Below are positions 1 through 64,000 of a stretch of DNA of 64,000 nt, piece after piece; the first letter of the stretch is position 1; every line of letters starts with the position of its first letter. The stretch is from Megalonaias nervosa (Eukaryota; Mollusca; Bivalvia; Unionida; Unionidae). The stretch is taken from contig JAECUM010004424.1 of NCBI GenBank assembly GCA_016617855.1, positions 60,338-124,337 on the forward strand, written 5' to 3'. A model generated the notes under the pieces. It was not told where the DNA came from. It searched no databases and was given only the letters and a program-made list of their open reading frames with translations. The translations under genes were made by a program, and so were the position numbers.

Positions 1-46
1 AATAAATTTTTGGGCAGTATTCCTCTCATGGTACTCTTGTTTTCAG

Positions 47-244
47 ATTGGTTCGATGGTAGAATCTGAACAGAATGCAGACAGGACTGACCTGGGAGAA
101 TTTGCAGACAACCCATATGCTGTCAGCTCGGAGAGTTCAAGTAACTCCAGTGGTGGCCCAGATTTATCATATTTTGTTGTGTCAAAAGAGAGGTCAAAGG
201 TCTCTGAAACAGAGTCATATGTACCTCAAAATAATGACAGATGA
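47..244 (+). CDS. Probable last coding exon of an unidentified upstream gene (5' part outside window)
   Basis: A pyrimidine-rich tract ending in tttcag (41-46) gives a good splice acceptor. From 47 one frame stays open for 65 codons to a TGA at 242-244. The peptide is hydrophilic and rich in Ser, Glu and Asn (it contains NPYAVSSESSSNSSGG and ends YVPQNNDR), with no membrane segment. It looks like a disordered cytoplasmic tail of a receptor, transporter or adaptor. The stretch is more GC-rich than its surroundings, which favours real coding. I do not recognise the family. The exon would begin in phase 0. A donor-like cttcag|gtaaaa near 286 leaves open an intron in the 3' UTR or an alternative transcript end. 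Confidence 0.5.
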   Translation: MGSMVESEQNADRTDLGEFADNPYAVSSESSSNSSGGPDLSYFVVSKERSKVSETESYVPQNNDR

Positions 245-412
245 GCAGCAAATGGAGAAATTTAAAATAGCAAGCTTCCACTTCAGGTAAAAAAAATCTT
301 TTTATAATGTAATTTTTCACTGAAACTAATTTGTTTTTAATATGTAATCTATCAGCTACAATGGATGCTCTATTATATGTTGTAGCTTTTATCCAGGGTA
401 TAATATATGAAC

Positions 413-418
413 AATAAA
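413..418 (+). terminator. Candidate poly(A) signal AATAAA after the first exon
   Basis: AATAAA lies about 170 bases after the stop at 244 and is followed by T/GT-rich sequence. This suits a short 3' UTR (245 to about 440). The motif is common by chance in such AT-rich DNA, so this is only a candidate. Confidence 0.3.
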
Positions 419-1634
419 TGTTTTATCACCTTTTTGAAAAATACCAGAAGTACAGCTATAGATATGTTTTCAGATGATCACACATCATCTTAAAGAAAAA
501 CAGGGTTTTTTGGTCAATAATTTCTAGTCCTTTTTTGACTGAAGACAACACCATGAGTTTAGTATCCACTGTGCAAAAGACTGTTCATGGTGACATGGCA
601 TATAACAATACAAAACCTACGGAGTCCTAAACTTGGACAGGGAAACTAGACAAATTTTTAATGTAATTACAGACACTGTAATCATTATGATGGGATTATT
701 CTGTACCAACCTCAAGATTCATTGTAATTCATTGTAATTCATTGTAATTCCAGTTATAGCATATGCTTATGCAAATATATTACTGCTTTTATGACCCAAT
801 TTTAATGCAGCAGGGATCACTTTGAGTTAGCTCTTTAATAGCTCATTTACTCCTTAAAACCCAGTGACTCAGATCTAATTTTAACTACATTTACATTTTC
901 ATCATGTGAGACTAATTTTCATACTTTGTCTATCTTGATAAAGTTATGGGCCTTTTTTATACTGCCATCCTTAAAAGGTCAAAAATACTTCCTTTCCTTT
1001 GCTTATTCTAGTAAGTGAAATGTGGATAAGGACAAAAGACATTTTTCTAAACAGCAAACAGTTATTGCCATATTTCACTTATTGTGCTGCAGGATGCATA
1101 TCAGTTACGAAAATGTCCAGGCCTGCTAGCTGCTTTGTTATATCAATGATAGAAGTATTGCTAACTTTGATATGAAGCAGACATTATTGATGCCAGACAT
1201 AGTAAACTTTGCAGTTGTTTAGTGTTCTTATTAATACTTGTCAATTTTAAATATCCCACTGCATTATGTTGACCAATTGATACCAAGTTACAGTCTAGTT
1301 TATTCTCAGTTGTATATTTTTCCAAGACAGCTGTTTTCTCTTCACTAATGACATCCACTAAAATTTGCATTATAGCTCCAAAACATGATGTGCAAACTCT
1401 TTTCTTCAAATTAATCCATTGTGTTTAAGTGCTGTATTAAAAAAGCATACACTTACACAATACCAGTGTTTGGTAGATTTTATGTCACCAGAGACAATGC
1501 AATACCAAGCAATGTTTCTCAGCTTTTGCTCATATTTTTGTCATTTTTTGTTTGTTCTGTATTGTTATAGTTGCTGCTGATGATACTTTTGTTGCAACTG
1601 TTACTGTTTTAGTAAGTTCTGAGTACTCTTATTC

Positions 1635-1738
1635 TGTGTTTTTATTCTGTCAGTACTCTTGATTGCTTTACAGTTCATACAACACTGTGTTTTTATTCTG
1701 TCAGTACTCTTGATTGCTTTACAGTTCATACAACACTG
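1635..1738. repeat. Perfect tandem duplication, 51 bp x 2
   Basis: The block beginning 'tgtttttattctgtcagtac' is repeated head-to-tail with a 51-bp period and no visible differences, which indicates a recent duplication. Confidence 0.9.
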
Positions 1739-2867
1739 TGTTGCATATAAATATAAAAAGCATTAGGGATTCTTATGGATAATAGAATTACTTCAGGAAA
1801 CATTTAAAGCACTGTTAGATTCAATAAAAATTAAAATTCAACACTGAATTCAGTCAGTGAAATTAAGCAATGAAATGCACAAGTGGTAAAAAAATTAAAA
1901 AAGGACTATATTGAAAAAAAATTACAAAATAAAAAAATTCATTATGACTTTAATCCTGGTCATATCAAAGTTTTACTGAACTTAATTAATGAAAGCAACA
2001 TGTCTATAAACTTAAAATGATGGATCATGAGTATGTAAAAAAAATGTCCAGGCCTTTTTAATAAGCATTTTGAGTGATTAAAATCACGGTATGTGACTCA
2101 GAATAATAGAAGATATTAGTTCATAACACCAGAAGGGAGTTACTCATGTATTCATGTGCTTTTCTTGTGTGCTTTAACAATAATTTTTTTAAACAATTAT
2201 TAAAACAGAGGTATTTTATTTATTTCTTGAAATTCTTTATTATTTGCAGAACTGTTTGTATTGATAAAAATTGAACTTCAAATTTGAAGATTCACAAAGG
2301 TCATTCATGCAGGGTGTTGTCAGTTTTTAAGGTTGATAACTTCATGAATCAGTAAAATACTAAGTTAAAAACGTTAAAGTTAAATTTACATTTTTTAAAC
2401 AGATATGTTAAGAGGCTTGTATATAATTTTCTATTTCAGCCAACGTATAACCCTTGGAGACTCTAATTGCATGCTGTCACACCATTTTCACAGTCAGCAT
2501 AATATGGATAATATGCAAGGACAAGAATTCCCCAAGTCTGAAGGCAGATGTTAAATTTCAGTGTGGTCGATATTTTGGCATCAAATAATAATTTACATAT
2601 CTCATGATTGTTAGTACAGTGTAGAAAGAAGTTACACATTCTTTTAACAGGAGTGGATATGTTACATGGGGGTTACTACAGTTTGGCAGTCTGGTATGAC
2701 AGGGTTAGTAAATAATCACCTTAATGGCATTTTGATAAGCCTAAATCTCTGCTACTCTGTGGCTAAAAAATGGAGTTATGCAAGAATTCAGGGCCTGGCC
2801 TACCATTATTTTTTTAAACTGATTGTCATTACTATTATTTGCAATACATTTATCCATTTATTAGCTG

Positions 2868-2975
2868 TTTAGCTGACCAATATGTATATGTTATTGGATG
2901 TTTAGTTTGCCAATGTGTTTATGTTATTGAATGTTTAGCTGGCCATTATGTCTATGTTATTGGATATACATTGTC
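2868..2975. repeat. Degenerate tandem repeat, about 37 bp x 3
   Basis: Three copies of a unit like 'tgtttagctgaccaatatgt' plus 'atatgttattgga', diverged from one another. Confidence 0.75.
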
Positions 2976-3777
2976 TAATATCTCCCTTAGATGAGTTTTG
3001 CAGTGACTGTTGAGATTGCAGGTCATCAAAGTCAAAACTGTGAATCCACCTGAGATATCAGAGGCTTAAGACATGCAATAACCTGTTTATTATATACTAT
3101 TATTTTTAAGTAACAGGAGTCATGGTGATAAGGACACAAATTACAAATATTGTAATAAATATACCCTTCTTATTCCTTACTCAAATGCATTCAAAATTTA
3201 ATTCATTATGCAAATGAATACACAACAGTGTATTGCCCAAAGTGGATGAGATCATAAAGAGGAGATTTGGATTAGATAATTTTGTAATTCATGTCCTTAT
3301 CACTGACATCTACTGCTTGACAATGTATATGAGAAAATATTGTTTAGTTACTTCTTATGTTAAGTCACTGGATTACATACCAAGTATGTAATAGCAGTAC
3401 AAGTGTAATACTAGGTATCGTCAAATGTGACAGCTTGAATGAGTATGAGAATTTCCTCTTTGCCTAAACAATGTTCACACTGTTATATTTAGTATTGGCT
3501 AACACAACCAAGTAAATATAGGTTGTTGTATGTGTATTGTTGGGTATCTCAGGTCATTGTGTAGATTTGTCTGTTGCATTTACAAGTTCACCTGAGATTT
3601 CAGATAAGTTCACTTGCAGTAATCATTTATTATATACTCTAGCTTATGACTGGTGTCACATCTCTAAACATTACTGTAAGGTAGAAAAAAAATTTAAAAT
3701 GTTTGGAGCAATTTTATTCTTTACTCAATTTAATTTCTGATTTCACTCATGGCACACATGAATATATCAGGCAGATT

Positions 3778-3868
3778 AAATTATATAGTGTAAATCATTG
3801 GATGACATCATGATATAAATCATTGGATGACATCATAATGTAAATCATTGGGTGACATCATATTGGTG
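3778..3868. repeat. Tandem repeat, about 29 bp x 3
   Basis: Three copies of 'taaatcattggatgacatca' with short variable spacers. Confidence 0.8.
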
Positions 3869-4429
3869 ACATATACAACTTGACAGTAATGTATATGGGA
3901 AAATATTGCTCAGCAGTTGCCAATGTTTTAGGCCTGCAAGACAAAATTTGAGTATAAAGCAAATTAGTTACTTACTGATATCTCATTGTTCTTTACCAAT
4001 GATGCTTGTATGAAGATAGGTAAGAGAATTTTCCATAACTTGTACTCTTTTATCCTTTTCTTTAAAATATCTAAATTGGAGAGATATATTGCTTTCTCAG
4101 TAGTATAGAAATGTGAGAAATGCATGATTTTTGCAAGCATTTTCAGTCATTTTATAGCTTTGCACATTACAGAAATGTACAGTAACATTTGCAATAATTG
4201 TTTTGACAAATTCATTTTAAGGTTGGAAATATAGCCAAATATTGGAGTAAAGTCAAACATATATTTATGCATAATTTGAACAAGAATCAAGTAATTGATA
4301 TTGTTCCAAAGATGAATAAAAATGCGTTTTATCAGTTTTAACAATTAGAAAAACTTTATTATCTGTAAGTTTAGATTTTTCTTTCTGACTTATAAGCAAG
4401 TACATATGGTATATAAATTAAAAAAATGA

Positions 4430-5440
4430 TTGATGGAATTTACTAATTTTGACAGAAAGCACCTTGGCTTTGAAGGCTTTCAAAATTTTTATACATGATG
4501 CTAATCTGCAATCAGTCATTGTTGTTGTCACTAAAATAGGAAAACTTTTGACTGAAAAAGTACTCAAAAGAATTTGACCAAATTTATTAAAAAGTTTCCA
4601 ATGGTATAAAGTTCTTTTGAAATTTACACAAATGATGGTGATCCAGCGGCAACTATGTCCACTATGACTAAAACTTTAAAAAAAAATTAAATGGCTTTTT
4701 CCTAGAAACTGCTCAGCAAAATTTGATCAGGTTTGAAAAAATTTATTCTTGCATTTCAAATTTATGCAAATTATGCTGTCCATCATCGAATATGGCTGCC
4801 ATTACTAATAATAAAAAAGTCATTGGAATGATTTATTTTCAAAAACCTTCATTAGAATGGGACCAAATTTTACAGAAAGCATCCTGTCTTGAAGGGCTTT
4901 AATTTTATGGAAATAGTACCAGTCTGCTTTCAAATATGGCAACTGTTACAAAAAATTATTCACCTTGAAGTTTATTAACTTATAAGAAAATACCTGAACA
5001 GAAACAGCTCTAAAACCACCAGCAGAAGTTTATCAAATTTGACAGAAAGTGTCCTAACATGAATGTGTTTAAAATTATAGAAATTTTGTAGATCCATCTT
5101 CAGATATGGCGACCATTATTTTTTAAACTAGAAAAAAACATTTACACAACTTTATTTTAAAAAATTGTTCAACAATATTTAGCCAACTTTGATAAAAAAA
5201 AACATCCTGACATTGAGTCCTTTTGATATTGGACAAATGATACTGGTGTGCTATCAATATAGATGAAGATGCAGAACATGAGAAACCTTTCATAATGTCT
5301 ACAATCAAAAGCATTTGAAAAATGTACACAGAAAGCATGCTACCAGATTTCTTGGCCAATCACTACTGCATTTGGTTATTGGGGAAAAGGCCAGTCAAGT
5401 GAGTACTCTCAGGCCCATATGAGCCTCTTATTTGTTGTGT
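4430..5440 (+). repeat. Mollusc-type dispersed repeat with about 150-bp internal period
   Basis: About five to six diverged units. Each carries a block like 'aatttgaccaaatttgacag', then 'gaaagcatcctg', an 'atgatgctgatctgc'-like block and 'caaatatggctgccattac' (cores near 4647, 4792, 4933 and 5104). The 3' end (5395-5437) carries 'caagtgagtactctcaggcc' followed by 'catatgagcctctta', the kind of terminus I associate with a repeat family widespread in mollusc genomes. The same unit recurs at 40.1-40.6, 49.7-50.0, 54.5-55.3 and 58.05-58.5 kb. No coding potential is seen. Confidence 0.75.
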
Positions 5441-5639
5441 CTAATATTACCAACACATTGGAAACTATTCTGATAATAACTGTCTGCCTGACTGACCATT
5501 GGTCAATCCCTCTGTCCATTGTTTCATCCATATGTTCCCTATTTTGTTTCTGTAAAATAATTCAGGTTCTCCACTATCTTCCATTCCAAATTTTGTAAAT
5601 ATCTTGCATTGTGGGTCAGCAGTTAAGGTCAGTTTGAGT

Positions 5640-6410
5640 AAAGGATGAATCATGTTTTGTGCATAATGACTTTATTTCTAGACCAAAGTTTGGGGAGGGC
5701 TTGCACTGAAGGTATGGAAGAGGCCTGTTGATTTTGGGGCAAAAGGTTGAAAGGTCAGAGTCAATGTATCTCAAAGAAAAGTGGGTTTTGCACCATAACT
5801 TTAATCTTAAATTCCTTGACCAAACTTTGCAGATGGCTTGCACATAGTGCAGTATAGCAGTCTATTGCTTTTAGGGATTAAAGGTGAAACATAATGGTGA
5901 TGATAAATCTAAAAAGATAATAATATATTTTGCACAGTAAGTTTAATTCACAATTATATACCTTGACCAAAGGTCAGGATCATTGAGATCCATTGTTCAG
6001 TAGTTTCCACTATCAACTATGTCCTACAGGTGTTTACACTGAGGATTGGGTAAGAAAGTATCCTATTGATTTAATGGGTAAAAACCTTTAAAGGTCAAGA
6101 TCACTTTGAAAGATGAAAAATGGGTTTTGCATAATAGCTCAAGTTCTATACCATGCACCTCAACCAGAGTTTGTGGAGGGTTCGCAATTAAGGTATGGAA
6201 GAGGTCGTTTGATTTGGGGGTCAAAAGGCCATTATGACTTCAAGAAAATAGGCATTGTACACAAACTTTTGTTCTATTGTAAGTTTCTTAATTAAAGTTT
6301 GTAGATAATTTGCACTTAAGGTAATAAGAAAACATATAGGGTTTGGAATCTTTAGGTCAGAGGTCATGGTATGCCTAATAGAACAAACAGTTTGCCAAAC
6401 ACTGAACATG
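5640..6410 (+). repeat. Second dispersed tandem repeat family, about 135-bp period ('caaaggtcaaggtca' type)
   Basis: Five to six diverged units. Each holds 'gaccaaagtttg', 'gagggcttgcactgaaggta', 'tggaagaggcctgttgattt' and 'ggtcaaaaggtcaaaggtca' (clear copies start near 5680, 5818, 6161 and 6290). It directly follows the family at 4430-5440. No protein is encoded. Confidence 0.75.
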
Positions 6411-6628
6411 ACTGTACCCTGAGGTTGTGGAATTAAACACAGCTGTTGATCCTTGTTGATAGGCTTTCTATAATAATATATCATCCTTCTTGCACGAACA
6501 TTTGTGTATGACCGGTTTTGTTTGAAGTGACTTTTCCCATACTTATGAATATAAAACCAAGTATTAATATTTTTACATCTTTTATTTTTGTATTATTATG
6601 TACATTCATTTATGATTGTGATATATAG

Positions 6629-6631
<3 letters not shown>

Positions 6632-6707
<76 letters not shown>
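6632..6707. repeat. (TA)n microsatellite
   Basis: About 37 uninterrupted TA dinucleotides. The apparent Tyr-Ile open frame across it is an artefact. Confidence 0.97.
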
Positions 6708-6709
<2 letters not shown>

Positions 6710-6799
6710 AGTTGGAAAACTGTACAATTTATTATTTTCAGTATTATTGTTTGCAGTACTTTTTCTATATCCATCCTTATTTATTCTATTTTAGTTGAT

Positions 6800-9340
6800 T
6801 AACATTGCACTTCTCTGAAGTTAACTAATGTTCTACTTTGATGCAGTATGAATAATATTTTAACTATGGTTAGTGGTTAGCTAGTAAGTCCATATTTTCT
6901 GTGATAGTTGGTAAATACTCATTGTACAAATTGTATATCGGTGTACATTAATCTTCGATAAAAGGATCAACCATTTGTATGGGGTTGGATTTTAATTCCA
7001 CATCTATGGATTGCAATATTTCCTTTTTTAGTTTAATTTTTATGTTGGAACACAGTGTATTTCACAAGTTATTAGATTATAAAAATGGAGCATGCAAACT
7101 TCTTAACAAACTAAGCTTGTTGCTTACTTGCCACTAGAGGTTGTCATATTTAAACTAAAACCACTAGAAACATGGCAGAAATCATTTAATTCACAAGCAA
7201 TTCCTTCACAAGTTATGGAGGTATTACCAGTATATATCCCAGAAGGTTTACTCATAAAAGCTGTATGTGTCATACATGTCAGTTGGAATTCGAAAATTAA
7301 ACATTTTGGGCATCAGAACAATCTCAGGCAGGAGAGTTAATTGAGAGATTGGGCACCTTTGTCAAATGGTTGGGGTGGCCATAGTGCAGTCATCAACATG
7401 TAAATTTATAAGTTGTGATAAATTAGGGCAGCGTTGTCTATCCAGTTGCCCCAATTCTGTACATCTTTAACATAATGAAGATGCATGTAGGTCAAAGTTT
7501 TGTCAAGCCCATATAGTCAGAAGCCTCATATAGTAATCACTTTGGCATCTGTGTGCATGTCTTTACATCTTTTCACACAGACGGTCATACATACAACCAT
7601 GCTTAAATTATGGTCATTGCTAAAGCTGTGTAGATTAAAATTAGTGTTTCTACTTTCTTGTTAAAATGCTAGGCATGCTTGCTTCACAAAAAGATTTTTT
7701 GTTAAGTTATATGTGCGTATAATTTTCTTGTACAAAAATTGCATTTTTGTATATTTTATTCTTGCAACCTAATATTGCATAAAAACCGAATCTCTATCTT
7801 GGTGCTCAAACTTTTTTCAACCATGTGCAAGTGTGTTCATATTTTTGCATAGCACATGTGTGTTAGGTATGCTATATGTTACATAGCTAATTTTTTCTGT
7901 TTAAAATATTAAAACTTTATGATACAGGGTTAATTTACATGAAATATGATTTGTCATGGTCAATGTTGTCTGTAAATGACCCCAGTTTTTGAAGCATTAC
8001 ATGACAGTAGGTCCTTTTTTATGTCTTCACTGTTTGCACCTGAAGCTTCTTTGTTTGGTCTTGATCAACAATCCATCTCGAGAAGCTTATCAGCTAGATT
8101 GTTCAAAAACAACTTGAGGTAGACAATGAAATTTTGCACAGTCTTATTTTGTTTGCATTAGACTTATTTTTACACATTTTGTTTTATCCTGTTGGACATG
8201 TACTGTTTTTGACGAAAATCTTGTTAAAAGAATTAGACATAAAAGCTGAAATCTACATAGAAATATTTTGTGTACAAGTTAAAAACTTAAAATGAATGGT
8301 GTACCAAAGAACAATAAGCTGTCAAATTATTTTGAAATGTGTTAGGGCATAAAATTACATGTGTTCACTATGGCAATATATGTGTAGAAAATCTACAATT
8401 TTTATGTTAATGGTTTAATCAATCAAGAAAGGTTGCCTCTTTTTAGGATTATTATAGACGAGGTGGAGATCATGTATTTCCGTACATTTACAACAGGTTA
8501 CATGTTTTGGTTTAATTAAAAAGTGCACCCAGTAATTGTACATTCTTCAGACTGATTGATGCATGGTTTTGCATGCAACTGATTTCTTTCCAACAATTCT
8601 TTCATTTAATGCCAGAAGTGAAGTTGAGATATTTTTGTTTTGACTTACGTAACTGTTAAAAATGATGATAGATAATTTTCCACATGTATGATGTTCTTTT
8701 GTTCAGACGTAAATTTTATATCGTATGATATTAAATTTGTGTACAGTAAAATCATTAAAAATGTTTAAAGTTGCTTTTTTATGGTCCCAGTTATACAACT
8801 TAAAGTTGGTTGGATTGATTTGTATTTGCATCACTGTGCAGCATTAGTGTCACTTGTATTGACAACAAGTGACACTCAACACAGATACATAAGTCTCACT
8901 ACACAAAGAGCATACACTCTTAAATATTACAGCTTTGTGGTCTTGATGTTTTTGGGGTTTTTGTGTGTTTTTTTGTCAATTGAACAGATCAGAGATGACC
9001 ACTCTACTTATTAGCTAAGTATTTTTTTTCTTAAATGACTCTTTAATTCACCTTGGCAAAGTGGAGTGGGTTTATTGTGCTAAACCTGGTATGTGTATTG
9101 GCAGCAGTGACAGTGCCAGTTCCCATACATGTTAAAACATATTTTATGTACAGTCTGGTTACATGTAAACCATTTTTTCTCTCTCTAGGTCCTTGGTAAG
9201 AGTATAGATCTAATATTTTTGTATCATTAATTTCATAAACTTTAATTTATGTATTATAGTTGACAACACAATATTTGCTTTTATTTTTATGTCCTGTATT
9301 TAATTCCTACTGTTAAAACAGCATATGGACTCTTGATGCA
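6800..9340. other. Intergenic AT-rich DNA, nothing recognisable
   Basis: No coding exon, RNA gene or clear repeat could be supported here on either strand. The short open frames at 7128-7340 and 8781-9014 show no domain or splice context. Confidence 0.55.
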
Positions 9341-9354
9341 AAGCTATGCTATTT

Positions 9355-9601
9355 TAGGGGCCCAGGTCGCCGAATGGTCTAAAGTGCTCACCTTGACCTT
9401 CAGTTGCCATCTCTGCTGCTCATGTGGGTTCGAGTCTCAGGCTCGGCCAGTGTATGCGAGAAACCTACCAATAGCTTCCCATGGTTTGGTGGCTTTTACC
9501 AAGGTTCTCCTGGGTTCTTCTTCTTCAGTTTACTGGCTGAAAAATATTGCCTATCATGTGCTGAGAAATGGCATTAAGCACCAAAGAAAACAACAACAAA
9601 C
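9355..9601 (+). mobile_element. tRNA-derived SINE with tRNA-Leu-like head
   Basis: The 5' part (about 9360-9440) resembles a tRNA-Leu gene: 'gccgaatggtctaaagtgct' matches the D-arm and A box, and 'gggttcgagtctc' the B box of an RNA polymerase III promoter. The body carries 'ggcttttaccaaggttctcc' plus 'tgggttcttc', like conserved central domains of invertebrate SINEs. The tail is 'atggcattaagcaccaaaga' followed by a CAA-rich end. Direct repeats flank it: ATGCTATTT (9346-9354) and ATGTTATTT (9602-9610), 8 of 9 identical. The 101-residue open frame across it is incidental. Confidence 0.85.
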
Positions 9602-10158
9602 ATGTTATTTGGTGCAGTCCATGGTGTCCCTCTCTTAAACAGCACAAGGTTCAAACAAATGCTACAGAACACCTGTTTTTCAAAACTGAAATATTTTTTC
9701 TGACTCTACTGAATGGAAGCATGTGTGATTTTTACGCCACTCTAAAGCAGAATTTTTTATTTTTTAATATATTAAAATTAAGTTCTATGAGAAACTAATT
9801 AGTGGTCCAATCTCAGTAGGGGTAGTGTGTGTATCCATCACAACTACGTGTATTTGTATCAGTGTCATTAGTTAATTTATGCAAAATTACAATACAGGGG
9901 ATCATTTTGTGGTTTAATTTAGAGTAGATACATGTCAAAATGTAATTAATTATGGAAAACAAACCTCATGAAGCTTTACAGCTGCCCAATAGCTACTACT
10001 ATCTGGATCCAAATTGCGCACTTTTTTTACCGCTGTGTAAAATTGAGAATCTGACATGAAATTTATGAATGTATTACCTTTTCTTGTCAGATAGAATCAA
10101 ACATCATATGCTGCATGGTGCTTTTTAAATCATTTATTTCTAATCTAATTTACTACAC

Positions 10159-11696
10159 CAGGGGTCACACTACCAGGCGAAGAGGGCGAAAAAGTCGCCT
10201 GAGAAGCATAAACTTCACCTTCTTCTGTTAGGAAAGCAAAAATGACTTCGCCCTCTGATTTTTCGGACATAAAATGACTGTAGGTTACGACTTTGAGATG
10301 CCCCCTCACTGTAGCCAGTAAGTTCTGGCACTGTTGTAACCCAAGGCCAAATGTATTTACATGGTGTTCAGCTTACGGCGACAAAGAAATTCTTGCACAT
10401 TCATATGCAAGTTTTAATAGCTAACTGACCATTAACCCTTTTCCGGAGCAAGATATCACTGCTTGATTTCATGAAGTTTTCACACTGTGCTATGATGAAA
10501 ATATACCAAATTTTGTTTCGAAATTTAAACATCAATATGCAAATAGTAATTTGCTTTTAAAAATATGATCGGTGAAGAGCGTTTTCTAATTTATTTCTTT
10601 TTTTAATAAATGGAGATTTTAACGGCCGTATTTTCTGTATAAAATCAGTTTGAAACCGTAAATGAACTTGTAATGACGGACATTGCTGCGTATATGATAT
10701 ACCACTTCATTAAACTGTCTGTATTCGTAAATAATTGGGCAAATAGGTTCAGGAAAATATATAATATAATGAAAACAAAGTTTAAATATTACGTGATAGG
10801 AGATTTAGCCTAAATATTTAACAATGTAGGTCAGAAACATGGGAATCTCTGTTGTGGAATTCGAAACAATGCTGCAAAGTCAAGGTTGTTTTCTGACTTA
10901 CTGTAATTAATTTTTGGGAAAATACAACAAATATATATAGTAATGAAACAAATACTATTTAACCAATGCATATCGTTATTACCAGTAGGTAGGCAAATAA
11001 TACAACCATAAATATGCAGTCCTATTAATGATTTTTGTAACAAAGCAAGAAAGTGAGTAGTTATATTAAAAAAAGCCCTCCTTCTAAAAATAGATGCACT
11101 CGCACTGTGCAATACGAAGTCTTGGATTTTTGGTTGGGGGGAAAAAGGGTCCAGTTTAGTTATATATCGACTTTAGTGCTTCAGTGTGTTGTCTATGAAT
11201 AGTTAACAGTAAAGTTTTATCGGGAACAATGAAATCAGGACAAAGAGTATGGTTTGAAGTCACTTGTGCATTTATTCCTATGTATTAGGGGCTGTTTCAA
11301 AGAATGCGAGAAATCTTTTGACTGAAATTTTACACAAAACTTGTAGAAAATAAAATAATTAAGTGGTAGTTTATTAAGCATTTTTACCAACTTGCAATTA
11401 AAAGACTCTAATCTTGTTACTGCTATCAGTTAAAATTAATTACAATGTATAGCTTCTGATGTGCTTTTTAAGTCATATGGCCAAAACACACTGCATTTAC
11501 TTCAGTTCAAACAAACATATACTACAAGTATGAATAGAATGGGTATGAATATAAAAAATGTTATACGCGTACAAAATATGTTGATACTAACATATAACAC
11601 ATATTTTTCAACTTGAAAATAAGGCATTGCTTAAAACTGTTAAAAGCATACTGAGAAATAGAGCACATCATTAAAATAAGATAATGCAGCTATCTA

Positions 11697-11769
<73 letters not shown>

Positions 11770-11877
11770 TGTTTCTTGCTTGGGTCGCACTTCTCCCTGT
11801 TTAGCTCCCACTTCTCCCTGTTCTGACCAAAAGGAGAAGTCACTTCTCCCTAAAATTTAAGTCTAGCTTGACCCCTG
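10159..11877. mobile_element. 1.7-kb non-autonomous DNA transposon with CAGGGGTCA inverted ends (hAT-like)
   Basis: The left end reads CAGGGGTCACACTA and the right end, reverse-complemented, CAGGGGTCAAGCTAGA. Both are flanked directly by CTACAC (10153-10158 and 11878-11883), a perfect 6-bp candidate target-site duplication. The subterminal zones differ but both carry short repeats: 'gggcgaaaaagtcgcc' on the left, 'cacttctccctg' repeated on the right. CAGGG-type ends suggest hAT, though hAT usually makes 8-bp duplications. No transposase is visible; the interior is AT-rich with a (TA)n tract. Confidence 0.7.
11698..11767. repeat. (TA)n microsatellite
   Basis: About 35 TA units inside the 10159-11877 element, near its right end. 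Confidence 0.95.
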
Positions 11878-11883
11878 CTACAC

Positions 11884-13781
11884 TGTACAAATGTATTAGT
11901 TGGAATGGATAGGTTACCTTCCCTAGACCATCTGAACTTTCACACTAAAAATAAATGCATTATGCATTTGTTAAAATATATTTTGGAATTGTGTGAAGAG
12001 CCCAGTCTCCTAGAATAAATGATCTTTTGTGCAATATCTTGTCAGCTGTCTTTTGGATGAAATTGTTCTTGTTTTTATTATTCATATTATTCATATTTTG
12101 TTTTTAAGATTTTGACTTGAATTATATTGCTTAATGAATCAGTACTTGCAAACTAATGCATAAATTGAATGCAAATGATTTTTGGTAATATTGAATAATG
12201 ATGGATTTCTATTTACCTGCTTTGTCTGTGGTCCCTTACATGCAGATCAGCACATACATCTTTGCCATTAGATACTTGTATTGCACCAAAACTTCCTCCT
12301 TGACAGTACCCAGATTTAATCCTGCTTTTCTTTGCAATAATATTGTATTTTTTCTCCAAAATAAATCTTTTATAGTGAGTTTTTGTGACATCCTTCTTTA
12401 CAATTTCTCACTTGTTACATCCTTGTTATGAGCAACATTTCCTGGTTTGAAATGAAAATATCTGCTATTAAAATCACTCTTGGTTTTCCTCTTTACTCTT
12501 GTCATTTTTGGCACTGTAATATTGACTGTAGTTTGTGATTTGAGTTTCATTGTGATTGCAGTCTGCATTGTTTTTGTTATTTCTTTGCATCAAGGGGAAT
12601 TAGTACTGCCTGACAGTCTGGTCTGATCTAATTTTAGCTTTTGGCTGCAGACTCCTGTGCTCATAAATTTCTTATGTGACAAGTGATACAAAGCAAAATT
12701 AACCTCTTATGTGATTCAAGGAAACAAAAACTGTAATTAAGAATATTTTAGGCATCCCAAATATCATCTTTGCACCAGCAAAACGGCGTTGTGTAATTTG
12801 ATACCACTTATTACATAATGCCCATAGATGCATATTTTATGAATGAATAAATGAATATGAAAGACCAAACATGTGATTCTACCAGCAGTAGGCCAAAATT
12901 ACCATTTAAAGGCACCACAAATACCATTTTAAAGTCTAACACACATACTGTTTTATGGTTCAAATATACTGCTTTTGAAAATTAAAAGAATTAAACCCTG
13001 ATCTGAAATACAGTATTTTTACATGTTATATCAACACATTAGAGAAACCAGCCAGAACCAGTCTATTGGGGGCCACAAAAATGTTCCAACAGTACATTGT
13101 TCGGTGTGATGATGCATGGCAGTGCAAAATAACTTGATATGTGTACTCAGCACACTGTTAATTCATTACCTTATTGTTAGAATGAAGGGAGTTTAAGGAC
13201 AAATGTGGGATGTTCTTTGGAGGTGATAAACATGAAAGGAATAAAAGGTGCTCACAGCGTCTTCTGATCCATTGATGAAAATCAACAGACCTTTGGAGGA
13301 GGCAGTTAAGATGAAGACTGACTATAATAAATGATTTCAGCAGAACATTAGAGTAAGTATTTTGAATTTTTTTTCATGTTTAATTGTTATTGTAATGTTC
13401 TAGATGTTTTAAGAGGAATTTTTAAAGGCAGCCCTGCATGTTTTGTTCAACTCATGGTGAAATATGTCCTTTCTCTCAATGCTAAGAAACCACTGGCTAA
13501 GAAATATTACATGTTTAAGAATGCTTAAATATCAGAATTTTGGTATGTGCAGGTGAGTAGTAAAGGTCCCAAGTTTGCATTGTGCATTTCAAAAGTATGC
13601 ATTGTTTATATTTCATAAACTTCACAAAAGTTAAGTTCAATCCTTAGATAAAATATATCAATTTACCATATATTACAAGATAATTAATTTTGGGATAAAT
13701 TATTCATAAAAGTATAATATACAATTTATCTTTTCATTGTTTATTTCAAGTCTAAATCAACTTTCTTTTAATAATTTACAG
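11884..13781. other. Intergenic DNA, nothing firm
   Basis: No gene recognised. A short acceptor-preceded frame at 13250-13325 (about 24 codons, ending TGA) is too small to call. Confidence 0.5.
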
Positions 13782-13914
13782 TGATAAAACCTCAAACAGA
13801 TTTTTGGATCTGAACCATGAAAACAAAGAAGCTATTGAGGATGACACTAAGGAATACATCTTAAGTCCAGGTCAGGAACTTCAACCATCAGGTGAACATA
13901 ACATGGAAGAGTAA
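13782..13914 (+). CDS. Possible isolated terminal coding exon, function unknown
   Basis: A T-rich tract ending in 'ataatttacag' (13771-13781) is followed by a frame from 13783 of 43 codons to a TAA at 13912-13914. The peptide is acidic and polar (contains NHENKEAIEDDTKEYILSPG and ends HNMEE) and resembles a cytoplasmic tail. The acceptor leaves one base before the first codon, so it cannot share a phase-0 donor with the exon at 47. A 43-codon frame can arise by chance in AT-rich DNA. It could belong to the same upstream gene, another gene, or nothing. Confidence 0.25.
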
Positions 13915-16900
13915 TGGAACGCAGCCAGCAACCATGCAAACTCATCGACAGGAAAACTAAACTAGAACTTCTTTGCAGGTTGAACATAGTTGTCCTGTCA
14001 TTACAACATTCTAATGCTGATACAGGGATGACATTTTCTCCATTCTTCACAAAATACAAAGTGATTCAGGGGGAAATCTCAACCAGAAAACTACTGAAAG
14101 CCTGTGAAGTGTGAAGCTTAATAATTACAGTGAATGTCGTCTGTGGTCACCAGACAGAGATCTTGTGAAGGAAACTAAAATGCTAGTGGATTTTATTTTT
14201 TAAAAATCTTTGCAGTGAATTATAAGACAAACAACTCTTCCTTTTTATTTAATTGACAATACAATGACTCATATTAATTAATTATTATTGTAATATTGCC
14301 ATCAAAATCTGAATCTGATTTATATTCAAACTTGCATTTTCTATCATACAATGATGAGAATACAGATTATGGCAAAAAATGCACATTTTGTTTTCAGTCC
14401 CTTGAAGAACAGAAATTTATGCCAGTAAAAAATCGGCTGGTTTAGAAGTCAAATCTACTGATCAAAATTTGTAAATCTACTGGTATGAAATCCAGGTTCT
14501 GTCACATGTATGAAATACACACAGGAAAATAAGAAAACATGAGACAAACTATTAAAATCACCACATTTGTTCAGTTATCTACACTTATGATGTCTGAACA
14601 TGTTAAACATTTCTTGCAATAGCATTCTTTCTCATCATCTGTCAGCATTACATACATGTCAGTTATTGTTGTTTTGTGTACTTAGAATACCACCCAAATT
14701 AGTAAATTGCATACTTTGCAATTGTGCATAGGTTGTCAACACACAAAAATGTAAAGAAATACACCATCATTACAAAAACTTGTCTCTATAATCTTTTTGC
14801 ACGTTGCGGTGATTTTTGTGTTAAAATTTAATTTCTTGGGTACTGTTCAAGGCATGGACATAATACTTGATTGGATACTTCTCTATTAATACCAAAGCCT
14901 TAAAACAGAAAAGGTCACTGTGTACAATATTTCAGGCCTTGATTAGTTTTTCTGTTTCTTATAATACTTATAACTGCATTTTTTAATGAAAGCATTTCAC
15001 ACAAAAAGCTGGGTCATCACGACCTTTTTTCAAGGATTTTTAATAATATTCAAAGATGATGTCAGTATTCTATATTTCAACATCCTGAAATCTATTGGTA
15101 CCAAATATGCATTGTAGATGCATCATAGGTTTATGCCATGTAATGCACCAAAGCTAGGTTGCAGTGACACACTTTCCACAGTTAGTTGAATGCTCTTAAA
15201 AATCCTAACAAATGCCCAGATAGTGGGGGCATGTATGAGCTTCTGCTCACTAACAGTTCTAGTTGTCTTAGAACTTTTATGTCCTGGCATAGGTCAAGGT
15301 CATTTTTGTCTCATATTTTTTCATGATAGTTGGGACTTATAGCAGTTACTATTGATTGCTAAAAGCATGATAGAGGTAAGCTATTCATTCTGATTCAGAT
15401 ATTTAGCACCTAAATGCACAATTACATGAAAGGTTGTAGTTGTATAATTTTGTTTCATTTTATTTAATTAATCTAACCATCAGCTTACCATGATGTCTTA
15501 AGGGCCTTGTTTTTGCAGACAAGTCAAAACTCGAGTTGATCATTTTACAAGACCCTTGTTTGGTACCTGATGGAACCTTGCTGAGATGTGATGGACAAAA
15601 CTGTCCCTGTCTTATTTGTCACCCATTTTAAAAAAAATTTCTTTCTTTTTCATTTGATGACCCAGTATTACTGCAAGTATTTTGTATTTTAAGACAAAAT
15701 ACATCAGATGGAAAGTTCAAGGTGAGAAACAGACCAACAAATAAGCTTTAATACATGTGGAATGTGAAATTACTCACAACAGTTTTGTTCAAAAGGAAAA
15801 AGCGATTACAAGTAATCTGCATGATTAACCAAATTTTACATTTTTACATTCACTGTTCATTTAGCTTTTTTATTTCTTTCTTTCATTCTTTATTTTTTCT
15901 GGAAACAATATTTATCGTTTTTTTTTTCATTTTGAAATTTTATTGAATCTTCTGTATGAGAAGTCAATTAGGCTATCACTGGTTCCATAAAAATGGAAGA
16001 ATAAAAGAAAGAAAAATGCTTCATACTGATGGGAAAGCAGAAGAGTTTGATTTCCACCAGTCTGTCATAACATAAGTACAGTACAAAAATATTAAATATG
16101 TATTAAGTCAAAGTCAGAATCAAATAAATAAAGTACAAATGGAAAACATATGTTAAGTAAAAAGTATGTACCGCATAAGTACTCTTAAAAGGTAGTCAAC
16201 TCAGATGACTTCATTTTATACTGAATGTAAGGAACTCAATGCATTCTCTATCATTTTAACTCCGTTCTAGTAGATTTGGTGTAATTTTGCTTGTACAGCT
16301 GATGTTAGTTGTTATTTTTTCAAGCTATTGTTTGTCGAGGTTAGTTTTTCAAGATGTTTCTTGTAGACTCAGCTTGATTTATTCATTCCCTTTGTGTATG
16401 ATAAACTAAATGTATTTTAAAAATGGAGGTCTTGTGGCTTAAACATCATTTGGTTTCAGAAGCGGTTTAGATATATTCTTTCCGTTTCGTTTTTACTTTG
16501 GCACTATATTCCCCTACAGACGACAGCACCATGATCCCAAAATTGATTTGTTTGCAAGAGATTTATATTAGCACAAAATTCATCAGTCTCCATAAGAAAA
16601 TAGTCATGATACCATAAATTATATTTTGTGTGTTTTATTTTTCTTTCTTAGCATTAGGTTTGCCAAAATTTATAAAAGATTATGTATGAATTCAAAATTG
16701 GCTTATTAATTATGTTTTTCTATCATTTATTCATTCCAATGTTTATTTGTAATTTTGTCTTTTCTTTCAGCCTTTGCCTTGCAGACAAATGTATCATTTT
16801 TTCTATTTCACAGATTTTTTGCAGACAAGTATTACAATTTTAATTTAAATTAGGTTTTATACTATTTAAATTGCCATCTGTGTTTTTACATTCTTTTCTA

Positions 16901-17580
16901 AGTATGCTTTCCAAAATATACCGTACGTTTTGTACTCTACATAAGCCAGTACAAAGAATATGAAAATAAATGGCATAGCCAATGATATAATACAAGTAAA
17001 AGTAAATTAAGTTTGATAAAACCAGAGAAACAGTGACATTGAAGGAATGGGAAGGCAACTGACATTCTATCAATCTTATCTTTGCCACTGCTATTTCAAG
17101 ATAAACCTAAAAATTATAAAGCTGATTATATCTATTTAAATCGAACAGTATCTTACATTTCATTATATATGTTGTTTGTGTGACTAAAGGCATAATTCGT
17201 TGTGATATTACCCTTTTATTTCAGTTTTCTCTTCTTCAGTGAATTACAAACCATCTGAATACTGAGTTTAATAACAGTTAGTTTGGAAAACGGGTAACCC
17301 TCTTTTGGATTAAATAAAAATACAGATTTTTTAGAGGCTTTGCAGGAGTAATTTTATTCTTGTCATCTGGTTTGGTTTCTAATTTGCGTGTGGTGGTTTA
17401 AATTATAACATTTGTAATTTGTTTTCTTATTAAAATAACACTAGCGTTGAAAGATATATAAGAGGTACTGAAATATATTGATCTGAATTCCTTTCCTCTT
17501 TCTGTTTCATTTTACAGCCTAGATTAATTGCTTAATATTACTCATATTAATCTGACAAATTGAAAATTAAACCTCATGTG
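13915..17580. other. Intergenic AT-rich DNA, nothing recognisable
   Basis: No supported coding exon, RNA gene or element boundary. A fragment near 15490-15560 has 'aagggccttg' and 'caagacccttg' as imperfect direct or inverted copies but no further structure. Confidence 0.5.
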
Positions 17581-17585
17581 TTGAT

Positions 17586-17612
17586 ATGGCATAAAACACC
17601 AAACAAGCAAAC
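17586..17612 (+). mobile_element. SINE tail fragment
   Basis: 'atggcataaaacaccaaaca' followed by 'agcaaac' matches the 3' tail of the SINE at 9355-9601 (atggcattaagcaccaaaga). No tRNA-like head is visible upstream, so this is a relic. Confidence 0.45.
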
Positions 17613-18084
17613 ATGATTCAGTAGTTAGTTTTATGGCTTAATTCACTGCTCAAATTATATGTCTAAAAACGGATTCACATGTCTTTTTAAATGGTGGTTG
17701 CAGCAACTGCAGAATCCACTAAAACTGATATCTCACAAAAGTGGGAAGTATAAATTGTGCACTTTGTGAGAATTCTTACAATGCCAATTTTTATCACAAA
17801 AAGAACTCCAGCTATGGTATCTCAAGAAACCTTTTCTAAATGTATGTATGAATTCTAGTTATTGAGAGAAGGAAACAAAATCTTGACTTAAAATAAGAAA
17901 GAACAATAATAATTATAGTAATAATTTGTTAACAAATCGTAGTTTTCTTTTGTCGTTTATTCTTTTTTTTTTTTTTTTGGTTGATACCTAGACACGTCGT
18001 ACATAAACGCCAGACAAATTTATAACAAAATGCATCAACGCTGAGCAGATGACACAAATACTGGTACATTTCACTGTCTTTGTT

Positions 18085-18232
18085 CAGTGGCATAGCAAGA
18101 CATTCTGAGTTCGCCCACAAAATTGTTCTGGGGCCCCCTCTCAATAGCAAAGTTGTTTGATGGGAATTTAACCCCCACCCAACCCCAGTAACTAATTGCG
18201 GAGGTTGTTTGGAAGATTGCTATGCCACAGTG
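18085..18232. mobile_element. 148-bp MITE with CAGTGGCATAGCAA inverted ends (hAT-like)
   Basis: The left end is CAGTGGCATAGCAAG. The right end, reverse-complemented, is CACTGTGGCATAGCAATC, the same sequence with two extra bases. The interior is G/C-run rich ('ctggggccccctctc', 'aacccccacccaacccc'). CAGTGGCRTAGC-type ends are typical of hAT MITEs. No clear target-site duplication survives. Confidence 0.65.
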
Positions 18233-18324
18233 ACTATTTTCTCAAATTAGACCAATATGAAAATATCCACAGACTCTGATATCCATCATGTTAAAATCTC
18301 AACAGCATGCAATACTCACTCAAA

Positions 18325-18671
18325 CAGTTGTGTAGAAAGAAATTCTGTCCCCCTCAAAGCATAATTATGAGCCCCCTCCCAATAAAAAATATTGTTTGAC
18401 TGGAATGTTGCCCCCCCCCTCCGGGCCACCTGTACCCCACCCCCAGCAGTTGTAGCAGTTGCTTGGTTGGTTGCTACACCCAGGGCCGTAGAGAACAATC
18501 ACGAGCCCTGGGGTAAGAAACACCCAGGCCTCTCCTAGTTCTTCTTCAAACAAAATTTTTCTTTTATAAAATTAAAAGCGTTGTTCAGCCCAGACCCCCT
18601 TTCTGCCCCGGGCCCAGGAGATTTATCCCCAGTTGCCCCTCCCCTCCTTGTCGGCCCTGGCTACACCACTG
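18325..18671. mobile_element. hAT-like MITE, interrupted by a second element
   Basis: The left end CAGTTGTGTAGA pairs with right end CTACACCACTG (reverse complement CAGTGGTGTAG). The flanks CACTCAAA and CTCCCAAA agree at 6 of 8 positions, consistent with an old 8-bp target-site duplication. Its right-terminal GCTACACC has been duplicated by the insertion at 18481-18659. Confidence 0.65.
18481..18659. mobile_element. 179-bp hAT-like MITE nested inside the element at 18325-18671
   Basis: It starts CAGGGCCGTAG and ends TCGGCCCTG, and is flanked by the exact 8-bp repeat GCTACACC (18473-18480 and 18660-18667). Eight-base duplication and CAGGG ends are the hAT signature. The interior is short and non-coding ('ccccgggcccaggag', 'gttgcccctcccctcc'). 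Confidence 0.8.
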
Positions 18672-20247
18672 CTCCCAAACATAATATTAAATTACCGTAT
18701 AGCCCGCACAGAACCAAAGCTAATGTGCCTTAAAACAAATATGCGTCAATAGATATGACAAAAACATCCAGAGAATGCCGGGACACACCCAGAAAAGTTT
18801 CTCACAATGTCCCATTGAAAAACAAATACATCTTCAAAAGACCGATGACGTTACTATTTGTTATCACTGTTATTAGGTGCTTCTCGCCAAACACACGCCT
18901 TATGATCAGCCCCTTCCACTCGCCTCCCCTCTTCGCATTGCCTAGTATTGTTGAAGGTTTAATAAACTTGTTGTGACATCAGACATTCAGATTATTTATT
19001 TAATAGTTGACAGTGCCATTTCTTTCAAATGCATTAATTAGTCTGTTCTTCACAATTGTGCTGAAAGGTGTATTTTAATAACCAAAAGAGGAAAAAAAAG
19101 AAAAATATGTTAAAAAAAGAAGTAACTAAAATGTAAAGTACTGCAGCTCATGCAGACATTGACATAAACGCTTGTCTCATGATTTTTTTATTATTGGTTG
19201 TATCATTTTTATCTTTATTGTCGACATTGTCATCATTATTACCGTCTTCTTTTTATCACTTATTTCATGCCATAATTGTTTATTGTTTCAAGATTTATTT
19301 AAAATTTGTTATCACGCCCTTGATTTCTATTTTTGTCACCTTCTTTAGATCTGCTTATTTAACCTCGGTCTTACATTAAGTCTGTTACTTCTTGTTTGAG
19401 TGAATGTAATGAATTTAGTAAAATTGTTATTATAAACTTCCTGACTATCAATTTCATCACCATGGTACTGGGTATAAAAATATATAATTCCTTCTAACTG
19501 CATAGTTCAGCCTGGCTTTTGAAGCTGAAAACATTCTTATTGTAATGTTTGTATCTGTGTCATATTGTTCACCTATAATTAATTTTTTTAACAAATTTTT
19601 TTTACTCTGGCTCAAACAATATATTCAAACTGCATAACAGATTTTTTTTATCATTTACTTAACCATCCAAAATAGGTTTAATATACAAACCTATAGGCAG
19701 GTTTCCTTCTATTCCATCTTACTTCTTGAATTAACTGAGTGTTATAAAACTAATAAGCGGGCTGCCCAGTCCATCCTCTATTTCAAAATAGGTCATAAAA
19801 TTTCAGTACAATTAACCTGTTTAAACTTTATACATATCAGCCTCTTTGCTATATGCTATTAGATTTACACTAGATGTAGATGAAACGGCAGTTATACTCT
19901 TCTTTCTTAGACATTTTCAATCATAATATTCTAGGATATTAAAATTATTACAAATTAATTGAAATTTCTCAATCTCCATATTGTTTTTCTGTTGGATCAA
20001 GTGTTTTATTACCTCACAAAACTATTAGGTATACAGACAGGAGTTTTCTTATCTGAAAGAAGACGATGTAAAACTTCAATACTGATGTTATCAAACCATC
20101 TAAAATATATAAATTCCTATAAAACTTATTACACATCCAGCTGTTGCACAACATATTTCCCATACATCCTTTCAATTTTTAATTATTATCCAGTTTAAAG
20201 AGTATCGTTCATTTTCCCAAAATCGAATGTTTTTTTAATGCAATATA

Positions 20248-20322
<75 letters not shown>

Positions 20323-20640
20323 CATGTATATGGATGGATGGATGGGTACTGTTGATCGTTTATCAGTGGCAAAACAAGGGTAACGATGTACTTTTTTTTA
20401 CACAAAAAATTCATTTTTAAAAAAAATCTTGATTGAAATTATATAACAGTTTTAATAAGGACTAAATGTACTAACTAGTGAAATCAGGAGTATGGGTCGA
20501 CTGTTTTTAATGTTTTAATAATTCATTGGTGATAATGGATACAAGTCAGTCTACATGACCTAGTGTTTTCTTAAATATTTGAAGGTAACCTCTGTGTTTT
20601 CGCAAAAATGCTTAAACTTAATACAATATAAAACTAAGTA
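18672..20640. other. Intergenic AT-rich DNA
   Basis: Apart from the (TA)n tract at 20249-20316 nothing is recognisable; short open frames here lack any domain. Confidence 0.5.
20249..20316. repeat. (TA)n microsatellite
   Basis: About 34 TA units, followed by 'cacatacatgtatatgg' and a short 'atgg' run. Confidence 0.95.
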
Positions 20641-20682
20641 ATAAAAAGTTAGGATTTAAGTGTAACATAATTTTAGTCAAAA

Positions 20683-20706
20683 GGGAGGGGGAGGGTTGGG
20701 GGCGGG
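20683..20706 (+). promoter_or_regulatory. G-quadruplex-prone tract about 450 bp upstream of the TMEM145-like start
   Basis: Five runs of three to five G are separated by loops of only one or two bases (A, A, TT, C). Such spacing is expected to fold into a very stable G-quadruplex on the + strand. It is striking in a region otherwise rich in A and T. A regulatory role is inference. Confidence 0.6.
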
Positions 20707-21039
20707 ATTGTTTTTGTTTTAAAGGGTTATTGACCATTTTGTTAAATATATCAGACATGTCCCACCCACTACCACCACCAAAAAAGTAAAAAAATTGTAG
20801 GATTTAGTGCAGGTATGTGCAACTTCCTCCAGGGTGTGGTCCGGATAAGCGACTTTTAAAGCAACACCCAATGAAGTAAATAAACGGGAAAAAAAAAAAC
20901 CCACCACTTACAAAACAAAAGAAAAAGAAATCATTAACTGAGGCACATTCAAAAGATATACTTTCAACATTCTCAGAAAATCTATCCAATGCTGGGAAAG
21001 CTAATGAACACTCGTGATTAGTCGATGTCTAATTTTAGC

Positions 21040-21158
21040 ACTGTGTTTTCCATGTTGTCTGGACAGCGTCATCACGTGGTACAATATGGCGGACAAGTTC
21101 AATGATAGCACCTGTTGGTCACTGTGTGTTGTGTGATGTTGACAGTTAATTTACAATA
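21040..21158 (+). promoter_or_regulatory. Probable promoter and 5' UTR of the TMEM145-like gene
   Basis: CACGTG (21073-21078) is a palindromic E-box. AATATGGCGG (21083-21092) matches the YY1 consensus often found at start sites of TATA-less promoters. No TATA box is well placed. The ATG inside the YY1-like box has A at -3 and G at +4 and would open a 16-codon upstream ORF (21086-21136) ending before the main ATG. The start site itself cannot be read from the sequence. Confidence 0.5.
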
Positions 21159-21254
21159 ATGGAAACCCAGTATCTTTTGGTATTATGTCTCGTAATTTAT
21201 TCTGAGTACAGAGCGAATGGAAAATTTTTGAAAGGAACACTTCAAACCGATTCG
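21159..21254 (+). CDS. TMEM145: TMEM145-like exon 1: start, signal peptide, N-terminus
   Basis: The ATG has A at -3 and G at +4. 32 codons: METQYLLVLCLVIYS is a typical signal peptide core, cleaved probably near RANG|KFLKG. KFLKGTLQTDS aligns with the mature N-terminus of TMEM145 (pattern K-[YF]-[VL]-[RK]-G-x-L-x-T). Donor gtgtgt at 21255, phase 0. The next exon continues directly with DW, as the family requires. Confidence 0.88.
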
Positions 21255-24200
21255 GTGTGTATTTAAAATGGGATATTAAAACGTGTGATTGGTCGATGAA
21301 GCTACCTAGAGAGTCTCAATGAGACCACAAGGGCGCAAGACCACAAGGGCTCGTTACAAATTATATTAAGATTTTCAGTCTATGGAAAGAGGGCTGGGGG
21401 TCCAAAACATCTAACAATATAACACAAGGTAAGATACGACTCCTCACCAGGCACTAGATTCGGGGGAAACTAATGAAACACTCCCCAATTAAGGGCTATT
21501 GGTACTGATAATAGTAAAAAGAATTCCTAAATATTCCTGAAATACATACTATGAAATAGCTTATTTGCTTGTTTACATTTTACTCCTTTTGGTCTCATCT
21601 TTCACGGCATATACTTCTCTCAGTATTAATTTGCCAATGTTTTTTATATCTTCGGGTATCATCAGTCATCTGTTTTTAATAACCATCTCAAGATCATGAA
21701 AAGTACTTGCCATTAGCTGCTTATCTTGATTAAACCTTATTTGTATTAATTTTCACTAGTGTGTGAGAAGGCACTTCATGCAAGATAAGAGTGTGTGTGA
21801 TTTGGATTTTTAACGCAGCTTTAACAATTTTTTAGTGATATTGCTATGATGTCTGCAGTGTGGCATTTTATAATGATGTATAGCACTGAGACATCATGCT
21901 GCACACATGTAGCATGATTTCCCACCTGGTCACATTATCTTGACACCAGGCTGACCAGTCCTAACACTAATCTCTTATTGCTGAGCTCCTAGCAAGGCAG
22001 CTGTTAGTACCATTTGTATAAGTCTTTGGTATGACTCAGCCGGGGTTCAAACCCACGACCTCCCACATCCGAGGCGGACGCTCTAACCACTAAGCCACCA
22101 GAGATAAGTTAAGATAAGAGTGTATATCAAAGTATGAAAAAGAAAAATTTTAACAAAAAAGATATATAAAGCAGTTGCATACTTTACAAGATGGTACTTC
22201 CTTAAGTTCTGATGGATGTCACAATTGTCACTAATCATGAAGGTTAAATGATGTATAGTGCAATAGGCTTAATGACTGTAAATTTGACATATTCATGTAT
22301 GTATGTATATATATGTGTATGTGTATGTGTGTGTGTGTGTGTATGCTTTTCTGCATTGGAATGTACAGTGTGTCGAATAGGCCATGTACAGGAAAAGAGT
22401 TGACACTTATATGTACAATTAGTTAAGTAATATTAGTGGTTATTTAGTGACATTTTTATGTATTTGTGATAAATAGTTGTTTATGTTGTATTGTGTGTGA
22501 CATTTGAACACTGGAATGGATAAAATAGTTTTTTTATTGTTGTGCAGTGTTGTTATTTGCAAAGACATGGGTGCTTTAGAAACCAGGATACAAGAAGGCA
22601 TTTTAATGTGGCTGGGGGTCTATATAAAAGGAAAATATTAGACCAAAGTCTTTGATGTCATACATTTTGCTGTGAACCCATTATTAGGATACCAAGAAAT
22701 TGGTTAGAGAGATTTAAACTAAAGATTAATTCATTAATTAATAAAGGTTAGAAAACTGAATAACCAATTGTGGTACAATTGACAGAAAGTCACATGAGAA
22801 GAGAATATGAATATTCCAGACTCTTGATTTTGGGAAACATAATGTTTGGAACTAAAATTATGTCATTATTATTATTACCAAAATACTTGGATAATTGTGT
22901 CTTCATCATGAAATGCTTATGGCCAACACAGACCTTTGTACTTTTATTTTAGAAACCACTGTCAAGGTTGTTTAGGACTGACTAGAATTCATTTTATTTT
23001 GCAAACAGTGTGTGCTGATAAAGAGCTCATGTACAATTTCTCCAAGTTTTATTAAAATCCACTTTATCACTAAATGGATAATTCATGTGTTTGTGGCATT
23101 TCATTTTCACTACATACAGACTCCATATTGCTGTACACTGCATCCAACTCTGTGGACAAAAAGGTATGGAATTGTTTTTATTACAAATTATTCTTTCACT
23201 GCACTCACTGCTAAATGGTGCATGATACTGAACTGAAAGAAATGGGACATCACTATTACCATAATTTTTTGACATTCTTTACAATCAGAGTACCATCTCC
23301 CACCCACATGTACTAAACTGTACATTACTGATAGCTCTTAATTAGGGAGTGTTATCATTAGTTTCCCCCTGCAACAAGTGCCTGTGCTTCTCAACTGTTA
23401 GTATTTCCAACCCGGCTAGCTTGTCCTATTTTGGTCTCATAATGTAAAACTTATGTCGGCTTTAATTAAACATAAATCAATTTACGTAACATCTCAACAG
23501 ACCTGTTTAATTCATGATATTTTGGAGAAAATTCAACACTTCTTTTCATGATTTTGAAGACTGATAAAATTATATTGTTATATGTTTGGACCCCACCCCC
23601 ACCTCTCTATCCTTTTGATAGATATTCTTAATTTCATTTGTAATGAGCCCCTGTGCTGAGGACCAAGAAGTTGCTCACTGCCTCTTTTTTATCTGACAAA
23701 ATGGGTGTCACCAGTTATATTAAAAAAAGGTGGAGCACATCTTGTTGGTTTGAATTACCCTATGATGAATGGCCATAGACAAACTAAATATGTTGCCATA
23801 TTGGCTGATATCAGGTTTTGTAAAACGATTGTCACAGTTTTCCACATTTGCCATAGGTTCAGTATATTGAACCCACCATATACGAATTCTCAGTAAGATT
23901 GTGTATTCTTATATTTTTAAGTACAAGTATACTGATTGCATCGTCATTGACCAATCAAACATTTATATGTAGACAAACTCAAGTCAGATATATTTTGCTC
24001 TGTTTGCACACCAAACAGCATTTGATTGCAGAAAATTCTCAACGCTGTACTACTTATGTCGTGAATAATGACCATGATTTAAAATTCACTTAGTGCTTGT
24101 TCAAAAAAGTGCCAACTTACTTAAATCCCCATTATGATTTACATTTCCTTCTTCAAAAGGGAGCATTCATGGAAGTACATAGTTCAAAGGTTCATAATCT

Positions 24201-27200
24201 TTCTTTGTCTTTTGTTGAAAGCTACACAATGCTGATAATTTCATAATGAGAAATCTTCTTAAAGATTGCACTATAAAGTGTTTGAGTAGGTCGTTTTTCT
24301 TTGGAATCAATCTATAATACTTGGGGTGAATGAGGTCATTTTTGTTTTTGTCTGTAACAAGGGATTTATTTACTGGATTTGATTGTCATTGTAAAAGTTT
24401 CATTTTGCTTGTTGATTTTTGACAGTTATTAAAATCTACACACCAACCATCGTTGGTTCACCTTAGTGAGCCTCTTACACCCGTGTTTATCGAGTTAGTG
24501 CTTTATGTCATTAAGCATCTGTCTTTGTCTGTAATAAATGTGTTGTGTTTCTGGATGGGTTAATTCTGTCCTTTTGCTTTCGTTCTATATCTGAATCAAA
24601 ATTGCTACAAATCAAATACACAGGAGGATCAATAAGTTTTATCATGTAACTGTATGTGCAATTCTCTACTTGAAGTAACTCGGGCATTTATGAGAGACCA
24701 CATTTTGTTGTTAGAAATAGTGGCCTGTCAGGATATGTTTTCCTGTACATGTATATGAAAATATGCAAAGACCGAGGGTCATATTTGAAATCCCATATCA
24801 GTTTGCAACACAGATAGTGTATGCTTGTCATTTAAATATTCACAAGCATAATTGAAAAATTGGTAATTGCATTTGCCTTTTGCAACTTATCTTTTTAAAA
24901 CTTAATGTGGATCTTTTTTATTAAAATATAAATACATATATTCAGGTTTGAGTGTACCAAAACAATCATTTCATATACTTTGCAACATCATTTATTATGT
25001 GGGTATCCAATGTTGCAGATAGCATTTGACAGAAAATCATGCATAACTGTAAATGCTATATTATTATCAAGTAAATGGATTTAAATGTTTTGAATCTTCA
25101 CTGACATAAAATTTTGGGAACAAGTTTTTCTTTGAAGAATTTTATTAGACGACAAGAATGAATGTTTCATTTTTTTCAGTTTGTGTTTCACTTTTTGGAC
25201 ATATTTTTCATTCATAAACAAGACTTGCTGCACAAGCAAATGTTGCCATCTTCAAGAGAATTCCAAATCACAGCTGTAAAATATTCTAGTCTGTAGATAG
25301 ACAACAGCATCTACTGAGAATCAGTGCATAGATTTAACATTTTGAATTTAGATTTTAATTGTCAAAATGTATACATTTATTTATTTCAAGCATGTATTCT
25401 GTACATAGTACATGTATCTTACATTTGTCTGCATGTCAGTCTATCTGTGTATACATATGTATGCATTCATCCGATAATAATATTACATCCAAGGCAAAGA
25501 AAATTCTAATATTTATCAACACATACAGCCATACAGATAAAACAGAGATAAAAACGAAACAGTATACAAAGTTGTAAGACCTCTTTTAGAGTGCCGATAA
25601 CATCAGATACTGTCTGCGATCCTGGGCAAAAGAAGTACATCAACCATATTAATGTATTTTATTTTAATTAAGTTTGTCAGATATATTTTTAACAAGTAAC
25701 AAATAAACTACAAGTATGACATCTATGCTAGACAAACTTAAACTTTTAACACTTTAGGAAATTGTCACAACTGAAGTTGAAAATGCTTTTCCCATTTATG
25801 GATTGTTCCAATAAAACCAAGATAAAAAATATTCTAAGAAAAAATCTTTATAAAAGATCTTTATGCTCTTGAAGATGAACATAATCAATTTCCTGGCCAA
25901 AAAGGGCTGCATCAGCCTGCCATATATCACATGTAAAATTTTGGAAATTGCCTCAAATTATTCTGTTAACCCTTTGTTTACACAAAGGTAGTTGTTAGCA
26001 AACAGGCTAAATTTAGCTGCCACTGAATAGGAAACTTGACAACTCAGCCTTTAAAATTGCAAAGCTCAATGTGAAAATAGCATTTACTGGTAACCAGAGA
26101 TCTCAGGAAAGTTTAAAAGTCATCAAGTATATTTATTTTCTTTGCATACGCAGGTCATAACTCATCAGTACAGGCTGTGATCATTTTCATATAGAAGCCC
26201 AATTCAACACATTTGTTAGCATATTGGTAGATCACAGTTAATGATTTTCATCAGAAATTTTTTGCAGCATGTATATTGTATAATGTACCTTGATCCACAT
26301 ATTAGTTACATAGTCTTGGGCCAAGCTGTCTGTATTCTGGCTCTTCTTTACTCAGGAAATTGGAAAAAATGGTAGTCTACTTGAATCTTGAGCCGTATCA
26401 ACAGATGCAAATTTAATTAATCTTTGTTATGATCATGAAATAAATGATTTATAAAGTTAAAAATAAGAAAACAAAAATCAAGGAACTCATGATACTACTA
26501 GTAATTCATCATTGAGCTTTCATTAAAAATTCTATTTCAAACTTTTCCAAGTATGTCTGTTACAATGATTATGTAGAGCCGAGCTAACTCGATACATGCT
26601 TGGCAAGTGTGTTGTGAGTATTGAATTGGATTTTCCTCAGCAAGTTGGAACAGTCGTCATCTGTTTTTGCTCATGTGGCAGCATTGGTATTTACAGCTAT
26701 GAAATGGCAGATAAGATAGTCAAAGCTGCCCAGTAGTTACTTGTTTCTGAAGCTAGATTCCATAAAATGACTTCAAATACTGTAGAAATCGTATGTTTTA
26801 TATATCTGGCAAAATATGTGGAATGAACACACCACAGAAAAGCTTTGCACCTTCTGGACCATCACTGGAGAGAGGCATTTCTCATATAAAACAAGTTTCA
26901 GAAATGAGGTGGCACTGCATTGATTGCATGTTGAACACACATACTGGACTGGTGCTGTGCCTCCTAATAGGTGAAATTCTACCAACTCTGCCAATGGAAC
27001 ATATTCTTGAATCAATTTTCACCCTGCAATGTGGAAGTGTCTTGTGTGAAGTTATTTTAATAAACTTTATGATGATGTACCAATTTTGAAAATGTTTCTG
27101 AATTTATTTTACTTATAATTGTCTGCAGTGGGACATAAACGTTTTACAAACACAAGTCTAGTTTCCTGTAAAGATAACTGAAGGTTCATTCATATTGCAA

Positions 27201-27520
27201 AATCCATATTTGTTGATTCTCTGTTTCAGAATGAGAACTTTTCCAGTTAATTTTGAAGTAAAGTAGATATTTATGTTTCAAAGGCCATCATCATTAGGGA
27301 TATAGTAAAGGGAAATAATTTCAAGCATAGTTGTTGCAGATGGTCATTCTGCAAGGTTAATACAGTATCTGTTTGCATAGTTGTCAGGCACACAAAATGT
27401 TACTCACTTTGACTTGCATATTCTTTTAAAGCAAAACGTGCTATCAGTTTTAAAGAGTTTGATTTTGAGATTGTCTTAAAAAATGAGAAATTCCCCAAAA
27501 TTAAGTTTGTCTCCATTGAA

Positions 27521-27568
<48 letters not shown>

Positions 27569-27846
27569 ATTCAATTTCAATATAAATTTTTGGTCTTATC
27601 TAGGATTCTTTGTGTATGATGTAAAGGGTGAAATTCTAATAAAACAAGTACAAAAGATACAAAGTCTAAAAATCAATTATTGTCAAATTAAATCACATCA
27701 TTTGACCTTTCAGAGATGTCAGTGGACTTAACTTAGCACTTCCACATCTGATTAAGACAGCCAGTGGAAGGGTTGTAAGATAAGCTTGGTGACTGGTAAT
27801 ATGTTTCATATGTGTGGGATACCATTCTGGCATTCTTCCCACAAAT

Positions 27847-27906
<60 letters not shown>

Positions 27907-30900
27907 TTGAGTATATATATGTGGGGAGGGTGTTAAAATATATATACTTTGAGTAGATCTCACTCAAACCTGATTTTTTTTTTCATTCAATGGGTTTCTT
28001 TTTTTTATTTTAGTTGAAGTGATAAATCTGTCAAGTGTCATAATTTTCTTTGATAAATTGTGATACATCTTTGCATTTGTATGAATGGTTGCAGCATAAA
28101 GCAAATATAGGAAAGGTAACCAGTAATTCTTATTTGCTTTGAAATAATTTCAGTTATTTATTAAAATTATCAAGATGTCTAGAAAAAACACCAGTACAAG
28201 TACAGAGTTATTAAGTCCTCACAATGACATGTTGGGCATTATAAGTAAATTCCCATATTCATATAGTTACCAGGCTCATTGTGTTCATCATGCAAACATA
28301 ATTTTCGTTGTGTAAATTTATGTTTGAGTAATTGGAAATGTTTGAAAAAGAATTTATGAGGATCAGAAAACCAATCCTGTGTACATAACTCAAATACATG
28401 TGGGCATGTGTCTATACAGTTTAATTGGACATCAACGTAATCCTGACTATGTTGTATCAAGTAAAGTTAAGTAATAAAAGTAGAGTCGAGTCAGACTACA
28501 AACAACAAGGATCCTAATCTGCCATAGCATAATGCTCCTGCAGATCAGGGTCTACTGATTACTCCCAACAAACTGCACAGAGCTAAATCTCTGCATGTGC
28601 ATTATGTGATGGCAGATCTGGGTCCGTGCAGTTTGCAGTTGAACTCATCCTATAAGCAAGTATATAATGGTACATATGATATCTATTGCCCCACCATTTT
28701 TTCTAAAACATGGGTGGGTCAATGTATTTGCCACCAGGAACTTACATAACAATAATTCAATACTGTCCTATCAGATGATTAATATCACAGGATACAAAGG
28801 CCCCAATTCATACTGCCTGCACTGTTTGGTTTATTGTTGTAAGAACTGCATGTATCTACCAAACCATTGCATTTGCAGTGTAGGCCACACAAAAGAAGAA
28901 AGAAATACATTCCAATTTTTTACCCCAGTGTAAATGCAGTGGTGGGGTACATATTTTCTCATGGCCATGTTAAAATCTATGTCAAACTTTTGTAAAGCAC
29001 TCCCTCAATATAACACTGTTCCTGGCAGCCATGGAGTATACTGCCTTATAATGAGGTAGATTATTACATATATATTTTCTACTCCATAATAAAATTGGAT
29101 CCATGACCATGCCTACCCTATAAAAAGAAATAATATCATAATGAAGGACATTATATTGAGGGTGCAGTATGACCATTTGTTGGCAGTAAACTCTTAGAAA
29201 ATTGCTCCAAAATGTGATAAATATTATTAATTTCATCCTTTTAATTAATATTTTTTGGAAATTTTCTACTGCTGTAATCTGTATGTACTAGCTTATATTT
29301 TGAGACAAACTGCAAAAAACAAAGATCCTGATCTGCAGTATAATAATTTGTCTGCAGACCAGGGTATATAATGTTTTTCTACTGATTACTCCTAAAAAAC
29401 ACTGCACAGACCCAGATTTGCTAGCACATTATGTGACAGTAGATCTGGATCTGTGCAGTTTGCATTTGGACTTGTAAATGAGTATGTATGGTACTTACAT
29501 TCAAAACTTGGTATAACACTTGAACATTGTTAGGTTATACACTCATGGCAGTTGTTACATGTGCAAGCTGCTATTCACCTTTTCTTCTTACAGGTGATAT
29601 TATACCTAAATTGTTGACATACTTAGATTTTAGAACTTTATATAGTACATACCCATGATAAATGTAAACAATGGTTGAACAACTATGGAGATTTTTGATT
29701 GTCCAGATCTAAGTTACTGAGAAAATCCAACATAATAAAATGTTGTCAGCCGACAGTTTCGTAGTTATTTTTCTGGGTCATATGAATACATAAATATTAT
29801 CTTCAAGCTGTGATCTGTCCACTTTGATATTAGTATTGCAGTTTCTTTAACCATGCATATTTATAGTACATCATTATCCATACTCAGGATCTGCATGTTA
29901 TAGATCAATGATATCATTCTTCAGCAGAGAGTACTATATTACTGGAAATAGGTATAACTTTGGGTATGTGGTAGACTCTGTTGAAGAATCTGTCTCCTAA
30001 TATGTGCATCCACCCTGTCGTGTCTGCACTATAAAAGTTCTAAATTGCTAAACATATTAATATCAAATTTACACTGTAGGTGTAATTTGGGATGAAGCTG
30101 TGTTGTACATCAGAACTGTGTTGATGTGGCCATCTTTCCAAGATTCATTTTAAATTTAAATTGTTTTTTATGTATTGCAACCAGATTTACACAGGTGCAT
30201 AAAATATCCTCTTTTATTTATAGGGTACCCTCAAAAAAGAGATCTCCCTCACTTATGCCCTTTCAGGCAACCTGTACCCTGCCTTCACTAGTGGCATGGG
30301 AAGAATATCATATCTTATGTGTGTGTGCATTTGTATGTGTGTGTGTGTGTGAATGTAAGGTTAAAGGGAGAGAGAGTACATAAACTAGGTTAAAGTTTCC
30401 AATACATGTATGTCATAGAGGTATAGAATTTTGGGAAATTTACCAAACTAGAGCATCATCACTAAATTCACAAAAAAATTATTCTGCTTATTAAATTATT
30501 TGTATTGACAGATATGTACCATGTATGATGTGATATCTACATTGTACACTTTAATGATTAATTATATTGGTAAATTTCATGAGTTGAAAGTTCCTTATGA
30601 TAAGCATAATGATGTTCACAACTATGTTTGTTATCATCAATTGCATATGCATACTATAACAGTTTAAGCTTTCTTTGGTTATGTTGTGAGATCTTCATTT
30701 TGTGATTTTTTATTTTCCCGACACAGGCACAGTGAATAAAATATGTCAGATGTGCTATACAGGATGGAACCTGCAGAGTTTTGATTTAAGGCTTCAGCAA
30801 GTATACCTTGTAGCAAGTTTTAAAAATCCAGATGTTTGAGGTGGTTTTTAGGAGCAGCTCCTTTCAAACATGGCTATGGCTGAAATCAAGTCATGTGTTT

Positions 30901-33900
30901 TTCATAATATGTATATTTTGGTGAGATGTTTTACTGTAGTGTGTATATATGTGTGTGTTTGTGTACACATACATGTGAGCATGCAAATTAAGACATGTGT
31001 ATGTTGTGTTGAATTTTGTATTTCCTTGAAGAAACTCAGTGATAGATAATATTTATCCATGAGTTGATCAAAACAACCCAAAGCACTTTAGAATATGCAA
31101 TCACTCAATATTTTTCATGCATTTTCCTAATTTAACTTTTATTTCATTTCAGGATTGGACATTTTTGACCAGATTTTGCTTCTTGTCAGAAAAAGGAAAC
31201 TTTAAGTACCAAATTTCGTACCCAAAGGTATTAAAATGTTGCAAATTTCTGTATTTAAATTTTTTGTAAAGGGTCGTAAAGCAACAAGAGTTTTATGGCA
31301 ACTTAGAAAGTCATCAAAATCGATCTAGTCTTGTTTTTGCCAGTAGATAGCTATTCCTAATGATAGTCAGGACCCTGATTATAAACCACTTCAGTATAAT
31401 GTGGTCCTTCATGGTCACAGATCCCATTTTTGGATGGAGAGAGTTTCATTAATTGAATCTACCCCAGTATAAGGTCATTTATACAATATAGTACATTGAA
31501 TCTACAAAATTATAAGGTGATTTATACAATATAGTACACTGAATTTACCTCAGTATAAGGTGATTTATATAACACTGTACAGATTTATGGATCTTCAAAA
31601 CAGCAACATAATGAGAGACTACTGTTCCTTTATATAGGTATTACCTGCCCTTGATGAAAGCTATATGCAGGGAGAACATAACCTTTCAGTCATACACAAG
31701 GATAACATAATCTATCAGTCATACACAGGGACAACAAATCCTATCAGTCATACACAGGGATGACATAACCTATCACTCATACAGAGGGACAACAAAACCT
31801 ATAAGTTATACACAGGGGTGACATAACCTATCAGTCATACAGAGGGACAACATAACCCATCAGTCATACACAGGGATGCCATAACCTATCAGTCATACAC
31901 AGGGATCACATAACATATCATTCATACACAGGGATGCCATAACCTATCACTCATACAGAGGAACAACAAAACCTTTCAGTCATACACAGGGATGACATAA
32001 CCTATCACTCAGTCAGAGGGACAACATAACCTATCAGTCATACTCTGGGACAACATAACCTATTAGTGATACACAGAGACAACATAACCTATCAATCATA
32101 CAGAGGGACAACATAACCTATCAGTGATACACTGGGATGACATAACCTATCAGTCATACACAGGGATTATATAACCTATCAGTCATGCAGAGGGACAACA
32201 TAACCTATTAGTCATACACAGGGACAACATAACCTGTCAGTCATACACAGGGATAGGATAACCTATCAGTCATAAACAGGGATGATATAACCTTTCAGTC
32301 ATACACAGGGACAACATAACCTATCAGTCATATGCAGGGATGGCATAACCTATCAGTCATATGCAGGGACAACATAACATATCAGTCACATGCAGGGATG
32401 ACATAACCTATCATTCATACACAGGGACATTATATAAATATGTAACCTATCAGTCAAATACAGATAGGATATAACCTTGAATCAAACACAGGGAGGATAT
32501 AACCTATCAGTCAAATACAGAGAGGATACAATCTATCAGTCATACACAGATAGAATATAACCTATCAGTCATACACAGAATATAACCTATCAGTAATACA
32601 CAGATAGGATATAACCTTTAATCACACACAGAGAGTATATAACCTATCAGTCAAATACAGAGAGCATAATACCTATCAGTCAAATACAGAGAGCATAATA
32701 CCTATCAGTCAAATACAGAGAGCATAATACCTATCAGTCAAATACAGAGAGCATAATACCTATCAGTCAAATACAGAGAGCATAATACCTATCAGTCAAA
32801 TACAGAGAAGATAATGCCTATTAGTCAAATAGAGATGATATAACCTATTAGTCAAATACAGAGAGGATATAACTTGTTATTCAACACACAGAGGGTATAA
32901 CCCATCAATGATACACAGGGAGGATATAATAATTGCCTATTAGGCAAGTACAAAGAGGACATGACATGTAAGATCGTCAGTTGCAGGTAGGTTGAAGAAA
33001 TCATAGAATCCTTTACATGCGTTGTATAGGATAAGATATTTCCATCATAGGGATCAAAGTTTACATTGGTTGCAAGGTTTTGTACAGTTTGTAATATTTT
33101 ATTCTAATCCTGCAGGTGGAAATTTCCCATTCATTAATGGCACATAATGAAGGAATTTTTTTTCATATTCCAAGCAGTTCAAAATCATAATTATCATAAT
33201 TCATTGAGTCCATTGTATAGACGCTCAGTTTAATACTTACTTGTTAATTTTGCTGTCTTAATTACATGTAGGAACAACAGTGGGCAGGATTAAATGTAGA
33301 GGGTGTAAGAGATTCAATAAAGGTTAAAGGTCATTATCCCACATGTATAAGCTACATAGGGTGTCATTTAAACCCTGACTGTCACATTTGTTTTCAACAC
33401 TCTAAAGAGAGATGAATAACCATAAAGGTTGTGCAGTTGAGTGGGTTAACAAGAGAGCAAAGAAATACTTACAAAATGATGCAGATGCCACCATCAGTGC
33501 TGCTTATTGCCTAACTTCCTCATGAATCTTCATCTGTCACTCATTTTGCAAACATCACCAGTTCAGATAAAGATCTGACAATCTTTACCATCATGGACAT
33601 CTACTCACAACACACAAACATATTCGCACTGAACAGACTACTGGGCCAGTATCAACATAACATTTTGGCCAATGTGACCAGTCCTGGATAACCATCACTT
33701 CTGGCAGCCTCTTTACTAGCCTTCCATTAATAGTCAGCATTGAACTGAAGCACCAGATGTCAGCTGACCCTGGACTACGTCTACTCCAGCTTCTGGCACT
33801 TTCTCAGTATGTTTTACTCCCTCTACCACTGTGGCTTGGTATGGTGATCTTTGGGGCATACTCATTCATATACTCAAGATACAGACAGCATCTGACATTC

Positions 33901-36271
33901 AGTCATGCAAATTCCAGCCATATTCTGTTGCAGATGGCCATTGAATAGGTAATGGATTCTGTGAGCCCATCTCACACAATATACTGTATGAAGGCACCAC
34001 AAGATTATTACTGGCCCCATCTTTATCATGATGATGACCCAGTACTGGCTGCATCAACTTCCTATTACTGGACACCCAGTACCCATCTTAAACCTTTGAA
34101 GACTTAGAGATTATGGCTGGAAATCACAATGTCCCAGTTTGTAATGATTCACTACCTCATTCTTTTCCCCCCATCCACCTGTTTAACCAGCTCATTTCTG
34201 TTACAACCTTTGCAGGAGGCTTCTTTGCCACACCACTCTTAAGTTCAAAGACATGTACTAACAAGCAGCATTTTCCTTTCTTGATCAAACAATGTTCAGG
34301 GAAGACTCAGCCTTCCACCTATCTACAGAAGAAGTCTTTTATTTTCTTCATCCATAGTTCTGTCTGCCACCTTCTACTCTGTCAGTGGCCTGTTATCAGA
34401 ATTTCTGCATATGTTGATCACTTAGCCAAGAAAGACCAACTTTCATTAATTTCTGGGTAAGTTGCTGAAATCCCACCTGCTTCAAAAGGCAATTTGAAGA
34501 CACAAGCATCAACAGGCCATAATGATGACCACCATCAGACCTCAGCCTGTCTTTGTACATGTCACATCTCTTCCACACTGTACTTCTGCTGTCAACAGAG
34601 ATATCATAGGCATGGGAATGTTGAAACTTTTTTTGTGCATGGACCAGAAATCCTTTCTTAACATGCAAAAACTGGTTTGTGATATAGTAGTGTTTGGCCC
34701 AGTCCTATGACTGGCCTTGGTGACTATATTTCAGCAAAATGAGCATATCTTTGGCTCCCCCATTTAGAATTCCACTGACAGATGCTGCGGGAAGTCAGTC
34801 TTGTGTACGATTTATGTACTCAACAGGACATATCAACACTCTTTAGTGTCAGTTTGCTGCTTTCATTTATAATAATAGTAATAATAATAATAATCTCAAG
34901 CTCGTCAATGGATATTAGTTTCTGTCCATGTAAATGCTACTATAAGACCATCACATGATCATCCTCATATTGCATCTGCCATCTTTCAGCTTCCTTTTCC
35001 ACAGCCACATAGAAGATATAAGGAAATAGGCCACCAGAGAGGCAAATCTTATGCAGACCCAGGATTACAGAGGCTAGTCATCAGGTCCTAAGAAATACCA
35101 GAGAAGTAGAAAAGTACAGTAGATGGGGAAATCCTCTTTTGCCTCACATGAAATGGCCCATTGTCCACAATGGAACCTACCATGGTTTCTGATTTATTAA
35201 ATGGGGCATCCTTTGAACCACTGTCTAAAGCCTTGTTGACTCACATTTCAGCCAAGACCTTCATCCTAGTCACTTTAGTTACAGCAAGCAGAATCAGTGA
35301 GATTTATGCCTTATTGTTCAGCCCAAACTATCTCCAGTTCTGCACCAATGTTTCAGTTATTTTTTATGAGAACCCTTGCTTGCATTACTAAATACTGGCT
35401 CCCAAACTTGGTCAGTCATTCTTTCGTCCTTAACACCTTTCTCTCTTTTGGAACTTTATTCTGAGAGGCATGTGCTGGACCCTATTAGGGTACTGAAATG
35501 GTGCTTGAAGTGAGTTGAGTTTATCAGAATAATGGAGACCTCACCTGTTGCCACTCAAAGAAGGAAATATCAAAATTACCACTCATGCTGTCATCCTTGA
35601 ACTATTGGGTTATCTGCACAGCCTAGAAGAAACTAACCCAAGAACAGATGATTTTCTTTTTCTGAGCTTGTTCCCAAGTTGCCATCTTTCAAGCCATGTA
35701 GTAAAGGTCAGAGAGGACATTTTCTAAAGTGTACCTCAGAGACTTTATATGCCAAATGAACCAGTTTGACCTTGTAGCACCTATATGAGCAGCACAACAG
35801 GCTATCTTCCCAGGTCACTCAGCAGCTTGGTAATAAAACAGGTTATTCTGCTTCTGATGAATTTGCAGGAACCATCAAGTTGTCTCAAAACCGTGACCAT
35901 TTATTAATCATACGTTAACCCTAACCCATCTCTCACATAAGACTTAAAGCTGCTTCATATATGCATGGAGACTGGAACCAGGGGGCAACATTCGGATAAG
36001 GGAATGAGTCAGAGTGCTAATGTTGCAATCTAAATGCTGGATTAATGCCATGTGAGACTGAATAATAATCACATAAAGCAGGGTACAATGATTGATCCTG
36101 GACAAGTGTTCCACAATGTAAAACACAGTCCTGGATATAAAATACATTTAGAAAAATTATTTGTTCAACTCTTAATGTAGTAAATGAATTGTATATAAAT
36201 TTGTCATACTTTACCCTGTATTTATAACTATACTGTATATATTTTGTGATCATAAATAGATTCTGTGCTTA

Positions 36272-36304
<33 letters not shown>

Positions 36305-39300
36305 ATATCCTCATTTAGTAAAGGAAATTTCCATTTTGGTTTTTATTGTCAAGTTATAATACACAAATCTGTGAAAATTCTAATCTTTCAAACTTTGAAC
36401 AAAGGGGTTGTTGAGAAAAATAATTTTCAATATATGAATTCAAACTTCCATTATTTCTCAAGATCTGAATATTTAAAACTTGGAACATTTGGTCTGAGAC
36501 TTAGTATTTTGATTTTGTCCGATAAAGAGGAGTGAAGTTACATCATAAATGTGAAATTCTATTGGATAGATATCATTTACATTGGATGTGTCTTTTCTGG
36601 TGCTGGGAAAGAGTCATGTGGATGAAAATATTATGTATAACACATTCTACAATACAACAGTTTGATGGTACTGATAAAACTAATGTTTATCAACTACATT
36701 ATTATCTTAAAATATTGCATCATCATATCTTTTTATTCAGAATTTAAAACATTTCATGTCTGTAAGCTGTCATATTACTTCAGATCCCAATTGTAAATCT
36801 GCCATGATAATAGATTTCTATTTCCCAAATACGAGAAGACAGTGAGCAAATGAGAGTTCTGATAATTTTCTTCGATTTCAATATACATAGCATAAAATAG
36901 GCACTAATTCCATGCTTGTTTAATGTCTTATTATATACTGAACTATGAATATGGAAGTGACAGTGACTTGATCCATACCATGTAAGTATCAGATGGCATG
37001 ACTTGGGCATGACACGGGTTCACATTGTTCTAACCATTACTTAATCATACCAGACAACATGGTACACTTGCCTTCTATCAAGGACTGGTCTCTATCATCC
37101 AAGTAAACACTTGAATGATGGAATCAACACTTTATTAAACAAAGCTGGGTTAATTGACTTATGCTTCAGTTTTTTTTAAAAATATATGCTTTACAACATA
37201 GTAACAAGTTGTAAGCTAATTGATGAATGAAAATCACATAATAATAATAATAATAATAATAGTAATAATGTCTTTATTTAGAGAGACAAACTCAGTTAGA
37301 TAAATACAACTAATCTCCCTTGATGCCCTCTACTAAAAAATTGAACTAAAAAAAAAATATTCATGCAAGTTTCCTCCTTCTCATGAATATCACAGTTACA
37401 GTAATTCATTAATTGGGCTATCTGGAACTGTTTAATTTCTTATTTATTTATTTAATTATTATCAGGGGTGGATTGAAATATATAGAGTTCCTATTTTACT
37501 ATGCTTAGATTGCAATCTTGATGCCTGTCATTTTTGGTAAATTGAAAAATGTTAATTACCAAAATTATTCTAAACAGGCAAGTTATAAAAATATGAACAA
37601 TGAAAATAATGATTATTTTTAGAGTTCAAATCTTAAAAAGCATTTACAATAAATACAATCCCCATTTGTTATTTAAATGCAGTTTACATAAATAATTTGT
37701 ACTTCAAAAATATGAAAAATGCTAAACATGTGATTCTTGTACACAAATAAAATACCATTTTTAATTTTTATAATTTTTGTTTCCATTTATTTACCTTTTC
37801 ACAGAAATATGGTTCTCAGAGTTTCTTACTCTACTATGATGGAAAGGATCAGTGGCAATCCGTTTATCCAGGGACAGATAAGGTAAGCATGACATTCCTG
37901 TATTTACTGTTCAGATGAAATTATTTGATTTGTAGAGCTAACAGACTCAGCTTGGATATACTGACAGATCTTGATGCACACTGTGTATACCATGGCAAAG
38001 TATTGGGGAGGTATGCTGAAGTCAGCTTGTCCATCCACCCATTACACATTTGTTTATTTACTATCTCTAGAACCCTTTGAAATATCTTTATGAACCTTTG
38101 TGGGCTTTTGTATCATGACTAGACATTGTGTCCTGTTAATACAGAAGACTGCCTCATCAGAATTTCAGGAATTCTCCCCATTTTATTACAAAATTTGTAT
38201 GCAAATTTGTTACATTCTTCTCTGGGTAATGTCTCTTGAAGCATCTGAGATGTCTTTATGAAACTTGGTGTACATCTGTATGATCACAACAGAAGTGTTC
38301 CAGATAAGATATAGGTTTGCCACATGGGTACTTGTAGAGTTTTATTGTAGACTGTGTCCATCTATTACATTCTTCTCCAATTAATATCTCCTGAACTGCT
38401 TGCGAGATTTCTTTATCAAACTTTTATTACATGATTTAGAGAAAAAATTTGATTTAGTGTTGTACAGAAGTCATTTTCACCTGCATGATGCTAGAACATA
38501 AAGCTATTACATAATGAAAAAGTCAATAATTTTCATGACCATCTAACATGAAGTGTGACTATGCAACACAGAAATATGACATATCACATGATGTTGTACC
38601 ATTCAGTGAAAAACCATCTGTCATGGGAACCATGTAGTGATAAGAATTATCATTAAGTTTTTGAACAAGTGACAGAATTTCAGGAATTTAACAATGAAAG
38701 AAAGAGAAAATTAGTTATGCCTGCAGTATTTAAGTTCTTGGACAGTTTTGTTTAGAAATAATTTTCATTCGTCATAAGTTTTTGATCATAAAAAAATCTA
38801 AACATTTTTTGGCTTCCAAAGATTTAAGGTAAATGGAGTGGATACCAAAATAGAGGCTTAATCAAGTGCTAGTCATTGTCTACTATCATTTATCACATTA
38901 TTCAATATTATACATTGTCTAATATCATTTATCACATTATTCAATATTATACATTGTTTGTACATATATCTGTGTAATGTTAAATTGGACACTTTACATT
39001 ATTGCAGACTTGTGATCAAAAGTATGCAGTACTGGACCCAAAAAATAACCAAGAGATTGGCCTCACAGACTTGATAAACTCTCAGTGTAGTCTAGTAAAT
39101 AGAAGTGGGGAGAACTACTATGTCTGTGACAACTACCGAAGTTTTGTTTCAGCTAGGGAACGATGGTGGTATATTGTTCTCAGCAATTGCAAGACTACAA
39201 CTAATGAGGTAATTATGAAACATCACATAATTTCCTACAAATTACCTTACTTACACCAGTATCAGAACCTATGCATATTATCTTGCAGAATCCAACATTG

Positions 39301-42300
39301 TTTTATTAGGGCCTTGCATTCAGATGCTAAAACCCTATAGTAATGACCTTTTTCATCTGCCCAACACACCTCCATCTGTCTGTCAGTCCACATTTCTTGC
39401 AACTAGCATAGCTCTGCAGCTCTTACACAGACTTTGATACAATTTGGTAGGTTAGTTACCAACATGTAAATGTGCCATTAAATGGTTTTGTTTTTACAGA
39501 TCCAGTTTAAGTGGAACTATTGCCCCTTTTTTCCTTTTCTCCACAGCAGTAGATCCTTCTGTGTTTGCACAATCTTCAAAAGTGTTTGAATTTGAGGATG
39601 GCTACATATGTACTGTGAAAATGCTTAAGAAGACTCATTAGTCATTGAAAAGTGTTTGAATTTAGAAACAAACACATTTTATTGAGAAATGTTAGATATC
39701 AGGAAAGAAATTTAAAGATCCATTAAAAGAGTTAGAATCCAGATCTTCCTGGAATTTTAATTCCATGTTGGATCATGTACATAGTTAGTAAGACTTCTAG
39801 TTAGGTCACTTAGTTGCTAATTAATATTCTTCCTCATTTAAAATTGTAATCATCTCATGATGTAAACTACTGGAAACTGTGTTGTCTGTGCCTTTATGGC
39901 TGATAAAAAACAGTCTGCAATGGGAAACATATTTTCAGACAAGACTGTCATAAGTGCTATACACACAAGGCCAAGCAATAAACAAAGTGCTATGAGTTTG
40001 TTTATGAACAGTTGTTGGATTAACAGTAACCGAGATCGCCTTAAGTCACGCTGATGGTGTGAAAATTACTGTCAGCTTATCATGGTAATGGAAAATAAAA
40101 GTCTTTAAAATCTGGCAACTCTGCTGAAACTTGTACCAATCTGGAATCCATTATGGCAGCCACAGCAGCCATTTTGAAAATCTTTGTTATCACTAATCCT
40201 CATGAGAAGAAAGTCATCTTGACATAAGATTCTCACAGGAAGACTTCTTTGATATCTAATAAGTTTAACATAAAAATGGCATTGATTTGACATCCAATAT
40301 GACTGACATGGTGGTCATTTTGTAAATCTTGTTATTGCTACTCCTAGATGGACAGTCATATTGACATGGGTTTTGACCAAAAGACTTCTTACAATGTTTA
40401 GATGGTTCTAAATGAAATAGTGCTGATGTGATATTCAATATGGCCTCCATAGCAGCCATCTTAAAAACTGTGTTGCTGATTTTCCTCATGAATGGATGGC
40501 CATATTCACATGGGATTTCACCAATAGACTTGTAATGATGTCTAGTTGGTCCTTAATTAAAATAGTGCTGATCTTACATCCAGTATGGCTGCCAAAAAGG
40601 TTCCTTTGAAACACTTGTTTTTACTATTAAAAAATATGATGATGAATTCAACACTAAGCAGCTAAAAAGAAGAAATGGTCTTATCTTGAAGTCCTAGAAA
40701 TTCCATTCTACCAGTAGAGCGTCAGTTCCTTTGAGGGGTGTTTGTGTACAATAATAACATGTATATTTTGATACTGATTTTTTTTCAGATTTTTCTATGG
40801 GATTTTGCATCTTTCAGTAAATACATCTCAGGTTCCAGTTATTGGTTTTCAGATCTCTGATATTTAGATTAAAAATGGCTATATACAGTATGCTGGTAGA
40901 GAAAACATTTATTAGTGTGAACATAGACAATAAAATGGGTGTATAGCATTGTTCCTTGTACTTTTCACAGAAGATATTGAATATTTTTGCTATTGGAAAC
41001 AATACCTAAGTTGTATTAAATTTTAAAATAACACCTTTTTGAAATCTTTTCCCAGATGAAGGGAATGTACTTGGAGTATGAGATTCACATGACAAATGGA
41101 GTCATGGAGGACTACCTGCACAGAGAATACTCAGCGGATGAGTTTTGTAAGTACTTAAATATAAGAGATTCACATGATAAATGAGGACATAAAGGATTAC
41201 CTGCACTGATAATACCCAGTGGATGAATTTTGCTTTTGAGTAGTTAAATACGTACGATTCTAGTGACTGCTGTGGACATGGGGGACTACCTGCATAGAGA
41301 ATACTCAATGGATGAGTTTTGAAGTTTTAAATATATGAGATTCACATGACAAATGGGGTCATAGGGGACTATCTGCACAGAGAACAATCAGTGGATGAGT
41401 ATTTATTTTTGAATACCTAAATATCAGATTCAAGTGACAAATGGGGACATAAGTACAATCTGCTCAGAGAATACTCTGTGGATGAGTTTTGTAAGTACTT
41501 GAATATATGTGATTTAAGTGACAAATGGGGACATAGGGAACGGCCTGCACAAATAATATGCCATGGATGAGTTTTGTAAGTATTTAAATATATGCAATTC
41601 ACATGACAAATGGGGAAATAGGCACATTCTGCACAGAAACTACTCAGCAGATGCATCATGGAAGTATTTAAATATGAATTTATTGTATATAATTTCACCC
41701 TTTATCATAGAACATTTGAGATGAATTTTCAAAGTTTTTAAGTATATGATATTCACATATGGGGACATAGGGTACTGCCTACAAAAAGAATAAGCAGCAG
41801 AAGTGTTAAGTGTATTCCTGTATATATTGGTACATTCTTACACCATGTAAGATGGAACATTTCACCTGGCACTATTCTTGTTAATATGCCTGTACATACT
41901 TTTAATGGAACTATAAAGACAGTAAACTGAATGGATCATGCTAGCTGGAAACATGTCACATCCACACCCATTTCACACAGATATTTTATACAATATTCCA
42001 CCATCACCCATTCACACAGATATTTTATACAATATCACACCATCACCCATTTCACACAGATATTTTATACAATAATCCAGCATCACCCATTTCGCACAGA
42101 TCTTTAACACAATATCACACCATCACCCATTTCACACAGATATTTTATACAATAATCCACCGTCACCCATTTCACACAGATATTATATACAATATCATAC
42201 CATCACCCATTTCACACAGATATTTTATATAATAATCCAGCGTCACCCATTTCACACAGATCTTTGACACAATATCACACCATCACCCATTTCACACAGA

Positions 42301-45300
42301 TATTTTATACAATATCACACCCTCACCCATTTCACATAGATATTTTATACAATATCACACCCTCACCCATTTCACACAGATATTTTATACAATATTCCAC
42401 TGTCATTCATTTCACACAGATATTTTATACAATATCACACCATCACCCATTTCACACAGATATTTTATACAATAATCCACCGTCACCCATATCACACAGA
42501 TATTTTATACAATATCACACCATCACCCATTTCACACAGATATTATACACAATAATCCAGTGTCACCCATTTTGCACACATTTTACACAATATCACACCA
42601 TCACCCATTTCACACAGATATTTTATACAATATCACACTATCACCCATTTCACATAGATATTTCATACAATATCACACCCTCACCCATTTCACACAGATA
42701 TTTTATACAATATTCCACTGTCATTCATTTCACACAGATATTTTACACAATATCACACCATCACTCATTTCACACAGATATTTTATACAATAATCCATCA
42801 TCACCCATTTCACACAGATATTTTATACAATATCACACCATCACCCATTTCACACAGATATTTTATACAATAATACCTTATTTTGACCATTTTGATCATA
42901 ATTATCAGTGATGGTGATATTTTTATGGTGTGGTATAATGTTGCTCAACCATATGGCACACATAATTACCAACTTAAGGGTGAACCTTGCCCAAGAGTGC
43001 ATGCTTGCCAATGCCCTTTGACAGTAGGGTAATTCCTCATTGATGTATTGACTTTCACACTGTGAGATAATAGTTTTTTATGTGATCTTGATGAAGAAGC
43101 TTTCTGATGATGTAATCTCTGAGTTTTTAAATAAAAGCAGTTTAAATGAAAAATTTTAAATATGTATACTAATGAGTTTAATCATTTTATCAATATATTT
43201 TATTTGCATATTTTTTATAGGATTTTTATCTCATTACCTTTTTATCTTTATTTTATTGGAGTATAAGTTTATTTTTTCAGAAGGATTTTCTTTAAGGCAA
43301 TTTTAACTTTACCATTTTTACTACATAATTTGTATTTAGCACTATCTACCTGAATTGTGCAGATGAGTTGTTAATCCCTCTGCATCCATTCATCCATCCA
43401 TCCACCCTTTCAGAATATATTTATTCACTATCTGTAAATCTGTACTTATTTTAAAGGAATGATTATTAGAATGAAGAGGAATCAAAATGTTCTTAAAATT
43501 GGCATTATTATTTAGATTCACAAGGAATTATCATTCCAAACATGCATTTTTCATGGATTGGTAAATTTCTATTTCACTAGTTGACTCAACCTGTTTTTAA
43601 ACATTTTGTAATGTGGGAAAAGTTTATACTTGAAATATTTTTTTAATCTGCTTATGGAATGAGAAGTTTATGGTCCAAATTAATTATTCCATAATTGAGG
43701 GTTCTAAGATTTATGACTTGCAAAATGTGTTAGATAACATTTTGAAGTCAAAATACCCTTTTCTGTTACTTTACTCATTTTTATGAGATTTAAGGATTTA
43801 GTAAAGCTTTTCCAAGGAGATGTTTTCAGATAAATCAGATGGTATTTGAGAAGGCACATGAAACTGTTCATGTAACCAAAGCACTGGCTGGTTTGCATTC
43901 TGCTTGATCAACCAATCAGAAACAATGTTGCTGTTGGAACATTTCCATGAAGGGAATACACACTGTGATTCAAATCACTCACATTTAATCTCCATTAACA
44001 TGAAATATGTATAAATCTGAATTTATTATAATCTTCAATTATATATTTGGGTAATTTTATTTAACAATCCATTCTTTTGGCAAAAATGATGTGATCGGCT
44101 AGCATGCATTTCAGTGGGCTACTAAGGGTCATCTCAAAATGGCTGCACACTACAAACAATGTAATGTATTGAAAATAGGCTAGTAGAAAATTGTACAAAC
44201 TAGTGGTTTAACAATATACATAATGATTTTTGTGTTGTCTGTCCCTCCTCCTGTTCACAGTAGCTCAGTTAATAAATTAGCGGACTCATGATTGAAAGGT
44301 TGTGGGTTCAGTACATGCTTACACCAGTCTGGGTCAGCCTCATTGGTGTGTCCTTGGGAAGGCACTTAGCTCACTTTTTCTCACATGATATAGCCATGAC
44401 TGTGTTAAAATTGCTGTTAAAACCCACAAATCCTGTTTGCCCTTCCATCATACTTACCTTGACAGCAAGATATCTTAAGAACTGTGGAGCCAAAACTGGA
44501 TATTTGGATATATTAGGTGTGTCCCAAAATCTGGTTAGGCTCTGGTGATGGACATTTTTCAATGTCACAGTGCCATAGTTTGTGTTTAGTACATCAGCTT
44601 GTAAGCAACTAAGAAATCTCAGATATGATTTGACTCAATTGGATCAAATTTGATAATCAGATGACTTAGAGGATCCAATCATCTTTATACCTTTGGATGA
44701 CCTTGATCCAACTTTCAGGGTAACAGAGTGACATTCTGTTTGCTTGAGTTGGTGTTCACAATTTACAAGAAACAAGATATCTCAACAACTGTTATACCAA
44801 ACCAGTCCTAATTACATATTTAGATGCCTTGAGAAGATAAACCTGGATAGGTTTTGGTGATTGTGACCAGTCTTTCAAGACTTAATTGGGATACTTTGAA
44901 TTTAGTGAAGGAATCAACTTATAGTCAAGTATAGTACTTCAGTTTGTAAGCAAAATATCTCCAATCTGGTTTGATAAAATTGGGTCAAGTATTATATGAG
45001 AGTATTACATAAAGATGCCTTGGGGGTTCCAAGACCTGATCAGCTTTTTAGTGACCCTGAGCAAATTTTCTTGTTTACAGATTAAATTCTCTATGCAGTC
45101 AGGCTTTATGCATCATTGGTGTGTTTGTAAAGGAAGTTTATTTAGTATGTAAGCAAGATTATATTAGACTAGAAACTGCAAACAACAAAGACCCAGATTT
45201 GCCATAGCATAATGCCCCTACAGATCAGGGTCTGTGTTGTTTGTTCTATTGATTACTCCTAACAAACTGCACAGAACCAGATCTGCAGGTGCATTATATG

Positions 45301-48300
45301 ATGGCAAATCTGGGTCTGTGGAGTTTGCAGTTGGACTTGACTTGTAATCAAGTACATATGGTAATTGAACATCCACTCCCAGAACCAAAATTATATCATG
45401 TTTGGTCAAATGGTAAAAGAGATATCTTTGTCACATAATGACTTCCCCTTCTGGGCACAACCTTTTACCTTTTGACCTAAAGAAAGTTATAGTCATTCTA
45501 TGTTACATTCATTATGAAATGTTATTTAATTCACCTTGCTAGATTTTTCCATTCCTTTGCAAGTTCTGTTTTGTTGGAATGACATTAATTTTCATTCTGG
45601 TATTAAAGACATGTTTTCATTTTCAGAAACGTGTCCCATCTGGCTATCATTATTATCAGTATCATTACAATTATTACTGTATTGATGATAGTGATGACTT
45701 AGATGTGGATGTTGTTGGTGGTGATGATGGATGTGTTCATATGGTGATAAATGTCATTGCTTTTGTTTTTGCTGTTGTTTTAATCCAGAAATGAATTGAA
45801 TAGATTCATTACTTCAAACCTCTTCTATTTTTAAGTACACTGTTAAGGTACAGTTGTTCTCATATAGCATAAGTTAAATACGGTGGTTAGTACAATTACA
45901 CAATAATTAAGTTTTGGTTCATTTGAATTGAATATGCATACCAAATGAATCATGAAACATGCATTATGGTAGGGATTTAAGAAATCAAGTATTTAACAAA
46001 GTAATTTTGGGTTTTGTCTTAAATATTTTTCTATAATTTGTGTATGCTTATTTTCAGACATAACACCAATGGCCATTGCTTTTCTCCTTGCCAACTGTGT
46101 TTTGATGGTCCTTGCAATCATCTGTGCATGTAAGTTTTGGTTTTGTTCTAAGTTTTACACCCATATGGTACATTTATTTATGTATGTATTTTTATTATAC
46201 TACTGCTTTGAGGCAGTTGGGCACAGTGGTATACAGTGATACATGGTGGTACACAGTGGTATACAGTGGCACATAGCGATACACAATGGTATACAGTGGT
46301 ACACTGGTATAAAATGGTAATACCAGGATTCAAGCTGCACACCTAGTTGTATGTTTGTACATTCATTTGTCCATCCTACTGAGAGTAAGTTTAAATGGCA
46401 GTGTGGTGCATATTAGGTCCCCAAGGGTACACAAAATACAAACTGAAATAATATGACCAACTTTCAGGGTCGAAAGAGTTACACCAAAGATCCACATGTA
46501 ATCCCAATGTCTTTTCCATTGGTACCAGTCTAATTTGATAAGACATTATCATAAGACTGGAACTCAGTGAAATCGGTGTCACCTGATCATTTGGTCTGTG
46601 ATATCAATTTACACAACAGTGATGTCATAACCAAAGCAGCTGGTTTGGAAACCTCCTCCATAAACTGTAGTGTTTGCTTGGTAACTTCACATCTGCATGG
46701 AAACAAATCCAAGATTCCATGCTTTCATGAAGATGGAATTTGATAGCTGTCGGTGGCGTGATACATACCAGAAGTTTAATGCAGCAGTGAGCAAAAATGT
46801 CTTTTTCACATCTTGCCACCTAAGTTGTAATGTAGGTGTCTCGTGGGATGAACATGGGATGTAAAATGTCTTGCCTGCTGTGACTTCTTTTTTTTTCAAA
46901 AGGTTATTTAACATAGCAAAAAAGCCTGTCTCAATCCACTTAAGGTCTGGTATCTTATGAGCTTCTCTTCATTAAAGGCCATGTTATCTGATGACCATTT
47001 ATAATGCTTATAAATTGAGTCAAACTGCAAACAACGAAGATACTGATTTGCCATAAAATAAATGTGCCTACAGATGTCTGTGTTTGTTCAACTTATTAAT
47101 CCTAACAAACTGCACAGTCCCAGATCTGCTGGTGCATAATGTACTGGCAGATCTGGTCTGTGCAGTTTGCAATTGGACTCGTCTTATAAGCGAGTGTATA
47201 CAGTATGTCATCTGGTTATGTTAATTATTTTGATACTTTGAGAGTCTCAGTATTTGCCACTTAACAAAATGTTTTGATAATAGGTTTAATACATACATCT
47301 GATTTTTGTACTGTACTGCAATCTGGGATACATTGGTCCCTTACTACAATGCCATTTATAACACAGGTCACTTTTTATTACTCCCATGAACAGTTATAGT
47401 TCAAGTCACACAGGTCATGTAGGCATTCAGCACCGATTATTTCAGTAATGGGTGTCATTTTTTAGAATTTGATTCTACATACCTTTAATTGGCAAATATT
47501 CACTTCATTTGGATTTGTATACATCCATATTCCTTTGGAAGGTCATTATTTATATGCCCCAATAGGTGCATACGTCAAAATCAATGTTAAAGTATGTAGA
47601 CATTTTTGGACAAAATGAACCTTAAGGTGTGATCCAGTACAATCCGTATTGAATGGCATGCACTGTGATGTCACAATGAAAGCTACGCATATTGATAAAC
47701 AAATTCGTACTACCCTCAATTGTGATGATTCCACTCGACACGCTGTTATTTTGACTCAAGCTTAGTACATGGCCACCATTGTAAAAGTCCATAGCGATAG
47801 ATAATTTTCATCTGGAAGTTTCTTGGTGACAGTTAAGGTGCAGAGCATTCAATAATCAGGACTGAATAGACTTTGGTTAAAGAAAATTAGTTTTAAATTT
47901 TTAAAGAACAATTTATATTTAATTTAAAATGAGTAAATGTGCATACATAACCCGTGTGACTTGTACTATATAAAAAGGGAATGCTTATGACACAGCCTTG
48001 TGGAGCATACCGCCCTACAAGACTTTTTTACTTAGAACATAGATTATTTTTATTATTCCCATGAACAGTGTTATAAAGAGGGAGTGCTGTTATGACACAG
48101 CCTTGTTGGGGCATAACTCAATACAAGGCTTTCTTGTTTATAACATGAGTCACTTTTTTATTACTCCCATGAACAGTGTGATAAAGATGGAGTACTGTAT
48201 TTGTATAGTGTCGTCCACTTTACAGTATATCACATTTGTACTCTATTGCCTGTAATTTGTTATACAGTATATCACATTTGCACTCTACTGGCTGTAAGTT

Positions 48301-51300
48301 GTTATGCAATATATTACATTTGTACTCTGTTGCATTTTTTGGGTTATACGATATATAAATTTTGTACACTATTGCCTGTAATATGTTACTATTTGTTAAT
48401 TGCATTGTAAAGAGGAGATTTATGAACAAATATGGATAAATATATTAATTCAGCTGATTGTTATGTATAAATATTAGCAAAATATGAAAGGAATGTTTTA
48501 TGGATGAAAACTTGTAGGCATGAAATATAACAGACAGTATGACTAATGGGGACTTCTTTGAACAACCAGCAGCTGAAATGTTGACGTTTCAGAGTATCAT
48601 TGGGTTTTTTTTATTGGTATGAAGAACATTGAAATATATAAGGGAAAAAGAATCCCATTAAACAATTTTTCTGTCCCAGGATGCTAACCAGTCCTAACCT
48701 GGAATTTTTAGCTGTCCCAAGATGCTAACCAGTCTTAACCTGGAATTTTCAGCTGTCCCAAGATGCTAATCAGTCCTAATCTGGAATTTGCAGTGTCCCA
48801 AGATGCTAACCAATAATAACCTTGAAATTGTTAGCTGTCCCAAAATACTACCCAATCATAACCTTAAAATATTCAAATATCCCAAGATGCCTACTTATTT
48901 CTTGCAACATAGAGGTTATTAAACTCCTTCCATGAGTCTTTGTCTATTTAGAAGCTTTTTTCCACATACTGATCATTGAAAGGTGGTTTAATGTAATTTT
49001 GAAAGGAGAAATCATTGCTGATAATTGACCAAAAAATGCATCTTTTGAGAGATCACAGTAGTACAAGGCCCTTGCACATAGATTTTGTAGGTTTTATCTA
49101 ACCTATGTGAGCCAGAGGTGAGAAATCAGACCTGGAATATCTTTTCAGACCCAGGCAGCATTGTTGTCAGTGCTGAGATTTTAAGTTGGTTATAGTGTGT
49201 GTTCATTATAGCCCATGACACAGATGAAACACAGTGTGTTCCATGCAGCCATTGGTACTTCCTGGATAAAATCAGCTATTTTTTCCCATTCTTTTTTTTT
49301 TTCAGTTGTTTTGCATGCCAGGTACCTGTTTCATACAACATACAAAATCTTTATGTTCTCCTTGGCCTTATGGATATTTTACCTTTTGCTGTGGTCCATT
49401 GGATATGGCAATTATGGGAAAGATGGTCTGGAAGAGAGGCTTAGACAAGTCAAAACTGCAGGTAGTATGCACAGAACTTCATTTATCTTATGCATGCATT
49501 TTCTTAGCTCACATGGCCATAAGCCCATGTGATCTTATGGTATGGCCTTGTGGTTTAGCTCACCTTACTATGAAGTCATGTGATTTATGGTATGGCCTTG
49601 TGTTTTAGCTCACCTTGTTATTAGGTCACGTGACGTATGGTATGGCTTTGCAACTATTGTCTTTGTTTGTTGTGTTTTGTGAATAATCTGTCATCTTTAA
49701 AAGCTTATAAATGTCAACCTTTTTATGAAGAAAAAAATGAGTGACTACTGGCATTAACATATTTCATTAAATTTATACTAATGTTACAGATTTTCCATCA
49801 AATATGGCTGCTGTTACCCTCTTGGAATAATTTGTACAGATTTAATATGAAACATTTTGACTGAGATCTTCCAAGTTTTTATAAATGATGCCAGTCCACC
49901 ATAAAGTATGGCCACCATTACTAAAAATAGAAATGCCTTTTAGCAGCAGTGGCTGAAGAGAACATCTCCAAATTCAGCAGAGAGCATTTTGGCATCAAGG
50001 ACTTTCATTGTTAACCAAATGATACACCATTCAACATTTTTGCATGTACTTGAAACTTTATGTGCACCTTGAAGTTAAAGATTACCATGATGGTAGGTAA
50101 GGACTATTTGTAATATCAATGGTCCTGAAATTTGAACATCAATGGCTATAATTTTATTTTAATCCATTAGGCCTTATATAGTCATCTGGCATCACTGCTT
50201 GATTTACTCAGATACACATCTGGTATCACTGCCTAATGTACTCAGATACACATCTAGTATCACTGCCTGATTTACTCAGATACACATCAGGTATCACTGC
50301 CTGATTTACTCAGATACACATTTAGTATCACTGCCTGATTTACTCAGATACACATTTAGTATCATTGCCTGATTTACTCAGATACATATCTAGTATCACT
50401 GTCTGATTTACTCAGATACACATCTAGTATCACTGTCTGATTTACTCAGATACACATCAGGTATCACTGATTTACTCAGATACACATCTAGTATCACTGC
50501 CTGATTTACTCAGATACATATCAGGTATCACTGCCTGATTTACTCAGATACACATTTAGTACCATTGCCTGATTTACTCAGATACACATCTGGTAGCACT
50601 GCCTGATTTACTCAGATACACATCTAGTATCATGCCTGATTTACTCAGATACACAGCTGGTATCACTGCCTAATGTACTCAGATACACATCTGATATCAC
50701 TGCCAGATTTACTCAGATACACATCAGGTATCACTGCCTGATTTACTCAGATACACATTTAGTATCATTGCCTGATTTACTCAGATACACATTTAGTATC
50801 ATTGCCTGATTTACTCAGATACACATCTGGTAGCACTGCCAGATTTACTCAGATACACATCTAGTATCATGCCTGATTTACTCAGATACACATCTGGTAT
50901 CACTGCCTAATGTACTCAGATAAGCATCTAGTATCACTACCTGATTTACTCAGATACACATCTAGCATCTCTGCCTGATTTATTCAGATACACATCTGAT
51001 ATCACTGCCTGATGGACTCAGAGATACATCTGGTGTCACTGCCTGATGGACTCAGATACATGTATGGTGTCTGCCTGATTTACACAGATACATGTCTAGT
51101 ATCACTCCATAATGTACTTAGAGATACATCTAGTAACACTGTCTGATTTACTCAGATACACATCTGGTGTTGCTGCCTGTTGTACTCAGAGACACATCTG
51201 ATATCACTGCCTGATGGACTCTGAGATACATCTGGTGTCACTGCTTGATACAAATCTGGTACAATCTATAACCACCACTGGTGTAAGTTGGAATGTTTAT

Positions 51301-53593
51301 TGATTAACAACTATATAAATCAACCAAAATTATGTCCAAGAAAGACAGCATATTTTTCTTAGCGTTAGTAAAAATGCAAAAAAAAATCAAGCAACCAGTT
51401 TAACTTCATTTATCAATTAAACTCATTAAGTACACGTCATGTATCAATTAAAACTCATTAAGATGTCTGGAAGCAAGAAAATATACTGTTTCTTCAGACA
51501 TGTGTGCATTTTAAATGGCTATATGGCTCTGTTAATCATGTTTTAGAGGTTTAAGCTGTTGATATCTTGGTATTGGAACATGGAAAGATGTTTAATCAAT
51601 AAATTAAATTTTACTATCAAATACCAAGAATAACATAATGTGGAAATTTGCAGCAGATACAATATAAATCATATGTAATGACTGATGCATAGAAAATAAA
51701 TTAAAATAAAAATGCATAGAAAATAAACTTTCAGCGGATATATACCATAAAACTTAGTGGAAGTAACCAAGAAAAAAAGACACAAAGACTCTGGTATTCC
51801 CTTGGCTATTTTTGGAAGCTTTGATTAACTACATGTCACATGCTCATATTCAACATTGCTTGGTTTTATTTTTATTGTTTTGCTGTCTGTGCAAAAACAG
51901 AACTTGCTATAAATCCTGCTTGAGAAGCAAAGTTCCTTCCAACCAAATTAGGCCATTGTTACCTACTTTATTGTTCCATTTAGCCATGTTGTGTTTTTGT
52001 CACCTGGTCCATTTTTGAGTCAGTGTTGTCAAACAACAGAGAATTGTGAGGAGTATGCCATATGCATCAGTTATAGTAAAATGGATTACTGTGATCTGTG
52101 TTTGACTGTACTATGTTTGATTGTACATTCCAGCAGTATTTTTTCTGTTGACATTTAAGTCTATTTGCTGATACTTGTTGCATGATTAGAATGTAAACAA
52201 AATCCTTTAAAGCAGATGTTTTGTACAAACCCCATTTAAATTGCATCACTTAGGATGAATGTTAAGAGTTCTACACTAAGTTGCTCTCAGTACCATATCG
52301 GTAGGTTTTCATGATATATTTTAAATCTTTAATGTTCACTTTTTGAGTGGGACTCCTATTAACTTCTGTGAACTTTACATTGATGTATGTTACTGTATTT
52401 CTATTTACTAAAAGAAGGAGTATAATGTGCAATAGATATATGCAATAATTCCTCATTGGCGGTAAGCTGTTGGTAAAATGCACCTGAAATATGATTTTCT
52501 TGCAATCTCTTACCAAGCTCTCTGTTTGTTTCACTTGATTTTGTGAGTTAAATTAGTATCACAAGTGGATCTCACATGCATTTAATCAGTTTCATTTTTT
52601 TAATATATGGATGTATTCATGAAAAATTTTGAATATTATGGACATAAAAGTAAAGTAATTTCTTTTATGAGAAGACATTGAAGTTTACTGTGTTCTGATT
52701 GATTAAATTGACACCTGCTGTCTTTGCTAAAAAGTTATATAGTGTTGTACTTTTAGAAAGCAAAGAGGACATTTTCCCAACCCAAACTGCCAGTATTCCC
52801 CAAAATTTAATAAACCCACATATCTTGATAATTACTGAGAGACAGAGATACATACAATGCCTCCCCCCTCCACAACAACTAAACCAAGGTGCATTACTGC
52901 TCATGTGCTCATTTGAGAGTGCTTTAAGATTCCAATGGTTCACCAGACATTTTTACTGCCAGTGTACATGTAGCTAGTCCAAACATGCCATTTTACTGTG
53001 TTATTTGGTCAAGCAATGTAGCCTCACTTAAGAGGAAACTCTCAAGAGAGGAATAACTGTATAGGACACTAAGGGGACTGCAAAATGTCTTTATGGATAC
53101 GTCACTCTCAAGAGAGGAATAACTGTATAGGACACTAAGGGGACTGCAAAATGTCTTTATGGATATGTCACTCTCAAGAGAGGAATAACTGTATAGGACT
53201 CTAAGGGGACTGCAAAATGTCTTTATGGATATGTCACTCTCAAGAGAGGAATAACTGTATAGGACTCTAAGGGGACTGCAAAATGTCTTTATGGATATGT
53301 CCTCTTTATATAGATCTTAATAAACTTAAGAAAAAGGATTTAAAATTGTCCTTTATTAGTAGGTATCCTTTGTATAGTGATGTCCTTTTAAACAGGTTTC
53401 TAAATTTGTTTAAATTTCAGGTCATGTATTTGAATGCCTGTCTCAAATATCCTTTATCCTATTGCTGGTTTTAATGGCGAAGGGATACACAATCACCAGA
53501 GGCCGCCTTACTAACATCAGCACGGTCAAAGTGGCTGTCTTCTTTACTCTCTATGTTATTGCATATGCAGTACTTATTATTTGGGAACCATTT
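21159..53593 (+). CDS. TMEM145: TMEM145-like seven-transmembrane protein, 5' eight exons (3' end beyond window)
   Basis: Gene-level entry; the exons are listed separately. Eight exons join in phase to 314 codons. Order: hydrophobic signal peptide (about residues 1-20); an extracellular GOLD-like domain with family motifs DWTFLTRFCFL, LLYYDG, a Cys-rich segment and RERWWYIVLSNC; then membrane segments starting at TPMAIAFLLANCVL, a HTTYKIFM loop motif, and KGYTITRGR between segments three and four. These match, in the same order, animal TMEM145 more closely than its relative GPR180. Family members have about 500 residues and seven membrane segments, so roughly the last three and the C-tail are missing here. 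TMEM145 is implicated in hearing in mammals; the general cellular role in invertebrates is not settled. All introns are GT-AG and large (0.7-9.9 kb visible). No disruption is seen. Confidence 0.93.
21448..21508 (+). repeat. Left arm of a 60-bp inverted-repeat pair
   Basis: 'gggggaaactaatgaaacac' plus 'tccccaattaagggctattgg' is the reverse complement (about 80% or better) of 23327-23393. Together the arms bound about 1.95 kb of intron 1. Confidence 0.8.
21795..22110 (-). mobile_element. tRNA-headed SINE with perfect 13-bp target-site duplication
   Basis: On the minus strand the 5' end reads 'ctggtggcttagtggttaga' (A box), then 'gcgtccgcctcggatgtggg' and 'gtgggtttgaaccccggctg' (B box), a tRNA-like RNA polymerase III promoter. 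The 3' end is 'aaagctgcgttaaaaatcc' running into CA repeats. The 13-bp sequence AAGATAAGAGTGT occurs exactly at 21782-21794 and 22111-22123, framing the element. No full tRNA cloverleaf is claimed. Confidence 0.9.
22310..22344. repeat. (GT)n-rich microsatellite
   Basis: 'atgtgtatgtgtatgtgtgt' followed by more GT units. Confidence 0.8.
23327..23393 (-). repeat. Right arm of the 60-bp inverted-repeat pair
   Basis: Reverse complement of 21448-21508, including 'caggcact', 'gggggaaactaatg' and 'acactccc.aattaag.gcta'. See the finding on this pair. Confidence 0.8.
27523..27566. repeat. (CT)n microsatellite
   Basis: About 22 CT units. The Leu-Ser open frame across it is an artefact. Confidence 0.95.
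27850..27904. repeat. (GT)n microsatellite
   Basis: About 27 GT units. The Thr-His frame on the other strand is an artefact. Confidence 0.95.
28484..28655. mobile_element. Foldback MITE, copy A
   Basis: The left arm 'caaacaacaaggatcctaat' continues 'ctgccatagcataatgc'. The right half, 'aaactgcacagagctaaatc' to 'cagatctgggtccgtgcagt' then 'ttgcagtt', is itself a near-palindrome. The same sequence occurs at 29281, 45150 and 46995. No coding potential. Confidence 0.85.
29281..29492. mobile_element. Foldback MITE, copy B
   Basis: Outer ends 'gtatgtactagcttatattt' and '...cttgtaaatgagtatgtat' are inverted to one another. The centre holds 'aaacactgcacagacccaga' and 'agatctggatctgtgcagtt'. A short extra stretch ('tatataatgtttttc') makes it longer than copy A. 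Confidence 0.85.
31153..31227 (+). CDS. TMEM145: TMEM145-like exon 2
   Basis: Acceptor 'tttcatttcag', donor gtatta, phase 0 at both ends, 25 codons. It encodes DWTFLTRFCFLSEKGNFKYQ then ISYPK, which matches the family signature DW-x-F-L-T-R-F-C-F-L-S at the start of the extracellular domain. Confidence 0.93.
31450..31585. repeat. Tandem repeat, about 49 bp x 3
   Basis: Unit like 'agtataaggtgatttataca' plus 'atatagtacattgaatctac'; the third copy is truncated. Confidence 0.75.
31655..32965. repeat. Minisatellite, about 29-bp unit, about 44 copies
   Basis: The consensus is near 'cataacctatcagtcataca' plus 'cagggacaa'. Around 32640-32820 a homogenised sub-block has the unit 'cctatcagtcaaatacagag' plus 'agcataata', repeated almost perfectly at exactly 29 bp. 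There are no spacers, so it is a minisatellite and not a CRISPR array. Confidence 0.95.
33400..34900 (+). other. Probable degraded upstream part of the DIRS-like element, or unclassified DNA
   Basis: This stretch is visibly less AT-rich than its surroundings, with a 63-codon frame at 33757-33948 and a 115-codon frame at 34113-34460. The base composition and position suggest transposon origin. I could not align it convincingly to reverse transcriptase or RNase H. Confidence 0.3.
34900..35945 (+). pseudogene. Broken DIRS-like tyrosine recombinase (element 1)
   Basis: The frame at 35161-35391 includes SFEPLSKALLTHISAKTFIL followed by VTLVTASRISEIYAL. This matches the DIRS recombinase pattern 'PPFEPL...LT.KT.FL.ALASARRVSEI.AL', with the catalytic Arg of the first box kept (SRISE). 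NYLQF then follows, as in the family. Later family blocks appear in other frames: SFVLNTFLS (about 35420), 'AAQQAI' near 35790, and FINHTLT near 35900. Frameshifts and stops separate them, so it is dead. DIRS elements integrate through this recombinase rather than an integrase. Confidence 0.65.
36272..36303. repeat. (ATT)n microsatellite
   Basis: About 10 ATT units. Confidence 0.9.
37240..37270. repeat. (AAT)n microsatellite
   Basis: About 10 AAT/AAG-like units with one variant (agtaat). Confidence 0.85.
37805..37882 (+). CDS. TMEM145: TMEM145-like exon 3
   Basis: Acceptor 'ccttttcacag', donor gtaagc, phase 0 at both ends, 26 codons. It encodes KYGSQSFLLYYDGKDQW and SVYPGTDK. In vertebrate TMEM145 this position has a Cys pair followed by ILLYFDD; here the Cys pair is replaced by Gly-Ser, while L-L-Y-[YF]-D and Q-W-x-x-V-Y are kept. 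Confidence 0.9.
38020..38450 (+). repeat. Degenerate tandem repeat, about 165 bp x 3, in intron 3
   Basis: Recurring blocks 'ttacattcttctc', 'aatatctcttgaa', 'tgagatgtctttatgaaact' and 'tgtatgatcac' suggest three diverged units. A separate 37-bp duplication ('tatcatttatcacattattc' plus 'aatattatacattgt') sits at about 38883-38957, just 5' of exon 4. Confidence 0.55.
39008..39208 (+). CDS. TMEM145: TMEM145-like exon 4 (largest visible exon)
   Basis: Acceptor 'cattattgcag', donor gtaatt, phase 0 at both ends, 67 codons. It starts TCDQKYAVLDPKNNQEIGLT, has Cys residues in C-S-L-V and Y-V-C-D-N, then YRSFVSARERWWYIVLSNC. The RSF-x-S-x-RERWWYI-x-LS-x-C block is the strongest single family signature in the window. 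These Cys residues probably form disulfides in the extracellular domain. Confidence 0.95.
40100..40625 (+). repeat. Dispersed repeat of the 'atatggctgcc' type, about 145-bp period, in intron 4
   Basis: Four diverged units with cores near 40145, 40295, 40440 and 40582 ('tccaatatgactgacatgg', 'ttcaatatggcctccatagc', 'tccagtatggctgccaaaaa'), each followed by 'agcagccattttgaaaatc'-like and 'cctcatgaatggatgg'-like blocks. Confidence 0.7.
41056..41146 (+). CDS. TMEM145: TMEM145-like exon 5
   Basis: Acceptor 'cttttcccag', donor gtaagt at 41147, starts phase 0 and ends phase 1. It encodes MKGMYLEYEIHMTNGVMEDY then LHREYSADEF. The family pattern L-x-Y-E-[MI]-x-[LM]-T-N-G ... H-F/E-S/Y-x-ADEF matches well; this is the end of the extracellular domain. 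The 3' two-thirds of the exon with its splice donor have been amplified downstream. Confidence 0.93.
41147..41815 (+). repeat. Exon-derived tandem repeat: about seven decayed copies of exon 5 and its splice donor
   Basis: About 87-bp units follow exon 5 head-to-tail. Each has versions of 'gattcacatgacaaatgggg', 'ctacctgcacagagaatact', 'cagtggatgagttttgtaag' and 't.cttaaatatatga'. Copies near 41492-41503 and 41567-41578 keep an intact 'gagttttgtaagt' donor. None has the exon's own acceptor or its first 15 or so bases, and reading frames are broken, so they should be intronic. Confidence 0.9.
41955..42885. repeat. Minisatellite, 40-bp unit, about 23 copies
   Basis: Two alternating unit types: 'cacccatttcacacagatat' plus 'tttatacaatatcacaccat' and the same with 'tttatacaataatccaccgt'. 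Three units make 120 bp, a multiple of three, so a 215-codon frame stays open. It is repeat, not gene. Confidence 0.97.
42890..44250. other. Intron 5 segment with nothing recognisable
   Basis: AT-rich, no repeat structure beyond short 'atccatccatc' runs near 43390. Confidence 0.5.
44255..44435 (+). mobile_element. tRNA-derived SINE, CAT-anticodon-like head
   Basis: 'agtagctcagttaataaatt' (A box) and 'gcggactcatgattgaaagg' then 'ttgtgggttcagtac' (B box) resemble a tRNA-Met-like head. The body has 'ggtgtgtccttgggaaggca' plus 'ctt', a core seen in many SINEs, and the tail 'gctgttaaaacccacaaatc'. It is degraded, and no target-site duplication was found. Confidence 0.7.
44440..45115 (+). repeat. 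Degenerate dispersed repeat with about 180-bp period, intron 5
   Basis: Blocks such as 'aagatatcttaagaactgtg', 'gatatctcaacaactgttat' and 'aaaatatctccaatctggtt', each followed by a 'gatgccttg..g...aa..tgg' and 'tggtgat..tgacc' stretch, suggest three or four diverged units. Confidence 0.55.
45145..45362. mobile_element. Foldback MITE, copy C
   Basis: The arms 'gaaactgcaaacaacaaaga' plus 'cccagatttgccatagcata' and, inverted, 'aactccacagacccagattt' plus 'gccatcatataatgc' enclose a central inverted pair 'aaactgcacagaaccagatc'. It belongs to the same family as copies A, B and D. Confidence 0.9.
46058..46129 (+). CDS. TMEM145: TMEM145-like exon 6: first membrane segment
   Basis: Acceptor 'gcttattttcag', donor gtaagt, phase 1 on both sides, 24 codons. 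It encodes (Y)ITPMAIAFLLANCVLMVLAI then ICA, a clean hydrophobic helix of about 21 residues immediately after the ADEF motif, as in the family. Confidence 0.88.
46205..46325. repeat. Short-unit minisatellite, about 10 bp x 11
   Basis: Variants of 'acagtggtat' in tandem ('gtggtacacagtggtataca'). Confidence 0.9.
46990..47208. mobile_element. Foldback MITE, copy D
   Basis: Outer ends: left 'gcttataaattgagtcaaac', right, reverse-complemented, 'gcttataagacgagtccaat', both continuing into 'tgcaaac'. The interior has 'aaactgcacagtcccagatc' and its inverse 'ggcagatctggtctgtgcag'. Confidence 0.9.
47950..48205. repeat. Tandem repeat, about 110 bp x 2-3
   Basis: Blocks 'atgacacagccttgttgggg' / 'atgacacagccttgtggagc' and 'ttattactcccatgaacagt' recur; a further single copy of the latter lies at about 47375. 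Confidence 0.75.
48210..48390. repeat. Tandem repeat, 42 bp x 4
   Basis: Unit 'acagtatatcacatttgtac' plus 'tctattgcctgtaatttgtt' plus 'at'. The period is divisible by three, so overlapping open frames on both strands are artefacts. Confidence 0.9.
48668..48895. repeat. Tandem repeat, about 44 bp x 5
   Basis: Unit like 'gctgtcccaagatgctaacc' plus 'agtcctaacctggaattttt'; later copies are more diverged. Confidence 0.9.
49306..49461 (+). CDS. TMEM145: TMEM145-like exon 7: loop and second membrane segment
   Basis: Acceptor after a long T run ('tttttcag'), donor gtagta, phase 1 on both sides. It encodes VLHARYLFHTTYKIFMFSLA then LWIFYLLLWSIGYGNYGKDG and LEERLRQVKTA. L-x-H-T-T-Y-K-[MI]-F-M and Y/W-x-x-G-x-Y-x-x-D-G are family landmarks of the segment after the first helix. 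Confidence 0.93.
49495..50030 (+). repeat. Tandem 60-bp units followed by 'atatggctgcc'-type dispersed repeat, intron 7
   Basis: 49495-49660 has three copies of 'tagctcaccttactatgaag' plus 'tcatgtgatttatggtatgg' plus 'ccttgtg'. 49740-50030 has diverged units with 'caaatatggctgctgttacc' and 'taaagtatggccaccattac'. 'tagctcacctt..' is how I expect mollusc members of this family to begin, so the two parts may be one element. Confidence 0.65.
50185..51260. repeat. Minisatellite, 34-bp unit, about 30 copies
   Basis: Unit near 'tcactgcctgatttactcag' plus 'atacacatctagta', with block-wise variants (tagtat, ggtatc, ggtagc). The 3' end is degenerate. Confidence 0.96.
51270..53030. other. Intron 7 segment with nothing recognisable
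   Basis: AT-rich. Opposing 92-codon frames at 52665-52977 overlap each other and show no domain or conserved pattern. Confidence 0.5.
53036..53300. repeat. Near-perfect tandem repeat, 66 bp x 4
   Basis: Unit 'ctcaagagaggaataactgt' plus 'ataggacactaaggggactg' plus 'caaaatgtctttatggatat' plus 'gtcact'. The copies differ by one or two bases, so this is recent. It lies only 120 bp 5' of exon 8. Confidence 0.97.
53421..53593 (+). CDS. TMEM145: TMEM145-like exon 8: third and fourth membrane segments
   Basis: Acceptor 'ttaaatttcag', donor gtaagt at 53594, starts phase 1 and ends phase 0. It encodes HVFECLSQISFILLLVLMAK, GYTITRGRLTNISTVKVAVF, then FTLYVIAYAVLIIWEPF. KG-[FY]-T-[VI]-TRGR is a family hallmark. 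In TMEM145 the next residues should read like FDPG and continue into segment five; I could not find that exon before 64000. Confidence 0.94.
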
Positions 53594-53737
53594 GTAAGTA
53601 TTGCTAAATTAATCATCATTTATGATACTATAATATACAGTTTGATATTGTAAGGAATTTGTATGGTTATTACAAACAATCGTACCATCACGTGACATGA
53701 ACATGCTGATTACTTTGAATTTTCATTTGTCATGGCA

Positions 53738-54112
53738 TTAGGTGTTAGCCAGTAATAATGACTGGTCAGAGTGTTTGTAGTGGCTTTATGTATTAGCCAG
53801 TAATAATAAGTAGTCAGAGTGTGTTATTGTGGCTTTACATATTAGCCAGTAATAACTGGTCAGTGTTTGTAGTGGCTTTATGTGTTAGCCAGAAATAATA
53901 ACTGGTCAGAGTGTTTGTAATGGTTTTATGTGTTAGCCAGAAATAATAACTGGTCAGAGTGTTTGTAATGGTTTTATGTGTTAGCCAGTAATAACTGGTC
54001 AGAGTGTTTGTAATGGTTTTATGTGTTAGCCAGTAATAACTGGTCAGAGTGTTTGTAATGGTTTTATGTGTTAGCCAGTAATAACTGGTCAGAGTATTTG
54101 TAGTGGCTTTAT
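53738..54112. repeat. Tandem repeat, about 45 bp x 8
   Basis: Unit 'gtgttagccagtaataactg' plus 'gtcagagtgtttgtaatggt' plus 'tttat'. Confidence 0.95.
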
Positions 54113-54509
54113 GATCTCAAATTTTTTTTCCAAAGTTGTAATTTAAAATTTTTGCAGATGTCAGATTGGAAAGTTGTAATGTCAAATTTTTGCAGATGTC
54201 TGATTGGAAAGGTGTAATGTTAAGTCTTTGAAGATATCAGTTTGGAAAGTTGAAACTAAAGATCCCTATTTTGTCAGTATTATATTTATTCTTTTTTATG
54301 TCAATTTAATGTTTTAATGATTTAGTATCCTTATCAATGTCATCAAGTATTATCTTCAGTATTGTTCTCTAATACATGATAAAACCACATCTAAAACCAC
54401 TGATGGGTCTGAGCAAATAATGGTCTGTAGTGAGATATGGTCTGATATCATATGGTACATTTGGTAATTTATTAAAAAATGGGACAGGCCAAATATTGTT
54501 TTCATTTTT

Positions 54510-55340
54510 AATTAGTTCACCTGTCGATATGGCCAAGTTACCTTATGGTATGGTCCTGCATCCATCAGATGTCTTCCTTTGTCTGTTTATATCCCTCAAT
54601 ATTTCTATTGTCAACCTCATCTCACAACCCACTGAACCAATTTTACCCCACTGGTATGAGCATTCATGCAAAAATGCCTTTCAACAAATGATGACCCCAA
54701 TCTGCCATAAAATTTGGCTACAGTTACTAAAAATAAAAACTTGTTAAAAAGTTCTTTTCAAACACTGCCCACCAAAATTTGACAAAGCATTCATGAAACT
54801 TTTCAAGCTATTACAATTGATGCCATTCAACATCAAATATGGCCATCATTCCTAAAACTAGAAAAACCTTTAAATGAATTCTCCTTAAGTACTGTTCAAT
54901 AGAAGTTTACAGAATGTAAGAAAAATGATCCTGAAATGAAGGCCTTTTAAATTTATATAAATTAGACAAATATATGATCTAATATGGTTGCCAGAACAAT
55001 AAAATAGAAAACATTTCAACTGCTACTCAAAAGCCAGTTCATAGAATTTGACCAAATTTACCAGAAAACATTTTTGCACAAGCCTTTCAAGGGCATTTCA
55101 AGTTCGTACAAATGATGCTGATCTGCCTTCAAATTAGGACCCCAGTTTTAAAGAAAAGAAAATCTCTTTCTGTTCAAAACCACTTGACAGAATTTGACCA
55201 ATTTTAATAAAAGCATTCTGATGTAAAGGCCTTTCAAAATTGTACAAAATGATGGTCTACTGTCAATATAATGGCTATTATAACCACATATCGGAAAAAC
55301 TTTATTGACTTCTATCCAAAAACCACTTTTCAGAATTTAA
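54510..55340 (+). repeat. Dispersed 'atatggctgcc'-type repeat with its 5' end
   Basis: It begins with 'ttagttcacctgtcgatatg' and 'gccaagttaccttatggtat' plus 'ggtcctgcatcc', which I recognise as the head of a mollusc repeat family. About five units follow ('caaatatggccatcattcct', 'tctaatatggttgccagaac', with 'aatttgaccaaatttaccag' between). No gene is present despite the 105-codon frame at 54430-54747. Confidence 0.7.
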
Positions 55341-55849
55341 CCAAAATTTGACAAAAATAATCATGGCATGAAAATCTTTAAAGTTTATGCAAAGATGTAG
55401 TATGTCCACCAAAATTAAAACTAGACAAGCTGCCACATGCTGACCATTACAATTTATAACAGGCCTGTTCATGGATCTACGGATCTGTGTACAAAGGGGG
55501 TAAGCAACAACTCCACTAACACATGCTGGTAAGAATAACACCATTTTATGTGCAGCAAATTATGTCACAATTTACATTGTCAACACTTAACTCAATAAAA
55601 CAATGATTACATCAAGTCACCACATATAATTCAAAGTAAATGTTATTTGTACAAGGTGGTCATTCAGAGGAAAATATATTGAGAGTTTTATGTTCACAGA
55701 GAGTCATCTTGTTCCAAACTCTGGTCTCCATACACACAGTGAGTAATGCATATCCACCCAGTATGGAATTAAAATAGTCATCTACAAAGAACAGATGTAT
55801 ACACCTACACTTGCAAATCTGCTTGTCCACAAAGGACTGAATTATGCCT

Positions 55850-57100
55850 GCCTACACAGGAAATATATATGCACCTACACAGGGAACAATACATGTCAAA
55901 CAGGACTGAATTATGCCTGCCTACACAGGACATATATATGCACCTACACAGGGAACAATACATGTCAAACAGGACTGAATTATGCCTGCCTACACAGGAC
56001 ATATATATGCACCTACACAGGGAACAATACATGTCAAACAGGACTGAATTATGCCTGCCTACACAGGACATATATATGCACCTACACAGGGAACAATACA
56101 TGTCAAACAGGACTGAATTATGCCTGCCTACACAGGACATATATATGCACCTACACAGGGAACAATACATGTCAAACAGGACTGAATTATGCCTGCCTAC
56201 ACAGGACATATATATGCACCTACACAGGGAACAATACATGTCAAACAGGACTGAATTATGCCTGCCTACACAGGACATATATATGCACCTACACAGGGAA
56301 CAATACATGTCAAACAGGACTGAATTACACCTGCCTACACAGGACATATATATGCACCTACACAGGGAACAATACATGTCAAACAGGACTGAATTACGCC
56401 TGCCTACACAGGACATATATATGCACCTACACAGGGAACAATACATGTCAAACAGGACTGAATTACGCCTGCCTACACAGGACATATATCTGCACCTACA
56501 CAGGGAACAATACATGTCAAACAGGACTGAATTATGCCTGCCTACACAGGACGTATATATGCACCTACACAGGGAACAATACATGTCAAACAGGACTGAA
56601 TTATGCCTGCCTACACAGGACATATATATGCACCTACACTGGGAACAATACTTGTCCACACAGGATTGAATTATGCCTGCCCACACAGGACTGAATTATG
56701 CCTGTCCACACAGGATGTATATATGTGCCCACACGGGGCACAATACATGTCCACGCAGGACTGAATTATGCCTGCCCACATAGGATGGACATATGCGTCC
56801 ACACAGGGTACAGTACACATCCAAACAGGACTGAATTATGGCTGCCCACACATGACATATATATGCACCCTCACAGTGAACAATACCAATCCACACAGGA
56901 TTGAATTATACCTGTCCACACAGGACTGAGTTATGCCTGTCGACACATGACTGAATTATGCCTGTCTACACAGGATTTATATAAGAATGTATATATGTGC
57001 CCACACAGGGAACACTTCATGTCCACATGGCCTGAATTATGCCTGCCCACTCAGGATAGACATTTGCACCCACACAGGGAACAATATACATCTATCCAGG
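55850..57100. repeat. Minisatellite, 69-bp unit, 12 near-identical copies plus a degenerate tail
   Basis: Unit 'ggactgaattatgcctgcct' plus 'acacaggacatatatatgca' plus 'cctacacagggaacaataca' plus 'tgtcaaaca'. Copies from 55850 to about 56640 differ at single bases; 56640-57100 is a diverged extension. 69 bp is 23 codons, so two frames on + and one on - stay open for over 260 codons. The symmetry across strands and the lack of flanking exon signals argue against coding. Confidence 0.97.
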
Positions 57101-58049
57101 GCTTCTTCTAATGCAGGAGATGGATATGTTTCTTTGTTTAGATTACTTATCATACTGCTTTTCTGGTGCATACTGACAAGAGACTGTCTGGATAAATACA
57201 GGCGACATCTTAATATGCTGTCAACCAAGCTAGCAAGCCACCTACAAATAAACTATGAAGTTTAGCTAGTTACTAAATTATCCATAATGGTCAAAACATT
57301 ACTTCATAACATTTATGTAATTAATATGAAAACCATTTATTACAATTACACATTGTGTTTCATTATTCCATTAACATAGATAAGATGGCTTTCATTAAAA
57401 TCAGTGACATTTGTTACATAAATGAGTAACTGCAAGTCAGTAGGTATTGATGATGTATAAAAGATATCCTGCATTATATCAAACTGAGTTGGAGAGAGGT
57501 ATAAAAAATATATCAAACTTAGTTAGAGTTATGAAATATTCCACATCATATACTTTGCACTGTTATATATACAACAATGCCTGTTCAACATTCACAAAAA
57601 TGTTGTAATTAAGGACTTCAGATTCAGGATATTAATGCATCAAAATTGCAAGAAATAAAAATACAGTAAATGTGAAAGTATACTCACATTTAGCACATTG
57701 TTTCATCTATACATGGCCCAAGACTTTGTAAATGAAATTTGTACTGCTTTTATAATAGTTTAGCTGGAATACCTAGTAAGCAATTTATCCATCTATATGC
57801 ATAGTTCTTGCTAACCCTCACGCGTGTAACTCATGCATTAAACATATCATGCACTTTGCACCTAGGACAACTTAAACCTTGCAAAACTAATTGCTGAACA
57901 CTGTCTATACTATATACATTAAGTAAGGAACACCATTTAGACAAACGGTGCTTTCATCTGCAAGCTATACTGTTCTATGAACATTTAGGAAGATAAATTT
58001 ATTCAAATTTATGAACTTCACTACTAACTTATGATGCAAACCATTAAAT

Positions 58050-58520
58050 GACATATTATTTGGCCAATTTTAAAAAGAAGCATTCATGCATAAAAAACCT
58101 TTAACTTTGCACCAATGATGCCAATCAGTAATCTAGTAGTGTTGCTGCTATTAAAATTAGAAGAAACGTTAGACCACATCTTTTCAAAAACTGCCCAATG
58201 GAATTTGATCATATTTGACAGGAAGCATCTCTGCATAAGGTTTTTAAAATCAAAGGATGCAGATATGCTGTGAGATTTGGCTTTTACTAAAATAAACAAA
58301 TCCCCAAAAGCACTTTAAAAAATTTGATCAAACTTAACAAAAAGCATCCTGGTTTTTTTAAGGCCTTCACGTATTAGTCAAATGATGCGGATCTACTATC
58401 AGATATGGCAGCTGAAGATAGAGAAACCATCAAAGAGCTAGTTCCCTAACCAATTAAGAGAATTTGAAGGAATATAGACAGAAAGTACTCTACTGATCCA
58501 CAAATTTCTTTACCAACTGC
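58050..58520 (+). repeat. Dispersed 'atatggc'-type repeat, degraded copy
   Basis: Units with 'aatttgatcatatttgacag', 'gaagcatctctgcataagg', 'aatgatgcggatctactatc' and 'agatatggcagctg'; the same family as 4430-5440. Confidence 0.65.
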
Positions 58521-58627
58521 TTTTGCATTTCGCAACTTAATAAGTGATCTCAGTTTTATCTTCAGCTTCTTGTTTGATAATATAGTTATTCCATGGGAGA
58601 TCTTACATCATATTCCAGATCTGTATC

Positions 58628-58825
58628 CCAAAGCCTCTGTATTGTCAGATTGTAGAATCTTGTCAGTTTGCAGAGGCTGTCCATGGCACAACATAAGCTG
58701 TATTGTCAGATTGTAGAATCTTTTCCAGCTTGCAGAGGCTGTCCATGGCACAACATAAGCTGTATTGTCAGATTGTAGAATCTTTTCCAGATTGCAGAGG
58801 CTGTCCGTGGCACAACATAAGCTGG
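58628..58825. repeat. Tandem repeat, 62 bp x 3
   Basis: Unit 'tgtattgtcagattgtagaa' plus 'tcttttccagcttgcagagg' plus 'ctgtccatggcacaacataa' plus 'gc'. It sits at the 5' side of the DIRS-like element 2 region. Confidence 0.93.
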
Positions 58826-59014
58826 ACCTGCTGTTGCTCCCTCACTCACAATGACAAGGGAGCTGACTCACAAGTTGGTTATCTATTCCCTCTTCTACAC
58901 TTAAGCCCCTTGTTTCAGCCTTTAGTTACAAGATCCAGTCACCTGTTTGGCCCCTTAAGGCCCCTACCATGGGCTCAACACATTACATGTGGGGATTTTG
59001 GCATGGGCCTGTGT

Positions 59015-59700
59015 CTATCTCATTGTCATGGTTTTTGAAGTTTTGGAAATGAAGGCATGGATACTAGTTACCATAGCCTCACATGCTGAACTTTTCTGAG
59101 CTGCCTGCTTCAGTTCATTGAGGGAGGAATCATTATCTTCAGATGCATTGCAGAGATTGTTAGATGTTGTTGTCAAGACATTGTCACACACTCTCTGTGT
59201 TCTTGATACTCTCTGCAGAGCGTTTACACATCCATAAGGATGCTGACATTGTGATATCAAAGGTTTTAATGGAATGCAGCTAAAGCCTTTTGTAGCTGCC
59301 CTTCTTGATATGATGGTGTTATCCAAAGGTCTAATCCCTACAGTGGCCTTACAAGATTTGAGGTTCAGCATCACTGGTCCCTGATCATGGCACCATGCCC
59401 TGCTAAACCAGCAAAGAAATGCCTCAATCCTGAAAAGGTCTATGGCACCCCATCCTAAACATTTTAAATAGGGAAACATTCAGAATTAAAATAAGTCCCA
59501 GTTTGAAGATCCTTTATGCCAGTCTTTTTCATGGCAAGGTGGCTGAAGGGTTCATAGGAGAAAGTCTATGGACTCATACGCTTTCTCTGAAAAGGGAGGT
59601 AATTGTCCCTAGTGAGTCATGTCTTCTCCTGTCATGTCTCCCCCTCTGCATAGTCCCCCAGTAAGTGCCAGTTTATGCCTTTTCCAGAGGCATAATTAGA
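59015..59700. other. Unclassified, less AT-rich DNA next to DIRS-like element 2
   Basis: A 154-codon frame runs on the minus strand (59015-59479), opposite to the downstream element. I find no family match. It may be the degraded 5' part of the element or unrelated. Confidence 0.3.
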
Positions 59701-62110
59701 CTTCTCAGATGATGTATCAGTCCTTTTCATGATGAGGTAGGGTTGATAGTTTTACTTCCAGTCTCCTCCACCTCTTTGAAGGACACAAATTTTGTTCCAC
59801 CAGTCAAAAATGACATCAGGACAAATGACTAAGCAGTCTCCATAGATCTTCAGGATGTTTATCTTTACATCTCCATCTTCCCATCTGACAGGAACAGTTC
59901 CTTCAGTTTTGTCTGAGACAGGAGATCTTTCAGTTTTGGACTCTACCTTTAGGCATTGCTTTCACTCCCAGATTGTTCCACATCATATGAGTGTAAAAGT
60001 GGCTTATTTAAAGTCCTAAGTGGTCCCTATTGTCCACTACATCAGCAACTGGTTGACACACTTCTTCAAAATGTAATGAATCTTCCTTTCTGTTGACTTG
60101 ACTGAAAGATGTTGGATCTGATCCTTCTCAGAATTTTTTTATGTGGGGATTCCCAACAGAATCTGATCTCGCAAATACCAAATACTTGCTGCCTTAGCAG
60201 GACTGTATGAGAAGGCTTCATTGTCTACTCATCTCTGCCTCTTGCACCTGTCGACTCTGACTTCATTTCCTACCCAGCCCCATCCACTTCTTGCTTCTAG
60301 CAAACTGGAGGCCTTGCAAACCCCTTAGGATCCATGTTTCATCACAATCCAGATTGGTGGAAACATCATGACAGGCTTCTAGCCAACATTCTGATTCACA
60401 CTTCATAACCTCACTCTTTTCTTTACACCAGGATCTCAGATTCAGTCTGGAGGCTCACCTATAGTGCCCAAGAATGGTCCTGTAGGGCCTGTGGTCTTAG
60501 GAAAAATCTTTCCTTCATATAACCACTATCTAGAAATGCTGGCTGTTTTTCTTGCACCTCAAGGGTGCATCGGTCAATGCTTCATTTTGGTCACTACAGA
60601 CAACATGTTAGTTGTAGCGTACAACAAAAATTAAAGGGGGACTCATACCACTTCTCTCTGCTTGAAGTCTGAAATCTGCTCTATTGGATAGTTTTAAAGG
60701 AGATCACTCGCAGAGTCTGTCAGATTCCTGGTAGTCCTCATGAAATGGTCAGCACACCATTAGGTAGCATAAACACTTTCATATATGGTGATGGCCATTG
60801 GAAGAATTGTTCATGGTGAGGCTGAACACCAAGCTCCCTCTTTATGTTCTTCTAGTGTCAGACCAGAGGGCGTGGCTGGTGGGCACCTACAGCCTGAGGG
60901 TTGGATTGACTGTACAGCTACATTATCCCACCTCTCAGAATAATCTCCCAGTCACCGTCAGGACTTCATAGAGCAAGTCTTGGCTCATCCTGATAACTCC
61001 CTTGTTATCCCAGTGATCATTGTTTAGTGATCTCCTAAGTTGTTGATCAATGATCCCAGTGAATACTGCTGTTGAGGGATCTGCTGTCACAACACAGACT
61101 GTCTCTCATACACAGCACTCATCAAATTCTCCACCTTCACAACTGACACAATCATATGATCTAATCACCAAGACCAGTTTTTAATTATGGTCGCCAAATG
61201 CATTGCACAGGCTAGAAGGCAATCTGAGGTTTGTAATGCCTAGTGGAGAACTTTCTGTCATTGGTTCAGTAGGAAATGCATTGATACCATCTGCCCCCAT
61301 TTTCATTTTTTCATTTTTGGAGGGGAAAGATTGCTTAGTATCCACCATTAAGGGCTAAAGAGTAGTCCTATCTGATACTCATAAGTTGTCTATGGCTCCA
61401 CTATTGGGTTAGACCCACATCTTTCTTATCAGGCACTTTGAGCTTCAGAGACCAGTATCTTGCTCATTAATGCCAAGTTGGAGCCTCTCATCTGTTTCTT
61501 GGTCATTATCTAAACCCTCTTATGTACCTCTGAGTGAGACTTCCTTCAAGGGCCTTATCCTTGTAATAACCTTACACCTTACCCTAGCATTGGAGAAATT
61601 CATAATTTGACAGGGGAAAAGGGTTGCTGACATTTCAGTGATAACTTGGATCTTTTTTCTTTGCCAACCAGTATTTCTGGCCAAGATTAAACTGCTTTTG
61701 ATAGTTCCCATTCCTGTTGAAATCTCCAGCCATGGTATCTGTGCTGGGTATGATCAAGGCTTTTTTTTTGCCCAGTTAAAGCTTTATGGTTCTATCTGTC
61801 TAAATCAAAAGGGAATAGAAAGTGTCACAACAGACTTTTTTCCCTTCAAAAGTTACTTTTGCTGTTTTTTGACTATGAAAAGAGTTTATCAGTCTCTCAT
61901 TGTGAGAGATCTCTTTATTAAAAATCAGTGTCATGAGGTCAGTTCTGTTGCTTCATCTTGAACCTTTTTGAATCATGATTTGTTTGATGAGTTCATAGAA
62001 AGCCACCTTTTGGCATTCTCACTCCACTTTTTTCTTGTCATTTGCTCTTCTATACAGTTAGTCCAACAAGTTGTTAAACAACCCTCCTTTCCACAGTAGA
62101 ACATTATACT
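59700..62110 (+). pseudogene. Broken DIRS-like retrotransposon (element 2): reverse transcriptase, RNase H, tyrosine recombinase
   Basis: Domain relics appear in DIRS order on + with frameshifts between them. Reverse transcriptase: AVSIDLQDVYLYISIF (59833-59880) matches the motif around the first catalytic Asp. HYISNWLT (60035-60058) sits where the family has YxDDWL, so both catalytic Asp are lost. RNase H: YNHYLEMLAVFLA and ILVTTDNMLVVAYNK (60518-60630) match H-x-N-x-L-E-x-x-A and the TDN-x-x-V-V-A-Y block. Linker: QVLAHPDNSLVIPVI (about 60980). Recombinase: LSETSFKGL (about 61530), FLAKIKLL (61680), 'VRDLFIKNQCHEVSSVASS' (61900-61960, with Ser in place of the family's Arg) and a remnant of the final helix to about 62095. 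No intact frame survives. Confidence 0.8.
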
Positions 62111-62184
62111 GACAACATCAGTAAGTTCACTTGACAGCTCATCTTTGGCCACCAGCCACCCACTGGGCTGGCAAATTCAGCAAT

Positions 62185-62218
62185 GCAGTAATAGCAGATA
62201 ATGAATTACTGCTATTAC
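62185..62218. repeat. Palindrome just 3' of DIRS-like element 2
   Basis: GTAATAGCAG (62188-62197) is followed 11 bases later by its inverse CTGCTATTAC (62209-62218). GCAGTAAT and ATTACTGC overlap them as a second inverted pair. DIRS elements carry complementary terminal sequences, so this may mark an element end. Confidence 0.6.
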
Positions 62219-62857
62219 GATGGTGTTTTTTTAAGAGTGGCAGGTTTAACTAATTTGAATCATGTAATTATTTAAGCTATATTTGCCCAATTCTCTCCTT
62301 CCCTCCCACACTGATGTCCTTCAACCCTGGTCCAAGTCAAAGAAGGATGATATTCTGACTTGAAGAAGTGGACCAAGGTATCAGACTGGGATCATGTTGT
62401 TTTTATTCTAGACCTCCAATTAATCGAGGGAGTAATTTCCCCAGACTGGTAAATGATTCAGCAATTCAGTAATATAGCTGATAAATATTACCTAGTTAAA
62501 ATTACTACATTTTTGGGAATCTCCTAAGCAACTTTGACATGTTTCTTTTCCTTCCAATAATATATTAATATATAAAGTACCTATTTTGCATTTTGTTTGC
62601 TAAATTAAATTTTCATGTAAGATTGTAAAGAACTGTATTACTGAAATTGAATGTATGCCTGTGACTTCTGCTATTTCCTACCCTGTGTATTATTTGACAT
62701 TGACATCTGTTTCTAATTTTCTGACAGCTGTCTTTTTCTCATGAACATCTGCTGAAACTTAACAGACATATATGGGGCAACACTGAAGAAGTTCCCAACC
62801 ATCTTTTCAGCTATTGGAAATTGCAGAGCATCTTCAGCATAATTGTTTCTTAAGTCA

Positions 62858-63220
62858 TTATAGATCTGTGCTAAGGAGCATTGAAATATCATCCATACTC
62901 AACAATACACTCCACTGTTCAATTGGGCATCTTTGAATGAATGGTTTTAATTGGCATTGTAACATGCTTGTGTGACTTGACACTATTGATAGGCAAAAGA
63001 TGGGCCTTTCCATACATATATTAATTTGTGCATGATTTATAAAATGCATGTTACAATACTTGACAGTTCTGAGAAGTTTTGATATGTCCTTGCTAAATCT
63101 CATCACTTGTAAATGTAGATCACATTGACTTGCTTCTCTTGCCTCACAGATTACGTAAAATTTTTCAAAAAGCTTCATCTCTCTAATATTGAGTTCAAAA
63201 TGCCCAATAAGTGCATTCAT
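62858..63220 (-). other. Unidentified 120-codon open frame, coding status uncertain
   Basis: The frame begins MNALIGHFELNIREMKLFEK and has mixed, protein-like composition (Cys, Trp, balanced charges), unusual for chance frames here. No signal peptide, membrane segment, splice context or known family was recognised. It could be a transposon remnant. A 111-codon frame on + at 63247-63582 next to it is likewise unassigned. Confidence 0.2.
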
Positions 63221-64000
63221 TTCATACCCACAACAATTAGGTCACAGTGACCTACTTACCTTGCTCAACTGGTGACTTTGCTAGACTTTCCAAAGAAAGC
63301 AAGACATATCATACCACTGAGTTCTTGCTTTTAGCATTAAGTCCACCTTTATTGTCCAATTTTATCCATTTTGACCTTTACTCTCATAGGTCACATACCA
63401 TGATTAATCAAAACTTTGGACTCTCCAATTTTCCAGACTACTTACCTTCAAAATTTATTATAACAATTCTCCATAGCACATACAATGTCCAGACTCAAAG
63501 TATGTTTGTTAAAACCAGTGAAAAAGAAATGTTCAAGTTGGAATATAAATTAAGGAAATGTTTTACCGATTCTCAAAAATAGGTGAATAAAAAGACCATC
63601 GTGAAACCACTTTGATTACCATAATTATTGCATGGATTGGCTGTTGTCAATCAAATAAAAACAAAAACATTCCAGAACTCATGATCATGCAGTTCCCTAC
63701 ACAATGAGTCAACAGCTTCTTAAAGGTAATTATAAAGGAAAAACAACTTTTTGTATTATGACATTTGGCAGGAATAATTAACAAGGCACTTCGATAACTG
63801 TTGATTAAGTAGCCATCAGTGTTACATCGAGACAACATGTGATTACAGGTGTTTTTTTATTTATACCACTGGAGAATGTACTATTGGAGACAAAGCAATT
63901 ATGTACAAATTGGAAAAAAATTATTTTCTAAAACCAGTCTGAATTATTTGGTTCATTCACATATTTAAGGCAATCATGGCTATATTCTGTTGTCAAAGAT

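Follow-up and report, generated by a model that had tools for sequence, protein, structure and literature searches.

Introduction

Minisatellites whose units lie across an exon-intron boundary have been described in amphioxus as 'mirages', in which tandem units span a boundary of Adh3, of the globin genes BflGb6 and BflGb9, and of others. Either boundary can be affected, many units keep AG or GT signals, and, to judge from the authors' data, regular splicing is undisturbed. Their length is reported to be unstable, between haplotypes or in somatic cells; in BflGb6 the two haplotypes carry 6 and 3 units, and homogenisation is reported within clusters (PMC3087553). The lancelet PGBD5 gene has imperfect tandem repeats of 60 and 108 bp over 5' and 3' splice sites, and here too splicing was judged to be undisturbed (PMC3902484). 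Human internal tandem repeats (ITRs) in segmental duplications include minisatellites that have expanded at exon-intron boundaries (PMC2812944), and intron gain by tandem genomic duplication is known from the potato RdRp case (PMC4974935) and from the Rogers model, as cited in PMC3087553. In C. elegans, intronic minisatellites occur near alternative exons, exon-derived units not being described in that account (PMC4039745). Among the titles and abstract openings listed in literature searches, we found no exon-edge minisatellite in a bivalve.

Here we describe an array of this type in a TMEM145-like gene of the freshwater mussel Megalonaias nervosa. An earlier note on this DNA had proposed that exon 5 and its splice donor are repeated into the following intron, and had called this an unusually clear case of the birth of a tandem repeat; the repetition is confirmed below, and the kind was already known from the amphioxus mirages (PMC3087553). 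The window, by which we mean the whole stretch of 64,000 nucleotides analysed, corresponds to C3706:60338-124337, has a GC content of 34%, and belongs to an assembly of 2.19 Gb in 54,709 contigs.

Results

The host gene and its relatives

The window carries a TMEM145-like gene on its forward strand, and both Pfam domains of the family, TMEM145_N and GPR180-TMEM145_TM, are present. The TMEM145_N match (PF21892, Table 1) lies at exon 4, and a separate search matches exons 2 and 4; GPR180-TMEM145_TM (PF10192) lies at C3706:113736-114026, equivalent to window positions 53399-53689, in exon 8. When the three forward frames of 34001-63902 were scanned against Pfam with stops written as X, TMEM145_N was found with its best stretch at exon 4 together with a second stretch, and two further matches fell below threshold. 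A search of Rfam at the gathering threshold gave no match within the window. Exon 9 and any later exons were not found in 53594-64000, the last part of both window and contig; the gene could be truncated here or could have a long intron after exon 8. In the upstream paralogue described below, exon 9 lies approximately 1.3 kb after exon 8.

The numbering of the array's source as exon 5 was correct, four exons being placed before it (Table 1), and 41050-41145 shares 87.5% identity with residues 147-178 of the Potamilus protein P0003. When the protein predicted for the upstream paralogue was used as query, a homologue search gave 633 matches, among the best 120 of which the highest-ranking are from unionid freshwater mussels. 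These include Potamilus streckersoni P0001 (92%) and P0003 (79%), and Sinanodonta woodiana P0002 (88%) and P0004 (86% over 74% of the query). Of these best 120, 96 match the exon 5 peptide with an E value of 1e-3 or lower, and 2 have no match at all. Exon 5 is joined directly to exon 6 in five of the six unionid predicted proteins examined, the sixth, P0014, omitting exon 6; on the basis of these proteins of relatives, the proximal donor presumably ends exon 5.

A separate contig, C13738, contains a 571-codon open frame with a TMEM145_N domain at 20115-20501 and no intron in the frame. By eye this frame shows a single possible membrane segment, and its tail is long and of low complexity; it could encode a TMEM145_N-only protein or be a retrogene.

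An exon-derived array in intron 5

TRF reports an array at 41077-41675 with a period of 85, 7.0 copies and 72% matches. The repeat unit consists of exon 5 bases 22-91 with the GTAAGT donor and 15 intron bases; it contains no acceptor, and the first 21 exon bases are absent. Splitting by hand gives the exon unit followed by six clear head-to-tail copies at 41162-41674 (82-90 bp) and then two degraded ones (Table 1). When exon 5 plus 15 intron bases is compared with intron positions 41175-41815 the score is 100, against a maximum of 25 in 300 dinucleotide shuffles. Pairwise identities among the six clear copies are 63-80%, such that they differ from each other by 20-37%. No second haplotype contig was present among the genome-search matches in this one assembly.

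Several details of the earlier description require revision. The unit, given there as 87 bp, is about 85 bp by unit alignment, and the similarity begins at exon base 22 (41077) rather than at about the 18th. The estimate of about seven further copies holds when degraded ones are included, giving seven or eight, but the clear copies number six. Two copies do retain an intact decoy donor as claimed, but at 41491 and 41576 rather than at 41497 and 41573. The visible decay gradient that had been described along the array is not significant, the identity to the paralogue's exon unit giving a Spearman coefficient of -0.33 with copy order (p 0.42, 8 copies).

Table 1. Features of the TMEM145-like gene and of intron 5, in window coordinates. 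W1 to W8 are successive copies of the exon unit.
Feature	Position	Strand	Remarks	Evidence or counterpart
Exon 1	start 21159	+		alignment with P0003
Exon 2	start 31153	+		alignment with P0003
Exon 3	start 37805	+		alignment with P0003
Exon 4	39008..39208	+	TMEM145_N	PF21892, E 1.5e-18
Exon 5	41056..41146	+	array source, 91 bp; donor GT at 41147	AG/GTAAGT borders, open frame
Seed (exon) unit	41077..41161	+	85 bp	TRF and hand splitting
W1	41162..41250	+	donor lost; 82% to exon unit	positional orthologue of U1, 90% identical
W2	41251..41333	+	donor lost; 76% to exon unit	pairs with U2, 75%
W3	41334..41423	+	donor lost; 87% to exon unit	hand splitting
W4	41424..41505	+	84% to exon unit; decoy GTAAGT at 41491 (+344 from true donor)	
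W5	41506..41590	+	78% to exon unit; decoy GTAAGT at 41576 (+429 from true donor)	
W6	41591..41674	+	donor lost; 76% to exon unit	positional orthologue of U4 (86%), which keeps GTAAGT
W7	41675..41744	+	degraded, doubtful; 46% to exon unit	
W8	41745..41815	+	degraded, partial; 70% to exon unit	
40-bp minisatellite	41956..42874	+	separate array, same intron 5	
Exon 6	46058..46129	+	inferred partner of exon 5 (T/AC = Tyr)	P0003 reads SADEFYITPM
Exon 7	start 49306	+		alignment with P0003
Exon 8	start 53421	+		alignment with P0003

The array is shared with an upstream tandem paralogue

A genome DNA search with window positions 40800-42000, in which common words were skipped and the best candidates scored, gave matches outside the window in three pieces, all within C3706:32234-33755. 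These are the matching part of a second TMEM145-like gene lying in tandem 69 kb upstream, and blocks of homology relate approximately 21.0 to 54.1 kb of the window to 7.4 to 43.5 kb of C3706. Eight aligned exon blocks, all open, give dN 0.13, dS 0.37 and dN/dS 0.35 between the two genes. Exon 5 of the paralogue is at C3706:32411-32501, and exon and array together occupy C3706:32411-33165. After the exon come units U1 to U5, of which U3 is interrupted by about 220 bp of inserted sequence and U5 is degraded. The insertion in U3 is at C3706:32750-32970, and a pyrimidine-rich AG (32747) lies at its edge.

In a maximum-likelihood tree of 13 units, from which U3, U5, W7 and the copy of a third gene (see below) were left out, W1 groups with U1, W6 with U4 and W2 with U2 (ultrafast bootstrap 93, 95 and 71), the other nodes among the copies having values of 23-52. 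A 4-bp insertion is common to W1 and U1, and a 1-bp deletion is common to W6 and U4 and is also found in W4. Because the copies pair by position across both genes, we take the array to have been present already at the gene duplication, that is, to be the older of the two, and the paired copies not to have been homogenised within each gene since. The earlier proposal that the minisatellite was born from an exon-intron boundary is supported, as the exon 5 peptide is conserved, the copies are intronic, and exon and array occur together in the paralogue.

The exon 5 sequences of P0001 and P0003 (IQGMYLEYEIHMTNGDIGDYL and VKGMYLEYEIHMTNGVKEDYL) resemble those of the upstream gene and of the window gene, respectively. 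This resemblance and the presence of two such proteins in Sinanodonta (P0002 and P0004) suggest that the duplication probably predates the split of these lineages, and the Potamilus and Sinanodonta proteins appear, from pairwise resemblance, to share it. W1 and U1 differ at 9/89 sites and W6 and U4 at 12/84, fewer than the 824/2985 of pooled introns (p 5e-5 and 0.003), and, compared with the intron piece of highest similarity (11/81), neither pair is less divergent (p 0.22 and 0.65); the differences between W2 and U2 (21/83) are ordinary. The low divergence of the first two pairs could possibly reflect gene conversion between the paralogues, or weak constraint.

The exon as the source

A majority consensus of nine copies, in which positional pairs were given half weight, translates as YEIHMTNGDIGDYLHREYSVDEF and continues with GTAAGT. 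The two living exons differ from each other at 7 sites; the consensus agrees with the paralogue at 4 of these and with the window exon at 3, which is close to what would be expected of an approximate record of the common ancestral exon. It is an inexact ancestor, because at one further site it is unlike both exons (GTG, Val, as against GCG or GCA, Ala). With the exon 5 peptide matched in 96 of the best 120 of 633 homologues, the exon is the source, and the array derives from it.

Two other relationships between exon and array were considered and rejected. Exonisation of a pre-existing array is rejected because of the same 96 of the best 120 of 633 homologues, and because of a third paralogue that has the exon with one degenerate copy and no array. 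Intron gain by tandem duplication, in which a new intron is bounded by a duplicated AG and GT, does not apply to units without an acceptor; the intron also sits at the same place in the third paralogue.

The minisatellite setting

Twenty-four TRF rows with a period of at least 12, two pairs of which overlap, cover 11.7% of the window. Chance placement would put 0.11 arrays across an exon edge in the window, so the one observed is a mild excess. Arrays lie within 250 bp of exons more often than expected in the window gene and the paralogue, which are not independent (p 0.023 and 0.029), and not in the third gene (p 0.99), and within 50 bp there is no enrichment in any of the three (p 0.61, 0.66 and 1.0), a mixed picture that we do not take to show a general clustering of minisatellites at exons. 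Several of the exon borders used in this test, and in the exon scan below, are off by a few bases.

The separate 40-bp minisatellite of intron 5 (Table 1) is probably younger than the gene duplication, because its unit occurs once at the corresponding place of the paralogue (score 54, shuffle maximum 24). The paralogue has a 26-bp array of its own there, at C3706:33169-33675, the window counterpart of whose unit is weak (score 24 against a shuffle maximum of 22), and these different arrays show that arrays have been born more than once in intron 5. Intronic minisatellites at 31668-32929 (29 bp) and 53726-54113 (45 bp) have matches at corresponding places in the paralogue, so that arrays of long standing are not unusual in this gene. 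A repeat of about 200 bp, interspersed and possibly a mobile element, occurs at window positions 28484-28683, 29276-29499, 45173-45364 and 47007-47208, and also near 23.5 and 30.2 kb of C3706.

A degenerate exon 5 copy in a third paralogue

Contig C11383 carries a more distant TMEM145-like gene that matches Sinanodonta P0005, and a single degenerate exon 5 copy lies in its intron 5 (68% over 123 bp, E 2.6e-7; L025 about 5147-5263), with a local score of 45 against a shuffle maximum of 31. The copy begins at the AG that precedes the exon and runs 30 bases beyond the exon end, at an offset of 155 bp, and because these borders differ from those of the array units it looks like an independent duplication. 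Of the 26 exons that were scanned in the three paralogues, exon 5 alone gave clear copies crossing an exon border, and it did so in all three genes; a weak 27-bp match also reaches 7 bases into window exon 7 across its start (E 0.007), and the other matches, at u7, u10 and t3, are short and intronic.

Such a distribution would be expected if exon 5 were a recurrent hotspot of duplication, with the array and the third paralogue's copy as two outcomes of one instability. We consider this unlikely. There are at most two duplication events, which makes the hotspot a lead rather than proof, and the match at the edge of exon 7 shows similarity at another exon edge. The proximity of arrays to exons is seen at 250 bp in two genes that are not independent but is absent at 50 bp and in the third gene.

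The decoy donors

The sequence GATGAGTTTT/GTAAGTA is identical at the true donor (41147) and at both decoys (41491 and 41576), and any donor 9-mer score is therefore equal for the three. The paralogue likewise has two decoy GTAAGT sites (C3706:32997 and 33081). Read-through past the true donor adds a 12-residue tail, CKYLNIRDSHDK, before the first in-frame stop, a TGA at 41182..41184 (+), and the paralogue has the same 12-residue tail with a TGA at 32537. Because read-through stops at 41182, an mRNA spliced from a decoy donor would encode no more than a truncated ectodomain, and such a message would be expected to be degraded.

The decoys could nonetheless be functional, with U1 binding or occasional distal use either tuning the splicing of exon 5 or making a truncated TMEM145_N ectodomain that ends in CKYLNIRDSHDK. 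The two decoys in each paralogue, the identical tail and stop in both, and the lower divergence of two of the three unit pairs relative to pooled introns are consistent with this, as is a pyrimidine-rich AG in the paralogue at 32747, 250 bp before the decoy at 32997, which raises the possibility of a cryptic exon between the two. However, the common tail and stop are explained by shared descent, and the sole pyrimidine-rich AG (at least 11 of 15) of the window array, at 41709, is 3' of both of its decoys. Retention of donors is also at the level expected by chance: complete hexamers are present in 3/10 scored copies (W4, W5 and U4; the split U3, which also has GTAAGT, was left out of the scoring), where 3.45 are expected from each copy's own identity, and donor bases agree with the consensus in 45/60 cells as against 648/790 elsewhere (p 0.17). 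Donors have thus been lost at about the chance rate, with no sign of selection on them, and we regard functional decoys as very unlikely. Competition of the decoys with the true donor, which the earlier note had suggested, would be no more than a possibility, given this rate of loss and units that lack an acceptor. A broader proposal, that the array is a retained splicing device whose spare 5' splice sites bind U1 and shift exon 5 to the read-through form, and that exon 5 is a recurrent hotspot for such devices, strikes us as highly improbable; were it true, the read-through form would end after 12 extra residues and be a TMEM145 ectodomain without the membrane part.

Copies as former exons, and assembly

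Coding-like sequence survives in some copies, as in YEIHMTNGVIGDYLHREQSVDEY (41334-41402), and the copy in the third paralogue covers the exon from the preceding AG, as might be seen if the copies had once been functional duplicated exons, for instance mutually exclusive ones, whose function was later lost. The units in the window gene and the paralogue nevertheless begin at exon base 22, with neither an acceptor nor the first 21 bases, and stops interrupt the exon frame of W1 and unit U1, leaving this origin a very slim chance. False expansion or rearrangement of the repeat during assembly, conceivable where an assembly is fragmented into 54,709 contigs, can be discounted almost entirely, as six clear copies 20-37% apart are not expected from misassembly of one sequence and the series recurs in the paralogue, where it has changes of its own.

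Discussion

The array most likely arose through neutral duplication in tandem of an exon edge, in a gene that is rich in minisatellites, and we consider the following course of events highly probable. In an ancestral mussel TMEM145-like gene, 85 bp containing the end of exon 5, its donor and 15 intron bases would have been duplicated in tandem, and the unit would then have expanded to at least six further intronic copies, probably by slippage or unequal exchange, a mechanism that we infer. The whole gene would later have been duplicated in tandem, both genes inheriting the array, and its copies would since have decayed one by one, homogenisation within each gene being slight or absent. Exon 5 would presumably still end at the proximal donor, and the units, because they have no acceptor, would be silent intron ballast with a few leftover pseudo-donors. 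The array, its origin from exon 5, its greater age than the gene duplication and the loss of its donors at the chance rate are read from the sequence itself; the array is presumably without function.

These observations place a mirage-type exon-edge minisatellite in a mollusc, in a form that can be ordered in time. The copies provide a natural measure of the rate at which spare donors are lost without visible selection (3/10 kept, 3.45 expected), and the locus offers a way to test how splicing passes over identical donors that lie 344 and 429 bp downstream.

Among the systems described previously, intron gain under the Rogers model and in potato RdRp resembles the mussel array in the tandem duplication of a splice signal, but the mussel copies lie inside an existing intron and form no new one (PMC4974935). 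The human ITRs are likewise boundary minisatellites in duplicated genes; they are of recent date, differ from one paralogue to another and can give rise to new introns, whereas the mussel array is old and apparently silent (PMC2812944). The imperfect repeats of lancelet PGBD5 also overlap splice sites, but in another gene and phylum, and the 108-bp repeat is a triplication (PMC3902484).

The closest likeness is to the amphioxus mirages, which are also boundary-crossing tandem units with kept splice signals (PMC3087553). The mussel array is a head-to-tail tandem repeat of minisatellite unit size (period 85, 7.0 copies), its unit crosses an exon-intron boundary of the host gene, and splice signals are kept in some repeats (GTAAGT at 41491 and 41576). 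Unlike the mirages it affects the donor side only, with units of 82-90 bp in a mollusc host (PMC3087553). Homogenisation within a cluster, which has been reported for BflGb6 but does not enter the definition of a mirage, is not seen here, where three unit pairs group by position across the paralogues; two paralogues carry the mussel array, which is old, whereas that of BflGb6 is homogenised and varies between haplotypes (PMC3087553). Judged from its sequence, the mussel array is mirage-like, having the features by which mirages are defined and differing from them in phylum, in age and in its lack of homogenisation.
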